Positions 1 through 64,000 of a stretch of DNA of 64,000 nt are shown here, piece after piece (positions within the stretch are counted from its first letter, which is position 1; each line of letters begins with the position of its first letter). The stretch covers positions 682,001 through 746,000 of the forward strand of contig NZ_JARVCO010000002.1 of NCBI RefSeq assembly GCF_034531395.1, read 5' to 3'. Under the pieces are notes generated by a model. That model saw nothing but the letters and a program-made list of their open reading frames with translations. It had not been told where the DNA came from and ran no database searches. Position numbers and translations under genes: made by a program. Origin of the DNA: Pontiella agarivorans. GTDB taxonomy: Bacteria > Verrucomicrobiota > Kiritimatiellia > Kiritimatiellales > Pontiellaceae.

Positions 1-465
1 AAAATCGCGTATCTAAGTCTGAGTCAGTTTAAAGTTACTGTCGCAGGCGAAACTCCGTCTACGGAATACTGGATGAGGCAGTACGGCAGTGTAACCAACC
101 TGACCGAAGATACCGATGGAGACGGCCTGGTCAACATCAAGGAATATGCCTTTGGAGGTGATCCGGAAGCGACAGATTCCTTCCCGGCAAACTTCCCGGA
201 CGGGAATGGCCTGCCGACATTCACTGCGGGTGATTATATGGGGACCAACGGATTCTTTGTCACGCACATCGAACTTCGGGATCCCAACCCCGGCATTGAT
301 TATTCGCTGGAATCGAGTGGAAATCTGGTGGTCCCGGGCAGCTGGGCCGCGGACGGAGTCTGGGTTGGTGAAGCGGAAATTGATTACTATTATAAATCAG
401 TAACCCACTTTATTTCCGCCGATGACGCCGCGAAGTTCATCGACCTGAAGGTTAATGAGCTCTAA
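1..465 (+). CDS. C-terminal part of a secreted modular protein (5' end outside window)
   Basis: The reading frame is open from the first base, so the gene begins upstream of the window; only about 154 residues are visible. They hold a calcium-loop-like motif (DTDGDGLVNIKEYAFGGDP) followed by a beta-rich stretch with a Y-S-L-E-S-S-x-N-L pattern and a C-terminal FIDLKVNEL. The same arrangement (W, then D-x-DGDGL-x-N-x-x-EY-x-x-G-x-DP, then 80-100 residues ending in a hydrophobic/charged strand) closes the proteins at 39536, 55762, 59733 and, less exactly, 8137. I read it as a shared C-terminal module, perhaps for cell-surface sorting or calcium-stabilised folding. The catalytic or binding part of the protein cannot be seen. 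Confidence 0.8.
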   Translation, partial: KIAYLSLSQFKVTVAGETPSTEYWMRQYGSVTNLTEDTDGDGLVNIKEYAFGGDPEATDSFPANFPDGNGLPTFTAGDYMGTNGFFVTHIELRDPNPGIDYSLESSGNLVVPGSWAADGVWVGEAEIDYYYKSVTHFISADDAAKFIDLKVNEL

Positions 466-473
466 CTCTAATC

Positions 474-496
474 TCCTGCGCTTTTAAAGCGCAGGA
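474..496 (+). terminator. Hairpin after the first gene
   Basis: TCCTGCGC (474-481) pairs with GCGCAGGA (489-496) around a TTTTAAA loop. No T-run follows, so it may act as an mRNA 3' end or processing hairpin rather than a classical intrinsic terminator. Confidence 0.5.
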
Positions 497-520
497 TCCA
501 TTTCATCGGGTTCCGTGTGA

Positions 521-538
521 CCCCGCCTGACGGCGGGG
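521..538 (+). other. GC-rich hairpin in the leader of the PEP-CTERM gene
   Basis: CCCCGCC (521-527) pairs with GGCGGGG (532-538) around TGAC. It lies about 26 bases upstream of the start codon at 565, just before the purine-rich ribosome site, so it may be a second terminator hairpin for the upstream gene or an mRNA leader structure. Confidence 0.4.
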
Positions 539-564
539 GTGCGGTTTCAAAAAAAAGGAAAAAC

Positions 565-1260
565 ATGAATACAAAAATACTCACAGCAGGATTGGCAGTC
601 GCTGGACTGCTATTGAATGTTTCAGCCGATGTAGTCTGGAACGAAGACTTCGAAGGGGCTGCGCTTGGAGCAACCTCCGGCAATAATCAAACGTTGGCCG
701 GAACGTCGGTTCAGACGGCGAATACGGCTTCGAGTGTTGTGGTGGATTCCACAACCGATCCTGCCGCAGCTGCAGCCTTCACATTTGCATCCGGAAACTT
801 TATCCGGCTTTCTGCCAGCTCGAATGATTATGCTGCGGTGCGTTCCGCGCTCAATCCGATCAGTTTTGCGCAGGTTTCATCGGATGCCACCTATACGTTA
901 TCATTCGATATCTATATTCCGGTTACGCTCGATAAAGCTGTAGGTGATATTCAGCCGCGGTTCAAGCTGAACGGAGCGGGCGGAAGCGGCGCGACAGACG
1001 CCAGTCAGACGGTGGCGGATGCCGGTCAGTATCACATCGTTTATACCGGGCAGATTTCCGACTTCATCAACACGGATGTGAATGAAGCGCGTCCATTCAT
1101 CGGTATTGATCAGGACGGCGGAAAGCTGGTGCAGGAAAACTTCGATTATATGTATATGGATAACATTCAGTTGGAGGTAATTCCGGAACCGGCCACGCTT
1201 GGATTGGTCGCAGCTTTCGGCGGCGGCATTATTTTAATCCGCCGTCGTTTTATGATGTGA
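565..1260 (+). CDS. PEP-CTERM protein consisting of the shared 'EDFEG' module
   Basis: A 231-residue exported protein. The start at 565 is chosen because AAGGAA lies just upstream and the product then begins with a normal Sec leader (MNTKILTAGLAVAGLLL). The mature part starts DVVWNEDFEGAALGATSGNN and is one ~185-residue beta-sandwich-like module, with VGDIQPRFKLNGAGG and ARPFIGIDQDG as landmarks. It is the same module that forms the N-termini of the large BNR proteins at 8137, 55762 and 59733. The C-terminus is a textbook PEP-CTERM signal: V-I-PEP, a hydrophobic helix, then RRR. That implies recognition by an exosortase and delivery to the cell surface or matrix. No catalytic motif is seen; carbohydrate binding is a guess from its partners. 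Confidence 0.85.
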   Translation: MNTKILTAGLAVAGLLLNVSADVVWNEDFEGAALGATSGNNQTLAGTSVQTANTASSVVVDSTTDPAAAAAFTFASGNFIRLSASSNDYAAVRSALNPISFAQVSSDATYTLSFDIYIPVTLDKAVGDIQPRFKLNGAGGSGATDASQTVADAGQYHIVYTGQISDFINTDVNEARPFIGIDQDGGKLVQENFDYMYMDNIQLEVIPEPATLGLVAAFGGGIILIRRRFMM

Positions 1261-1287
1261 ATCCGCACAGAAAATGAGTGCAGTTGA

Positions 1288-1311
1288 GGCCCGGTGGATG
1301 CCGGGCCTTTT
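1288..1311 (+). terminator. Intrinsic terminator after the PEP-CTERM gene
   Basis: GGCCCGG (1288-1294) and CCGGGCC (1301-1307) form a perfect seven-pair stem around TGGATG, followed by TTTT. It separates the PEP-CTERM gene from the oxidoreductase block. Confidence 0.85.
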
Positions 1312-1360
1312 GACTGTCGGGCGTTGGGAAATCCGCCTGGAAAGAAGGCGGCATAAACCT

Positions 1361-1394
1361 ATTGGATAGGTTTGTTCCGTGTACAATGTTTCCG
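1361..1394 (+). promoter_or_regulatory. ATTGGATAGG box and degenerate operator upstream of the oxidoreductase
   Basis: ATTGGATAGG at 1361-1370 is repeated exactly at 55685 and nearly at 59612. About ten bases later comes TGTACAATGTTTCCG (1380-1394), which shares AA-x-GTTTCC with the operator-like site at 55702. TACAAT at 1382-1387 could be a -10 element. This is probably the promoter/operator region of the gene starting at 1437; the operator reading is weak here. Confidence 0.4.
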
Positions 1395-1436
1395 TTCTAT
1401 ATCGTTCGTTCAGTGTGCTTGTTTTAAAAGGAGATT

Positions 1437-2813
1437 ATGATGAAGTTTTCAAGACGTACGGGGTTGTTTGCGGGAGGAGCTGCCACTGCGGTTTCTCTTA
1501 TTCCCGGTAAAGTTTTAGGCGCAAATGAAAAGGTGAATATCGCCTGGATCGGTGTAGGCGGGCGCGGCAATCGGCTGCTGAGTAATTTTGAGCGTTCTGG
1601 GCTTATGAACGTTGTGGCGATGTGCGACGTGGATTTGAAATCGAGTTTTGTGGATGAAGCCAAAGCCCGTTTCCCGAATGCCTATCTTTACGATGACTGG
1701 CGTAAGCTTTTTGATGAAAAGGCCAATGAGTTTGATGCGGTGATGGTGATGGTTCCGGACCATTCGCATTTTCCGGTAACAATGGCCGCGATGGCCCTGG
1801 GAAAGCATGTCTACACCGAAAAACCGCTGGCCCGCACGTTCCAGGAAATTGATCTGATGATCAAAGCTTCCGAAAAATACGGTGTGGTCAACCAAATGGG
1901 AAATCAGGGGTTTTCCGGCGACAATTATTTTCAGTTCAAGGCCTGGAAAGAAGCAGGCATTATTAAAAACGTTCGCCATGTGGACGCCTTCATCAACAAT
2001 GGTTTTGCCTGGTATCCGCATCACTACGACAAGAGCAAAGCGATCACCGGCTGGCCGGCGGGGGATCCGATGCCGGAACACATTAACTGGGATGTCTGGA
2101 TGGGGACGACGCCCGAACATCCTTACAGCACCCTTTATTCCCGGAATAAATGGCGCGGCTGGCAACAGTACGGTACCGGAGCATTCGGCGACTGGGGGGC
2201 ACATATTTTCGATACCATGCACCACTTCCTGGAATTCGGTATGCCGGAATCGATTGAAGTGAAAAAGCTGCGGGGAAAACACGAGCTGATTTTCTGCGAG
2301 GCTTCAACACTTGGATTTAAATTCCCGGAACGCAACGGCCTGCCGGCATTGACTGTGGACTATTATGACGGTTGGACCAATCTGCCGCCTATTCCGAAAG
2401 AGTTCGAGGGCCGTGAACACAATTTCCATAAAGATCCCGGTAAATTTATCTTTTCCGACGATCTGGTATTCTATGGGAAACACCACGGTAATCCGTTGCA
2501 GGTGATTCCTTACGATCGATACCGGGAACTGCTGAAAGCGGGAAAACTTCCGAAAGATTTCGGGAAAAATTCTGATCACTACGCCAACTTCCTGCTGGCC
2601 TGCAAAGGAGAGGAAAAGACGCGTTCTCCGTTTTCCATTGCAGGTCCGCTTTCGCAGTTCCTTATTCTCGGTTCCATTGCGCAGCGTATTGGCAATGAAG
2701 GCGAGACGCTGGAGTTTGATCGCGAAACCAACCGGTTTAAAAACAACGATCTGGCCAACAGTCTGCTGAAAGACACTCCCCGCAAGGGTTGGGAACAGTA
2801 TTATAAACTGTAG
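1437..2813 (+). CDS. Tat-exported Gfo/Idh/MocA family oxidoreductase
   Basis: A 458-residue NAD(P)-dependent sugar oxidoreductase of the Gfo/Idh/MocA family. The leader contains SRRTGLF, a twin-arginine motif, so the protein is probably exported folded with its cofactor. A Rossmann fold follows with WIGVGGRGNR (dinucleotide loop, about residues 37-46), then HVYTEKPLARTF (about 123-134) with the EKP lysine that is catalytic in this family, and an NQGFSG segment. AAGGAG lies just upstream of two consecutive ATGs (1437 and 1440); either may be used. The next genes are a sulfatase and a DUF1080 protein, the same pairing seen at 47505/49214. That suggests it makes a 3-keto sugar for DUF1080-type cleavage (inference). 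The exact substrate is unknown. Confidence 0.88.
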   Translation: MMKFSRRTGLFAGGAATAVSLIPGKVLGANEKVNIAWIGVGGRGNRLLSNFERSGLMNVVAMCDVDLKSSFVDEAKARFPNAYLYDDWRKLFDEKANEFDAVMVMVPDHSHFPVTMAAMALGKHVYTEKPLARTFQEIDLMIKASEKYGVVNQMGNQGFSGDNYFQFKAWKEAGIIKNVRHVDAFINNGFAWYPHHYDKSKAITGWPAGDPMPEHINWDVWMGTTPEHPYSTLYSRNKWRGWQQYGTGAFGDWGAHIFDTMHHFLEFGMPESIEVKKLRGKHELIFCEASTLGFKFPERNGLPALTVDYYDGWTNLPPIPKEFEGREHNFHKDPGKFIFSDDLVFYGKHHGNPLQVIPYDRYRELLKAGKLPKDFGKNSDHYANFLLACKGEEKTRSPFSIAGPLSQFLILGSIAQRIGNEGETLEFDRETNRFKNNDLANSLLKDTPRKGWEQYYKL

Positions 2814-2827
2814 GCATGCAACATCTG

Positions 2828-2871
2828 AAGACCGAACGTTTCAGCGCAGGAACTGAGACTGTTCGGTCTTT
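2828..2871 (+). terminator. Long hairpin terminator after the oxidoreductase
   Basis: AAGACCGAAC (2828-2837) and GTTCGGTCTT (2861-2870) form ten perfect pairs, with TCAG/CTGA pairing inside the loop, ending in TTT. It may attenuate rather than fully stop transcription into the sulfatase at 2900. Confidence 0.75.
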
Positions 2872-2899
2872 GGGCTTCGGGTTTTAAAAAAGGAAGAAG

Positions 2900-4366
2900 A
2901 TGAAAACTCAGTTTTTCTATGGGTGCATCGGGCTGCTGGCTTTGGCGATACAGGCTGAGCGCCCGAATATCCTGTTGGTCTGTGCCGATGATATGTCGCA
3001 TACGAGCTGTTACGGGCATTCGTTTGTTTCCACGCCGCACTTTGATTCGATTGCTGAAGAAGGGCTTAAATTTACACGGATGTATACGCCGAGCAGCAAG
3101 TGTGCGCCGTCGCGGGCCGTGATCCTTACCGGGCGGAATCCGTGGCAGCTTGAAGGTGCAGGGAACCATAAGCCGGTCTGGCCGGATAAATTTATAAGTT
3201 TCGTGGAAGTGCTCACGGAGAACGGTTATTTCACCGGGTTCACCGGAAAGGGCTGGAATCCGGGGGTTCACCCGAAGGGACGGAATCTCACCGGAACGGA
3301 GTATAATCAGCATCGCATCGAGCCAACGCATCTGAAGGTATCGCCTTTTGATTATTCCGCTAACTTTAAAGCTTTCATGGCGGATAAACCTGCGGATAAA
3401 CCCTTCTTTTTCTGGTATGGCGCCAAGGAGCCGCATCGGGGTTATGAATATAAATCGGGAGTAAAGGCGGGGAAAAGCCTGTCATCGCTGGAGTTTCTTC
3501 CGGCGTTCTGGCCGGATACCGAAGCGGTTCGGCACGATATTCTCGACTATGCAGTCGAGGTGGAATATTTCGATCGGCATCTCGGGGAAATTTTACAGAC
3601 CCTGGAAAAATCGGGAGAATTAGAGAATACACTGATCATCGCCACATCGGATAACGCCATGCCGTTTCCGCGCTATAAGGGACATCCGCACGAATTCGCC
3701 ACGCGCATTCCGTTTGTGGTGCAGTGGCCCGGACATATTGTAAATCCTGGAAGAACGTGTGCTGAATTCGCCAGTTTCATTGATCTGGCGCCGACCTGTC
3801 TCGAAGCAGCTGGAATCCATGTGAAAACCTGCGGTATGCAACCGGTTGAAGGGCGGAGTCTGTTTGATTTTTTTGCCGATAAGGTTGAAGGCCGCGATCG
3901 TGTACTGACCGGGCGCGAGCGCAACGACATGTGCCGGCCGAACGGCTGGGGCTATCCGGTGCGCAGTCTGCATCGGGGCGACTTTGTTTATATGCATAAT
4001 TTTGAGCCGGATCGCTGGCCGTCCGGTACGGAAGAGGCGGGATTCCGGGATACGGACTGGAGTCCGACGAAGTCGGAAATTATGTATAAATTTAAAGGAA
4101 GTGATTCCTGGAATCTGTGTTTTGGAAAACGCCCGCGCGAAGAACTTTATATGATTAAAAACGATCCGGAATGCATGGTGAATCTGGCTGATAACCCGGA
4201 GTATGCGGAGCTGAAGAACAGAATGAAAACGGAACTTTTCGACGCGCTTACTGAACAGGGGGATCCGAGGATGCATGGCGACCCGGGCTTTTTTGACCGG
4301 AGTCGGCCGGAACGGATTCCTGAATACGATGAATTGGTTCGGGGCATGAATAAAAAGAAAAATTAG
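2900..4366 (+). CDS. Secreted sulfatase (S1 family, Cys-type)
   Basis: A 488-residue sulfatase with a Sec leader (cleavage near AIQA-E20). The metal-binding start [11 protein letters not shown] (residues 21-31) is followed by the modification motif C68-A-P-S-R in [13 protein letters not shown]. The cysteine must be converted to formylglycine after translation. [14 protein letters not shown] resembles N-sulfoglucosamine sulfohydrolase-like members, so an N- or O-sulfated amino sugar is possible, but the substrate is not readable. [13 protein letters not shown] carries the late metal-site DN. AAAAAAGGAAGAAG precedes the ATG. The DUF1080 gene follows after nine bases, so they are surely co-transcribed. 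Confidence 0.92.
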
Positions 4367-4375
4367 GAATTGATG

Positions 4376-5008
4376 ATGAAGAAATGGATTGTGGTATTGG
4401 CTCTGAGTCTGGCCGGCGGTGTTTGGGCGGAAGGTGCATGGAAGGACCTGCTGGAAGGGGGAAATCTTGACCAGTGGTGGCAGAAGAATCCATCCGCCGG
4501 CTGGGTTATGGAAGCAGACGGTTCGGTACATTTGCCGGCCGGTGTAAAAGGGGGATCGTTGTCGACCCGGGAATCATTTCAGGATTTTGAATTGCGGTTT
4601 GAATGGAAGATTTCCGAGGGCGGGAACAGTGGAGTCTATTACCGGGCGGCAAAAGGAAAGAGCCCTGAATATCAGATTCTGGATGATGAAAAACATGTGC
4701 GCGGTCAGTGGCCGGTTTCCCGGGCGGCAGCTCTTTATGATCTCTTCGGACGTTCTGATGACAGCTGCTATAAGCCGGCCGGGGAATGGAATACCGGAAA
4801 AATTGTGGCTGAAGGGAAGCGGCTGCAGCACTGGCTTAACGGAGTGAAGGTGGTGGATGTGGAAGTAGACAGTCCGGAATGGAATGAAGCTTTTGCCAAG
4901 AGCAAATTCAAGAATCCCGAGACTTACGGAAAAATGAACGGAAAGATCTGGTTTCAGGATCATGGCGGTGAAGTCTGGTACCGGAATGTGTTGATCCGAA
5001 GCCGCTAA
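4376..5008 (+). CDS. Secreted DUF1080 (3-keto-disaccharide hydrolase-type) protein
   Basis: About 210 residues: a Sec leader ([18 protein letters not shown]) and a single concanavalin-like beta-sandwich. [56 protein letters not shown] and [12 protein letters not shown] are the usual DUF1080 landmarks. The Pfam family is named for 3-keto-disaccharide hydrolysis, and members from Bacteroides act on 3-keto-glycosides made by Gfo/Idh dehydrogenases. The frame has TTG at 4370 and ATG at 4373 and 4376; 4376 fits best because AGGA at 4365-4368 is then seven bases away. It follows the sulfatase by nine bases. A Gfo/Idh gene lies two genes upstream, so the two probably form a redox pair. Confidence 0.88.
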
Positions 5009-5052
5009 AGGCGGGCACTGTTTTTTTTAAAAGAAGTTGAGGGAGCGATCGG

Positions 5053-6528
5053 ATGATAAGCGCCGCAGTACGGATTCATTTAAAAAAAAGGGTTGATGCC
5101 CGAATAAAAATAAAAAGATGGATGGCTGCGGCGGCTTTGCTGAGCGGCCTGATCTGCGGGGCGAATGCGGATATCCGGGTAACCGGACTCTCTCTGGAAA
5201 AAAGGGAGATCGCACGTGATGGAACAACGGGTTTAAATATCACGTTGTCAAATGATGCTTCTGAGGCACAGACCATAAAACTGGGGATTTATATCTGGAA
5301 AGAGGGAAACGATTTTTCACCGGAACATGAAATTAATCCGCTCCGTCAGGTGAAGGAAGTGCATTGTGGGGCTGGAGAGACGACGGCGTTGCGCATTTCG
5401 GTTTATCCGCAGCTTCTGCAGATTATGTGGGGTAACAACCGGAACCTGACTGCACCCGGAAAATACATTTTTCGAGTTGGTGAGGTTGCTCGCGGTGCGC
5501 AGTCACCGGAGGCCGTACTGAGGGTGAAGGATGTAATCGGTAAACAGGAAAATGCGTACGAAGCTTCCTATCTCACATCGAATCCGCTGAGAGATGCTTT
5601 ATTACCTGTTCCTGAATCAGCCATCTTTAAGATGGAAGGCTATGGGGTGTGGTGCCCGAGTGTGATCAAGGTGGGTGATACCTGGCATATGTTTTGTTCG
5701 CGTTGGAAAAAAGGAACGCACTGGGGACGGAGCCACATCATTCGCGCAACCTCTACATCACTTTTCGGTCCGTATGAGTTCCGAGAAATTGTTATGGATG
5801 GTCCCGGCTTCCCCTATGCGTGGGGGAAACGTGGGTTGCATAACCCCAAAATTATGAAAGTCGGCGATAAATTTCTTTTGCATTTCCTGGCGATGTCGGG
5901 GAGCCGCGGTCCGGCAAAAACAACAGGCTTTGCGCTGGCGGATTCCATTACAGGTCCGTGGGAGGTTGTTGATCACGTGGTGCTGCCCTGCAGCAATGCT
6001 GCGTTGTGGGTGCATGAAGACGGCCGTGCTTATGCCGTTGGAAAAGATAATATGAAGGTCGGCGATAAGGTTATCCGTACGCTGAAGGCCTATCGTGCCG
6101 ATTCCTATCTGGGCCCGTATAAAGAAATCGGTGATGGCGAAAATCGGCTTCCTTACGGTTTTGAACATGAAGATCCGACGATTTGGTGGGCGAATAATCA
6201 GTATAACGTGATTCTGACGGATTGGCTGGGGAATGTGACCGGAGAGCAGAAGTCTGTGATTTACTTTACGTCAAAAAACGGAATCGACTATAAGCTGTTT
6301 TCTCCGCAGGCCGTATGGCGGCGTTCAGAACCGTTTCCGATGATCAGACAGTCCGGCGAGGTTGTTGATGAACTGCTGGCCCAGATTGAACGTCCGGAAG
6401 TGGTTCTGAATGAAAAGGGTGAAGTTATTGCGCTGCTGGTGGGCGTTGTGGACCGGGCGCCTCATGGCGAGCGGGATAATTATATTATGATTCGCCCGGT
6501 TGATGCTTTCGTGCCGGACAATAAATAA
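5053..6528 (+). CDS. Secreted beta-propeller glycoside hydrolase (GH43/GH117-like)
   Basis: A 491-residue protein. The leader has an unusually long charged N-region (about 22 residues) before MAAAALLSGLICGANA. Residues about 37-150 form an Ig-like beta-sandwich (DIRVTGLSLEKREI to the PGKYIFRVGEV strand). Residues 180-490 look like a five-bladed propeller hydrolase: VWCPSVIKVGDTWHMFCS, SLFGPYEF, LHNPKIMKVGDKFLLHF, ITGPWEVV, and HEDPTIWWANNQYNVILTDW. Repeated 'GPW/GPYxF' and 'DPTIWW' blocks are typical of clan GH-F and related enzymes. The same fold occurs in the gene at 20171. It is likely an exo-acting hydrolase of galactan or arabinan type; the family number is not certain. GGGAG lies nine bases before the ATG. 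Confidence 0.75.
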   Translation: MISAAVRIHLKKRVDARIKIKRWMAAAALLSGLICGANADIRVTGLSLEKREIARDGTTGLNITLSNDASEAQTIKLGIYIWKEGNDFSPEHEINPLRQVKEVHCGAGETTALRISVYPQLLQIMWGNNRNLTAPGKYIFRVGEVARGAQSPEAVLRVKDVIGKQENAYEASYLTSNPLRDALLPVPESAIFKMEGYGVWCPSVIKVGDTWHMFCSRWKKGTHWGRSHIIRATSTSLFGPYEFREIVMDGPGFPYAWGKRGLHNPKIMKVGDKFLLHFLAMSGSRGPAKTTGFALADSITGPWEVVDHVVLPCSNAALWVHEDGRAYAVGKDNMKVGDKVIRTLKAYRADSYLGPYKEIGDGENRLPYGFEHEDPTIWWANNQYNVILTDWLGNVTGEQKSVIYFTSKNGIDYKLFSPQAVWRRSEPFPMIRQSGEVVDELLAQIERPEVVLNEKGEVIALLVGVVDRAPHGERDNYIMIRPVDAFVPDNK

Positions 6529-6602
6529 CCAAAGGGCCAATATCGTTTCTTCAGTATATATTGAAAACTGCCTGCTGAATAATGCATGAGGAGTTCGATG
6601 TA

Positions 6603-8012
6603 ATGAAGAATATGCTGTTGATGATGGCGATTTTACTGACCGGGGCGGTATCGGGTGAAGAACAGCGTCCGCCGAATATTGTTTTTGTAATGGTCGATGA
6701 TCTGGGGTTGTATGATCTCAACTGCTACGGATACAAGGCGGTCGATACCCCGCATGCGAACCGGTTGGCCGAAGAGGGGATGCTTTTTCGGCATGCGTAT
6801 GCGGCATCCACGGTTTGTACCCCGTCGCGGGCGGGTGTGATCAGTGGTCAGGCACCGGCCCGGCTGCATTTGACCAACCATATCTCCAATCAGCATTTTG
6901 CCCCGGAAAATCCGGTTTTGCTGAATGCCCCGGAAGTGACGGCACTGCCGACGGATGTGGTTACTTTTGCTGAGGTGTTGCGGGATCACGGGTATGCCTG
7001 CGGCTTTTTCGGGAAATGGCATTTATCGCGACAGAAAACCGACGGCAGTAACCGGGTGGAGGATGAACGCACCCAGCCGGATCATCAGGGGTTTGAAAAT
7101 AATGCGGGCGGTAATGGAAATGGCGGACCATCCGGCGGATGGTTTTCCCCCTATAAAAATCCTTACCTTCCAAATGGACCGGAAGGTGAATACCTGCCGG
7201 AACGCCTGGAAAATGAAGCGGTGGTGTATATGGAGGCGAACAAAGATAAGCCCTTCCTGATTGCCATGTGGAATTACACGGTGCATTCCCCGCTGGAAAC
7301 TACGGATGCACTGACTGAAAAATACCGGGCCCGGAAAGCGGCGGGTGAAAAGGTCGGTAATCCGGTGTATGCCGGAATGGTGGAGGCGGCCGATGCGGTG
7401 CTGGGCCGTTTGCTGGAAAAACTGGATGAGCTCGGATTGCAGGATAACACATTCGTTATTCTGACTTCAGATAATGGCGGATTTAACTATGGGGTTGCTG
7501 ATGCTCCGCCGCTGCGGAAGACCAAGAGCTGGCTCTATGAGGGTGGACTGCGGATTCCGATGATTGTTCGATGGCCGGGCAGAGTGAAGCCGGGAACGGT
7601 CAGCGAAGCATATGTATCGCATCTCGATTATTTTCCTACCTTTATGGAAGTGGCCGGCATACCGAAAGATCCGGATCTTATTCTGGACGGCGAAAGTCTG
7701 GTTCCGTTGCTGACCGGTACAGGCGGGATAGAGCGTGATGCACTTTATTTTCATTATCCGAATTATGCCTGGCACGCGAAAAACCGGTTGGGCGGCGCTG
7801 TCATTGAGGGCGATTATAAACTGCTCAACTGGTACGACGATGATTCGGTCGAGCTCTATCAGCTTAAAAAGGATCCGGGTGAAAAGAATGACATTGCGGC
7901 AGAAAATCCGGAACTGGCGGAGCGGCTGAAACGTAAATTTAAAAAATGGCTGAAGGATGTGAATGCCAATATGCCGGTGCCCAATCCGGATTATGTTCCT
8001 CCTGTAGAGTGA
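6603..8012 (+). CDS. Secreted sulfatase (S1 family, Cys-type)
   Basis: About 469 residues from ATG 6603, chosen over 6582 because GAGGAG (6588-6593) lies nine bases upstream and the product then opens with a clean Sec leader (MKNMLLMMAILLTGAVSG). PPNIVFVMVDDLG gives the first metal ligands and C72-T-P-S-R (TVCTPSRAGVISG) the formylglycine site. APARLHLTNHI, FGKWHLSR and VILTSDNGGFNYG are the standard later blocks (K and H in GKWHL line the active site). The C-terminal NWYDDDSVELYQLKKDPGE is the usual sulfatase C-subdomain strand. It follows the propeller hydrolase by 74 bases, in the same operon. Confidence 0.93.
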   Translation: MKNMLLMMAILLTGAVSGEEQRPPNIVFVMVDDLGLYDLNCYGYKAVDTPHANRLAEEGMLFRHAYAASTVCTPSRAGVISGQAPARLHLTNHISNQHFAPENPVLLNAPEVTALPTDVVTFAEVLRDHGYACGFFGKWHLSRQKTDGSNRVEDERTQPDHQGFENNAGGNGNGGPSGGWFSPYKNPYLPNGPEGEYLPERLENEAVVYMEANKDKPFLIAMWNYTVHSPLETTDALTEKYRARKAAGEKVGNPVYAGMVEAADAVLGRLLEKLDELGLQDNTFVILTSDNGGFNYGVADAPPLRKTKSWLYEGGLRIPMIVRWPGRVKPGTVSEAYVSHLDYFPTFMEVAGIPKDPDLILDGESLVPLLTGTGGIERDALYFHYPNYAWHAKNRLGGAVIEGDYKLLNWYDDDSVELYQLKKDPGEKNDIAAENPELAERLKRKFKKWLKDVNANMPVPNPDYVPPVE

Positions 8013-8136
8013 GGCCGGCCCGGGATCATTTGAGAAAGTTATCTTTTAGCCAGTTAAAACGGGACGGTGAAATACTCCAAACTGTTCGGGTTTTATATGT
8101 CGGTCTATTATGGGCAGGCGAAAAGGAGGCCGTCAG

Positions 8137-11100
8137 ATGAGGAGTTATTTTTATTGGGCTGTGTTGCTGACCTCGCTCACAGCGAGCGGTGCACAGGTAA
8201 TCTGGAGTGAGGATTTCGAGGGAGCGTCGCTGGGTGCAACCTCCGGAAATAATCAGACTTTGGCAGGAACTGTGGTTCAGACCGCCAATACGGCTTCCGG
8301 GATCATAGTGGATGCTTCAACTGATTCCGGGGCGGCCGCTTCGTTTACATATGCTTCGGGAAAGTTTATTCGTTTGTCGACCGGTGCAAATGCCTGGACA
8401 GCACTGCGGTCATCATCAGGCCCGATCTTTTTTACTCAGACTTCGCCGACCCAGACTTATACGCTGTCTTTCGATGTCTATATTCCTTCCACGCTTTCTA
8501 CGGCGGTTGGCGATATCCGGCCGAAATTTACCTTAAACGGTACGGCGGCGGCAGATCTGACCGACGCAAGTATGGCAGTGCGTACTGCCGGGCAGTATCA
8601 TATTGAATATTCCGGATTGATTTCGGATTTTCTGAATACGGATGTGAATGCGGCAAGACCGTTTATCGGTATCGATCAGGGCGGCACAGCACTCAGTGAT
8701 TATCTATATGTGGATAATATCTATTTTGAAATCGGAACTTCGGCAGCAACGCCGGAAACATCACCTATTGATCCGGCATGGTTTGCCGATCTCAAAAGCG
8801 GGCGTGTGGAGTCCAGCCCGTTAGTGCAGTGGCAGCATTTCGGTCCGGGAATGTCCGGTTATATCGATATGTTCTGGATTAATAACGGCGATCCGAATGC
8901 CATGTATGATTCGCTGGATATGGGCAACAGTCAGGTGACGCTTAATGGCGGTAAGTTTTGGCGGAGTATGCGCGATTCTGATGGCTGCGGTTATCATCCC
9001 GACTACTTCGTAGCGATGGATTTTTCGTTTACGGATCCTGATTTCGGTTTGGCCGTGCGGCGTAATGTGAAAACCAACCGGGGCGAGCTGTTCCAGAGTA
9101 CGGACCGCGGTGCATCCTGGACCTTTTTATGCGAGCCGATCCCCGGCAGTGATAAACGGCATAATGTAATTGCAGTTGATCCTTCCAACGATAACAACTG
9201 GTATATCGGCGCCGGTGGGGGTGCCTTCATTAAAGATGCGCATTACACGAAAAGCGGAATTACGAATACCTCGCCGTGGAAGACCTATATGTCTGAGGGG
9301 TTCATTATGTACTCGAAAGATCGCGGTACAAACTGGACTCAGGTCTCATCTCCTTTTCCGACAGATTCGAGTTTCAGCCGGATCATTGTCGACCCGCGCG
9401 ATTCCAATAAAGTGTATGCCTCCTGTCAGCATGGGGTGTATAGAAGTTCAGACGGAGGGCTGAGCTGGTCAAAAGTTCCGGGGAATGGTCTTCCTTACAA
9501 TCAGCCACGCTATATGGATTCGTATTTTGATCCGGAAGCCAACGGTGGAGCCGGGGAGTTTCTGCTCTATATTGTAGAAATCACGCACTATGATCCGGTC
9601 GGGAGCGAGATTGTGACATCGGGCGGTGTTTATCGCACGGCCGACGGAGGAGATTACTGGGAAAATTTAACGGGTGATCTGGCCATTGATTTTACACAGA
9701 TTTCCCGGTTTGGATGGGATTATCACAACCGGTTTTATCGGGCGGTGGCTTTCTGGATGGAAACAACCGCATCGGATATCAGCAATAATTATAATCTTCC
9801 GGCATCCACCTTCAGCCAGTTTCATCAGATTGCCGTGGACCCGACTCAGAAAGACCGGGTGTATCTGGTTCATAATTTCAAGCATGACTACGCTTTTCCT
9901 CCGGGAAATATCTGGATGACGGAAAACGGGGGAACCAACTGGTTTGCAGCTGCACGTGAGGGGCCGTACTGGATTAACGGTTTGGATGATGACTATTGGA
10001 ATTCCCGGGCGGTTCAGCCGTTGGGGATGAATACAACTATGGCACATGTTGACCGGGACCACCGATTATATGATGCCATTACGGTTGGTCCGCGTTTTAT
10101 AAAGGTGAATCAGCTGGGCCATGTCTATACGGCATTTGCTCAGCAGGTCATGCGCTCCACCGACAACGGTGCAACGTGGATTCAGGTGGATGATGACGAA
10201 ACGTCACCGGGAAGCGGGCACTGGGTCGGTCGGGGAAACAGCAACCTTCCGGGAGAATCGATCTGTTTGCAAACCGGGACACCGGGAACCTATCTTTGGG
10301 GCAGCGGTGAACATGGACTCTGGCGTAATACGCATGACGGAGATCTGGTTTATCCGGGAGCCATTGCGGTGAAACAGTTAACGGGGCAAAGCATTGATAA
10401 AGACGATCCGACCTCTATTGCAACGATTGCTGTGGATCCGAATGACACCAATAAAATTTACACGCTCCAGTTCCGGCAGGATAAAAGGAACCATCTGCGC
10501 CATTCATCCGATGGCGGTGAAACGTGGATGACTCTTTCCCAGCCGTTGCCGGATATCGATATTCGCTCCAGATCCCTGATGGTGGATCATCAAAATTCCG
10601 ATATCCTCTATTTTACAATACCGTACAGCATCTGGCAGCCGTATGGAGGAGCCGGTAAATACCGGGGAAACGGTTCCGCGGATATGGAGGTTTACGGGGT
10701 GTATAAATCAATAGACGGCGGGGTGACCTGGACAAATCCAAACAGCGGCCTGCCTTCCGGTTCCAGTGTCTGGAAACTGTTCATGGATCCGGTGGATTCC
10801 CGGATCATTTATGCCGCTTTGGCCTATACGCATACCGGAACGTCTGGCGGACTGTATAAAACTGACGATGGTGCGGCAAACTGGTTCCCCATGACCGTGC
10901 CGGCCGGGGTAACGTGTGTGAACGATGTGATGGTTCATAAAACTACCGGAGATCTCTATATCGCATGCGGCCGACGAGAAGGGGATGGCTCAACCGGAGG
11001 GGCCTATGTGAGCCGTGATGGCGGGGAAACATGGGTCCTTATTTTTGATTTTCCGAATGTCCGGGGTGTGAATGTCTGTGCTGCAAATGATCAGGTTATT

Positions 11101-11661
11101 GCTGTGATTGCAGGTGAAGATGATGATGTAAATGATTTAAATCCCGGGGCCTATGTGACGGTTGATGGAGGACATAACTGGCATAAGATCAACCGGCGTC
11201 ACGGCCAGCCGGAAAAAATACGGGAACTTCAGGTGGATCCCTACGATGAAACGATTCTCTGGTGTTGTCTGTCCGGAACCGGCTTCTGGAAAGCGGATAT
11301 CTCCGGACTGACGACCGGCGTGGCAAAACCCTTTTTCTGGGACTGGATGGAGGAGCATGGTCTGGCAGATCGAACAGGCAATGCAGATGGTGATGTGATG
11401 AGCAATATTGAGGAGTACATTGCGGATACAGATCCGAACAATATGCAGGAATACTTTGCTGGTGAACCGGTCGCCGGCGGTGTCGGTGTTCAATTCCGCT
11501 CCGTGCTCAGTCGAAACTACAGCGTGGAGAAAACGGATAATCTTACCGGAGACTGGTTCGTCTGGACCAATGGAGTGGCCGGCACGGGTTCGCTCGTCGA
11601 ACTGACCGATCCTGAAGGCACAAGCAATGTGTTCTATCGGGTAAAGGTTCAGATGAACTAG
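8137..11661 (+). CDS. Giant secreted BNR/Asp-box propeller protein with shared N- and C-terminal modules
   Basis: 1174 residues. The start at 8137 has AGGAGG eight bases upstream; an in-frame ATG at 8110 lacks a leader. Architecture: Sec leader; the 'EDFEG' module (VIWSEDFEGASLGATSGNN, to about residue 205); a linker; a catalytic-looking propeller beginning at WQHFGPGMSGYIDMFW; and a C-terminal module (WDWMEEHG, DGDVMSNIEEYIADTDP, ending VFYRVKVQMN). About eleven Asp-box motifs are seen, such as STDRGASW, SSDGGLSW, TENGGTNW, STDNGATW, SIDGGVTW and SRDGGETW, as in sialidases, Vps10 domains and GH74 enzymes. GSGHWVGRGNSNLPGE and GEHGLW are conserved with the gene at 59733, which is nearly colinear. 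The substrate is unknown; a GH74-like polysaccharide hydrolase is the best guess. Confidence 0.8.
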   Translation: MRSYFYWAVLLTSLTASGAQVIWSEDFEGASLGATSGNNQTLAGTVVQTANTASGIIVDASTDSGAAASFTYASGKFIRLSTGANAWTALRSSSGPIFFTQTSPTQTYTLSFDVYIPSTLSTAVGDIRPKFTLNGTAAADLTDASMAVRTAGQYHIEYSGLISDFLNTDVNAARPFIGIDQGGTALSDYLYVDNIYFEIGTSAATPETSPIDPAWFADLKSGRVESSPLVQWQHFGPGMSGYIDMFWINNGDPNAMYDSLDMGNSQVTLNGGKFWRSMRDSDGCGYHPDYFVAMDFSFTDPDFGLAVRRNVKTNRGELFQSTDRGASWTFLCEPIPGSDKRHNVIAVDPSNDNNWYIGAGGGAFIKDAHYTKSGITNTSPWKTYMSEGFIMYSKDRGTNWTQVSSPFPTDSSFSRIIVDPRDSNKVYASCQHGVYRSSDGGLSWSKVPGNGLPYNQPRYMDSYFDPEANGGAGEFLLYIVEITHYDPVGSEIVTSGGVYRTADGGDYWENLTGDLAIDFTQISRFGWDYHNRFYRAVAFWMETTASDISNNYNLPASTFSQFHQIAVDPTQKDRVYLVHNFKHDYAFPPGNIWMTENGGTNWFAAAREGPYWINGLDDDYWNSRAVQPLGMNTTMAHVDRDHRLYDAITVGPRFIKVNQLGHVYTAFAQQVMRSTDNGATWIQVDDDETSPGSGHWVGRGNSNLPGESICLQTGTPGTYLWGSGEHGLWRNTHDGDLVYPGAIAVKQLTGQSIDKDDPTSIATIAVDPNDTNKIYTLQFRQDKRNHLRHSSDGGETWMTLSQPLPDIDIRSRSLMVDHQNSDILYFTIPYSIWQPYGGAGKYRGNGSADMEVYGVYKSIDGGVTWTNPNSGLPSGSSVWKLFMDPVDSRIIYAALAYTHTGTSGGLYKTDDGAANWFPMTVPAGVTCVNDVMVHKTTGDLYIACGRREGDGSTGGAYVSRDGGETWVLIFDFPNVRGVNVCAANDQVIAVIAGEDDDVNDLNPGAYVTVDGGHNWHKINRRHGQPEKIRELQVDPYDETILWCCLSGTGFWKADISGLTTGVAKPFFWDWMEEHGLADRTGNADGDVMSNIEEYIADTDPNNMQEYFAGEPVAGGVGVQFRSVLSRNYSVEKTDNLTGDWFVWTNGVAGTGSLVELTDPEGTSNVFYRVKVQMN

Positions 11662-11668
11662 CCTTTTG

Positions 11669-11694
11669 CAGGGCAGATTAGATGTCCTGTTTTT
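11669..11694 (+). terminator. Intrinsic terminator after the BNR gene
   Basis: CAGGGCA (11669-11675) pairs with TGTCCTG (11683-11689; one G-T pair) around GATTAGA and is followed by TTTTT. It closes the block that starts at 2900. Confidence 0.8.
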
Positions 11695-11746
11695 CGGCTG
11701 ATAAGCGTTTGATTGGCCGTATATAAAGAACAATAAATGAAAGTGG

Positions 11747-13297
11747 ATGATGAAAACCGTTAAAATCATATCGTTGTTGGCTCTGGCCTGTATGGCTGCG
11801 GGCGCCGAGGTGGTGCTGCCGAATATTTTCAGTGATTATATGCTGCTGCAGCAGCAACAGAAAAATCCGGTCTGGGGCATGGCTGATCCGGGCGAGCGGG
11901 TTACCGTTGAATTTGCCGGGCAGAAGAAAACGGCTGTGGCGGATGAAGAAGGGCGCTGGAAGGTTGAACTCGACCCTTTGGAGGCCAGTTTTGAAGGCCG
12001 AAGCATGAAAATTTATTCATTCGGTAAGCTTCAATCAGAAATCTGCAACATTCTGGTTGGAGAGGTCTGGATGTGTTCCGGTCAATCGAACATGGCGTGG
12101 TCGATGAATGCGATCAACGATTATGATATGGAGGTTGCGACGGCGAACTATCCGAACATTCGTCTGCTGGCCGTTCCAAGGGTTGGAACGCAGGAGCCGC
12201 AGTTTAATATTGAGGCCGCCTGGACCGAATGTACGCCGGAAACCGTGAAGAATTTTTCGGCACCGGGATTCCTGTTCGGGCGGAAGCTGCATCATGCATT
12301 GAAGGTGCCGGTGGGGCTGATTTATAATGCCTGGGGCGGTTCTGATCTGGAAGCCTGGCTTCCAATTCATGTGCTTGAGGAAGCCGGACAGGATGAATAT
12401 CTGGCGGAATGGAATACCTATCTTTCGCGGTATTCTGATGAATATCTGGAAAAACAGAAAATTGAATACAAACAGTGGGTAGCAGACGGAAAGCCCGGGA
12501 AAAAACGGTTCGAACCGCGGGATGTGCGCATCGGACAGAAAAGACCTGCAAATATTTATAATGGGGTTCTTCATCCGACCATTGGATATGGGATTAAAGG
12601 GGTGATCTGGTGCCAGGGTGAAAGCAATATCGGACGCGCTTATGAATATCGCTCGCTCTTTCCTCTATTGATTACCACGTGGCGGGAATGGTGGGATAAT
12701 GATGATCTGCCGTTTTACTGGATTCAACTGGCGGACCATAATTATGAGAAGCCGGAACCCGGCGAAAGCTACTGGGCTGAACTGCGCGAGGCGCAGACCA
12801 TAACGCTGAAACTTCCGCATACCGGAGAGGCGGTGGTGATCGATCTGGGGGAAGCGCGGGATATTCATTATCGGGACAAGCAGACTGCGGCGGCCCGCTT
12901 GGTGCGCCATGCGTTGGGCAAAGATTATGGATTTAATATTGCGACCGAAAGTCCGCGTTTCCAATCCTTGGAAATTAAAGGAGATAAAGCGGTGGTAACG
13001 TTTGATCATGTGGCCACGCATCTGTACGCCTTTGATGTGCCCGAAGTGAAAGGGTTCGCTGTTGCAGGTGCGGATAAAAAGTTTTATTGGGCTGAGGCAA
13101 AGATTATCGGAAAAAATAAAGTGGAGGTTTGGTCGGACCAGGTTCCTGAACCGGTTGCGGTACGCTATGGCTGGGCGGATAATCCGGTGGTTAATCTTTA
13201 TGACCGGAACAGTCTGCCGGTTACGCCATTCCGTTCCGATGACTGGCCGGTGGGAACAATGGGTAAAAAGACGCTGTATCGTCTGATGCCTGAATAA
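11747..13297 (+). CDS. Secreted sialate O-acetylesterase-like (SASA) protein
   Basis: A 516-residue SGNH-type esterase. A Sec leader (to about residue 20, AAGA-EV) is followed by a small beta domain (residues 21-95) and the SASA domain. The nucleophile motif is CSGQSNMAW with S114; GVIWCQGESN is the central block; EARDIHYRDKQTAAARLV carries the D-x-x-H-type catalytic pair. Two consecutive ATGs (11747, 11750) follow a weak ribosome site. Members remove acetyl groups from sialic acid or from plant and algal polysaccharides; the latter fits here. The BNR gene 15 bases downstream is probably in the same transcript. Confidence 0.88.
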   Translation: MMKTVKIISLLALACMAAGAEVVLPNIFSDYMLLQQQQKNPVWGMADPGERVTVEFAGQKKTAVADEEGRWKVELDPLEASFEGRSMKIYSFGKLQSEICNILVGEVWMCSGQSNMAWSMNAINDYDMEVATANYPNIRLLAVPRVGTQEPQFNIEAAWTECTPETVKNFSAPGFLFGRKLHHALKVPVGLIYNAWGGSDLEAWLPIHVLEEAGQDEYLAEWNTYLSRYSDEYLEKQKIEYKQWVADGKPGKKRFEPRDVRIGQKRPANIYNGVLHPTIGYGIKGVIWCQGESNIGRAYEYRSLFPLLITTWREWWDNDDLPFYWIQLADHNYEKPEPGESYWAELREAQTITLKLPHTGEAVVIDLGEARDIHYRDKQTAAARLVRHALGKDYGFNIATESPRFQSLEIKGDKAVVTFDHVATHLYAFDVPEVKGFAVAGADKKFYWAEAKIIGKNKVEVWSDQVPEPVAVRYGWADNPVVNLYDRNSLPVTPFRSDDWPVGTMGKKTLYRLMPE

Positions 13298-13312
13298 AAT
13301 CGAGGTTTATGT

Positions 13313-15928
13313 ATGACGATCAAACCGTGGTTTCTAGTACTGCTTCCGCTGGTTGCCTACGCAACTCCGGATTCTGATTTTTTTGAGCGTATCCGGACGG
13401 AGCGGGTGGAATCCGATCCTTCCGTGGTCTGGAAAAATTTCGGACCCGGGATGTCGGGTTACTGTGAGAATTTCTGGTGTCATCCAACGGATACCAACGT
13501 CATGTTTATGGGTCCTGATATGCACGTCAGTTACGGGACGTGGGATGGCGGTAACTCATGGCATACGTTGAAGGATTCGGACGGTTTGGGGCTGGAGATG
13601 AAGCGGGTGCTGGACGTTGAGTTTTCCCGGCAGAATCCTGATTTCGGTATGGCGATTGATTGGAATGGATGGGTGTATGAAACCATCGATCGCGGTCGAA
13701 ACTGGACGAAAAGATCTGAACTCAGCCGTAGTTGGAAAGAGGTGGGTATTGACCCGAATGATCCGGAATCCTTTTCCAAAGGCTGGTATTATGAACAGAT
13801 GGGAACACGGCTGAGTGAGCTTGCGGTGGATCCTTCAAATGATAATATCTGGTACATTGGTGCCGGTGATTTCCGGAACATTAAAGCCAATCATAAATCG
13901 GCGGCCAATCTCCATGGCACTCGATTTGATTATGCTGATTATGGCTATATCTGCAAATCGACGGATCGCGGTAAAACGTGGCGGAAAATCCGAAACGGTT
14001 TGCCGGTGGATCTGGATGTTGCCCGTATTATTGTGCACCCGGAAAACAGTCAGCATATTATTATGGCTACGAGTCATGGAATAATGCTCAGCAGGGATGG
14101 AGGCCTGACCTGGACCAACAGGACCGATGGACTGCCGAATAATCTGCCGAAAGACCTGACCTCTTTTTATGATAAAGCTACCGGAACATTTGTGCTTTAT
14201 CTGGTTGAACAGACGGTTTATTTGCCGAAAGAGAACGGCATTGAATCGGTTGGCGGAGTTTTTAAAAGTACTGACGGCGGGGTCAGCTGGATCAATATCA
14301 GCGGCAATCTGTTTCTCGATTTGAATGCGGTAGATAGCCCGTGGGAGAATGACCGGTTTTATAAAACGGTGGCTCATTGGCTTGGACTATCCAAAGCGGA
14401 GGCGATGAAGCGGTTCAATGTGCTGCCGAAACGGGCATTGCCTACGTTTAACCGTATTGTGGTAAATCCGAATAAGGCGGATGAGATTTATTTGACCTAT
14501 AACAGGAAGCATGATCGGACATTCGGTCCCGGGGATGTCTGGCGTACGCTGGATGGCGGCCGTACGTGGAGTGTGGTTGCCCGGTATGGGGCTTATTGGA
14601 AGAGCGGGCGCGGGGCTGCATATTGGAAGTCCCGCAACAATCCCGTTGGAACCAATGTAACATTTGCGCACCTGCAATCCTATATGGATACGAATCCGGG
14701 ATATTCAGGGAACCGTATGATGAGCATTAATGCTGCCGGTGAATTATTCATCGGGCTCGATCAACAGACGCTTAAGTCGACCGATAAAGGGGAATCCTGG
14801 AAACAGGTGGATGATTTTGAAACGGCACCGGGAAGTGAAAAATGGATCGGGCGCGGCGGGAGTAATCTGCCGGGCCGTTTCATGCTGCTGGAAACCGGGA
14901 TTCCGGAGCGGAAGCTGTTGTGCAGCGGTGAACATGGATTATGGCAGACCACGAAGCTGGAAAACTGGCCGGATAAATCTGCGGTGGCGGTTGAGCAGAT
15001 TGAAGGTCAGATTCATCTGGATGGTGCACATTCCATTTCCACCGTTGCTGTGCATCCCAACAATCCCGATATGATCTATTTTCTAAGTTGGCGGCAGGAG
15101 CACCGGGGTAAGCTGCGCCGTTCTACCGATGGCGGGAAAACATGGAAGAATATTTCGACGATCTTTGAGGCGGATAACGGCATCTGGGAAAATGTGGCTT
15201 CGCAGAATTCATTGATTATTGATCCACAGAATCCGGACAATATGTATTTCTGTTCGACATATCAGCGTATTGCTGAAATTCATAACGGTCCGGGAGTTGA
15301 GCTGACTGAAGGCGGCTATGGTTTTTATCGATCGTTTGATGGCGGTTATACCTGGGCGTTGAGTAATACCGGATTGCCTGAGGGTGCAAGCGTACGACGA
15401 ATTGCCATGCACCCGGACAACCCGGCGGTTTTCTATGCCGCGCTTAATCATGACCATGGTGGGCTTTATGTTTCTCATGACCGGGGAAGTCATTGGGAGC
15501 CGCTACCTGTTCCTGCTGTAATCCGGGCGGTGAATCATGTGTTTATTGATCGCAATACGAAGCATCTGTTTATTGCTGCGGGCCGGAATAACGGAAGTTA
15601 TGAAGAGGGCGGCGTATGGCGCAGTGTGGACGATGGAAAAAGCTGGGAGCAGATTTTCAAGGCTCCGTTTGTCTGGCAGGTGGAAACGTCGCCGGTTAAT
15701 CCGGATCGGATGGTGATCAGTGTGGCCGGTCAGATTGTGCGTCGGTCACACGAGTTTATGAATCCGGGAATCTACCTCTCAAACGATGCGGGAAAATGTT
15801 GGAAAAAAATCAATCGGGGGCTTGGTCAGCCCGATAAAATTGTGGATGTGAAACCGGATCCTTACGATGAATCTGTACTCTGGTGTGCATCGTGGGGCTG
15901 CGGCTGGTTTAAGGCGGAAATTAAATAA
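13313..15928 (+). CDS. Secreted BNR/Asp-box propeller protein (propeller only)
   Basis: 871 residues: a Sec leader, then directly the propeller (SDFFERIRTERVESDPSVVW, KNFGPGMSGYCENFW). It matches the propeller of 8137, 55762 and 59733 but lacks both the N-terminal 'EDFEG' module and the C-terminal EY-x-x-G-x-DP module, ending with the last blade (WCASWGCGWFKAEIK). About twelve Asp-boxes are visible (TWDGGNSW, STDRGKTW, STDGGVSW, STDKGESW, STDGGKTW, SVDDGKSW). GSEKWIGRGGSNLPGR and GEHGLWQT repeat the family signature. It is therefore the minimal version of the family and defines the functional core. The stop overlaps the next start by one base (TAATG), which shows translational coupling to the beta-helix gene. 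Confidence 0.82.
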   Translation: MTIKPWFLVLLPLVAYATPDSDFFERIRTERVESDPSVVWKNFGPGMSGYCENFWCHPTDTNVMFMGPDMHVSYGTWDGGNSWHTLKDSDGLGLEMKRVLDVEFSRQNPDFGMAIDWNGWVYETIDRGRNWTKRSELSRSWKEVGIDPNDPESFSKGWYYEQMGTRLSELAVDPSNDNIWYIGAGDFRNIKANHKSAANLHGTRFDYADYGYICKSTDRGKTWRKIRNGLPVDLDVARIIVHPENSQHIIMATSHGIMLSRDGGLTWTNRTDGLPNNLPKDLTSFYDKATGTFVLYLVEQTVYLPKENGIESVGGVFKSTDGGVSWINISGNLFLDLNAVDSPWENDRFYKTVAHWLGLSKAEAMKRFNVLPKRALPTFNRIVVNPNKADEIYLTYNRKHDRTFGPGDVWRTLDGGRTWSVVARYGAYWKSGRGAAYWKSRNNPVGTNVTFAHLQSYMDTNPGYSGNRMMSINAAGELFIGLDQQTLKSTDKGESWKQVDDFETAPGSEKWIGRGGSNLPGRFMLLETGIPERKLLCSGEHGLWQTTKLENWPDKSAVAVEQIEGQIHLDGAHSISTVAVHPNNPDMIYFLSWRQEHRGKLRRSTDGGKTWKNISTIFEADNGIWENVASQNSLIIDPQNPDNMYFCSTYQRIAEIHNGPGVELTEGGYGFYRSFDGGYTWALSNTGLPEGASVRRIAMHPDNPAVFYAALNHDHGGLYVSHDRGSHWEPLPVPAVIRAVNHVFIDRNTKHLFIAAGRNNGSYEEGGVWRSVDDGKSWEQIFKAPFVWQVETSPVNPDRMVISVAGQIVRRSHEFMNPGIYLSNDAGKCWKKINRGLGQPDKIVDVKPDPYDESVLWCASWGCGWFKAEIK

Positions 15929-17124
15929 TGATGAAGTCGGTGAAAATAATCGCAGCGGGTCTTTCAATGGTATTGGCCGCGGTAGGGGGAACCCGGGATA
16001 TGGCACAGGAAACCTATTTGAATATCAGGAGTTTCGGGGCGAAGGGGGACGGAAAAACAGATGATACGCCTGCGCTCAATGCGGCGATGAAAGCGGCGGC
16101 AGATGGAAATGGTGTGGTTTATTTTCCGGCCGGAACGTATATGATACATCCGGTTAAGGTGCCGTCGCATATTGCGCTGAAAGGGGACTCCAACTGGGCC
16201 TATGAAAATAAGACGGGAAACGATCCGGACTTTGAGGGGCGTACAACCTTAAAAGCCTTGTCCGGTAATGCCCGCGCACTGCTCGATTGTCATGATTCGC
16301 GCGGAACCCGAATCATCGGTCTGACGCTGGATGGCAACAGACAGGGTGAGGCCATGCACGGTATTTATGCCCGTCACACGGGGTGCGAACTGCATCTTGT
16401 GGTGGAGGACTGTCGGATTAACCACTTTACGGGGGCGGGGATTCGTTTGGAAAAAGCCTGGGTTTTTGCAATCCGCCGATGCCTGATTATGTGGAACGGG
16501 CAGCACGGTATTGACTGCACCGGCGGCTACGACGGCTGGGTTATGGATACGATGCTGACGGCCAATACGGGTGCCGGATTTTATGCCTGCGGCGAGGCGC
16601 CTGAAGGCCTGAGTGAGCAGGAGAAAAAGGAGATAGGATTTTTCGGCTGTGCGTCGGTGGCGCTTACTGCAAACCGGATCGAATGGAATACCGAGGGTGG
16701 AATTATGATTTCGAATTCAAATTCCATGCAGGTGAACGGGTGTTCGATTGATCACAATTTCGGGCCGGGTATTAAAATGATTCATTCAATCGCCAATACA
16801 ATCACGGGCTGTAAAATCCGGACAAACGGAGTGGATGCTGAGGGGCTGAACAGTTCGCAGATCTGGCTGGAGGATGCGCAGGGTGCCGTGGTTACCGGGA
16901 ACAATCTCTGGGGCTGGTTCGGGCGGAAAGAACATGATTATAAAGATGCGGATCCAAAATATGGAATGATTGTGAAAAATCTGTCCGGCAGTGTGATTGC
17001 CAATAACGCGATGTTTGAGAGCTCAAGTCTTGCTGGAATTCATGATTTAGGCGGACATGATGATGCCACGGCAATTAAGAATAATGCCTATGTTAAACCG
17101 CAGGTCGGACTAAAGAAAAAATGA
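15928..17124 (+). CDS. Secreted right-handed beta-helix protein (pectate-lyase-3 type)
   Basis: A 398-residue protein with a hydrophobic leader. Residues about 30-55 (YLNIRSFGAKGDGKTDD) are the signature of the pectate-lyase-3/GH28-like superfamily; GVVYFPAGTYMI is its usual companion. The rest is a parallel beta-helix with N-rich turns (GTRIIGLTLDGNRQ, VTGNNLWGW, SVIANNAMFESSS). Members are lyases, GH28/GH82-like hydrolases or epimerases on acidic or sulfated polysaccharides; iota-carrageenases also have this fold, but no family-specific catalytic motif is recognised. It is coupled to the BNR gene by a one-base overlap; a second ATG follows at 15931. Confidence 0.8.
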   Translation: MMKSVKIIAAGLSMVLAAVGGTRDMAQETYLNIRSFGAKGDGKTDDTPALNAAMKAAADGNGVVYFPAGTYMIHPVKVPSHIALKGDSNWAYENKTGNDPDFEGRTTLKALSGNARALLDCHDSRGTRIIGLTLDGNRQGEAMHGIYARHTGCELHLVVEDCRINHFTGAGIRLEKAWVFAIRRCLIMWNGQHGIDCTGGYDGWVMDTMLTANTGAGFYACGEAPEGLSEQEKKEIGFFGCASVALTANRIEWNTEGGIMISNSNSMQVNGCSIDHNFGPGIKMIHSIANTITGCKIRTNGVDAEGLNSSQIWLEDAQGAVVTGNNLWGWFGRKEHDYKDADPKYGMIVKNLSGSVIANNAMFESSSLAGIHDLGGHDDATAIKNNAYVKPQVGLKKK

Positions 17125-17255
17125 TCAGCCAAAGCCTCCTTGGAGACCTGTTTCTGGTTCTTTATTTATCCTGCCGCATGGCAGACTGAGACCGGTGGGG
17201 GTGGCCGGCACTTAAATTTGGATTTTGTGCATGGTGTGCATGATTATAAAACGAC

Positions 17256-17282
17256 CGGAGATCGGAAATACCTCCGTTTTTT
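17256..17282 (+). terminator. Weak terminator between convergent genes
   Basis: CGGAG (17256-17260) pairs with CTCCG (17272-17276) and is followed by six Ts. The stem is short. It lies between the beta-helix gene and the convergent response regulator; nothing else was recognised in the 178-base gap. Confidence 0.4.
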
Positions 17283-17302
17283 CGCAAGCGGGGTTGGATG
17301 GT

Positions 17303-17938
17303 TTACTCTTCCAACCGGAGGAGACCCTGTTTACAGGCGATGACAACGGCCTGGGTGCGGTCCTGAGCACCGAGCTTTTCACGAATGTGGACAATGTGCA
17401 TCTTTACGGTGGGCAGGGAAATATTCAGTGCATCGACGATTTCCTGATTGCTTCGGCCTTCAGCAAGTTGTTTCAGAACATCGCGTTCGCGCGGGGTCAA
17501 CTCCGGTTTTTCTTTTCTGCGCTCAATTTTTCGAAGCATTCCGGCCGGGAAATAGGTTCCTCCGCGGGCCACTTCATGAATAGCTTCCATCAACTCATCC
17601 ACTTCACTGGCTTTTTTGGTCAGATAGCCGCGCACTCCGGCCTGTACGGCATTCCAGATATCCTCTTCCGATTCGAAAACTGAAAAGAAAATAATTTTTG
17701 CTTCGGGATCCTCCTTCAAAATCCGCCGGGAACAATCCACACCGCTTTCGTACGGCATCTGGTAGTCCATAATAACAAGGTCCGGCCGGAGCGCGAGGTA
17801 CATGTCAAAGGCCTCTGCTCCGTTGCTCGCTGCACCGACCGGGGTGACGCCAGGTTCAACGGTCATGGTTTGCGATAAACCGATTCGCATCATGGCGTTA
17901 TCATCGACAATCAAAACGGAAATTTGCGGTTCACTCAT
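17303..17938 (-). CDS. NarL/FixJ-type response regulator
   Basis: 211 residues from the ATG at 17938. The start codon overlaps the kinase stop (ATGA), so 17938 is preferred over the ATG at 17950 and the pair is translationally coupled. The receiver domain has the acidic pocket VDDN (D12, D13), the phospho-acceptor D58 in LVIMDYQMP, the S/T switch in IIFFSVFE and the lysine in YLTKKAS. A LuxR-type HTH follows (LTPRERDVLKQLAEGRSNQEI, then STVK-like SLPTVKMHIVHIREKLGA). It should bind DNA when phosphorylated by the kinase at 17935; likely targets are the flanking polysaccharide genes (inference). Confidence 0.93.
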   Translation of the reverse strand: MSEPQISVLIVDDNAMMRIGLSQTMTVEPGVTPVGAASNGAEAFDMYLALRPDLVIMDYQMPYESGVDCSRRILKEDPEAKIIFFSVFESEEDIWNAVQAGVRGYLTKKASEVDELMEAIHEVARGGTYFPAGMLRKIERRKEKPELTPRERDVLKQLAEGRSNQEIVDALNISLPTVKMHIVHIREKLGAQDRTQAVVIACKQGLLRLEE

Positions 17939-20055
17939 GACAGGTTCCATTGTTTGGATGACGGCAGGCTGATTTCAATGCTCGTTCCGGTTCCGGGGGT
18001 ACTGCGGATTGTCAATTTTGCGCGAAGGCGGGCGGCCCGTTCGTGCATGCCCTGAATGCCGAAACGGTTTGTATTTTGGGTGACATCAAAGCCGCAGCCA
18101 TCATCCTGAATCCATAGACGCAATTCATCGGGTTTAAATGATAACAGAATTTGAACCTGCTTCGGAGCGCCATGACGCAAGGCATTCGTTGCAGCCTCTC
18201 GTGCAATCAATAGAAGATTACGTTCTGCTTCCGCTTTCAGTCTGAACGGAAGGCCTTCTGCAGAAAAACGGACCGCAGCTTCGCTCTCTTCATTCAGAGC
18301 GAGGGTCATATCCATGAGGGCTTCGGACAGGGTCATGGTTTCTAAAATTCCGCCACGGAGATCATGGATCGCACTTCTGGACTCGGCGCTGCAGTGTTCC
18401 AGCATGTGCTGTGCAAGCTCAAGGGTTTGCCGAAGGACTTCGGTGTCGACCGGGTCGGTGGTTTCCAGCATACGTTGTCCGCTGCGCATTTGAAGTGCGG
18501 CACCAACCAGTCCCTGATCGAGATTATCGTGCAGTTCCCGTGCAATGCGCTGGCGTTCATCCATTACCGCGGCTTTCTGAATCTGTTGAGATATGATTCG
18601 GGTCTGGCGGCTGACGGTGCGGCGCAGGAGCGATACCCAGAGGAGGCAGAAGCCGGCCAGCACAAAAACAGATAGCGATAAAGCGACTAACTTTTGTGTG
18701 GTCCACCAGGGGGCTTTTTTTAAGATGATGACGTCATCGGCATTTCTGAGTTGAAGAGAAAAATGATCGGCCAATACGCGCCACTGTTCTTCAGGATGCT
18801 GTTTCAGTAGGCATATGCCGGTAAGCATCAGTGTTGCCCCGGGCTTTACTGCTGATCCGACGGTATAACGGGCAGGCAGGATGGCTTCGAAGCGATAGTT
18901 GCCGGATCGGCACAGCAGGGTGGTCTGCTGCATATTCTGATCAGAAGGGCGCTTGATATCCAGTAGCCGGGCATGAAGAGAAACCAGCTCTGCGTTGTAT
19001 TTATCGCTGAGCTCCTGCTCGAGTTTCATGGTTTTGGGTTGGGGAGAATCCGTCGATGTCTGTTCAACCTCAAGGGTGCGTGCACGGAAGGCCGGTCCGA
19101 TCGGCTTCGGCCAGACATAGCCTTCCAGCAGCACCCGGTCTCCAACGCGTACATCAGGATCCGATAAGAGGCTGGCCTGCAGGCTGGCCTGTTCACCGCG
19201 AAGGGTAAGCGTGCGGCCGAGGACTGACGTTACGGTTCCATGGATGCGCACCGGATTGTTGTTGTTGAAACCGATGCGCATGAGTTCATGGATGGGGATG
19301 ATGGCGGTTCCTTTCTCCGGTTTCAGTTGATCGGAAAGAATGAAATCATCCGCCGAATTGACAAAAAAGACGCGCCCGGCAACCTGTCGGTTCTCATTAT
19401 AAAGCGTGCCGACGACGGCATTGAACGAAACCTGCTGAAGCATTTTGTCGGATAGTTTTTCTTCCGTTTCAGGGGAGTACGGCATCTGCAGGGCATAGCG
19501 CAGGTTGTCCTGTTCCAGTTCGATGACAATATTTTCAGTAACGACGATGGTCCGTTTCATGGAAATCAACCGTCCGCTGACCGATACCCAGTCGCAATCA
19601 ATGACAGTGGAATAGAGTTCTTTTGATGAAAAGGGTCGGGCATTAGGTAACGGTTTTCTGCCCGTGATTTCGATGGTTTCCGCATAAATGGAGGGGGCAA
19701 ATCCTCCCGGAGTGGAATAGCCCTGAATGCGAACGATTTGCCCCGGAACAATCTTTTGCAGTGTTTTTTTATGCTGAGGCGCATTCACATAGATTCCCTC
19801 GCGGCCGTCGAAGAGAAAAAGGCCGTTGCCCATATGATTCCGGGTCACTTGGGCTTCAATGTTCACGGGTTGCTTCCGGGCCGCGGTTTCCGGGCTCAGG
19901 TGTTTGATTGCGGAGATGGTCTTAAGCGGGGAGGTCGCATAGGCTATGCCGGCGAAACACACAAATGCGATAATGGCGAAGGTCTTGAGGATTCCCGAAA
20001 TTGTCAGCGATCTATTCACAGCAACTATATTTGCGGAATGCAAATTCAGATACAA
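17935..20055 (-). CDS. NarL-type sensor histidine kinase with OB-like extracytoplasmic region
   Basis: About 706 residues. An N-terminal membrane helix (TFAIIAFVCFAGIAYA) precedes a ~400-residue exported region with several OB-fold-like segments: one near LSPETAARKQPVNIEAQVTR, one near NPVRIHGTVTSVLGRTL, probably more. A second helix (LVALSLSVFVLAGFCLLWV) leads to a HisKA_3 domain with the phospho-acceptor histidine in RIARELHDNLDQG (about H509) and an HATPase with the N-box EAATNALRHG and DDGCGF. The frame begins at TTG 20055; GTG 20019 is an equally plausible start and no ATG is nearby, so the N-terminus is uncertain. Kinases of this layout are common in Verrucomicrobia and relatives. The ligand is unknown. 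Confidence 0.9.
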   Translation of the reverse strand: MYLNLHSANIVAVNRSLTISGILKTFAIIAFVCFAGIAYATSPLKTISAIKHLSPETAARKQPVNIEAQVTRNHMGNGLFLFDGREGIYVNAPQHKKTLQKIVPGQIVRIQGYSTPGGFAPSIYAETIEITGRKPLPNARPFSSKELYSTVIDCDWVSVSGRLISMKRTIVVTENIVIELEQDNLRYALQMPYSPETEEKLSDKMLQQVSFNAVVGTLYNENRQVAGRVFFVNSADDFILSDQLKPEKGTAIIPIHELMRIGFNNNNPVRIHGTVTSVLGRTLTLRGEQASLQASLLSDPDVRVGDRVLLEGYVWPKPIGPAFRARTLEVEQTSTDSPQPKTMKLEQELSDKYNAELVSLHARLLDIKRPSDQNMQQTTLLCRSGNYRFEAILPARYTVGSAVKPGATLMLTGICLLKQHPEEQWRVLADHFSLQLRNADDVIILKKAPWWTTQKLVALSLSVFVLAGFCLLWVSLLRRTVSRQTRIISQQIQKAAVMDERQRIARELHDNLDQGLVGAALQMRSGQRMLETTDPVDTEVLRQTLELAQHMLEHCSAESRSAIHDLRGGILETMTLSEALMDMTLALNEESEAAVRFSAEGLPFRLKAEAERNLLLIAREAATNALRHGAPKQVQILLSFKPDELRLWIQDDGCGFDVTQNTNRFGIQGMHERAARLRAKLTIRSTPGTGTSIEISLPSSKQWNLS

Positions 20056-20170
20056 GTTTTCAGATGATGATCCCGCCGTAAAGGATACATCCTTTAGGAT
20101 ACTAGAATTGCGGTTTGACTGAATCTAGTTTGTTCCTTTGCTTGGATCAAATAAGTACAGGACGGACGAG
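20056..20170. promoter_or_regulatory. Divergent control region between kinase and Fn3-propeller gene
   Basis: A 115-base intergenic region serves two divergent genes. AAAGGAT (20080-20086) and ATCCTTT (20089-20095) form a tight inverted repeat, and GGATAC occurs twice, at 20083 and 20097, fourteen bases apart. ACTAGA (20101-20106) and TCTAGT (20124-20129) form a second inverted repeat. Such paired repeats suit a NarL-type regulator, possibly the neighbouring one. AGGA at 20159-20162 is the ribosome site for ATG 20171. Confidence 0.45.
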
Positions 20171-22549
20171 ATGAAAAATAAACTAATTTTAGGGCTGTTG
20201 TGCGGAGCTGCGCTGGGCGGGGCTTCGCGAGCGAATGTAACTCTGGTCGGCAGTGATATTCCGAACAGGAGCGTGATGGATGGCGATTTTGAGTCCTTTC
20301 GCGCAAACTGGCGGTGGCCGGAGCCGTCGTCCGACTGGGTCGTTGAAATCGTAAAAGGCGGTGGAAGGGCCGGTTTTGCAGAGCGGTCTATGATGATAAA
20401 CGGTCCTCTGGAAGCCACGTTTGAAAGTCGGGTGCTGGATCATACCGCGGTCAAATCGCTGAATAAAGAGGATGTGCTGCACTGGCGTTTTTCATCGAAT
20501 ACGGAATATCCCTGTGACGGCCGGGTTACGTTGGCGTTGGTTTTCGGAGATGATGAACGGGTGGTTGCGTCGCGGGTGAAGGTGCCGAACGGACCGGATG
20601 AACCGAAGACCTATGAAGGGTTTTATACGCTGACTGCGGCGGATGCCCGGCAGGGAATGCCCCGGCTGAAATTCACACTGGAATCGACACATGGTATTAT
20701 TGTGTATGTTCACTGGGTGGATCTGAAACTCCTGAAATCCGAACCTGTTCAATTGGCGGCCAATGCGGTTGCAGAAGGGATTGAACTGTCGTGGAACCGC
20801 CCGGTTTTTTCTTCCGGTGTTACGATATACCGAAGCGAAAATGAACGGGCCGGATTTACGAAAGTCGCTGAAGATATTGAAGGTACGCACTGGACCGATT
20901 CCTCGATTATCAACGGCAGGGAATATTTTTATGTGCTGAAACGGGGAGATGCCGTTGCGGAGATTTCCAGTGTTCGGAAAATAGATTCAGTTCCCCCCGC
21001 CGCCCCCTTAGATCTTAAGGCTTTTGGTGAAGACTGGGTGGTGAACCTGTATTGGAAAACGAACGATCGTGATATTGCTTTTTACCGGGTTTATCGTGAT
21101 ACCGGCGATGGGCTGCAGTGTATTGCGCAGCATGTCGGAGGGGAACATTTTGAAGATATGCTGCCGGAGAAGGGCGCTGAAAACCGTTATGCAGTGAAAG
21201 CGGTGGATCACAGTGGTAATGAAGGTCCGTTCTCAGGAATTGTTTCGGCACATGTTAAAGCTGTCCGGGGCGCTTCGTTCAGTGATCTGATTCTGAAAAT
21301 GCCCATTCATAAACAGTTGCGTAATGATGTTTGGGGTGCGGATAATGTGCGTCCGCGCGATCCGGATAACGGAATAGAGGATTCGTTCTGGAGTTACTGG
21401 GGCGGCAAGGCGATTGAAGAAAACGGGAAATACCATCTGAATGTGGTGCGCTGGCAGGAAGGACATCGTAAAGGGCATTGGGCTTGGCCGGAATCTACTG
21501 TGGCCTATGCGGTTTCCGACCATCCGGCAGGGCCGTATGAGGTGGTTCGGGATCGGTCGTATGACTATAAAAAAGGACTGGGTCATAATGCCAATATCAT
21601 TCCGCTGAATGACGGCACCTATGCGATGTATGCACTGGTTGACTGGAAGCCGACGATCTTTACGTCGGTATCGATGGCCGGTCCCTGGAAACTGCTGGGG
21701 GAAATGAAGGTGAATGTTCCTGCAAATTATAAGAACGCCTATCGGCTGCAACGGAATCTTTCCGGCGTTCAGTGTGATGACGGAAGCTTTCTCTTTGTCA
21801 CTAAGGCGGGTGCGATGATTCGCAGTACGCAGGGCATTCTGGGTCCTTATGATGTGGTAAGCGGGATTACGCAGGAGAATGAGACGATTCCTCAGAAATA
21901 TCGGCATTCAAATTATGAAGATCCGACCATGTGGTATGACGGGGTGCAGTATCATATGATGATTAATGCCTTCCTGGATTACCGTGCTGTCTATCTGCGC
22001 TCGCCGGACGGGATTCACTGGAAGTATGAAGACGGCCTGGCTTATACGCCGACCTGTACGGTCTATGAAGATGGAACCCGCACATTCTGGTATAAAGTGG
22101 AACGGCCGAATGTGATTCAGGATGAATATGGCCGGGCCACTCACCTCCAATTGGCGGCAATCGATGTGCCGAAAGCGGATGATTACGGAAACGACCGCCA
22201 TAGCTCAAAGCATCTGATTATTCCGCTGACGGTTTATAAACGTTTGACGATGCTGAATAAAGAGCCGGTAAACGCAGAAACAAAAGAGGTTCGTGTGCTG
22301 ATGCATTCTGAAGAAGGCTTCGATGCCAGGACCGACCTCGATTTTAAATCGCTTCGCTTCGGAGCTTCGGAAGCGGTTAATTTCGGGGGCGGAGCAAAAT
22401 TGAAACGAACGCTGAAACATAAAGACGGGCTGATACTGATCTTCGGGGAAGGTAATGAAATCAGCGATAAAAACTTTGTTGGAAAACTGATTGGTCAAAC
22501 CAAAGAAAGCAAGCTGGTCGTCGGCTATTCGAAGCTGGTTTCGGAATAG
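20171..22549 (+). CDS. Secreted Fn3-containing propeller glycoside hydrolase (GH43/GH117-like)
   Basis: 792 residues from the ATG at 20171 (an upstream TTG at 20138 lacks a ribosome site). Order: Sec leader; a jelly-roll-like domain (about 20-190); two fibronectin-III-like domains (about 195-285 and 288-375, with [20 protein letters not shown] and [17 protein letters not shown]); then a five-bladed propeller (about 385-700) with [60 protein letters not shown] and [17 protein letters not shown]. The fold resembles that of 5053 but the domain set is larger. It probably acts on galactan- or fucan-type glycans. The downstream DUF5703 gene follows after 11 bases. Confidence 0.75.
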
Positions 22550-22560
22550 CTGTAAATAAA

Positions 22561-25002
22561 ATGGTAATGGTTATGAGGTTTTTCGGGGCTCTTATCGGTG
22601 TGCTGATCAGTAGTTCGGCGAGGGCGAATTTGGAGTGGCTGGACGAGTTTAATGTGGTGTGGGACTCGCAGAGTGCAAATTCGGGCGAGTCGATGCCGTG
22701 TGGCGGCGGGGATATCGGGCTTAATGTCTGGGTGGAGGATGGCGATCTGCTTTTTTATATTGAGCGCAGTGGCAATATTGATGAAAACGATCAGTTGCTG
22801 AAAACCGGCAGGGTTCGGATTCAGATGGAGCCGAATCCTTTTTCCGCTGACGGGAAAGATCTTTCATTCAGACAGGAGCTGGATCTGAAAACGGGCAGTG
22901 TACTGATTACCGGCAGGTCGGATGAGAACAACGCGGATATCCGGGTATGGGTGGAGGTGTGTCGCCCGGTCGTTCATGTCGAGCTGGATACGGAAAAGAA
23001 GTCTGAAATCACGGCATCGTTTGAGTCGTGGCGGAATCAGAAACAGCTCATTCCGAAAGGAGACGGGCGGGATTATAATCGCTGGGCGATGTATGGATAC
23101 TGTACGTATAACGGTGACGTATTCTCCTATCCGGATCAGGTGGATTTTGCTGAGGGCGGGGTATTGTTTTTTCATCAGAACTGCGGTGATGATCTGATTG
23201 AAAAAGAAATTGCACTTCAGCGTCTGGACGGGGTTATCGATCAGATGTATCTGCCGACGAAGAACCGTATTTTCGGCGGGGTGATGCTGGGGAATAATCT
23301 GGCTTCATCAGATGTTACGGGCGGGAGCTATGTCTTTACGCCTTATAAGGCGTGGAATCTGAAGAGTGTCAAGCCGGTGAGGCAGCATCATATCCGGTTA
23401 GTTCTGCATACCGAACAGACTGAACATCGGGACAAATGGATGGCCGGTCTCCGGAAAAGCACGGCGGAGGTTTCCGGGGTCTGGGAGAGGAATGTTCAGT
23501 GGTGGAGGGATTTCTGGAACCGGAGTCATATCATCATTAATAAGGGCCGGGGAGCGGATGATAAGGGCTGGCAGGTCGGGCGGAATTATCAGCTGATGCG
23601 CTATATGCTGGCGAGTAATGCCTTCGGCGAATTTCCAATACATTTCAATGGCGGTCTTTTCATCTATGACCATTTTTATGTGGATGGGAAGCGGGGGATG
23701 AATCCCGCATTCTATAATGCGGATTACCGGAAGTGGGGGGCGTGGACAGGAATGAACCAGCGGCTGGTTCACTGGCCTATGCTTAAAAGCGGTGATTTTG
23801 AAATGATGCTCCCTCAGTTCGAATACTATCGGAAAAACCTGCGTAATGCCCAGTTGCGCAATGAGGTGTCGTTCGGCATTAAAGGGTGTTCTTTTGCGGA
23901 ACAGATCAATAGTGCAGGACTGCCGAACGGCTATCACTACGGTTGGGAGCCGCCGTTCGGTACGCGCAATCCGGAGCATGAGGTCGGTATGCAGTATCAT
24001 CACACGCACTATTTTCATACCCAGCTGGAGTTCGCTTTCATGATGCATGAATGGTACCGGTTCACCGGTGCGGATATTTCGCCCTATATTCCGTTTATGA
24101 AAGATGCGGTTATTTTTCATTTTGAATATCACAGAATGCTGCAGCGCCGCCGGACCGGCCGGGACTGGGATGAAAACGGCAGGTTGGTCATGAAAGGGAT
24201 GCAGGCTACTGAAACCTATAAGACGGGAACGAATCCGATTCTGGAAGCGGCCGCATTGCGGAAAAATCTGGAGGCTCTTTTTGCGCTGCCCGATAAATGG
24301 GTCAGCAAAAAGGAGAAAGAGCTGTTTCGGGATTGGGCCGCCCGCGTTCCTGAGTTGAATTTCCGCATGCGCAACGGGCATCGGACGCTCTCACCGCTTC
24401 TGGAGGAGAAGCCGTCGAGTCGGTTGTGCAACCGGGAGCTTGCTCAGCTTTATCCGGTTTTTCCGTATGGGATCTATGCGCTGGGGTTGCCTGGTTTGGA
24501 TACTGCTGTTTATACATGGAAATATGGGCTGGATCCTGCGGGGGATACCTATCTGGGGAAAGAGTTCGGTATAAACGGCTATCCTCAGCGAGAGGCGTGG
24601 TGGGGCTGGGGGCAGCAGGTGCCTATGCTGGCCCGTATGGGCCTGAGTCATGAGTCAAAAGAGTATATCGTGAAAAAAATGAGTGATGCAATGGGAGATC
24701 CTCGCTCCGGCAACTTTAAAGCACGGTTTCCTGCCTTTTGGGGACCGGGCTATGGTTGCATGCCCTCGATGGAATGGGGGGGCGTCGGGATGGTTGGTCT
24801 GCAGGAGATGTGTCTGCAGACGATTGCCAAAGACGGCCGGGAGATCCGGATGCTGCCCGCCTGGCCTGCAGATTGGGATGTGGATTTTAAGCTGCATGCG
24901 CCGGGCCGAACGATCGTTGAATGCGTGTTTTCAGATGGTGCTCTGCAGTGGCAGCAGGTAACGCCTTTATTGCGCCAGGCTGATGTTGTTATCGGACAGT
25001 AG
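22561..25002 (+). CDS. Secreted DUF5703 protein (GH95-like fold)
   Basis: 813 residues with a short Sec leader. FNVVWDSQSANSGESMPCGG and DIGLNVWVEDGDLLFYIERS are the signature of the DUF5703 N-terminal domain. The remainder is alpha-helical in parts and resembles the six-hairpin glycosidases of the GH95 (alpha-L-fucosidase/galactosidase) type: NYQLMRYMLASNAFGEFPIHFNGG, MNQRLVHWPMLKSGDFEMM, HPFWGPGYG-like and TIAKDGREIRMLPAWP. Activity of the family is not established to my knowledge. Three ATGs (22561, 22567, 22573) are in frame and the ribosome site is weak, so the exact start is open. It lies in an operon with the Fn3-propeller gene. Confidence 0.82.
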   Translation: MVMVMRFFGALIGVLISSSARANLEWLDEFNVVWDSQSANSGESMPCGGGDIGLNVWVEDGDLLFYIERSGNIDENDQLLKTGRVRIQMEPNPFSADGKDLSFRQELDLKTGSVLITGRSDENNADIRVWVEVCRPVVHVELDTEKKSEITASFESWRNQKQLIPKGDGRDYNRWAMYGYCTYNGDVFSYPDQVDFAEGGVLFFHQNCGDDLIEKEIALQRLDGVIDQMYLPTKNRIFGGVMLGNNLASSDVTGGSYVFTPYKAWNLKSVKPVRQHHIRLVLHTEQTEHRDKWMAGLRKSTAEVSGVWERNVQWWRDFWNRSHIIINKGRGADDKGWQVGRNYQLMRYMLASNAFGEFPIHFNGGLFIYDHFYVDGKRGMNPAFYNADYRKWGAWTGMNQRLVHWPMLKSGDFEMMLPQFEYYRKNLRNAQLRNEVSFGIKGCSFAEQINSAGLPNGYHYGWEPPFGTRNPEHEVGMQYHHTHYFHTQLEFAFMMHEWYRFTGADISPYIPFMKDAVIFHFEYHRMLQRRRTGRDWDENGRLVMKGMQATETYKTGTNPILEAAALRKNLEALFALPDKWVSKKEKELFRDWAARVPELNFRMRNGHRTLSPLLEEKPSSRLCNRELAQLYPVFPYGIYALGLPGLDTAVYTWKYGLDPAGDTYLGKEFGINGYPQREAWWGWGQQVPMLARMGLSHESKEYIVKKMSDAMGDPRSGNFKARFPAFWGPGYGCMPSMEWGGVGMVGLQEMCLQTIAKDGREIRMLPAWPADWDVDFKLHAPGRTIVECVFSDGALQWQQVTPLLRQADVVIGQ

Positions 25003-25022
25003 CTTTTTCCGGTTTTCGAAAT

Positions 25023-25847
25023 TTACGATTCGCAATTTCCGGAATTCGGTTCCGTCGGCTTCTGCGGTTCTTCCGGCTGGTTTGGTCTGGGTTCGCGATC
25101 GCGATAGGCTGCGGGAGCGAGGCCCATTCTTTTTTTAAATGCTTTTGAAAAATGAAAACGATCATTGAAACCGGTGTGCTCGGCGATCAGATCGATCGGT
25201 ATGGTATCGCGCGTCAGCAGATCGCACGCCCAGGCGATGCGGGAATCCATGAGCCAGGCATAGGGTGTTGATCCGGTCTCTTTTTTAAACAGCCGGATGA
25301 AGGCCCCTTTGCTGAGGCCGACTTTTTCTGCGACATATTCCAGATCGATCCGCTGGCGAATGTGATCGCAGAAAAATTTCATGGCTTCCTCAATACGTTC
25401 ATCCAGCGTTTCGGATTGTATATCTTTTTCAGGAATCCGGGTCAGGCAGATCGCTGTAAGCGCTGTGGCATACATGGCACCGCTCGCCGTTAGAAATCGG
25501 GGATAGGGTCGGGTTTCACGCAGCGTTTGCTTCAGCAGTTTCAGGAGCAGATCATTCAATGGTACGGCATAAATCCGGGTTGCTGCACGGTCGTACGGTT
25601 CCGAGGCATGGAAATGAATGCCGAGCTGTTTCGGATTGTTTTCTGACATAGCCCGGAAGGAAAGTCGCGGCGGTGAAAGATAGATCCGGTCCGGTGACAT
25701 ATCGACTTTTTCATGACGGGTAATCACCCGGGCTCCGGGAGTTTCATTATAGAACAATCTCCACGTAGTACCGTAATAAGTGGTTCCATCCCAATAAGGG
25801 GCAATATGCTGATATACGCCGTAATGGAGAGTGATCTGAGTATTCAT
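25023..25847 (-). CDS. AraC-family transcriptional regulator
   Basis: 274 residues. The N-terminal ~150 residues are a cupin-like ligand domain (ITLHYGVYQHIAPYWDGTTY, RIYLSPPRLSFRAM). The C-terminal HTH pair is clear: IDLEYVAEKVGLSKGAFIRL with FKKETGSTPYAWLMDSRI, then IPIDLIAEHTGFNDRFHFSK with AFKKRMGLAPAAYR. The tail is rich in P, E and Q. It is divergent from the GH29 gene, and a repeat-rich 137-base region separates them, so it most likely controls that gene and perhaps the sulfatases beyond. The inducer is probably a sugar (inference). Confidence 0.93.
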   Translation of the reverse strand: MNTQITLHYGVYQHIAPYWDGTTYYGTTWRLFYNETPGARVITRHEKVDMSPDRIYLSPPRLSFRAMSENNPKQLGIHFHASEPYDRAATRIYAVPLNDLLLKLLKQTLRETRPYPRFLTASGAMYATALTAICLTRIPEKDIQSETLDERIEEAMKFFCDHIRQRIDLEYVAEKVGLSKGAFIRLFKKETGSTPYAWLMDSRIAWACDLLTRDTIPIDLIAEHTGFNDRFHFSKAFKKRMGLAPAAYRDREPRPNQPEEPQKPTEPNSGNCES

Positions 25848-25984
25848 AGGTTCCGTTAATGTACACCGGAATCGATGAAATGTAATCTGAATGTTTATAT
25901 TTTACATATATGTGAGCGTTTTATACATAGCGTGATCCGGCCGTGACGCACATATTTTATACCTCTAACAGAAGGAAGGTTGAT
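25848..25984. promoter_or_regulatory. Divergent AraC/fucosidase control region
   Basis: The region is AT-rich and holds ACATATATGT (25904-25913, a perfect palindrome), TATGT (25909) facing ACATA (25925), and ATGTAA (about 25880) facing TTACAT (25902). These overlapping inverted repeats are good candidates for AraC binding. AGAAGGAAGG (25970-25979) is the strong ribosome site of the fucosidase gene. Confidence 0.5.
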
Positions 25985-27481
<1,497 letters not shown>

Positions 27482-27602
27482 AAATGATTTTCCGCCCCGG
27501 ACTCTCGGCACACGATGCGGTGCTGAAGGCGCGGGACAGTAAACGCGGGTGATCAAATCGACAGACGGCGTGGTTTACGCAGATTATTCCGTCTGGGAGC
27601 AT

Positions 27603-27641
27603 ACAGGCATAGCTGTTTGGATAAACGGCTATGCCTGTTTT
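27603..27641 (+). terminator. Strong intrinsic terminator after the fucosidase
   Basis: CAGGCATAGC (27604-27613) pairs perfectly with GCTATGCCTG (27628-27637), GTTT/AAAC pair inside the loop, and TTTT follows. It lies 120 bases past the fucosidase stop. The 27482-27600 stretch contains a possible decayed coding segment (see findings). Confidence 0.85.
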
Positions 27642-27703
27642 ATTGAAGCAGGCCATTTTCATAGCCTTTTAGTCAGGTCTTTTTTATTCCAAAAAAGGGA
27701 AGA

Positions 27704-27715
27704 GTGAACGTTACC
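27704..27715 (+). promoter_or_regulatory. LacI/CcpA-like operator upstream of the sulfatase cluster
   Basis: GTGAACGTTACC is centred on CG and shares the AACGTT core and TGxxAACGTTxxC pattern with sites at 55702, 59622 and 63281. It lies about 42 bases upstream of the first sulfatase start (27757). Confidence 0.45.
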
Positions 27716-27756
27716 TTTTTCAAGATGTGAAATATTCATTATTCAGGAGAGGACGT

Positions 27757-29607
27757 ATGAACAACACAGGGATCATGGGGGCTGCATTTTTACTGACTGC
27801 GGTCGCGGGGGCAGCCGAGATTGGTGCTCTCGATAAACCGAATATTATTGTCTATTTTTCCGACGATATCAGCGCACGCGAAGTTCCAATCTATGGAAGT
27901 TCGGTCTGGACGGATCCTTTGCGAGAAACCACTTCGGATCCAACGTTGCGCGCAAAAATGCCGGTATTGGATCAATTGGCGACAGAAGGCTGCTGGATTA
28001 AAACCGCCTGGGCGGGATGCGTCTGCAATCCGAGCCGCGCCATGATGATGAGCGGTCGCTATGGCTATCAGACCAAATGGTGGAACAATAAAGACAAGGG
28101 CTGGGGCCCGGATGAAAATGGAAAACTGGGTACCTGGCCGGTTTACATGAGTTCTCCGTTGTTGCTGGGTCATGTTGCGAAACAGGCCGGTTATGGGACT
28201 TACTGGGCCGGCAAAACCCAGATGGCCGGAAGCTGGGCACGGCATGGTTTTGATGAGGGATGTTTCACGCCGGGCAATCTGGAACAGCGGGATAATCCGT
28301 TTACTGACTTTAAGCATGAATACAAAAAGGTCGACGGCAAACGTCAGCTGGTCTGTCTGGATACCGGAAAAGTCTGCGATACCTATCTGCAGCACAGTTG
28401 GTACTGGTATCCGCATGTGAAACTGATGAATGACCCCAGTGCGCCGGGTAAAATTGTCTGGTGGCCGAATACGCCGGAGTCGATTAAAGATTTTGGACTG
28501 CATACCTATGGTCCGGACGTGGAAATTCAATTTGCGATGAATTTCATGGAACGCAAACATGCCGAAGGAAAACCGTTCTTCATCTATCATACCACTCATC
28601 TCGGTCATGCGGCCTGGGATTGGTTCGATCCGCAAGGAAAAGGACAGAGCTGGCCCGGCACACCGATCGTTTCCTGGGACGGCAAAAAATATACGCGGCG
28701 GGAACCGAAGATCACCGGGGACAAAGGAAAATACGATACCCACGGAACGGTCACCGAATCGGGCATGCATAGTCATCTGAATTATATCGACTACCAGCTT
28801 TGGCAGTACCGTGAAAAGCTGGAGCAGATGGGCGTGGCGGATAATACCGTGATTATTTTCGCCGCGGATAACGGCAGTGCAGGCTACGGCAAAAACAGCG
28901 GCGAAAAACAGAAGGGATGCCACGTTCCATTTGTGATTTATGCGCCGGGAATGACTAAACACGGGGAACAGGATGTGCTGGCGAGCGTGGTGGATGTTTT
29001 GCCGACGATTGCTGATCTAACCGGCGTTGAACTTCCGGAGGATTATATCGTGGATGGAGAAAGTCTGATTCCGTTTATCTTTACGGATAAACCGGAGCAT
29101 CGCGACTGGATCTATTCTCAGCGGGGTCCGGAACAATTGATTCGCGGAAAAAGAGTGCTGAAAGACGGACGGGATGAATGGTTCGATGTTTCCTCCGATC
29201 CGGATGACCTCATCAGTTTTGAAAAAATCGAAAACTGGGGCGGCGTTTCTGAAGCCCATCGTGAGGAATATGAAAAGCTGCGGGAAATTCTCCCGACCTA
29301 TGATCTCTATTACGATGCATATAATGCACCGGGCGTCGATTATGAGCCGGCTAAACGGCCGCGGTATTCCCGTAAACCGCCGGCAAAAAAAACGAAGGCA
29401 CCCAAAAAGGATTCCGGAAATAAATCTTCTGCCGGAAATGCCGGCGGTAAAACCTTGGAAGCATTCTGTGCGTACAAAAAAAGGGAAATGGAAAAGAAGG
29501 GGAAAGCGTATGATCCGGTAAAGGTTGAAGCGCTTTTCAATACGATCGATGCCAATCGGGACGGGCTGGTAAGCCGGCAGGAAACGCAGACATATTACGC
29601 TAAATAG
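27757..29607 (+). CDS. Secreted sulfatase (Cys-type) with C-terminal EF-hand extension
   Basis: 616 residues from ATG 27757 (AGGAGA six bases upstream; the frame opens earlier only at a GTG without a ribosome site). Sec leader; KPNIIVYFSDDISAREVPIYG; modification motif C90-N-P-S-R in [24 protein letters not shown] and IIFAADNGSAGYGK later blocks. It is a close paralogue of the next gene over about 540 residues. It then adds a lysine-rich linker (PPAKKTKAPKKDSGNK) and a ~60-residue tail with an EF-hand loop (DANRDGLVSRQE), absent from its sister. The tail may bind calcium or anchor the enzyme. It is the first of five sulfatases. Confidence 0.93.
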   Translation: MNNTGIMGAAFLLTAVAGAAEIGALDKPNIIVYFSDDISAREVPIYGSSVWTDPLRETTSDPTLRAKMPVLDQLATEGCWIKTAWAGCVCNPSRAMMMSGRYGYQTKWWNNKDKGWGPDENGKLGTWPVYMSSPLLLGHVAKQAGYGTYWAGKTQMAGSWARHGFDEGCFTPGNLEQRDNPFTDFKHEYKKVDGKRQLVCLDTGKVCDTYLQHSWYWYPHVKLMNDPSAPGKIVWWPNTPESIKDFGLHTYGPDVEIQFAMNFMERKHAEGKPFFIYHTTHLGHAAWDWFDPQGKGQSWPGTPIVSWDGKKYTRREPKITGDKGKYDTHGTVTESGMHSHLNYIDYQLWQYREKLEQMGVADNTVIIFAADNGSAGYGKNSGEKQKGCHVPFVIYAPGMTKHGEQDVLASVVDVLPTIADLTGVELPEDYIVDGESLIPFIFTDKPEHRDWIYSQRGPEQLIRGKRVLKDGRDEWFDVSSDPDDLISFEKIENWGGVSEAHREEYEKLREILPTYDLYYDAYNAPGVDYEPAKRPRYSRKPPAKKTKAPKKDSGNKSSAGNAGGKTLEAFCAYKKREMEKKGKAYDPVKVEALFNTIDANRDGLVSRQETQTYYAK

Positions 29608-29616
29608 GAACAGAAC

Positions 29617-31278
29617 ATGAACATGGTGAAATATTTTATTTTTGCCGCACTTTTTGCGGCCTATTCATCGGCATTCGGTGGCCAGCCATCCAAAACAGAT
29701 AAACCGAATATTATTCTCTATTTTGCGGATGATATCAGTGCGCGTGAATTTCCAGTCTATGGAAGTTCGGTCTGGACAGCCCCGGATTCGACGAATACAT
29801 CGGACCCGAAATACCGGGCCCGAACGCCGGTGATTGATAAACTGGCGGAAGAGGGGTGCTGGATTAAAACGGCGTGGGCAGCGACCGTGTGCAACCCGAG
29901 CCGAGCCATGATGATGAGCGGCCGCTTTGGCTATATGACTAAATGGTGGAACAATAAAGATCGGGGGAACGGGCCGGACGAAACCGGTAAAGTCCGCGGC
30001 ACCTGGCCGGTTTATATGAGCTCTCCGCTGCTGATCGGCCATGTGGCGCAGAATGCAGGCTATGGCACGTATTGGGCCGGAAAAACGCAGATGGCCGGGA
30101 GTTATGCAAAACACGGGTTTGATGAGGGCTGCTTCACGCCCGGAAATCTGAGCGACCGGGATAATCCTTATGCGGATTTTAAGCATGAATATAAGAACGT
30201 CGGTGGAAAACGGGTTCTGATTAATTCGGATACGGGACAGATCTGCGAAACTTACATGCAGCACAGCTGGTATTGGAATCCGCATGTCAAACTGATGAAT
30301 GATCCGAGTGCTCCGGGAAAAATTGTCTGGTGGCCGAATAGCCCCGAGGCAAAAAAGGACTTCGGCGTCAGTACTTACGGGCCCGATGTGGAACTTGATT
30401 TTGCATTGAATTTTCTGGAGCGCCAACATCAGCGGAAAAAGCCGTTTTTCATCTATCACACGACTCACCTCGGTCATGATGCGTTCAACTGGCTCGATCC
30501 GGACTACAAGCAATGGGGAAAATGTAAATGGCCCAACGCACCGATAGTGAAATGGGACGGCGAAAAATATATACGGACAGAGCCGCGGATTACCGGCGAT
30601 GAAGGAAAGTATGATACGCATGGAACCATCACGGAACCGGGTATTCATAACCATATCAATTATATCGACTATCAGGTCTGGCTCTATCAGAAAAAACTGG
30701 ATGAACTGGGAATTGCGGATAATACGATAATCATCATCTGTGCCGACAACGGTACCAGCGGATACGGAAAAAACAGCGGTGAAAAACAGAAGGGCTGTCA
30801 CATTCCGATGATTATCTATGCGCCGGGTATGCATAAGCATGGCGAACAGGATGTGCTGATGAGTGTGGCGGATATGCTCCCGACGATTGCGGACCTCGTT
30901 GGCTATGAGATTCCGGCCGACTATAAAATTGATGGTGAGAGCCTGGTTCCGTTTCTCTTTACTGATAAGCTGGATCATCGCGATTGGCTGTATACGCAAC
31001 GTGGACCTGAGCAGCTGATCCGCGGGAAAAAAGTGCTGAAAGACGGATGGGATAAATGGTGGGATGTTTCAGATTATCCCGAGGATCTGATCCGTTTTAA
31101 TGAGATTAAAAACTGGGGCAAGGTATCTGAAGCGCATCGCGATGAATACGAAGAGCTGCTGGAGATTCTTCCGAAATACGATTTGTATTTTGATGCCTAC
31201 AACGCGCCGGGTGTGGAGTATGAGCCGAAGAAGCGGCCGAACTATGCCCGTAAATCCAAAGAACAGCGCGTTTACTGA
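29617..31278 (+). CDS. Secreted sulfatase (Cys-type), paralogue of the preceding gene
   Basis: 553 residues: Sec leader; [22 protein letters not shown]92-N-P-S-R in [64 protein letters not shown]. Long identical stretches with the previous gene show a tandem duplication. It ends where the sister's lysine-rich EF-hand tail begins ([19 protein letters not shown]). AGGAAC lies at 29606, overlapping the upstream stop; the intergenic gap is only nine bases, so the two are co-transcribed and probably act on related positions of one substrate. Confidence 0.93.
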
Positions 31279-31300
31279 ATTTTTAATGACGGAGAAAACA

Positions 31301-33121
31301 ATGAAAAAAATGATGACCACCGCACTTTTCGGGATTCTGGTTTTCCAGGGTGTCGCCAAACCGGCTCAACCGAATGTATTGTGGATTTTAACGGATGATC
31401 ATCGTTACGATTCGATCCGTGCATTTAATAAAATGCTGACGGGCGAAGAGATGAGTCCGTTAGGTTATGTGGAATCGCCGCAGACGGACCGGCTGGCCGA
31501 AATGGGCACGACCTTTATCAATACCTACTGCCAGGCGCAGGGATGCGCGCCGTCGCGGGCTTCGATGCATTACGGCCGTTATCCGTTCCGTTCCGGAGTG
31601 TATGAATTTGAATATCATAATAATAGTGCGGAACATTGGAAGCCGTCGCTGCCGGAACAGATGGCCAGGCTGGGTTATCAGACCTTTCACGTTGGAAAAC
31701 TGGGCGTACGCCAGAAAACCCTGTCAGGAAAAGGTGCCGGGAAAGCATCGCTTTATCAGCAGGATGTTGATTTTAAAAAAATGGCTAAAGACGGTATGAC
31801 GGGCTGGGGCAAAGACTGGTTCTTTGAGCTGAAGGGTGAACGTCTGAAGCCGCCGATTAAAAATGTCCGTTTTTTTGTGACTCCGGAAGGGGAGTTCGAA
31901 TACGCCAGCCTTGAACTGGAAAAACGTTTTCCGGAATATGCAGGCTCAGCGGAAGCGACCATGAAAAAATATGATCTGCTGCGGCACTATAACGCAAAAA
32001 AACCGAAACAGCCGGACAACGGATCCATTCTGGCCGGAGTGAGTTCACAACCGGCCGGAAAAACGCGCGACGGCTGGTATACCACGGTTTTCGGCGAGTA
32101 TCTGAAAAATGAAGACAAGATCTTCCTCGTGGGATCGCAGACGGTGAACGGGGTTGATCCGTCGAAGCCGCTGTTCACTCATCTGGGCTATGATTTTCCG
32201 CACACCCCGGTGCTTCCGCCTGCGGACTATCGGGCGCGTTTCCGGAAGCATACGTATACGGTTCCGGAAACGAGCCGGGAAGAGTTTGATACGATGCCGA
32301 AACAGTTGCAGAAAGCGGTTACAATGGGCGCTTCCGATCATTTTACCGATGAAGAAAAACAGGCGATGATTCAGGATTATTATGCTTTCTGTGCGTATGG
32401 TGATTCGCTGGTGGGACAGGCGGTGGATGACTTTATTGCCTACAGTGAGAAACATAAGCAGCCTTGGATGATCGTTTACGTTTGCGGCGACCACGGCTGG
32501 AAACTGAATGACCACGGTTCCGTATCCAAATTTACCCCCTGGGATATCGACAGTCATAATCCGATCATTGTGGTTTCGTCCGATAAAAAGAAATTTCCGG
32601 CGGGAAAAGTGATTCGGGAGTTTACGGAATTTGTTGATATTGCGCCGACCTGTTTGGCGGCCGGTGGAGCGGATCTGGAAAACGATCAGTTCAATTATCT
32701 GGATGGGTATAATCTGGCAGAAGTGACGTCGGGTCAAATTCCGCCCCGCGATTATGTTATCGGCGAGAGCCATGCGGTCACGGGCCCACGTGCCTTTATC
32801 CGGACGAAGGAGTATGTATTCTCGATGCAGACCCGGCCGGATAAAAACCGGGGGAAAAATATGGAGTGGGCTCGCTCAGCATCCTGGGAAGAGCTTGATC
32901 CGGCACTGTATCACATGATTTCCGACCCGGGTGAACTCAACAATCTGGCCCATAATCCTGAATACAGAGCAATTGCTGAAACGATGCAGAAAAAGCTGTT
33001 GAATATTGTGCTGGGCGACAACCGGGTTGAGGTCGATTGGGGCGGTCCTCAGGCCATGGGCACGAAGGTTTACCGAAGTAATTTTGCGCCGGGTGCGGAT
33101 GATAAAAAACTGAAGCTGTAA
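31301..33121 (+). CDS. Secreted sulfatase (Cys-type, 'DDHRYDS' subgroup)
   Basis: 606 residues from ATG 31301 (GGAGA upstream). The frame extends back to 31100, but that part overlaps the previous gene and has no leader. Sec leader; [21 protein letters not shown]82-A-P-S-R in [49 protein letters not shown], where GDHG replaces the commoner [20 protein letters not shown]. It shares a long insertion (residues about 130-250) with the genes at 33271 and 52331, which sets these three apart as one subgroup. Gap to the preceding gene is 22 bases. Confidence 0.93.
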
Positions 33122-33270
33122 TGCGGCAGGTTCCAGTGCGTTATAACCGGTCACAAGTGGGCTTTTAGAACCATAGCGGTTCCGACCGAAACAGGTAGTA
33201 TCTGGAATTTTGCCGGCTGATCGGAAATGCAGAAGTGGCCGGTTAGACGCAGTAACATAATGAGGAAATC

Positions 33271-35088
33271 ATGAAGATCGTAAAAACTGCAGTTCTCACA
33301 ATGGTCGTGCTGTCATCGTTGTCCGCCGTTGCAGCACGTCAGCCGAATATTCTCTGGGTGCTTACCGATGATCATCGGTACGACTCGATCCGGGCGTTTA
33401 ATAAAATGATCACCGGAGAGGAAAAGAGTGCGCTCGGTTATGTCGAATCGCCCAATACCGATAAACTGGCCGAAATGGGTACGACCTTCATTAATACCTA
33501 CTGCCATGCGCAGGGATGTGCTCCGTCGCGGGCATCGATGCACACCGGGCGTTATCCTTTCCGTTCCGGAATCTATGAATTTGAATGGTTTAATAACAAT
33601 GTAGAGCATTGGAAACCGTCGTTACCCGAACAGATGGCTGAACTGGGCTATCAGACTTTTCATGTAGGTAAACTGGGATTCCGGATTCGTTCCACCTATC
33701 CGAACGGGCGTTTCGGTACGTATCAGGTCTATGAACAGGATATCAGTTTCCATAAAATGTTTGATGAAGGCTTTACCGACTGGAGTAAAGGCATTGTAAC
33801 GGAAGTGAACGGCATAAAACTGGAGGAGCCGCTCCACTGCGACTGGTTGCGCACGCCGGAAGGTTCCTGGGACTATACCGGTTATGCACTGAATAAAATT
33901 CCGGGGCTTGAAAATCACAGCCGCATGATCGATGAAAAGTATGACATTCTGCGTAAATACAGTTCGCCGGATCAGCAGCAGCACGGCTACGGCGAAATCA
34001 TCGGCGGCGTTTGTCCGGTACCGGCCGGCGATAGCCGCGATGGCCGTTACACGACGGAACTGATTAAGTTTCTGAAAAATCCGAATGAAAAGCTGGAGAT
34101 CGGTTCGCAGACCTACACCGGGGTTGATCCCGACAAGCCGTTGTTTGCCAATATCGGGTATGATTTTCCGCATACCCCGGTGCTGCCGCCTAAATCGTTT
34201 CGTGACCGTTTTGCAAAAAAGACATACACGATTCCGGAAGTAGACAAAGATGAGTTCGGCAAACTGCCGCCGCAGCTGCAGGGATTGATCAAAAAGGCGG
34301 CGTCCGATCACTATTCCGATGAAGATAAACAGCAGATGGTTCAGGATTACTATGCGTTCTGCGCCTACGGCGATCATCTGATCGGTCAGGCCGTTGAGGC
34401 TTTTGTGAAATATTCAAAAAAACAGAAACAGCCCTGGATGATTATCTATGTCTGCGGCGACCATGGCTGGCGCCTGAATGAACATGGTTCGATTTATAAA
34501 TTTGCTCCATGGAAAACCGATGCGCTCGATCCCATCATTGTGGTCTCTTCGGATAAACAAAAATTTCCGGCCGGAAAAGTGGTTACCGACCTGACCGAAT
34601 TTGTCGATATTGCTCCGACCTGCATGGCGGCCGGCGGTGCTGATCTGGTGAAGAAGGAATATGACTATCTTGACGGCTTTGATCTCGCGCAGGTAACGGC
34701 CGGAAAGGTGGAGCGAGATTACATCATCGGCGAAAGCCATGCAGTAACGGGTCCGCGTGCGACGATGCGTACGAAACAGTATATGTTTTCCATTAAATCC
34801 CGCCCGAAAAATAGAATGGGCGGAAAGGATATGAAATGGGCAATGAAGGCTTCGTATAAAGAGCTGGAGCCGGTGCTGTATGACCTGAACCGCGACCCCG
34901 ATGAATTGAACAATCTGGCGTTTAATCCCGAATACCAGGGCATTGCCATGAAAATGAAAGAAAAACTGCTTAACATTGTTATTGGCGATAATCGCGTTGA
35001 AGTGAATTGGAATTCGAACGGCGACGGCACTGAAATTTTCCGCAGCAATTTCGCTCCGGATGCCGATGATAGAAAACTGAACCTTTAA
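33271..35088 (+). CDS. Secreted sulfatase (Cys-type), paralogue of the 31301 gene
   Basis: 605 residues. Sec leader; [21 protein letters not shown]83-A-P-S-R in [63 protein letters not shown]; a C-terminus [20 protein letters not shown] matching the sister gene. It is nearly colinear with 31301, so the two arose by tandem duplication. The insert (residues about 140-240) differs more than the core, which suggests the two recognise different parts or ends of the substrate. GAGGAAATC precedes the ATG; 149 bases separate it from the previous gene and hold nothing recognisable. Confidence 0.93.
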
Positions 35089-35111
35089 AATCCACCCCCA
35101 GGAAACGATCC

Positions 35112-36617
35112 ATGAAAAAAACTGCTCTGATTTTATCGCTCACCGTTGCATCGGTTTTTGCGGCGGATAAACCGAACGTCGTCTTTATTCTGGCCGATGA
35201 TCTCGGGTTGGGGGATATAAGTTTTTATGCAAAACATATCACCCAAACCAAACCGTTTACGGAAACGCCGAATATCGATGCGCTGGCTGAACAGGGACTC
35301 TGGTTTACCGATGGGCATTCCGCAACGGCGCTGTGTGCGCCGACGCGGTATGCGGTGATGAGCGGGAATAACAATTACCGCTGTTATTCGCCGGGCGGGA
35401 TCTGGAGCACATTTGCGCCGACCGGGTTCAAGCCGGGTGAAGTCACGCTGGGTTCCGTAATGCGCGATGCCGGATATTATACCGGGATGATCGGAAAGTG
35501 GCATCTGGGCGGCGATTTTTATGTGCCGGGGACCCAAACCATTTACCGGGGGGCGAAATCGGGCGATATTCTGGACAAGGTGGATGTTTCGCAGTGGGCC
35601 GGAAGCGGACCGCGATACTGTGGATTTGAATATGACTTTATTACGCCCTGCGGCATTCAGGGGCCGATGTATCTGCTGTATGAAAATGAAAAGTGGTATC
35701 CGTGGGCCGAGGGATCGGAGCTGGTGTTTTTTAATAAGGAAAATGCCATTAATCCGAAAGATGTAACGGACAAAGGTCCGGGGCCCGGTGATTCGAAGTG
35801 GGATGCGCGTGAACTGGGTAAAAAGCTTTCCGCCAAAGCAGTGGAATTCATTAAAACCGGTGCGGAAAAAGACGAGCCTTTCTTTTTATATTACTGCTCG
35901 CCCATGGTTCATCTGCCGCATGTGCCGACCGACGAATTTGACGGACAGAAAGTGAAAGGAAGCAATGTATCGCCGCATCTGGATGTGTTGACCGACCTTG
36001 ACCTGCAGGTGAAGCGTATTGTGGATGCGCTTAAAGCTGTCGGTGAATTTGAGAATACGCTCATTGTTTTTTCATCGGATAACGGCGGGCTGAAAGACGG
36101 GACGGCGACTAAAGCGATCGGTTATCAGCCGGGCGGAGAATGGAACGGCTCAAAAAATTCACCGTTTGAAGGTGGACACCGGGTTCCCACGTTCGTGATG
36201 TGGCCGGGTAAAGTAAAGGCGGGGGTATCCGACGAACTGGTATCGAATCAGGATTTTGTGGCCACCTTTGCGGCATTGGTCGGTACTGAAATCCCCAAAG
36301 GGCAGGCACAGGATTCCAATAATATTCTGCCGCTGCTGACCGGAGACGGAGTTTACATGTCCCGGGAATATTTTGTGAATCAGGCGGGAGCCAATCAGGA
36401 GCTGATGTATCGAAAGATGCCGTGGAAGCTGATCATTCAAAGTAATTTCAAGCGGACAAAATATGAGATTAAGTCGCTCTATAACCTAAGGGATGATCCT
36501 CAGGAAAAAAATGATCTGGTGAACAATCCGGAGTACAGATTGACTGCTGAAAAAATGTTCAGGGAATATATGAAGATTATCGAGTCCGGTATGCCGACCG
36601 CTCCGGGCCGTAATTGA
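35112..36617 (+). CDS. Secreted sulfatase (arylsulfatase-like, C-A-P-T-R motif)
   Basis: 501 residues. Sec leader ([18 protein letters not shown]); [20 protein letters not shown]; modification motif C75-A-P-T-R in [12 protein letters not shown], threonine replacing the usual serine as in many arylsulfatases; [42 protein letters not shown]. The C-terminus ends [19 protein letters not shown]. It is not closely related to its four upstream neighbours, so it adds a further specificity to the cluster. AGGAAACGATCC lies before the ATG, 23 bases after the previous stop. A bidirectional hairpin follows. Confidence 0.93.
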
Positions 36618-36650
36618 GAATTATACGCACGAACCCCCGGAAGAAAATGG

Positions 36651-36708
36651 GGCTCCGGCTGACTCCCGCAGGAAAAAGATCTTTTCTCCAGAGTCACGCG
36701 CCGGAGCC
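36651..36708. terminator. Bidirectional terminator between sulfatase cluster and response regulator
   Basis: GGCTCCGGC (36651-36659) pairs with GCCGGAGCC (36700-36708), and GACTC (36661-36665) pairs with GAGTC (36691-36695) inside. The long interrupted stem lies between convergent genes. Confidence 0.7.
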
Positions 36709-36712
36709 GGAA

Positions 36713-37369
36713 TCAGATCAGACCTTTTCGAATGGCTGTGGCGATTGCCGCGGCGATATTGGGAACCTGCAGTTTACTGTAAATTCTTTCGGTATATTGT
36801 GCGACGGTCCGATAGCTCACGCCCATCTGCTCAGCGACCTCTTTTTTGACATAGCCCATGGCCATCAGCTTTAATGCCTGGCTTTCGCGTTCGCTTAGCA
36901 TTCTGTTTTCACTGTCATCTTCAGCGGTTAAGGTGTGAAGCAGCAGTCCGGATAGCCGCTGGTCAATAATGTATCCGCCATCGTGTACATCATAAATGGC
37001 ACTGCGAATGTCGGAAATGGCTGAGCTTTTTAGAATATATCCATGAACGCCCAGACGGATGGCTTCCAGCGTTGTGAGATAGTCATCATTCTGGGTCAGA
37101 ATCAGTATTTTTGTATCCGGCAGGGCATTCTGTATGGAAGGAACGAGGGTAAGTCCGTTTTTTCCGGGAAGATGGAGGTCCAGCAGAATGAGATCGGTTG
37201 TCTCTATTTCCTTCCTGGTCAGGTATTCCGCAAATAATTCCGCGCTATTGAACAGATGCCTGAATTTCATACCGGGTGTGCAGTCAATCACCTGTTGAAG
37301 GGATTTTGCATAGGCCTGATTATCTTCAATAATTGTTATCTGTACGGGTTCGTTCACGTCATCTTCCAT
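36713..37369 (-). CDS. NarL/FixJ-type response regulator
   Basis: 218 residues. Receiver: acidic pair E15-D16 in TIIEDNQAY, phospho-acceptor D64 in LILLDLHLPGKNG, switch T in ILILTQND, lysine in YILKSSA. A linker leads to a LuxR-type HTH (LSERESQALKLMAMGYVKKE, then SYRTVAQYTERIYSKLQV). The start lies 16 bases inside the kinase gene, so the two are translationally coupled. It is clearly different in sequence from the regulator at 17303, so the two systems are likely to read separate signals. Confidence 0.92.
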   Translation of the reverse strand: MEDDVNEPVQITIIEDNQAYAKSLQQVIDCTPGMKFRHLFNSAELFAEYLTRKEIETTDLILLDLHLPGKNGLTLVPSIQNALPDTKILILTQNDDYLTTLEAIRLGVHGYILKSSAISDIRSAIYDVHDGGYIIDQRLSGLLLHTLTAEDDSENRMLSERESQALKLMAMGYVKKEVAEQMGVSYRTVAQYTERIYSKLQVPNIAAAIATAIRKGLI

Positions 37370-39339
37370 CGGGTTAGTGTTAGTGAAACCGTGGTTCCTA
37401 TGTTTTTTCCGGTTTGAACATCAAGTTCTGCATGCAGTCTTTTGGCCCGGTTTTCGAGATGGTGCAGAGAAACGGGTGCGGCGGAAATGCCGCAGCCGTT
37501 ATCTGATATAGTGAGGCGGGGACAGGGGCCCGCACTTTTCAATATGATTTCAACCTGGGTGGCTCCTGAGTGTTTGATGATGTTGTTCAGAGTTTCTTTT
37601 ATGAAAAACATCAGGTCCCACTTTGCGGAGGGAGGCAGTTGGTTGAGAAAACATGTTTCGTCGATATCAAATAGACAGGTCCTTTCGCCGAGGATTCTGA
37701 GTGCCGTATTTTTAATATGCTCCGTAAGGTCCGCTGCGGTTTCTCGATTTTCCAGAAGGCGGACAAACTGGCGCGTTTCGGCGGCCGTGATACGTGCGGT
37801 GTTCAGTGTGTCTCCGAGCAGTTCTTTGATCCGGGGCGGAGCGTCCGGAAGAGATTCGGTAATTAATTCTGTGGATTGAGCAATGCTGCTGAGGTTGGCA
37901 CCGACTTCATCGTGCAGATCTTCAGCAATCTGATCTCTTATTTTCATCCAGCGTTTCTGCGCAATTAAGCGCACCAGCCAGATCATTAAGACGAGAAAAA
38001 TAATCAGAAATAATGTGGCAATCGCCAGATACTGAATCCGGCGTTTGTCCTGACCGCGTGCAAAATCGAGCTGCGATTCCAGTGCTGCGAGTTTGCGCTG
38101 CAGAATCATACGTTGCCTGAACAGCTCTACCCAGTCCCGGAGCGGAAGAATATGACCGTCATTGCTGTCACCATCGGTAAGATATACGGGGTCGGCTATA
38201 TAATTTCTTGCCTGCTCACTCGGACTTGGATTTTTCACTTCAACGCTTAATGGTAATCCACGGGTAATGACTTCGCCTTGAGAGCAGAGTTCGATTTCGG
38301 CTAATGAGATGCGTGTGACATCCGATAATCTGAAATCCGGAAGGGGCTCGGATAGGGATATTCTGAAGTATCGGCCGGTGACGGGGCCGATTCGTTTTTC
38401 AAAAGGCGTGGAGCCCGGACGGGGTAATTCGGGGCCGCTTTGGTAGATGATTTCGGGGGCCGAATCATCGGGAGAAATCAGTTTTTCAAGACGGATGTTT
38501 CGTGGAAAACTGGTTCCGTCAACCGTGGGGGGTTGAATGAAGATACTGAAACGAATCGGCCAGATGCGGAATTCATCGATTGTTTTTTCTGTTTTGAGGT
38601 CAACGGTAAGCACAAGCTCTTCAGCATAGGCATGGAAAAAAGATTCTGCTTGAAATTCATGCTGGTCCAAATGGGAGAAGAACATAAATCCGTCGGTAAG
38701 GCATTCCGGGGCCCAGGACTTTCCGAACCGGAAGATGTCGGGGGCATTGACGGTTGCATTCAATGCGATGTTCTGTTGGCCGGAAAAAACCAGTATTTCA
38801 TTTAACGCAATCATTCTGGAGAGCTGCCTGAGCCGGTTGTTTATGGAAAGTTCATAGGCCGTGTAGCGCAGTCCTGTACACCGGTTGGTTTCCTGTGGAT
38901 AGAAAAGCTGGGGTTCAATTCCTTCAAGGTGATAAGCCGATTTTCTGTGATCGGCAACCCGTTCAGATGTGCCGTCAGCGTGTAGAAGCTCCAGGGTAAA
39001 TCGTTTAGAAAATCCCGCCGGTTTATGATGTCCCTGTTCATTGATATAGGTAACCGGTATCAGCGCGATTAGATCAACCGGTTTAGTTTCGGCGAAAGTT
39101 AACTCAATCACCACCGGAAGCTCGGCTTTTCCGAAATCCAGATAGTGATAACCAATGGTCCATGGTGATGCGCTGTGGCTGGTTATGGGAAGATGTTCAA
39201 GCCGATTTTGAATATCGGCAATTTTGTGTTCAGTCGCAGAGACGGCCGAATTGATAAAAGCTGTTCCACTCTGGGGAATAAGAATTCCCGACAGCAGGAT
39301 GAGTATGAGACCGGACCGTCTGGATGGTGAACTAATCAT
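37354..39339 (-). CDS. Sensor histidine kinase with discoidin-like (F5/8-type) sensor region
   Basis: 661 residues. Short N-terminal hydrophobic segment, then a ~400-residue exported region that looks like two jelly-roll (discoidin/F5-8 or NPCBM-like) domains: one around PWTIGYHYLDFGKAELPVVIEL, the second around ALNATVNAPDIFRFGKSWAP and ending GPVTGRYFRISLSEPLPDFR...SLAEIELCSQGEV. Such domains usually bind carbohydrate. A coiled segment, one membrane helix (LAIATLFLIIFLVLMIWLVRLI), a HisKA_3-type dimerisation helix with H476 in IAEDLHDEVGANL, then an HATPase (ETLNNIIKHS, ISDNGCGIS). It should sense glycan fragments outside the membrane and pass phosphate to the regulator at 36713 (inference). 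Confidence 0.88.
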   Translation of the reverse strand: MISSPSRRSGLILILLSGILIPQSGTAFINSAVSATEHKIADIQNRLEHLPITSHSASPWTIGYHYLDFGKAELPVVIELTFAETKPVDLIALIPVTYINEQGHHKPAGFSKRFTLELLHADGTSERVADHRKSAYHLEGIEPQLFYPQETNRCTGLRYTAYELSINNRLRQLSRMIALNEILVFSGQQNIALNATVNAPDIFRFGKSWAPECLTDGFMFFSHLDQHEFQAESFFHAYAEELVLTVDLKTEKTIDEFRIWPIRFSIFIQPPTVDGTSFPRNIRLEKLISPDDSAPEIIYQSGPELPRPGSTPFEKRIGPVTGRYFRISLSEPLPDFRLSDVTRISLAEIELCSQGEVITRGLPLSVEVKNPSPSEQARNYIADPVYLTDGDSNDGHILPLRDWVELFRQRMILQRKLAALESQLDFARGQDKRRIQYLAIATLFLIIFLVLMIWLVRLIAQKRWMKIRDQIAEDLHDEVGANLSSIAQSTELITESLPDAPPRIKELLGDTLNTARITAAETRQFVRLLENRETAADLTEHIKNTALRILGERTCLFDIDETCFLNQLPPSAKWDLMFFIKETLNNIIKHSGATQVEIILKSAGPCPRLTISDNGCGISAAPVSLHHLENRAKRLHAELDVQTGKNIGTTVSLTLTRWKMT

Positions 39340-39535
39340 GCGTTTATTCTGCCCTTGGAGGGCATCCCATTAAAGAACAATGTTTTTTAAGGAGATCGGT
39401 TTCGGTCAGCAAGACGGACGTTTGGCCGTCTTGTGCCTTTAAGTGGTCCGTGAGAACTTTACAGGACGATACACAGGATCAGCGCGTGTGGTAAGCCGCA
39501 TGCGGAATATCAATTAATAAAAGGAGACCGTTATA
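39340..39535. promoter_or_regulatory. Divergent control region with hairpin
   Basis: A 196-base region lies between the kinase and the modular protein gene. CAAGACGG (39410-39417) and CCGTCTTG (39426-39433) form a perfect hairpin, perhaps an operator or leader structure. AAGGAG stands about ten bases upstream of the ATG at 39536. Confidence 0.4.
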
Positions 39536-41500
39536 ATGAAGAGGCAGCTAATAACAGCCGCGTGGGGGATTGCGCTGGCGTTTTCTGTATCAGCGGAAGC
39601 GATTACCTATGAGTTTGCTCAAGTTGAAGGGTTTACCAACGGGGTTCTTTCCGGTCAGGCTGGATGGAGCGGAGAAGCGTATTCAGTGAATACAAATGAC
39701 AGCGGCTCGATCATGATTGATAATGATCCCGCTCAACAATGGGTTGCAGCTTTTCCGACGGAGTCGTTCGATGCAGAATCGAATAACTGTTTTTTTGTTT
39801 CCAATGTCGTTTCCTGGACACAGGTTGAAACGAACGGGGATAATTCGATTTTCAACGTAATTATTAATGATTCAAAAAGTGGAGGAACACCGTGCCGGTT
39901 GAGCCTCGAACGCAGAGCAAACTTTCCGCAATATGTACTTAATCTGAAAAGTGATGATGGAAGCAATAATGGGTGGAATTTTTTCCCGGAGAACCTGTTT
40001 GGAGTTAACGGTTCAGCGGATCCTGACAGTGATGAAATCGGCTTCGGTTTTTCGCTGACCAAGGGACGAGTTCAGAATGAGTGGATGTATTCAATTACAT
40101 TGGAAAACATCACCTCGAATTCAATCCTTTATGCGTTGAGCGGATCGATGACTTCGACTTCGAATCTATACGATTCCGCAGTACTCTATGCCGGCATCTC
40201 TTCAGGGATCAGCTCGGAAATAAATGGTACGTCAAACCGTGTGATCAAGTCTTTTTCAATGGATCAGTCCTATATCAACTATGACATTATTTTTGATATC
40301 GACTTTCAGGATATGCTGGGGCCGATATGGAATCAGTATCATACCGCCCCTTTACGCGCTTGGGTTTATGGCCATATTACCACCAATGGTAACGGTGTTG
40401 CGGATCCGTCAGATCGGTATCTCGAACATCGCCCCGGTTTTTCAACGAACAATGCGGCATGGGCCGGAGACCGAGATCAGGTTCGTCGGGGTATGCTGTT
40501 CACCAATTCGATTCCGGAAATGGATATATCCGATATGTATGAGTTCAGTATGGATTATCGAATGTTCGCAGAAAACAGTGTGACCGATCAGAAGTTCGTG
40601 GATGTCATTTTAACCACGAATAATTATACCGGAAATTGGGGGACACCCAGTTCCGAACAGTGTTTCGGTCAGGGAGCGGAAGGTCTGGATCCAGCCATTG
40701 GCGCCTATCAGCTCGGCTTCCGTCTGGAACAGGATAACTGGACCGGTGTCGGGGGAGCCTGGCCGGATGGGGGGATGAAGATCCGCCTGAATCCGGTTAA
40801 TGCAGAAGCACATGCCGGGGTTATCAACCTGAATGACCTCGGTATTACAAATATTACCGATGTGGCGGGGGATTCGGAAAGTGACACGTTGCACCTCAGG
40901 TATGTAGCGGAAAAAACAACGAACGTTAATGTCTGGGCGTGCAGTCTCACCGTTTCCAATCCGGTGAACCAGCTGTCATGGACTTTTTCGGAAGATCTGA
41001 CTAATGCCATTGTATATGAAGCCGCTGATCTTTACCTTGGGCTGGCATCCCGGGATGGATTTGATGGTATCGCCGGTTATGAACTGGATAATCTCTATAG
41101 TCGGATTGTTAACGGAACCTACGTTCCTGTTATTGACTGGAGCTATGCTTTGTGGGCCGATGAAAAAGGGGTGACGGGAACGGCGACCGAAGATGATGAT
41201 GGCGATGGGCTGAACAATTATGGTGAATATGTATTCGGCGGCGATCCCGTACCGCCAAATGGTTCGGGAGACCAGGGAATATCGCCGGTGTTCAATGTTG
41301 AATCAGGAGCATATATTTTCTCCCTGGTGGGGGATGACACGGTTGTTGCACACGTTCTGTCTACCGATAATCTGATCATCGATTCCTGGGAAACCAACGA
41401 AACGGTTAGGGTCGCTGAGACCGATGGATTGATGTATGCTTATACCAACCTGAATGGTACAGCGGCAGAGCGGAAATTCCTGAAGGTTGAAGTGGAATAG
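39536..41500 (+). CDS. Secreted protein with LamG-like domains and shared C-terminal module
   Basis: 654 residues: a Sec leader (to about AEA-I24), two related beta-sandwich domains of concanavalin/LamG type (about 25-240, beginning YEFAQVEGFTNG, and about 245-520, beginning YDIIFDIDFQDM), then the C-terminal module (YALWADEKGVTGTATEDDDG, EYVFGGDPVPP, ending RKFLKVEVE). The module matches the one in the partial gene at the window start. No catalytic residues stand out. It could bind substrate at the surface or be a lyase/hydrolase of unknown type. It sits first in a plus-strand run, opposite the kinase, and two hairpins follow it. Confidence 0.75.
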   Translation: MKRQLITAAWGIALAFSVSAEAITYEFAQVEGFTNGVLSGQAGWSGEAYSVNTNDSGSIMIDNDPAQQWVAAFPTESFDAESNNCFFVSNVVSWTQVETNGDNSIFNVIINDSKSGGTPCRLSLERRANFPQYVLNLKSDDGSNNGWNFFPENLFGVNGSADPDSDEIGFGFSLTKGRVQNEWMYSITLENITSNSILYALSGSMTSTSNLYDSAVLYAGISSGISSEINGTSNRVIKSFSMDQSYINYDIIFDIDFQDMLGPIWNQYHTAPLRAWVYGHITTNGNGVADPSDRYLEHRPGFSTNNAAWAGDRDQVRRGMLFTNSIPEMDISDMYEFSMDYRMFAENSVTDQKFVDVILTTNNYTGNWGTPSSEQCFGQGAEGLDPAIGAYQLGFRLEQDNWTGVGGAWPDGGMKIRLNPVNAEAHAGVINLNDLGITNITDVAGDSESDTLHLRYVAEKTTNVNVWACSLTVSNPVNQLSWTFSEDLTNAIVYEAADLYLGLASRDGFDGIAGYELDNLYSRIVNGTYVPVIDWSYALWADEKGVTGTATEDDDGDGLNNYGEYVFGGDPVPPNGSGDQGISPVFNVESGAYIFSLVGDDTVVAHVLSTDNLIIDSWETNETVRVAETDGLMYAYTNLNGTAAERKFLKVEVE

Positions 41501-41527
41501 GATTATTTCCAGTCACTGGAATAAAAC

Positions 41528-41551
41528 GGGCTTGCGTATGCCGGCAAGCCC
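41528..41551 (+). terminator. First of two tandem hairpins after the LamG-like gene
   Basis: GGGCTTGC (41528-41535) pairs with GCAAGCCC (41544-41551). No T-run follows. Confidence 0.6.
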
Positions 41552-41556
41552 CGAAT

Positions 41557-41580
41557 AAGGCATCCGCATGGATGCCTTTA
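41557..41580 (+). terminator. Second tandem hairpin terminator
   Basis: AAGGCATCC (41557-41565), GCAT loop, GGATGCCTT (41570-41578): a perfect nine-pair stem ending in CTTTA. It ends only 23 bases before the GH127 start, so it may act as an attenuator. Confidence 0.65.
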
Positions 41581-41603
41581 CAATATGTTTAACGAGGAAA
41601 TTT

Positions 41604-43619
41604 ATGAAAAAACAGACGTTGATCATCAGTGTTTTTACACTCGTATTTGCTACGCAGGCACAGCAAAAAGGCATACTCAATAATGCCGACAGTCCATATG
41701 TGGCTTTTAAAAGTATCGATATCGGGGATTGCCGATGGACGGATGGTTTCTGGGGGGATAAATGGCGCCTGTGTGAAACGGTCATGGTCCCGCACATGGG
41801 TGAAATTCTTAAAGGCGATATTGGCCATGGCTACAACAATTTTAAAATCGCTGCCGGCCTGATGGAGGGCGATCACAAAGGCTGGTGGTGGCATGATGGT
41901 GACTTTTTTAAATGGATGGAAGCGTCTGTTTATATTTATGGCATCAACCGGGATCAAAAGATTCTCGAGGAGTTGGATGAAATTATTGCGGTGATCGGCA
42001 AGGCTCAGCAGGCTGATGGATATCTGTCTACACCGGCTATTATTCGGGATGATATCGATAAATATGAAAACCGTCGTTATCACGAAATGTACAACAGCGG
42101 GCATCTTTTCACGACCGCCTGCATTCACTACCGAGTAACCGGTCAGCGGAATCTGCTGGATATTGCGATAAAGCATGCGGATATGCTGTATAGAATCTTT
42201 AAACCGGAGCGGCCGGAGGTGGTTCGTTTCGGATTTAACCAGACGCAGATTATGGGATTGGTGGAGCTCTACCGCACGGTCGGTGATGAGCGTTACCTTG
42301 AACTGGCGGAAATATTTATCAATCGCCGGGGTAAATATAAGATGGAGGATATTCCAACAACGAAGGGTTATCCCATTGGCGATATGGTGCAGGAGCGTGT
42401 TCCGTTGCGAAAGGAAACGGAAGCCGTCGGGCACGCGGTGCTGGCTCTTTATTTTTATGCGGGCGCTGCCGATGTTTATTCGGAAACCGGTGAGCAGGCG
42501 CTCATTGATGCATTGGATCGGCTGTGGAACAATGTGACGCAGAAAAAGATGTATGTTACCGGAGCGGTGGGTCAGGCCCATTATGGCCGTTCATCGCGAA
42601 AGGATAAGATCGAGGAAGGTTTCATTGATGAATATATGATGCCGAATCTAACGGCTTATAATGAAACCTGTGCCAACATCTGCAATGCGATGTTCAGTTA
42701 CCGCATGCTCGGGATTCACGGGGAAGCGAAATATGCCGATATCATGGAGCTGGTGATGTATAACAGCGGTATTTCAGGCATCAGCGCTGATGGCACACAC
42801 TATTATTATTCCAACCCGCTCCGTAAAATTAAAGGAGCCATTAATTATAAGAAGATGGTTACTGAATTTCCGCAGCGACAGCCCTATCTGAAATGTTTCT
42901 GTTGTCCGCCCAATCTGGTGCGAACGATTGCTAAATCATCCGCCTGGGCCTATTGCAAAACGGAAAATGGCATAGCGGTAAATCTCTATGGTGGAAATGA
43001 ACTGAATACGGCATTGCTCGACGGATCCACGATTAAACTCAAACAAGAAACTGCCTATCCATGGGAGGGTACCGTCAATATCACTATTCAGCAGTGCAAA
43101 GAAAAAGCATTCAGCATCCTGTTGCGTATTCCGGGATGGGCCGTTGGGACGACGGTCAAGATCAATGGAAAGGCGGTTGATGTTTCGGCCGGCAGCTATG
43201 CAACGATTGAACGCGCATGGAAAACCGGAGATGTTATCCGCATAGACATGCCGATGGACGTCCGGTTTGTCGAAGGGCATCCGCGAATCGAAGAGGTGCG
43301 CAACCAACTCGCCGTCAAACGCGGACCGGTCATCTATTGTGTTGAATCGCCGGATTTGCCCGAAGGGACTTCCATGCTGGATGTTTATCTGCCGTACAAT
43401 GGAACGTATAATACGGAATATAAAGCCGATATGCTGGGCGGGTTGACCACCATCAATGGAGAACTGAAAATTCGTAAGGATCATGGCAACGGGCTGTATC
43501 ACACCGTGCAGAAACCTGAGTGGCAGAAAATTAAGACGCAGTTGATTCCTTATTATGCCTGGAGCAACCGCGGTGACGCCGAAATGAGCGTGTTTCTTCC
43601 GGTAATCTGGGAGGACTGA
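41604..43619 (+). CDS. Secreted GH127-type beta-L-arabinofuranosidase-like enzyme
   Basis: 671 residues from ATG 41604 (GAGGAAATTT upstream). Sec leader, then an (alpha/alpha)6 barrel with two beta domains. The family's zinc and catalytic residues are in place: E354 and C356 in YNETCANIC, C433 and C434 in KCFCCPPNLV, and E338 in KIEEGF. In the characterised enzyme HypBA1 the equivalents are E338, C340, C417, C418 and acid/base E322, the same spacing shifted by 16. C433 would be the thiol nucleophile. GH127 and its DUF1680 relatives cut beta-L-arabinofuranose and related sugars, so the exact sugar is open. It follows the LamG-like gene and precedes a sulfatase. Confidence 0.9.
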   Translation: MKKQTLIISVFTLVFATQAQQKGILNNADSPYVAFKSIDIGDCRWTDGFWGDKWRLCETVMVPHMGEILKGDIGHGYNNFKIAAGLMEGDHKGWWWHDGDFFKWMEASVYIYGINRDQKILEELDEIIAVIGKAQQADGYLSTPAIIRDDIDKYENRRYHEMYNSGHLFTTACIHYRVTGQRNLLDIAIKHADMLYRIFKPERPEVVRFGFNQTQIMGLVELYRTVGDERYLELAEIFINRRGKYKMEDIPTTKGYPIGDMVQERVPLRKETEAVGHAVLALYFYAGAADVYSETGEQALIDALDRLWNNVTQKKMYVTGAVGQAHYGRSSRKDKIEEGFIDEYMMPNLTAYNETCANICNAMFSYRMLGIHGEAKYADIMELVMYNSGISGISADGTHYYYSNPLRKIKGAINYKKMVTEFPQRQPYLKCFCCPPNLVRTIAKSSAWAYCKTENGIAVNLYGGNELNTALLDGSTIKLKQETAYPWEGTVNITIQQCKEKAFSILLRIPGWAVGTTVKINGKAVDVSAGSYATIERAWKTGDVIRIDMPMDVRFVEGHPRIEEVRNQLAVKRGPVIYCVESPDLPEGTSMLDVYLPYNGTYNTEYKADMLGGLTTINGELKIRKDHGNGLYHTVQKPEWQKIKTQLIPYYAWSNRGDAEMSVFLPVIWED

Positions 43620-43681
43620 TCCAATCCGGTGAAAACGAGAAATCGAAACGGTCTGTAATCAAGAATAACGGGAAACTAAAA

Positions 43682-45205
43682 ATGAAGAACGTACTGAAAA
43701 TCGGTTTGTTATTATCTTTAACAATTAGCGCAACGGGGGTCTTAGCCGGCGGGAAACAGCCGGTAAAACAGCCCAATATACTTTGGATTATTTCGGAGGA
43801 CCTTTCTCCTTTTATGGGATGTTACAACGATCCCGTTAATACAGGGCACACACCGAGTATTGATCGGCTGGCTGATTCCGGCGTGCTGTTCACCAGAGCC
43901 TTTGCCACAGCACCGGTTTGCTCCGCCAGTCGTTCGGCGTTGATTACAGGAGTCATGCAAACCACGACCGGAACACACAATCACCGGTCGAGCAGGGCAA
44001 ACGAGGGGGAAGTTGTTCCGGAACCGGTGCGTATCTATCTTCCGGAAGGGATGAAAACGCTGCCGGAGTTAATGCGGGAAGCTGGATACTTCACCTTTAA
44101 TTCAGGCAAAGACGATTATAATTTTCATTATGACCGTCGTGCATTGTACAGCGTAGGAACCATGGAAGATTATAAGGCGGGAATGAATGGCTGGCAGGGA
44201 AACCGTGCGGTTGATTATATTTCCTTCACGGTTGCAAACTGGTCGGACCGGCCGGATAAAAGTCAACCTTGGTTCGGTCAGATGCAGATCAACGGCGGAA
44301 AAGTCTGGGATAACCGGTATGTGCGCGAAGGTGAAATGCTTGATGACTATGATGTGGAGCTGCCTCCCTATTTTCCGGATACACCGGCGCATCGCAAAGC
44401 CTGGACAACCCATTACAATGCCAACCGCGGGGCGGATGTGCGCGTGCAGCAGATTCTGGATCAGTTGAAGGCAGATGGTGAACTGGACAATACGATTGTC
44501 TTTTTCTTTTCCGATCATGGCAGCAATACCTCTTTGCGTCATAAACAGTTCTGCTACGAGGGCGGGATGCATGTGCCGCTGATGATTGCAGGGAATCATC
44601 CCTGGTTAAAAGCGGGAACCGTACGCACTGAACTGGTTTCATTGCTGGATGTATCGGCCACGACTATTGCCTTGGGAGGCCTGAATGTACCTGATTATTA
44701 TGATGGTCAGAATCTGTTCGGCAATGCCTACGAACCGGCGGAATATATTCTGGGAGCACGGGATCGTTGCGACTTTACGATTGATACTATCCGAACGGTT
44801 CGTTCTGAAAAGTTCCGTTATATCCGGAACTATCATCCGGAACGCACGATGTCTCAGCCGCAATACCGTGATAAGCAGCCGGTGGTAAAAGATATGCACC
44901 GTCTCCATGAAGAAGGCGGACTGACTGCCTATCAGGAAGAACACTGGTTCGGAAGAAGACCGGAGGAAGAGTTGTATGAACTCGCCTCGGATCCTCACCA
45001 AACGAACAATCTGGCGGTTTTGCCGGCATATGCGGATATATTGAAGAAGCATCGGTCTGTATTGGAGGATTGGCAGCAACAGCATGGCGATAAAGGGCTG
45101 GAACCGGAACCGGCCGTCAGTCTGCAGGGAACCTATGAACTCTGGAAAGATAAACCGGTGTTCAAACATGCAGATGTGAATCCGGAATATAATCAGTTTA
45201 GATAA
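43682..45205 (+). CDS. Secreted sulfatase (Cys-type, C-S-A-S-R motif)
   Basis: 507 residues. Sec leader; PNILWIISEDLSPFMGCYND, where the first metal pair is ED rather than DD, as in N-sulfoglucosamine sulfohydrolase-like members; C80-S-A-S-R in PVCSASRSALITG, alanine replacing proline. VFFFSDHGSNTSLRHKQFCY carries the late metal site with H. It is not close to the other nine. N-sulfo or O-sulfo amino sugar specificity is possible but unproven. It lies 62 bases after the GH127 gene and 39 bases before the GH50 gene, so the three probably work in one transcript. Confidence 0.92.
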   Translation: MKNVLKIGLLLSLTISATGVLAGGKQPVKQPNILWIISEDLSPFMGCYNDPVNTGHTPSIDRLADSGVLFTRAFATAPVCSASRSALITGVMQTTTGTHNHRSSRANEGEVVPEPVRIYLPEGMKTLPELMREAGYFTFNSGKDDYNFHYDRRALYSVGTMEDYKAGMNGWQGNRAVDYISFTVANWSDRPDKSQPWFGQMQINGGKVWDNRYVREGEMLDDYDVELPPYFPDTPAHRKAWTTHYNANRGADVRVQQILDQLKADGELDNTIVFFFSDHGSNTSLRHKQFCYEGGMHVPLMIAGNHPWLKAGTVRTELVSLLDVSATTIALGGLNVPDYYDGQNLFGNAYEPAEYILGARDRCDFTIDTIRTVRSEKFRYIRNYHPERTMSQPQYRDKQPVVKDMHRLHEEGGLTAYQEEHWFGRRPEEELYELASDPHQTNNLAVLPAYADILKKHRSVLEDWQQQHGDKGLEPEPAVSLQGTYELWKDKPVFKHADVNPEYNQFR

Positions 45206-45244
45206 ATACGATTAAACGGCCCGGCCGGGAAAAGGGACTGTAGA

Positions 45245-47368
45245 ATGAAAACATGTGGAATGCTTTTTTTTGCTGTATTGATCTTCGGAAGCCTGCAGGT
45301 TTCAGCGGATGAACAACTGTTATTTGATTTTTCAGAAGTCGACAGTATTAAAAATGCGGAAGCCAAGGGCGCTTCCTTTTCCCTGGTGACAAACAACGTC
45401 GGAACGGCTGTGCGGGTAGATACCGGTTCCGTCAGTAAATGGCCGGGGATGACGTTGTCGCTGGGAGGAGGGCTGGATGCCTCTGCCTATAAAACCGCGA
45501 CCGCGCAGATCACTAATCAGGGCGATGTCCCGTTAACGGTCTACTGGCGTATCGACAGTGAGAGCCGTGCGGATAATGGGGAGAAGAATCAGAGATCCGC
45601 GAGCAAATCCATTGCGCTGGCGGCCGGGGAAACGAAGCGGCTACGGTATCCTTTGTTTCCGCATATTGACTATCCCGGCGTGAATCCTGATGAGTTTTTC
45701 GGGATGCAGGGTAAGCCGTTTTCCAACCGGCATGCTCTGTACCTGGAGCACTTGCGATCCTTTACTTTTTATCTTATTCAGGATGGTGTATCGCGGAGTT
45801 TTGAAATAGGAAAAATTCAGCTTGAGGATAAGCGGCCCGACGGAAACCGCGGGGTCAAAAAAGCGGTTATTCCCAAGAAAATGTTTCCGTTGATCGATGA
45901 GTTCGGTCAGTTTAAGCATGCGGACTGGCCGGGAAAAACGCATTCACTAAAGCAGTTGAAGCAGGCGCGAATTAAAGAAGATCTTTTTTTGAATAAAGCC
46001 GGACGTCCTGCATCCTGGAACCGTTTCGGAGGCTGGAAAGACGGTCCGCGGCTTGACGCAACGGGCTGGTTTCGTACGGAAAAATATGAAGGAAAATGGC
46101 ATTTTGTAGATCCCGCAGGAAATCTTTTTTTCTCCCTCGGCATTGATGGCGTAAGTTTTCCTCCGGGTACGATTCTTGATGATCGCGAGCATTGGTTCGA
46201 ACGTGTTCCTTCGGATTCTCCAAAAACCGCTGAATTCTGGTTCGGCTATAAACCGGGGCTTAAACGTTCACATTGGTATAATCGTGATGTTCGGGCTTTT
46301 CGTTTTCATAAGTTCAATGTCAGAAGGAAGTATGGAGAAAATTATGAGGAGGAATTTGCTGAAACCGCCTGCAGAAGACTGCCGGCATGGGGAATCAATA
46401 CGCTGGGAAACTGGAGCGCACCGGATGTCTACCTGAAAGGTAAGCTGCCTTATGTGGCTTATCTTCGTCCGCAGTCAAAACGGGTGGAGGCATCGCAGGG
46501 TCACTGGGGTAAATTCTGCGATGTTTTTGATGAGGATTTTGTGATGAAGCTGGAAAAGCAGCTGTCGAGGTATCCAATTGCCGAAACCATAGATGATCCG
46601 ATGTGCATCGGTTATTTTGTGGATAACGAACTCAGTTTCGGCGACACGGTTTCTCTTGCGCTGGCCTCCCTTTGTTCGCCGGCGGATCAGAAATCGAAAC
46701 AGGTTTTTATTGCGGATCTTCAAAAAAAATATGGGGACATTGAAGCATTGAATTCGGTCTGGAAGTCTGAGCATGCCTCATGGAATGAGCTTCTCGATTA
46801 TACCGAAGCGCCTGATCTGGACGCGGCGCGTGCGGATCTGGAAGCCTTCTACACAAAATTTGTCCGCACCTATTTCAAAACTGTGCATGATGTTTTGGAG
46901 GAGTTTGCGCCGAATCATCTTTATCTGGGCTGTCGTCATGGATCTCATGCGGCGATTAATGATGTCGTCATGCAGGCCAATATTGAATACGCCGACGTGG
47001 TGAGTTTTAATATTTATGCGCGATATCTTTCTGATAAGGCTTCCCGTCTTGCTCTCGCCGGCAATAAACCGATTCTGATTGGCGAGTTCCATTTCGGTGC
47101 GCTGGACCGTGGTATGTTTGACGGCGGTCTGGTTCCTGTTGCGGATCAGATGGAACGGGCTGACGCGTTTTCTCAGTATGTTTTGGACTGCGTCAAACAT
47201 CCCAACGTGATTGGTTGTCATTGGTTTCAATACGTCAACTCGCCTACAACGGGCCGGGTGTGGGATTTTGAAAATTATCAGATCGGTTTCACAGATGTAT
47301 GCGATACGCCTTATTCGGAGCTGATCGAAGCCAGTCGCGCAGTGGGTGAGCAGTTATATGGACCATAA
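45245..47368 (+). CDS. Secreted GH50 beta-agarase-like enzyme
   Basis: 707 residues: Sec leader, a jelly-roll carbohydrate-binding-like domain (residues about 22-195), then a (beta/alpha)8 domain. DATGWFRTEKYEGKWHFVDP and AGNLFFSLGIDGVSFPPG are the GH50 entry signature. CIGYFVDNELSFGDT places the acid/base at E462, and ILIGEFHFGALDRGMFDGG the nucleophile at E614, matching the VDNE and GEFHFGA motifs of characterised GH50 agarases. Such enzymes release neoagarobiose from agarose ends. Close relatives in this phylum may use carrageenan or other galactans, so agar is likely rather than proven. It sits next to a sulfatase. Confidence 0.9.
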   Translation: MKTCGMLFFAVLIFGSLQVSADEQLLFDFSEVDSIKNAEAKGASFSLVTNNVGTAVRVDTGSVSKWPGMTLSLGGGLDASAYKTATAQITNQGDVPLTVYWRIDSESRADNGEKNQRSASKSIALAAGETKRLRYPLFPHIDYPGVNPDEFFGMQGKPFSNRHALYLEHLRSFTFYLIQDGVSRSFEIGKIQLEDKRPDGNRGVKKAVIPKKMFPLIDEFGQFKHADWPGKTHSLKQLKQARIKEDLFLNKAGRPASWNRFGGWKDGPRLDATGWFRTEKYEGKWHFVDPAGNLFFSLGIDGVSFPPGTILDDREHWFERVPSDSPKTAEFWFGYKPGLKRSHWYNRDVRAFRFHKFNVRRKYGENYEEEFAETACRRLPAWGINTLGNWSAPDVYLKGKLPYVAYLRPQSKRVEASQGHWGKFCDVFDEDFVMKLEKQLSRYPIAETIDDPMCIGYFVDNELSFGDTVSLALASLCSPADQKSKQVFIADLQKKYGDIEALNSVWKSEHASWNELLDYTEAPDLDAARADLEAFYTKFVRTYFKTVHDVLEEFAPNHLYLGCRHGSHAAINDVVMQANIEYADVVSFNIYARYLSDKASRLALAGNKPILIGEFHFGALDRGMFDGGLVPVADQMERADAFSQYVLDCVKHPNVIGCHWFQYVNSPTTGRVWDFENYQIGFTDVCDTPYSELIEASRAVGEQLYGP

Positions 47369-47504
47369 AAAAGGGCATGCTTTTCACGGCCTCAGGTGCA
47401 CTTAAACTACACCAAGACGACCGTTTTTTACAAGACATGACTTCCCGCCGTCCGTACTGTCTTAAACTATAAACTATAGTCATTATATATTCTAAGGAGC
47501 GATT
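47369..47504 (+). promoter_or_regulatory. Promoter/operator region upstream of the second oxidoreductase
   Basis: ACTATA (47466-47471) and TATAGT (47475-47480) form a perfect inverted repeat with a three-base spacer. CTTAAACTA occurs at 47401 and again at 47461, sixty bases apart. An AT-rich stretch (ATTATATATTCT) leads to AAGGAG before ATG 47505. Confidence 0.5.
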
Positions 47505-48941
47505 ATGAAGAACACGGACGGCAGGGGCACTCAATCCAGAAGAAGTTATTTAAAACGTTCAGCTATCGGAGCGGGTGTTACAGTTCTTCCGTCCTACCTG
47601 ACCGCAGCCCGGAAAGAGGGCGATAAGTTGCCGCCAAGTGAGCGGATCAATCTGGGATGTGTCGGTGTGGGCGGGCGCGGCAGTAATGTTATTCGGAGCC
47701 TTGCTGGTAGTGGGGCCCGGCCGGTTGCATTCTGTGATTTGGATTTTGAACTTCCGCGTGCTGTTAAATCGGTGGTGAAGGCCTATCCCGACGTTCCGCG
47801 ATTTAATGATTTCCGTGTGATGATCGAAACCATGGATAAGGATATTGACGCGGTGAGTGTTGCGATTCCGGATCACTCCCATTATCCGGCGGCCATTCTG
47901 GCGATGTCGATGGGTAAACATGTATATGTTGAAAAACCGTTGACGCGTACATTTGAGGAATCTGAAATCCTCATGCGTGCCGAAAAAAAATACGGTGTGG
48001 TGACGCAGATGGGTAATCAGGGTCATACGGGTAATGGAATCAACCTGTTCGGCAAAATGGTGGATATGGGACTGTGCGACGGAATCACTCGGATGGCCGC
48101 CTGGAAGACGCCGGGGCTCTGGTTTATGAAAAAGAATGAACGTATTTCTCTGCCTCTGGTTAAGGGTACGGTTCCGGCATCGCTGAATACCTACGATCTG
48201 TGGTGCGGTCCGCGCAGAAAACTGCCGTATAATGATTTGTATCATCCATTTAATTGGCGGGGATTCTATGAATACGGTATGGGCATGCTTGGGGACTGGG
48301 GAGCACATATTGTCGATTTTCCCCATGATAAACTCGATATGGGACTGCCTACCGAAATCAAAGCAATCCATATGGAAGACCATAATAAAGTATTTTATCC
48401 GCTGGAATCCTACCTTTCCATGCATTTTCCCGCGCGTGGGAAAAATCGCCCGGCGATTGATATGACCTGGCACGACGGACCGAACTGCTGGCCGGAAGTG
48501 CCGAAACAATTCTGGGAAAAAGATCAGAATGGAAAACCGCTGCGGCCGCGCTTGAATGGGGGAGGGACCCTGTTGTACAGCGATGAAGGTGACCTGGCCA
48601 TTCTGCGGGGAAATCATGCAGATATTCCTCGTCTGATTCCAAGAGATCAGCACATCAGATATTATGATGAGTTAAAAGAAGGCAGCAAAGCGGATAAGGG
48701 TTCCGGGAAACATTTTTCTTCCTTTGTTCGGGCTTGTAAGGGCGAGGGGCAGACAAATTCTCCCTTCAGTATTTCGGGTAAATTGTCGCAGGTTCTTGCG
48801 CTGGGAACGATCGGGCAATATATGAATACCGAGCTGGAATTTGATCCTGTTAAAAAACAGTTTATCGGAAATGATGAGGCCAACCTGTTGCTTAATCCCC
48901 CGGCTCGTGCTGGATGGGAAGAGTTTTATAAGATGGCTTAA
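47505..48941 (+). CDS. Tat-exported Gfo/Idh/MocA family oxidoreductase
   Basis: 478 residues. The leader holds SRRSYLK, a twin-arginine motif. The Rossmann fold has GCVGVGGRGSNV; KHVYVEKPLTRTF carries the EKP catalytic lysine; QMGNQGHTGNG and GMGMLGDWGAHIVDFPHDKL are family landmarks. It is related to the gene at 1437 but clearly different. A DUF1080 gene follows after 272 bases and then a GH2 gene. By analogy with 3-keto-glycoside pathways, it may oxidise a sugar at C3 in the periplasm (inference). A strong AAGGAG supports the start. Confidence 0.9.
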   Translation: MKNTDGRGTQSRRSYLKRSAIGAGVTVLPSYLTAARKEGDKLPPSERINLGCVGVGGRGSNVIRSLAGSGARPVAFCDLDFELPRAVKSVVKAYPDVPRFNDFRVMIETMDKDIDAVSVAIPDHSHYPAAILAMSMGKHVYVEKPLTRTFEESEILMRAEKKYGVVTQMGNQGHTGNGINLFGKMVDMGLCDGITRMAAWKTPGLWFMKKNERISLPLVKGTVPASLNTYDLWCGPRRKLPYNDLYHPFNWRGFYEYGMGMLGDWGAHIVDFPHDKLDMGLPTEIKAIHMEDHNKVFYPLESYLSMHFPARGKNRPAIDMTWHDGPNCWPEVPKQFWEKDQNGKPLRPRLNGGGTLLYSDEGDLAILRGNHADIPRLIPRDQHIRYYDELKEGSKADKGSGKHFSSFVRACKGEGQTNSPFSISGKLSQVLALGTIGQYMNTELEFDPVKKQFIGNDEANLLLNPPARAGWEEFYKMA

Positions 48942-49213
48942 GCATGACCTCCTACCGGGCTGAGAAGGCCGGCGCGTATCTTTTATCATGCGCATCGTGA
49001 ACTGAGAGCGCGCCAGTATACCGCCATGCCCGGTCAGCAGTGTACACTTCTCCTCCTGATGGATACTTCCTGATTATACTCCTGCCGTGGAAAAGGATAA
49101 CGAATTATAGAACAGGGTGTTGAGGAGAGGGAAAGGGCGCGCCGGTTGATGTTCCGGTATTGTAAAGCAGTCTGAACAATACGAAAAATGAACGGATAAG
49201 GACGGGAACGAAT
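48942..49213. other. 272-base intergenic stretch, no gene recognised
   Basis: No convincing coding frame, RNA or repeat was found. Short open stretches occur but resemble nothing I know. GGACGGG near 49200 lies before the DUF1080 start. Confidence 0.5.
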
Positions 49214-50026
49214 ATGAAAACAGGTATCGTGTTAATGGCGGCAGCAACATTTTCCTTCGGGGTCATGGCGGAATGTTCTTTTATTCCGATCTTTGATGGG
49301 AAGACCATGAATGGATGGCATATTTTAGATGTTGCTCCGGAAGATAAATATTATGCAACGGATGAAAACTTTTTTGCAAAGGATGGTGCCATCCACTGCT
49401 TTCAGTCGGAAAGTAAGAAGGGCGGATTGGTGCTGTCGGATGGAAAGTACGATGATTTTGAACTGCTGTTTGAATTTAAAAATGCTTGGGGTTGCGATTC
49501 GGGCATCATGATTCGCTGTAACGAAAAAGGGCAGGGCATTCAGATTTTGAATGACTATCTGAAAGACGGTGTTGTCGGCTTTCCTTTCGGGGAAGGAACC
49601 GGTGGTTATTTTTCACGGCCCGTTGTTTTGAATATGCATGATGGCAAGGTTATTGGGGAAGATATCTATGATGCGGTTGATAAAGATAACCTTTTGTATT
49701 CAATCGATGCCAAGGGCTGGAATGCTCTCTGGAAGCATGGGGACTGGAATCGGATGAAAATTCGTTGTGTTGGCCCTGAGCCCCGGATTGTGACCTGGAT
49801 CAATGGCGTGAAAATTATGGAAATGGATGGGGCAACCTATAAAGCACGCGGTTTAAAAGATGCAGTAAATATGAATTGGGATGCCAAATCCGCCTGGAAC
49901 AGGAAGAAGATTCAACAGATTACCGGGGGTAAAGGATCCATTGCTTTTCAGATTCATCAGGGCGGTCGCTGGGCGCAGGGCGAATCGGTGCAGTATCGAA
50001 ATATCCGGATTAAAGAGCTGAAATAA
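49214..50026 (+). CDS. Secreted DUF1080 (3-keto-disaccharide hydrolase-type) protein
   Basis: 270 residues: Sec leader (to about MAE-C), then a DUF1080 beta-sandwich: FIPIFDGKTMNGWHILDV, YDDFELLFEFKNAWGCDSGI, GIQILNDYL, KHGDWNRMKIRC, TWINGVKIMEMDG and GSIAFQIHQGG. It is about 60 residues longer than the paralogue at 4376, with an insertion around GEGTGGYFSRPVVLNMHDGK. C20 after MAE could be a lipoprotein cysteine, but no clear lipobox precedes it. Its partner is likely the Gfo/Idh enzyme just upstream. Confidence 0.88.
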   Translation: MKTGIVLMAAATFSFGVMAECSFIPIFDGKTMNGWHILDVAPEDKYYATDENFFAKDGAIHCFQSESKKGGLVLSDGKYDDFELLFEFKNAWGCDSGIMIRCNEKGQGIQILNDYLKDGVVGFPFGEGTGGYFSRPVVLNMHDGKVIGEDIYDAVDKDNLLYSIDAKGWNALWKHGDWNRMKIRCVGPEPRIVTWINGVKIMEMDGATYKARGLKDAVNMNWDAKSAWNRKKIQQITGGKGSIAFQIHQGGRWAQGESVQYRNIRIKELK

Positions 50027-50037
50027 TCAAGCGGGCT

Positions 50038-50169
50038 TTGACGGGGCGGTCAGAGTTGGCGGCTGGTACGGCCGGTGTTGTTGAAAGGCCGGACGTCGTG
50101 GTGATTGCTAGTGATGATCCGGGGTATGCCGACGTCGTTCTTGAGGTGTCCGATAATCAGGGTTGTTAA
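50038..50169 (+). pseudogene. Decayed, internally deleted sulfatase fragment
   Basis: In one frame (codons from 50086) the DNA encodes RPDVVVIASDDPGYADV, which matches the N-terminal block of S1 sulfatases (for example [11 protein letters not shown] in the gene at 54183), with the metal-binding DD kept. It then runs straight into VLEVSDNQGC and a stop at 50167. SDNxG is the late sulfatase metal block normally more than 200 residues away. No start codon with a ribosome site, and no modification motif, is present. The simplest reading is a sulfatase gene that lost its middle and end. Confidence 0.6.
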
Positions 50170-50232
50170 AATTACAGATTCTCTGTTCGGATTTTCGGAG
50201 GAAAATGTCTGATGTTATTTTAAAATAAAAAG

Positions 50233-50238
50233 AACGTT
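50233..50238 (+). promoter_or_regulatory. Weak operator-like AACGTT core upstream of the GH2 gene
   Basis: AAGAACGTTATGT surrounds an AACGTT core about 60 bases upstream of the start at 50299, next to the AT-rich palindrome TTATTTTAAAATAA (50215-50228). It shares only the core with the better sites at 55702 and 63281. Confidence 0.25.
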
Positions 50239-50298
50239 ATGTGCCGGAATAAACAGGGGAAGCGTTCCTGTTATTTAACCATAATCAATGGAAATTTT

Positions 50299-52158
50299 AT
50301 GAAAGTACAACAACTGCTAATGAGTACGCTGGTGTATGCGGGAGCCGTTGCGGCGGAATGGGAACCCGTGAAGAATTCAATGTTAACCGTGTGGGGGAAA
50401 AAGGTTGATGCATCCAATGTCTGGAACGAATATCCCCGCCCGCAACTTGAGCGAGAAAACTGGGTGAACCTAAATGGAATGTGGCAATACGAGGTGGTTG
50501 GTATAGATCACGTTCAGCCGGTTTTTGGAGAGAAGGAGATTTTGGTTCCTTTCGCGCTGGAGGCCCCATTGTCCGGAGTGGGTCGAAAGCTTGGGGTTGA
50601 TGAAGCCTTGTGGTACCGGCGGGTGTTTGATTATCGCGAAAATAAAAATTCCCGGCTATTACTTCATTTTGAAGCCGTTGATTATAAAAGTGAAATATGG
50701 GTTAACGGCACGCGGGTGGGAATGCATGTCGGAGGAAACCTTCCGTTCAGCTTTGATATCAGCAGTCACGTAAAGCCTGGGGAAAACGAGATTGTTCTAA
50801 AGGTTGTTGATGCTACAAATCAACGTGGAAAGTATCAGCTGCGCGGTAAACAGGTGCTTCAGAATGGGGGAATAACCTATACGCGGGTTTCAGGAATCTG
50901 GCAGACCGTATGGTTGGAAAACGTGCCGGAAAATTATATTGAATCGCTTAAGATCGATACTGAGCTTTCCGGAAATATTTTTATTAAACCCTCAATTATA
51001 GGGAAGGGATCGATTCGCACATCGGCCTCTCTTAATGGAAAAAAAGTGGCTGAAGGCGGCGAGATTCTGAATATTCAGAATCCGCAATTCTGGTCCCCGG
51101 AATCCCCGGTACTTTACGATCTTAAGATTGAGCTTCTCTCCTCAAACGGGGAGGTTATGGATTGTGTGAAATCATATGCCGGCATCCGTGAAGTGGGCAA
51201 ACGCATCGATGAAAACGGGAATTGGAGATTAACTCTGAACGGGAATGATATCTTTCATTGGGGACCGCTTGATCAGGGATGGTGGCCGGATGGACTGCTA
51301 ACGCCTCCTTCAGAAGAAGCTATGCTGTTTGATATGAAGTACCTTAAGGAGGCCGGCTTTAACATGATTCGGAAGCATATCAAGGTAGAGCCCCGTCGAT
51401 TTTATTATCAGTGTGACAAAATGGGATTTCTCGTTTGGCAGGATCATGTTTCCGGCGGCCAGAGAGCCGGAGCACCCAAAGATGCAACGGAAGATGAGAA
51501 AAAAGCAGCGTTGGCAAGAAGTGAGTGGCCGGAGTGGATCCGTCTTCATGATAAGCCGAGCGATGTTGAGCCGGAAAAAGTCTGGCCGGACTGGGCGCAT
51601 AAACAGTGGATGATTGAACTGAAAGGAATGGTTGATCATCTTTATAACCATCCTTCAATTGTGGTTTGGGTTCCATTCAACGAACGTTGGGGGCAGCACT
51701 GTACTATGGAAGTCGGACGATGGATCAGCCAGTATGACCCTACCCGTACGATTAATATTGCCAGCGGTGGAAACTTTTTCCCGATCGGTGATATAGCTGA
51801 TGAACATGCCTATCCGCATCCGCGATTTCCGCTGGATGATTCCCGTTATAAAAATTATGTAAAAGTCATTGGTGAGTTTGGAGGACATGGCTGGCCTGTT
51901 AAGGGGCATCTCTGGAAAGAGCAGAAGAAAAACTTGGGATATGGCGGACTGCCGAAAACCATTGAGGAATTTAAAGAACGGTATCGTAAATCCATAGAGC
52001 TTTTAAGTGATCTGAAACGAAAAGGTATTTCGGCGGGAGTCTATACTCAAACTACGGATGTTGAGATAGAGATCAACGGTCTCCTGACCTATGATCGTAA
52101 GGTATTGAAAATTCCTGCTGAGGAACTCAGAAAACTGAATGCAATTTTAAATGAATAG
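50299..52158 (+). CDS. Secreted GH2-family glycoside hydrolase
   Basis: 619 residues from ATG 50299 (GGAAATTTT upstream; the frame from 50239 has no leader). Sec leader; sugar-binding jelly roll (NEYPRPQLERENWVNLNGMW, HFEAVDYKSEIWVNGTRVG); Ig-like domain; TIM barrel. VVWVPFNERWGQH puts the acid/base at E462 and VIGEFGGHGWP the nucleophile at E526. It ends soon after the barrel and so is shorter than classical LacZ-type enzymes. GH2 members include beta-galactosidases, mannosidases and glucuronidases; context favours a beta-galactosidase-like role on algal galactan. It follows the sulfatase relic and a DUF1080 gene. Confidence 0.88.
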   Translation: MKVQQLLMSTLVYAGAVAAEWEPVKNSMLTVWGKKVDASNVWNEYPRPQLERENWVNLNGMWQYEVVGIDHVQPVFGEKEILVPFALEAPLSGVGRKLGVDEALWYRRVFDYRENKNSRLLLHFEAVDYKSEIWVNGTRVGMHVGGNLPFSFDISSHVKPGENEIVLKVVDATNQRGKYQLRGKQVLQNGGITYTRVSGIWQTVWLENVPENYIESLKIDTELSGNIFIKPSIIGKGSIRTSASLNGKKVAEGGEILNIQNPQFWSPESPVLYDLKIELLSSNGEVMDCVKSYAGIREVGKRIDENGNWRLTLNGNDIFHWGPLDQGWWPDGLLTPPSEEAMLFDMKYLKEAGFNMIRKHIKVEPRRFYYQCDKMGFLVWQDHVSGGQRAGAPKDATEDEKKAALARSEWPEWIRLHDKPSDVEPEKVWPDWAHKQWMIELKGMVDHLYNHPSIVVWVPFNERWGQHCTMEVGRWISQYDPTRTINIASGGNFFPIGDIADEHAYPHPRFPLDDSRYKNYVKVIGEFGGHGWPVKGHLWKEQKKNLGYGGLPKTIEEFKERYRKSIELLSDLKRKGISAGVYTQTTDVEIEINGLLTYDRKVLKIPAEELRKLNAILNE

Positions 52159-52330
52159 AATGGGAGTCCGGTTCTTATAAGAAGCGCGGGTTTATTCCGG
52201 TCGTCAGGGTGGGTGTCGTAAAGGTTGGTGAACCTGTTCATAATATAGCCCATTAGACAGGTATTTTTTCAGGCTGAGATCCATCAGTTTATTCGTTCCT
52301 TGCTTACAGGTAAACCTATACAGGAGCGAT

Positions 52331-54172
52331 ATGAAAAACACGTGGAAACTGATGTTGTGGATGCTGGCACTTGCCGGTTCTGCGGCGGCAAATGAACAGC
52401 CGAATATTCTGTGGATCATTACGGATGATCATCGGGCGGATTCGGTTCAGGCCTATAACCGGGCAACGACCGGTAAAAATTACAACCCTCTGGGTTTTGT
52501 GATGTCGCCGGAGGCGGATAAACTGGCGGAAGAGGGTGTTCTTTTTACGCGGGCCTATTGTAATTCGCCGGGTTGTGCACCGAGTCGCACATCGATGCAT
52601 TACGGCATGTATCCGCACCACAGCGGTCACTATGGGTTTGAGACATCGCATCGCGATACCGCATTCAGCAAACCGTTTCTTCCTGAAATGATGGCGGACC
52701 TTGGTTATACGACGGCCTCCTTCGGCAAAACGGGGTTTTATGTTTTTAAAAACAGTCCGCGGAAATATGATAAAATCGATTTTTATCAGCATGAAGTCAG
52801 TATGCGCCAGATCACCGATAGCGGCCTTTCGGACTGGAGCAAGTACAGCAAATGGGCGGAGGGTAAAAAAGCCGGATCGGGGGTTCGGTGGCGTTTCAAG
52901 AACCGGGTGCTTGATTATTATATTCCCGTTGACGGTGAAATGGATGCTGAAAATGCCCGGGTCAGGAAACAAGCCGAAGAAGAGCTGGATATTCTCTATG
53001 CCTACAAACGGAATAATGCCGGTCTGATTATCGGCGGGCAGAGTCCGTCCTCCGCTGAAAATACGATGGATGGACACATTGCAGGTTCGATGATTGATTT
53101 TCTTCAGCATGCCGGAAAGAAATACAACACGCCTTATGATACGGCTATGGAAGGACCGAATCCGGATAAACCGTTATTTGTTCACCTCGGATTCCATTTT
53201 CCTCATACCCCGACCTTGCCGTCGAAAGAGTTTCGTGACCTTTTCATGGCAAAAGAAAAAGAAATTCCGTACCGGGTTCCGGACTTCAGTAAAGAGGAGC
53301 TCGAAAAACTGCCGCCGCAGATGCAGCTCTGGTTTGAAAAGACCAACTTTGCGGATATGACCGAAGCGGATAAAAGGCAGTCGATTCGTGACTATTATGC
53401 TTTTTGTGCCATGGGCGATCACCTCGTTGGGCAGTCTGTGGAAGCGTTCAAAGCGTACAGCAGAAAACAGGGGCGCGACTGGCTGATTCTGTATGTGATC
53501 GGCGACCACGGATGGCATTTGGGTGAGCAGGGCGGAACATCAAAATTTGCACCGTATGATAAATCGAATCACTGTGCGGTTATTGCCGTTTCTTCCGATA
53601 AACAACGGTGGCCGGCCGGGAAGGTCTGTCGCAACTGGGTGGAATTTGTTGATATTGCGCCGACGCTGCTGCAGGGCGGCGGAGCTGATCTTTCTGAAGA
53701 AGCATTCGCTCATCTTGACGGTGTTTCAATGAAGGATGTGCTGGCCGGCAAAAATACCCGTCAATATGTCATCGGCGAAATGAATCATGTGATCGGTCCG
53801 CGCTGCTATCTGCGTTGCGACGATTTTGCTTTTTCCATGCGTAACCGCGAAAAGAACGGAAAGGCTTTCGAAAAGTGGGGGGATAAACCGGGGGTAAATA
53901 TTAAATGGGCTCTGGAGGCGCCGCGCGAAAAAGTGGAAATGGTTCTTTTTGATCTGCGTGTAGATTCAGGGGAACAGAACAATGTGGCTTATGATCCGGA
54001 GTATGCCGCTCTGGCAGACTGGTTCCGTAATAAACTGGGACGTATTACGCTGGGTGACGGCCGGGTGGAATGCGACTGGAAGCATCCCGATGATTATATG
54101 ATTACTGACTTTGCCAAGGGGGCCCATGACGGGAAACTTGATATTCCGGCAGAGCTTATTCCAACCATTTAA
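52331..54172 (+). CDS. Secreted sulfatase (Cys-type, 'DDHRxDS' subgroup)
   Basis: 613 residues. Sec leader; [21 protein letters not shown]82-A-P-S-R in [80 protein letters not shown]. It belongs with the sulfatases at 31301 and 33271 (same insertion between residues about 125 and 250 and the same GDHGW block), but is more distant from them than they are from each other. A dispersed copy of the subgroup in a second locus suggests the substrate needs this activity in more than one route. CAGGAGCGAT precedes the ATG. ATTAGACAGG at about 52254 resembles the ATTGGATAGG box. Confidence 0.93.
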
Positions 54173-54182
54173 GGAGAACATA

Positions 54183-55619
54183 ATGAAAAAACGGTTACTG
54201 CTTTTTGCGCTGGTTTCAGCCGCGGTTTATGCTGCGGACAAACCTAATATTGTTGTGATTATGGCCGACGATATGGGCTTTGAGGACACAGGTTTCACGG
54301 GTTCAGAAGATATCCGGACTCCGAATCTTGATCGGCTGGCTGCGGAAGGTGTGGTGTTCGAACAGGGCTATGCCAACCACCCGTTCTGCGGGCCGAGTCG
54401 TGCGGCGTTTATTACCGGCCGGTATCAGCACCGCTTCGGTTTTGAAACCAATCCGGCCTATGACCCGGCGAATACGGCGCTGGGACTGGACCGGGATGAA
54501 ATTACTTTTGCACGTCGTCTGCAGGATGCCGGCTATACGACCGGGGTCATCGGAAAATGGCATCTGGGGTCCGCTGAGGATTTTCATCCGCTGAACCGGG
54601 GCTTTGACTATTTTTACGGTTTTCTCGGAGGCGGACATGATTATTTCCGGATCGACCTGACCGCTCCCGTTAAAGAGGGTTATCTGCAGGGGCTGGTGCG
54701 CAATAAACAGCCGGCTGGTTTTGAAGGCTATCTGACGACCGCCCTCAGTCGGGATGCGGTTCAGTTTGTGGAAAACAACAAGGAGGATCCTTTCTTTCTG
54801 TTTGTGTCGTTTAACTGCCCGCATGCACCGCAGCAGGCCCCGAAGGAGGATATTGCGCGGTATGCGCACATCCAGGATTCCAAACGCCGTGCGTATTGCG
54901 CCATGGTGGATATCATGGATCAGGGCGTCGGCGAAATTATCCAGGCATTGGAAAGAAACGGTGTGCGGGACAATACCTTGGTGGTCTTCACCGCCGATAA
55001 TGGCGGACCGCAGCCGAGAGATGGAAAAACCGGGGGATGGAACGGATCGTCCAATGCGCCGTTTCGCGGAGGAAAGGGTAATTTGTATGACGGCGGTGTG
55101 CATGTTCCTTTTATGGCGAACTGGCCCGCTAAATTTCCCAAAGGAAAACGTTATCGCTATCCGGTAATCTCGCTGGACATCGGCCGGACTGCGGTTGAAA
55201 TCGGGGGAGGCGATCCAATGACGGGAAAACCGATGGAAGGCGTCAATCTGCTGCCGTATGTGACAGGACAGAAAAAAGGGGCTCCGCATGAGGCGCTGTT
55301 CTGGCGTGGAGGAAGCAACTGGTCGGTGCTGGCGTCCGACGGAACCAAGCATCTGAAGGACCGCGATAGTAAGAAGCCGCAGCTTTTTTATCTGCCCGGC
55401 GATGTTTCTGAATCCAATGACCTGCTGAACAAACAGCCTGAACGTGCTGCCGCGTTGCGGGCTGCATGGGAAAAGTGGGATGAAGGCAATGTGGCCTGCC
55501 GACTGCTGGGCTATAAAGATTATCATAAAAAACGCGATGCATTTTATGAACAGGCCGTTCCCGAAGCGTCTAAAAAGGAAGGCTATAAACCGCAACTGAA
55601 AGACACCTTTAAACCCTAG
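54183..55619 (+). CDS. Secreted sulfatase (arylsulfatase A-like, Cys-type)
   Basis: 478 residues from ATG 54183 (AAGGAGAACATA upstream; the frame extends back into the previous gene without a leader). Sec leader; [21 protein letters not shown]69-G-P-S-R in [74 protein letters not shown]. This is the best-conserved arylsulfatase-like member in the window. It follows the previous sulfatase by ten bases, so they are co-transcribed. A strong terminator follows. Confidence 0.94.
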
Positions 55620-55647
55620 CAATATACTGTTTTTCGGGAGATGTATG

Positions 55648-55777
55648 AGGCGTACGGCTTGACCGTGCGCCTTTTTTATAGACCATTGGATAGGTTGCTG
55701 ATGTTAACGTTTCCATTTAGATTGTTTCTAAATTAGGGGAATATAAAAAAGAGGGTGATTTATGCGACTGGACATCA
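55648..55777 (+). terminator. Strong intrinsic terminator after the last sulfatase
   Basis: AGGCGTACGG (55648-55657) pairs with CCGTGCGCCT (55663-55672; one wobble) around CTTGA, followed by six Ts (to 55677). The hairpin itself ends at 55677. Confidence 0.7.
55685..55715 (+). promoter_or_regulatory. ATTGGATAGG box and cre-like operator upstream of a BNR gene
   Basis: ATTGGATAGG (55685-55694) is followed seven bases later by TGTTAACGTTTCCA (55702-55715), which fits the LacI/CcpA consensus TGxxAACGTTxxCA. The site is about 47 bases upstream of the start at 55762. Confidence 0.55.
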
Positions 55778-58700
55778 ACACAGCACTGGTGTTGTCTGCC
55801 TGTATTTCCATTCAGGCGGCTGTGATTTGGGAAGAGGATTTTGAGGCGGTAGCGGTTGGCACTGTATCCGGTAATAATCAGACGCTTGCGGGATCCGTCG
55901 TTCAGACCGCCAATGGGGCCTCCGGTACCGTGGTGAATGCGGCAACGGATCCGGTTGCGGCCGTAGCTTTTTCGCTGGCTTCGGGAAACTTTTTACGTCT
56001 TTCCTGTGATGATAATGCTTTTGCCGCAATACGTCCTTCATTGAATCCGATTGAATTTGATCCGGTATCAAACACCAATACGTACACCCTGTCATTTGAT
56101 CTCTATCTGCCCTCGGCAGTCGGCATTCCTGTGGGGGATATCCAGCCCCGTTTCAAGTTGAACGGTGCCGGGGGAAACGGCGCTGTCGACGATACGTTTG
56201 CGACCAATACGGCAGGACAGTATCATGTGGTGTATACCGGACTGATTTCTGATTTTATTGCCACGGATGTGGATGAGGCGCGTCCCTTTATTGGAATTGA
56301 TCAGGATGGAACGGTGCTCAATGATTTTCTGTATATTGACAATATCCGTTTTGTTCTAGGCGCTGAGACGCCGCTTTCCAGCGATGCCTGGTTTGAAATG
56401 CTGCGAACGCAGCGGGTGGAGTCTGATCCTTCGATTGTGTGGCGCCAGTTTGGTCCGGGGATGTCGGGGAACAATTATCGCATTTACTGGCATCCGACCG
56501 ATCCGGATGTCGTTTTTCTTGGTCCGAATATGGGCAATGGCTTCCGTTCCGAAGACCGTGGTACGACGTATGAGGGCATTCTTGATTATGATGGGAAAGG
56601 GCATGCGTTTGATGAACGGGGACCGAGTGAAATCAATTCCCCCGATTTTTCGCGGCAGCATCCGGATCTGGGTTTCTGTTCCCGCGAAGCGGAATCAAAA
56701 CTGTATAAAACGACGGATCGGGGAAAAACATGGACCCGTATGACGTCAACCGAACCGGTTTGGGACGGTAAGCGGCTGAACACAATTGCCGTTGCGCCGT
56801 CGAACGATCAGATCTGGTATATTGGATCGGGCGATATCAATGACCGGAATAAATATTTTTTCACGGCGGCACAGCCCCACGGCTACGGCAGTGCATCCGG
56901 GCATGAGGCTAAAATATGGAAAACATCGGATCAGGGCGTAAACTGGAGCGATATCACTCCGGCGGGAATCAATCCGAATGCCTGTATAGTCCGGATTATT
57001 GTTCATCCTGAAGATGCGGATACGGTCTGGGCGGCGACCACGTACGGCCTGTATAAAACCACGGATGGCGGTGTGAGCTGGACGGCGAAAACCGGCACAG
57101 GACTCGATAACGATATCATCCGTTCATTTGATATGCATTATGATGCGTCCTCCGGCGATGTCACCTTATATGCCGTTGATCAGGTGATCTGGGCGGATGC
57201 CGGAAATACAGTAACCAATGCCGGCGGCGGGATTTTCCAGAGTCTGGACGAAGGAGAATCGTGGCAGAATATCAACGGAAATCTCGGAGTGGATATTTCG
57301 GTACTGAAATCCGACTATCAGCTTAAAAAATCGTATTTCAGCGCGCTTGAAAAATGGTTTGGCATTTCTGATGCGGAATCGGTTTATACTGTTTATCCAA
57401 CCAATCTGATGAACAATTTCAGTATGGTTCGGGTTGATCCGAACGATGCCGGGAAAATCTTTATTCTCAACGATTATAAACACTATGGCGGTTCAACGAC
57501 GTTTCGCGGCGGAATGGTCTGGCGGACGGATGACGGCGGCGCACATTGGTATGCCACGCTTCGTAATGGAACCGCCTGGGCGGGAATTCATAAAAGTTAC
57601 TGGGAAGGGCGGGGTACTCCGACCGCACACAATATGTTCCTGCGCGGCCAGAAAAAGTGGGAGCAGCGCGATTCCTATGAGCGCAAGGCCGGTTCGGCCA
57701 TTGAGTTCAATGCCGACGGCTCCATGCTGATGTTTCAGTGGGCAAAAACGCTGGTGGTGTCGCTGGACGGTGGGGATACCTGGGAGGAAATCGATGAAAT
57801 CGAAGTGACCCCGGGTTCGGAAATCTGGGTGGCGGCGGAGAACAGCAATTTGCCGGGGCACGGGCTTAAACAGGATCCGCGTTTCCCGAACACCGTTTTT
57901 CTGCCCAGTGGTGAAAATGATTTCTGGGTTTTGGAACCGGGCGGAGATTCCGTGCGTTCCGGATATCAGGCCGCGCGGCGTGTGGAAATGGGCAGTTCCG
58001 AATATTCCTGTTCGGATGTTGCGATTCACCCAACTGATACCAATATTATTTACACGCTGCAGTTTCGGCAGGCATCGGCCGGGGATCTGCTCAGATCCAC
58101 CGATGGCGGAAAGACGTTTGCGGAGCACGGTGTTGCTTTGGAATGGCCTCCCGGAGAATCGGAAAATACAAGCATCGATCAGCTCTGCCTGACGATACAT
58201 CCGGATGATCCCGATTATATGTTTTTCTGCGTGCCGGATGATGCGGCGGTGCATGGTTATGTCTGGGACCCGCAGATCAGTTTGACGACCGGCGTGCGGC
58301 GAAGTACGGATGGCGGTCTAAACTGGGAATGGGCCAATAACGGACTGCCGTCGGAGGATGTGGTTGGTCTGCGGCTGGATCCGAATAACAGTTCGAATCT
58401 CTATGCCTGCGTATACGGAAACAATGGAGGCCTTTATATTTCCACCGATTATGCGGCATCGTGGTCAAAATATACTAAACTGCCGGAACAGATTTACAGT
58501 GTATCGGATATCCATTTTTCCAATGACGGGAAAATCTATGTTTCCTGCGGGAAACACAGCGATTATGACGTGGATGAAGGCGGGGTCTGGATGAGTGCTG
58601 ATGGCGGTGACTCCTGGACTCAGATTTTTAAAACGCATTGGGCGCGGATGACAAAAACCGCCGTTTATGACCCCGATGTGATTCTGGTGCAGATGAACAG

Positions 58701-59580
58701 CAAGGGAGCATCCGATATTCAGAATCCGGGAACCTATCTTTCTAAAGACGGAGGTTTGAGCTGGATTAAAATCAATACCGGCAATCCGCAGTCGGACCGC
58801 GTGAATGATATCGCCATCGATCAGGTGGTTCGCGACCGCTATTATGTTTCAACTCAGGGATGCGGTTGGCTGCGCGGTGATCTGGTGGACACAAATAATG
58901 CGGCACCGGTTTTTGTCCGGACGCCGATCGTTCATTCCAATGCGGTCCCGGAGGTATTGTATTCCGATTCGCTGAACGGGGAAGCTTCGGATCCGAACGG
59001 GGATGCGATTGATTATTCATTAACGCTTGGTCCGGACTGGGTCAGTGTGGCGGCGGACGGTGCGCTCAATGTTTTCCCGCCCGCCGGTGCAGTGGGCCGA
59101 TATCTCTGCCAGATTCAGGCGGATGACGCTGCAGGCATGAGTTCGCGTGAAACCCTGTATGTGACGGTCAGCACAAATGCATCGGCTTATTTTGCATCCT
59201 GGTTGCGGGACTATCCAGGCATTGGAATTCAGGACGGTACAGTCGACGACCCGGACCTCGACGGACTGGATAATCTGCATGAATATGCTTTCGGCGGAAA
59301 TCCAGCGGAAGCTGATGTCCCTGCGGGGATCGTTCCAACCTTTGGAACGGGATCTTCCGGCCTTGAATATGTTTACCGGCGAAGAAAAGACGCCGAAGTC
59401 CGCGGACTGGTCTATACGTTGCAAACGACAACCAACCTGATGTCCGGAAGCTGGACGAATTCGGGATATACGGTCGGAGGAGTCGGCGATCTTACCGATT
59501 ATTTCGATGCGGTTACCAACTCGGTTTCCGCGGCCGACGCCGCACGTTTTCTGCGTCTTGAACTTAAATGGTCCGAATAA
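55762..59580 (+). CDS. Giant secreted BNR/Asp-box protein with Ig-like and C-terminal modules
   Basis: 1272 residues. Order: Sec leader; 'EDFEG' module (VIWEEDFEAVAVGTVSGNN, to about residue 200); propeller beginning RVESDPSIVWRQFGPGMSG; a cadherin/He_PIG-like domain (NAAPVFVRTPIVHSNAVPE to the ETLYVTVS strand, about 1050-1140); and the C-terminal module (WLRDYPGIGIQDGTVDDPD, LDNLHEYAFGGNP, ending FLRLELKWSE). About twelve Asp-boxes are seen (TTDRGKTW, TTDGGVSW, SLDGGDTW, STDGGKTF, SADGGDSW, SKDGGLSW). The family block is altered here (GSEIWVAAENSNLPGH). It is the longest gene in the window, preceded by a cre-like site. Function is unknown; a GH74-like or binding role is possible. Confidence 0.8.
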   Translation: MRLDINTALVLSACISIQAAVIWEEDFEAVAVGTVSGNNQTLAGSVVQTANGASGTVVNAATDPVAAVAFSLASGNFLRLSCDDNAFAAIRPSLNPIEFDPVSNTNTYTLSFDLYLPSAVGIPVGDIQPRFKLNGAGGNGAVDDTFATNTAGQYHVVYTGLISDFIATDVDEARPFIGIDQDGTVLNDFLYIDNIRFVLGAETPLSSDAWFEMLRTQRVESDPSIVWRQFGPGMSGNNYRIYWHPTDPDVVFLGPNMGNGFRSEDRGTTYEGILDYDGKGHAFDERGPSEINSPDFSRQHPDLGFCSREAESKLYKTTDRGKTWTRMTSTEPVWDGKRLNTIAVAPSNDQIWYIGSGDINDRNKYFFTAAQPHGYGSASGHEAKIWKTSDQGVNWSDITPAGINPNACIVRIIVHPEDADTVWAATTYGLYKTTDGGVSWTAKTGTGLDNDIIRSFDMHYDASSGDVTLYAVDQVIWADAGNTVTNAGGGIFQSLDEGESWQNINGNLGVDISVLKSDYQLKKSYFSALEKWFGISDAESVYTVYPTNLMNNFSMVRVDPNDAGKIFILNDYKHYGGSTTFRGGMVWRTDDGGAHWYATLRNGTAWAGIHKSYWEGRGTPTAHNMFLRGQKKWEQRDSYERKAGSAIEFNADGSMLMFQWAKTLVVSLDGGDTWEEIDEIEVTPGSEIWVAAENSNLPGHGLKQDPRFPNTVFLPSGENDFWVLEPGGDSVRSGYQAARRVEMGSSEYSCSDVAIHPTDTNIIYTLQFRQASAGDLLRSTDGGKTFAEHGVALEWPPGESENTSIDQLCLTIHPDDPDYMFFCVPDDAAVHGYVWDPQISLTTGVRRSTDGGLNWEWANNGLPSEDVVGLRLDPNNSSNLYACVYGNNGGLYISTDYAASWSKYTKLPEQIYSVSDIHFSNDGKIYVSCGKHSDYDVDEGGVWMSADGGDSWTQIFKTHWARMTKTAVYDPDVILVQMNSKGASDIQNPGTYLSKDGGLSWIKINTGNPQSDRVNDIAIDQVVRDRYYVSTQGCGWLRGDLVDTNNAAPVFVRTPIVHSNAVPEVLYSDSLNGEASDPNGDAIDYSLTLGPDWVSVAADGALNVFPPAGAVGRYLCQIQADDAAGMSSRETLYVTVSTNASAYFASWLRDYPGIGIQDGTVDDPDLDGLDNLHEYAFGGNPAEADVPAGIVPTFGTGSSGLEYVYRRRKDAEVRGLVYTLQTTTNLMSGSWTNSGYTVGGVGDLTDYFDAVTNSVSAADAARFLRLELKWSE

Positions 59581-59611
59581 ATTCAGGTTTTTTGAAAATA
59601 GAACCTATTCT

Positions 59612-59635
59612 ATTGGATAGATGTGAACGTAAACA
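59612..59635 (+). promoter_or_regulatory. ATTGGATAG box and cre-like operator upstream of a BNR gene
   Basis: ATTGGATAG (59612-59620) abuts TGTGAACGTAAACA (59622-59635), which fits TGxxAACGTxxxCA. It lies about 100 bases upstream of the start at 59733, a greater distance than the other sites. Confidence 0.5.
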
Positions 59636-59732
59636 TCATGTACTAAATCTAACAAACCATATATACTGGTGTTCACTGGATAGCGGCGCATGCATATGCC
59701 GTTTGTGATGTCGGAAAATAAAGAGGGTTTAT

Positions 59733-62700
59733 ATGAAGACGGTGAGTTTGGCATTTTTATCGGTCATGATCTGTGTTGACGTTTTGGCACAGGTAATCTG
59801 GAGCGAAGACTTTGAGGGAGCAGCTGTGGGCGAAACCTCCGGAAATAATCAAACGCTGGCGGGTACGGTTGTTCAGACGGCTAACACGGGGAGCGGCGTG
59901 ATTGTGGACGCAGCAACGGATGCTTCGGCAGCGACGGCTTTTACGCTGGCATCCGGCCGATTTCTTCGGCTTTCAACCGGTGATAATGCATTTTCCGCTT
60001 TGCGTTCTTCTTCAAAACTTACATTTGACCGGCTTTCACCCACCAATACGTATGTTTTCTCGTTTGATATTTATATTCCGGTGGAGCTGGGTGTGGCGGT
60101 TGGAGACATTCAGCCGCGTTTCAAGCTCAGCGATGTTGGCGGAAACGGGCCGACGGATTCGAGTTTGGCCACGCTGAGCGCGGGACAGCATCATATTGAG
60201 TATACCGGCACAATTGATGATTTTATCGGAACGGATGTAAATGAGGCTTATCCGTTTATCGGGATTGATCAGAATTCGACCGTTTTGAACAACTATCTTT
60301 ATATCGACAATATTTATTTTGAACTGGCACCGGAAGGGGTCATGCCGTTGCCATCGCTGAATACCGCCTGGTTCGATACCTTGAAGAGTGAGGTTGTCTT
60401 ATCCTCCCCGCTGGTAAAATGGCAGCATTTCGGGCCGGGCATGTCCGGCTATATCGATAAATTCTGGATCAATAACGGAGATCCGGACTGTATGTATGAT
60501 CAGCTCGATATGGGCAATGGTCACGTTACACTGAATCGCGGTGAATACTGGCATACGTATAAGGACACTGATGGCAACGGTCTTCCCGGCGGAATCACCG
60601 GAATTGAATTTTCCTATCAGAATCCGGATTTCGGGCTGATGATGGCGAAAGAGGGAATTTATTCCACAACCAATCGCGGGCTGAACTGGGATTTTGTTCT
60701 GGATATTGAAAGCAATAATTCGCAGATGCACAGTGTGCTTACGGTGGATCCGAACAATGATCAGGTCTGGTACATCGGTGCGGGCCAGCATTGGATGATT
60801 AAATCCACCCATTGGACTAAAGACGGACTTCATTATTCCAACGATGGAAATTATTCCGCCGGATATATTCGTAAATCCATCGATGGCGGATTGACCTGGT
60901 CGAAAATTAATTTTCCTAACGGAGATGAAGATTTCAGTAAAATTGTTGTGGACCCTAGGAACTCCGACGTGGTTTTCGCCGCCTGCCAGTATGGATTGTT
61001 CAAAAGCACGGACGGCGGTGCGAACTGGACTCTGCTCAGCGGGGGCGGACTGACCGCAAACCCGCCGCGCGATCTCGGATTCTATTACGATGGAGCTGAT
61101 GAATTTCTGCTCTATTATCTCGCCGTTACAGGATATGAAATCTCCGGATCTGAGATTCAGACCACGGGGGGGATTTACCGCAGCGCGGACGGCGGGGCCA
61201 GCTGGGAAAATCTGACCGGGGATCTGGGGATTGATCTGTCACAGATCAGCAGTTGGGGGTATCGCGATAAATTCAGGCGGGCGGTGCTGTGGTGGAATAA
61301 ACTGACAATGTCGTACAATGATTTTTATGCGGCTTATGATGAACCCACGAACACCTTCAGTCAGTTTACCCGGATTGCCGTTGACCCGACCAATAAGGAC
61401 CGGATTTATCTGTCCCATAATTACAAGCACGACTATGCGTTTCCGCCGGGAAATATCTGGATGACGGAAAACGGCGGGACCAACTGGTTCGCCGCGGCCC
61501 GCGAAGGGCAGTACTGGGTGAACGGCGTGGATTCAGATTACTGGAACGCCCGGGCCATTCAACCGATGGGAGCCAATGTGCAGATGGCCCATGTTCACCG
61601 GGAACACTATGAGCATGACAATACCCAGTCCGGCCCGCGCTTTGTTTTTTGTAATCAGCTTGGTGAAGTCTACACCTGTTTTGCCCAGCAGATGATGCGC
61701 TCGACCGATCATGGTGAAACCTGGAAGCAGATTGATGACGATGAAACCGTGCCGGGTTCAGGCCATTGGGTGGGCCGGGGAAACAGCAATCTGCCGGGCG
61801 AAACCTTCTGTCTGGAAACCGCAACGCCGGGCACCTATCTCTGGGGTAGTGGCGAGCATGGCCTTTGGCGGAATACCGACGACGGCGATCTGGTTTATCC
61901 GGGAGCAATTGCGGTGGAGCAGCTTACCGGGCAGAGTATTTCCGATAACAGTGCTCTTTCCATTTCAACCATCGCATCGGATCCGCAGAACCGGAATCAT
62001 GTATATATGATTCCTTTCCGGCAGGATTATAAAGGACAACTGCTGTTTTCCGATAACGGCGGCGATACCTGGAATTCAGTTTCCGCTCTGATCAGTTTTC
62101 CGGGCGGAAATGACGTGCTTAATTTCCGGTCATTAATGATCGATCATCAGAATTCAGATCAGATCTATTTCTGTATTCCTTTTTCTGAATGGGCCCGCTG
62201 GTCGGGTAATTTTGTGAATAACGGGCGCCAGTTCGGTGACGGGTCTGATGCATTCCCGCATGGTATTTATAAATCCACTGACGGCGGCTTGAGTTTCAGC
62301 ACAATCACGAACGGTCTTCCGGCCGGTTGCAGCGTCTATCGCATGGCGATGGATCCGGCGGATTCCCAGACGATTTTTGCCGCTTTGAACGAAACGCATA
62401 ACGGACTGGCGGGCGGGCTGTATAAAACCACGAATGGCGGAGCAAACTGGCAGTCGGTGGACATTCCTCCCGGCATTCGGAGTGTGAACAATGTGAAATT
62501 CCATTCAAACGGAAATATCTATATCGCCTGTGGAGATTATAACGGAACGACCGGCGGCGGATACGTGAGTCAGGATGGCGGGGCAACGTGGCATCTGTTG
62601 TTTGATATGCCGTATCTGCGATATTTTGAAGCATCGGAAGCGGATCCCGATGTGGTGGTGGCCTGCGTTCATAAAAACACCTTGGTGGGACAGCGTAATC

Positions 62701-63236
62701 CCGGAGGATACGTTTCTGTGAATGGCGGGGCAAACTGGTTTAAAATCAACAACCGTCATGGACAGCCGGATGGTATCCGTAAAATTCAGCCGGATCCGCA
62801 TGATCCGGATATTCTGTGGATGTGTCTGCATGGTACCGGTTTCTTCCGGGCCGACATCTCCGGCCTGCGCACCGAAACGGCCCCGGAACCGTTATTCTGG
62901 GACTGGATGAAAGAACAGGATCAGAAAAGTATGTTTGCAGATTTTGATGCAGATAGTTTTGACAGTCGGGAGGAATACATCATCGGCTCTGATCCAGCGG
63001 ACACCACATCGGCTTTTACCATTGCTTTATCTTCAGGCATTGGAGCACAAAATGGAAGTGAGGTGCTTTTTGAAACCACCGAAAACCGGTTGTATGACAT
63101 TGATGTTTCCGAAGACCTTTTATCGGGCTGGGATGTGTGGAAAGAAAATATTCCAGGGACAGGAAATACCGTGATCATTGAAGACCCAGAAGTGGTGACA
63201 AACCGGTTCTATCGTGTGCGCGTAAAATTGGATTAA
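59733..63236 (+). CDS. Giant secreted BNR/Asp-box protein, near-colinear paralogue of the 8137 gene
   Basis: 1167 residues. Sec leader; 'EDFEG' module (VIWSEDFEGAAVGETSGNN); propeller from WQHFGPGMSGYIDKFW; C-terminal module (WDWMKEQDQKSMFADFDADS, SREEYIIGSDPADTT, ending FYRVRVKLD). About eleven Asp-box motifs (SIDGGLTW, STDGGANW, SADGGASW, TENGGTNW, STDHGETW, SQDGGATW). Whole stretches such as GNIWMTENGGTNWFAAAREG and GSGHWVGRGNSNLPGE are identical or almost so in 8137, 50 kb away, so one is a dispersed duplicate. AAAGAGGGTTTAT precedes the ATG. Likely substrate is the same as for 8137. Confidence 0.82.
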   Translation: MKTVSLAFLSVMICVDVLAQVIWSEDFEGAAVGETSGNNQTLAGTVVQTANTGSGVIVDAATDASAATAFTLASGRFLRLSTGDNAFSALRSSSKLTFDRLSPTNTYVFSFDIYIPVELGVAVGDIQPRFKLSDVGGNGPTDSSLATLSAGQHHIEYTGTIDDFIGTDVNEAYPFIGIDQNSTVLNNYLYIDNIYFELAPEGVMPLPSLNTAWFDTLKSEVVLSSPLVKWQHFGPGMSGYIDKFWINNGDPDCMYDQLDMGNGHVTLNRGEYWHTYKDTDGNGLPGGITGIEFSYQNPDFGLMMAKEGIYSTTNRGLNWDFVLDIESNNSQMHSVLTVDPNNDQVWYIGAGQHWMIKSTHWTKDGLHYSNDGNYSAGYIRKSIDGGLTWSKINFPNGDEDFSKIVVDPRNSDVVFAACQYGLFKSTDGGANWTLLSGGGLTANPPRDLGFYYDGADEFLLYYLAVTGYEISGSEIQTTGGIYRSADGGASWENLTGDLGIDLSQISSWGYRDKFRRAVLWWNKLTMSYNDFYAAYDEPTNTFSQFTRIAVDPTNKDRIYLSHNYKHDYAFPPGNIWMTENGGTNWFAAAREGQYWVNGVDSDYWNARAIQPMGANVQMAHVHREHYEHDNTQSGPRFVFCNQLGEVYTCFAQQMMRSTDHGETWKQIDDDETVPGSGHWVGRGNSNLPGETFCLETATPGTYLWGSGEHGLWRNTDDGDLVYPGAIAVEQLTGQSISDNSALSISTIASDPQNRNHVYMIPFRQDYKGQLLFSDNGGDTWNSVSALISFPGGNDVLNFRSLMIDHQNSDQIYFCIPFSEWARWSGNFVNNGRQFGDGSDAFPHGIYKSTDGGLSFSTITNGLPAGCSVYRMAMDPADSQTIFAALNETHNGLAGGLYKTTNGGANWQSVDIPPGIRSVNNVKFHSNGNIYIACGDYNGTTGGGYVSQDGGATWHLLFDMPYLRYFEASEADPDVVVACVHKNTLVGQRNPGGYVSVNGGANWFKINNRHGQPDGIRKIQPDPHDPDILWMCLHGTGFFRADISGLRTETAPEPLFWDWMKEQDQKSMFADFDADSFDSREEYIIGSDPADTTSAFTIALSSGIGAQNGSEVLFETTENRLYDIDVSEDLLSGWDVWKENIPGTGNTVIIEDPEVVTNRFYRVRVKLD

Positions 63237-63280
63237 GATAAACCTTTTGGACAGGTGACCCGTATGGTATCTGATATTAT

Positions 63281-63292
63281 GTTAACGTTAAC
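63281..63292 (+). promoter_or_regulatory. Perfect palindromic operator upstream of the TonB-like gene
   Basis: GTTAACGTTAAC is a perfect 12-base palindrome centred on CG, typical of LacI-family operators, 20 bases upstream of the start at 63313. CTTTTGGACAGG at about 63244 resembles the ATTGGATAGG box. Confidence 0.6.
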
Positions 63293-63312
63293 TAATCGGA
63301 GAGGTAGAGTTG

Positions 63313-64000
63313 ATGCGAGACAAGAATAAAAAGCTAAAGGTGAATAAGGGCGGGCCAAGTGGTTTTGTTCTCAGTTTACTTATTCATGCGGCAGCTTTTT
63401 CCCTAGCCGGTTTACTGGTTGTTTTCAGTGTTGTTCAGAAAGAGGAAAAGAAATTTGTTCCTCCGAAGCCGGTTGATCGGCCGAAAATGAAGCTGAAGAA
63501 ACCGAAAGTGAAGGTTAAAAAATCGGCCAAGCCGAGATCGACAACCCGTATTGTCACAAAAGTGCAAAAAGCCAGTATGCCGGACATTCAGCTTCCGGAA
63601 ATGAGCGGTATTGGCGACGGACTGGTGGGGGATATTGGCGGATTCGATATCATGCCCAATCTGGCTGATGTTACTATTTTCGGTTCGGGGCAAAGTATCG
63701 GGAATGATTTTGTCGGCACATTTTATGATACAAAGCGGTTTCGCAGTGGGTCTGACAATGCGGGCATAAGCCGAGAAGAAACCATTCAGGCGATCTTGAG
63801 TTTCATGAAAAGAGGGTGGCAGCCGTCTGCCTTCAGTAAATATTATAAATCCCCTAAAAAGCTTTATACCACCACGTTTATGTTTCCTCAGGTACCTGCC
63901 ACGGTGGGCCCCGAGGCCTTCGGCGAAAAAGATATTCCGGGATACGGCTGGATCGCGCACTACAAAGGGCAGTTGGTCTATCCGGAGGACGCCCGTATTC
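63313..64000 (+). CDS. TonB-like envelope protein (3' end outside window)
   Basis: About 229 residues are visible. A short basic N-terminus is followed by one membrane helix, SGFVLSLLIHAAAFSLAGLL, with a histidine placed as in TonB (SLLIH). A long K/P-rich segment follows (VPPKPVDRPKMKLKKPKVKV), the usual rigid periplasmic spacer of TonB. Residues about 95-229 (MPDIQLPEMSGIGDGLVGDI onward) are unlike classical TonB and resemble no domain I recognise; FYDTKRFRSGSDNAGISREE and DIPGYGWIAHYKGQLVYPED are landmarks. It may drive outer-membrane uptake or be an envelope protein with a TonB-like anchor. GAGAGGTAGAG lies before the ATG. Confidence 0.65.
   Translation, partial: MRDKNKKLKVNKGGPSGFVLSLLIHAAAFSLAGLLVVFSVVQKEEKKFVPPKPVDRPKMKLKKPKVKVKKSAKPRSTTRIVTKVQKASMPDIQLPEMSGIGDGLVGDIGGFDIMPNLADVTIFGSGQSIGNDFVGTFYDTKRFRSGSDNAGISREETIQAILSFMKRGWQPSAFSKYYKSPKKLYTTTFMFPQVPATVGPEAFGEKDIPGYGWIAHYKGQLVYPEDARI

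Follow-up and report, generated by a model that had tools for sequence, protein, structure and literature searches.

A GH74-like family of Asp-box propeller proteins in a sulfatase-rich locus of Pontiella agarivorans

Described Asp-box propellers and the Pontiella locus

The glycoside hydrolases of family GH74 (structures 6p2m, 6p2k, 2cn3 and 1sqj) consist of two tandem seven-bladed propellers with Asp-boxes, and two Asp residues act as catalytic base and acid. GH74 proper acts on xyloglucan (PMC8245568), and the family has been reported as the most frequent glycoside hydrolase family in marine Flavobacteriaceae, which was interpreted as xyloglucan degradation (PMC7440613). Asp-box blades also form the Vps10/sortilin receptors, where one ten-bladed propeller is followed by a 10CC module; GH33 sialidases have a single six-bladed propeller. 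When Asp-box structures were surveyed in 2009, no n-bladed structure was known to carry n Asp-boxes (PMC2716378). Two further systems act on sulfated red-algal galactans: the GH150 lambda-carrageenases, large secreted enzymes of related marine bacteria for which a tandem-propeller organisation has been suggested (PMC4144425), and the iota-carrageenan sulfatase CgsA, which joins two propellers to an amidohydrolase module (PMC4144425).

P. agarivorans strain NLcol2 grows on agar and iota-carrageenan, and on neither fucoidan nor L-fucose (PMC10880615). The window analysed here, a stretch of 64,000 nucleotides of the NLcol2 genome, contains four intact open reading frames that we designate by their starts (8137, 13313, 55762 and 59733; Table 1). 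For the first of these, 8137 is preferred to the start of the 8110 open reading frame because the signal peptide begins there. A first-pass annotation had described the four as an undescribed family of modular Asp-box proteins, occupying about 13 kb and matching no named hydrolase family. Much of this description stands: the four are paralogues with a common core of about 840 residues (36-42% identity to 13313) and a total coding length of about 13.4 kb. The 11-12 Asp-boxes claimed were recovered with the strict pattern [ST]x[DN]xGxx[WFY] as 11, 12, 11 and 12 boxes in 8137, 13313, 55762 and 59733, against a mean of 0.15-0.35 and a maximum of 3 in shuffled sequences. The SNLPG block was found in all four, as was the FGPGMSG of the proposed opening xFGPGMSGY, the final Y being kept in three and replaced by N in 55762. 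The flanks are likewise as described: 13313 lacks them, 8137 and 59733 each carry a module N-terminal to the core and a tail C-terminal to it, and 55762 has an additional Ig-like domain, which Pfam matches below threshold (Big_9, E = 0.008). The count of four is correct for the window, but not for the genome, which has six such cores (the others at C8:99445 and C10:819011). An Rfam search of the window gave no match.

The propeller genes form two pairs (8137-15928 and 55762-63236) about 40 kb apart, flanking sulfatase genes. Neighbouring propeller genes are seen in relatives as well, for example at loci L035, L037, L043 and L044.

Table 1. Positions in the window of the propeller genes, their parts and a related stand-alone module
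Feature	Position	Strand	Description
13313, minimal member	13313..15928	+	871 aa: signal peptide and two-propeller core; 12 Asp-boxes
13313, first propeller	13418..14827 (about residues 36-505; limits approximate)	+	AlphaFold2 model: 7 blades, an Asp-box in each
13313, second propeller	14828..15925 (about residues 506-871; limits approximate)	+	AlphaFold2 model: 7 blades
13313, codon D69	13517..13519	+	Aligned with GH74 catalytic D35 of 1SQJ
13313, codon E540	14930..14932	+	By blade order, putative equivalent of D465, the second catalytic Asp of GH74; anchored alignment; invariant in 95/95 rows
8137, member	8137..11661	+	N-terminal CBM4/22-like module ~8191-8742, core ~8776-11301, C-terminal tail
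8137, acid positions	D270 at 8917-8919; E734 at 10309-10311	+	
55762, Asn-clade member	55762..59580	+	N-terminal module, core ~56386-58884, Ig-like domain ~58897-59166, C-terminal module
55762, acid positions	N256 at 56527-56529; E718 at 57913-57915	+	
59733, member	59733..63236	+	N-terminal module, core ~60366-62858, C-terminal tail
59733, acid positions	D259 at 60507-60509; E708 at 61854-61856	+	
Stand-alone N-terminal module, PEP-CTERM-like tail	517..1260	+	Model is a CBM4/22-like beta-sandwich

Predicted fold and relationship to GH74

The AlphaFold2 model of 13313 (mean pLDDT 92.2, pTM 0.89) consists of two tandem seven-bladed propellers, as counted from strands and Asp-boxes. Searched against the PDB with Foldseek, its best 25 matches are all GH74 xyloglucanases, covering most of the protein (6p2m, E 2.5e-29, TMt 0.73). 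With VIA-align, GH74 chain 6p2k superposes at Z 29.1 over 649 residues, the identity to GH74 being in the remote range (16-18%); single propellers that are unrelated score Z 26-27, but their aligned length is only some 300 residues. Sequence comparison gives the same result provided that a profile is used: a single-sequence phmmer search of the PDB with 13313 recovered only HCF136 (E 0.007), but a profile of 67 members reached E 2.6e-26 against GH74 chains and about 3e-9 against sortilin, with weaker matches to HCF136/Ycf48 and GH33. The family also aligned to GH74 proteins from plasmid records with E 1.3e-44 in hhalign; L108, which leads that set, is clearly GH74 when compared with the PDB, and the candidates left out of its alignment lacked the motif in the pattern used (L112-L114) or were too short (L107). 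The earlier statement that the proteins match no named hydrolase family therefore has to be withdrawn, both profile and predicted fold leading to GH74, and the term undescribed holds at the biochemical level (our search of the open literature found no paper characterising the propeller family) but not in the sense of a family without a named relative.

The likeness to GH74 thus comprises the two tandem propellers and sequence homology across both, and there are also differences. Each of the seven blades N1-N7 of the first propeller of 13313 carries an Asp-box, and these are kept in 94-95 of the 95 rows of our alignment (which counts 13313 twice, and so has 94 distinct rows); this is not so in GH74, and the six GH74 sequences compared have six to nine Asp-boxes per whole protein. 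The genomic context is algal and rich in sulfatases, in place of the xyloglucan loci of GH74. The NCBIfam model NF045728 (F510_1955 family glycosylhydrolase) detects the Asp-box repeats, but at 99.2, 134.4, 113.6 and 114.3 bits all four proteins fall below its 175-bit cut-off, and its 246 positions are far fewer than the length of the core.

Pfam would give these proteins another name, since Sortilin-Vps10 is matched above the curated cut-off in all four (E 1.3e-35 for 13313), and taken at face value this would make them ten-bladed receptors of the sortilin type. The profile, however, is 446 positions long and the best stretches cover only about 112-136 of them, sortilin structures superpose poorly on the model (TM 0.18-0.23, rmsd about 18), and two times seven blades contradict a single propeller of ten. 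We rejected a Vps10 receptor on blade number and TM-score, and regard the chance that the Pfam name is right as close to negligible. A GH33 sialidase was rejected on architecture, GH33 chains matching short stretches only, at E 8e-6 or weaker, and CgsA was set aside as the window proteins have no amidohydrolase module. GH150, compared by its published descriptions, differs: a PQQ-like domain is reported at the N terminus (PMC11202985), and the model has three domains and two lobes (PMC12549532). By predicted fold and by homology, then, the family is GH74-like, without the second catalytic Asp and, in one clade, also without the first, and its members are probably GH74-like enzymes rather than a new kind of machine.

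Candidate catalytic acids and the Asn clade

In profile alignment D69 of 13313 falls on D35 of 1SQJ, the first catalytic Asp of GH74, and the corresponding residue is Asp in 8137, 13313 and 59733 and Asn in 55762. The second catalytic Asp of GH74 is that of the motif GIGDISG (D465 of 1SQJ; 2EBS carries the D465N mutant there) and is absent from the family. We infer that its counterpart and the partner acid is E540 (in SGEHGLW). Both residues belong to the blade that opens the second propeller, and the Glu, present in 95 of 95 rows, would represent a conservative change. The first six blades come in the same order in the family and in GH74 according to hhalign. Because unanchored alignments (whole- and half-length hhalign) slip the E540 segment onto the preceding GH74 blade, this pairing rests on blade order and topology; in an anchored alignment E540 does fall on the Asp of GH74, though with a low probability (54% local, 1% global). 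Also invariant in the 95 rows are D500, W438, N448, R594, Q595, N817 and K832. The conserved acidic pair that had been suggested as worth looking for is present in a modified form, with Asp at position 69, replaced by Asn in one clade, and the invariant E540.

Of the 95 rows, 79 have Asp at position 69 and 16 have Asn (78 and 16 of the 94 distinct ones). When the columns surrounding the two acids were left out of the tree, the Asn rows (55762 among them) made up one side of a single branch (support 100). This clade has further fixed changes at Y50N, Q484K, H541N and S693D, and such coordinated changes suggest a changed function rather than decay. An Asn can serve as a carboxylate-activated base, as described for GH95 (PMC8245568), and 55762, with its Asn, may be a protein that binds but does not hydrolyse, or an enzyme whose machinery is altered. 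A clean split between Asp and Asn at a catalytic position, on one branch, makes the question of mechanism directly testable by assay.

The Asn clade also bears on whether the family is catalytic at all. The propellers could form a glycan-binding scaffold that holds a polysaccharide and presents it to other enzymes; this would account for the loss of the first Asp in a sixth or so of the distinct rows, has a parallel in Vps10 receptors, Asp-box propellers that need not be enzymes (PMC2716378), and would suit the CBM-like modules on several members. Yet E540 is invariant even within the Asn clade, the fixed changes of that clade point to altered function and not to loss, and all remaining rows have Asp at the first position. 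We thus consider a scaffold role improbable for the family; it is most plausible for the Asn clade.

The reading we favour, to which we assign a probability of about 0.55, is that the four are secreted GH74-like hydrolases that act on sulfated galactans of red algae, probably by an inverting mechanism, and that three of them carry CBM4/22-like N-terminal modules. The proteins, which carry secretion signals, would by analogy with GH74 hold the substrate in the cleft between the propellers, where D69 and E540 (numbering of 13313), acids contributed by the first blades of the first and second propellers respectively, would cleave the glycosidic bond, probably with inversion. The substrate would most likely be a sulfated red-algal galactan of the agaran or porphyran type, which the sulfatases of the locus and its other hydrolases would help to degrade, and in three of the four the N-terminal modules would help in binding. 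The strongest points of this reading are fold and homology, the weakest the substrate and the second acid.

Distribution, gene neighbourhood and probable substrate

A search of the contig collection (genome_contigs) with the family identified 75 loci, mainly in marine Bacteroidota (Zobellia, Lutibacter, Wenyingzhuangia, Flammeovirga, Maribacter, Aquimarina and Labilibaculum), the remainder being from Pontiellaceae, Planctomycetota, Shewanella, an alteromonad, Epulonipiscium and a few metagenome-assembled genomes. Copy number can be high: two Wenyingzhuangia genomes have six strong matches each, and one Zobellia species (other than Z. galactanivorans) has at least four family members. In the class to which the window belongs, only three of 116 sampled genomes gave a strong match, all three from one genus. 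A plasmid search with 13313 returned one full-length relative, in Persicobacter, and no Pseudoalteromonas was among the matches listed. The family is real, patchily distributed and found in sulfatase-rich algal loci, with enzymatic activity putative. Some Bacteroidota members have an N-terminal extension of about 175 residues and T9SS-like C-terminal tails. In Epulonipiscium viviparus, taxonomically far from the other hosts, two divergent members are adjacent (L098:3349-9420).

A tree of the 94 distinct cores places the window members in three old clades, one with 13313, one with 8137 and 59733, and one with 55762. While 8137 and 59733 group with Pontiellaceae and one Pirellulaceae, 13313 is found among rows from Bacteroidota, Planctomycetota and Proteobacteria, and this placement suggests that its lineage has been subject to horizontal transfer.

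Besides ten sulfatases, read from the open reading frames, the window encodes a GH50 beta-agarase-like protein, a GH29, a GH2-like and a GH127-like protein. One sulfatase cluster recurs in 41 of the 75 loci and a second, which includes relatives of the window's 31100 at up to 69% identity, in 17. Raw counts, uncorrected for a background rate, are 14 loci with GH29, eight with a GH16 related to porphyranase B and seven with GH117, the nearest solved relatives of the GH117 neighbour carrying no name but conserved hypothetical protein; a GH16 or GH117 marker lies within 6 kb in only 14 of the 75 loci. Immediately upstream of the family gene are a GH16 gene in Wenyingzhuangia (L044 and L046) and a protein with porphyranase domains (GH86-type) in Echinicola (L036). 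The sulfatases and the agar- and porphyran-type neighbours make sulfated seaweed galactans the probable substrate, and the neighbourhood counts together with growth on agar and iota-carrageenan but not fucoidan favour those of red algae. Close relatives of the sulfatase at 31100-33121 lie beside a propeller gene in several Bacteroidota loci, as if travelling together. Elsewhere in the window 20138-22549 and 39536-41500 have no Pfam match and 22561-25002 matches DUF5703 only; relatives of 20138 (about 47% identity) lie near propeller genes in Zobellia.

Some of the same observations could indicate a GH74-like hydrolase for another polymer, be it xyloglucan, a sulfated polysaccharide with fucose or another algal glycan: genes of the GH29 fucosidase type occur in the window as well as in the loci counted above, many hosts are general algal degraders, and GH74 proper cuts xyloglucan (PMC8245568), not galactan. 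The family GH29 also includes alpha-L-galactosidases, however, and its presence is for that reason compatible with agarans too. Fucoidan is further weakened by the growth data, the strain using neither fucoidan nor L-fucose, and the immediate neighbours in L036, L044 and L046 are of porphyranase types. We judge another polymer rather unlikely.

If family members do cut sulfated galactans, as in our preferred reading, a gap in agaran or carrageenan pathways would be filled. Z. galactanivorans has no GH150 gene yet uses lambda-carrageenan, and a glycoside hydrolase family still to be identified has been postulated (PMC6262041), for which the propeller family is one candidate and no more. The family may also be one source of the GH74 calls in Flavobacteriaceae. 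A more far-reaching view, which we hold to be doubtful, is that these proteins constitute a new glycoside hydrolase family, of one fold group with GH74, on sulfated red-algal galactans; the Asn clade with 55762 would then be active, with a nearby carboxylate activating the Asn that replaces the first Asp, as in GH95, or with an acid specific to the clade, such as D693, making up for the loss, and the lambda-carrageenase family postulated for Z. galactanivorans could be included.

The N-terminal module of 8137, 55762 and 59733 also occurs alone (at 517-1260) and in several other proteins of the genome. Its model (pLDDT 84, built with ten sequences) is a beta-sandwich; the top two hits to it in the PDB are CBM4 and CBM22 (E 1.9e-6 and 3.7e-5; TM about 0.5), and the cyanobacterial Hpi-type cyclases, which have the same sandwich, score about equally. 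The model suggests that the module is likely to bind sugar. At least eight further full or partial copies are present in the genome, several of them in large proteins, and the tail occurs alone in about 15 more.
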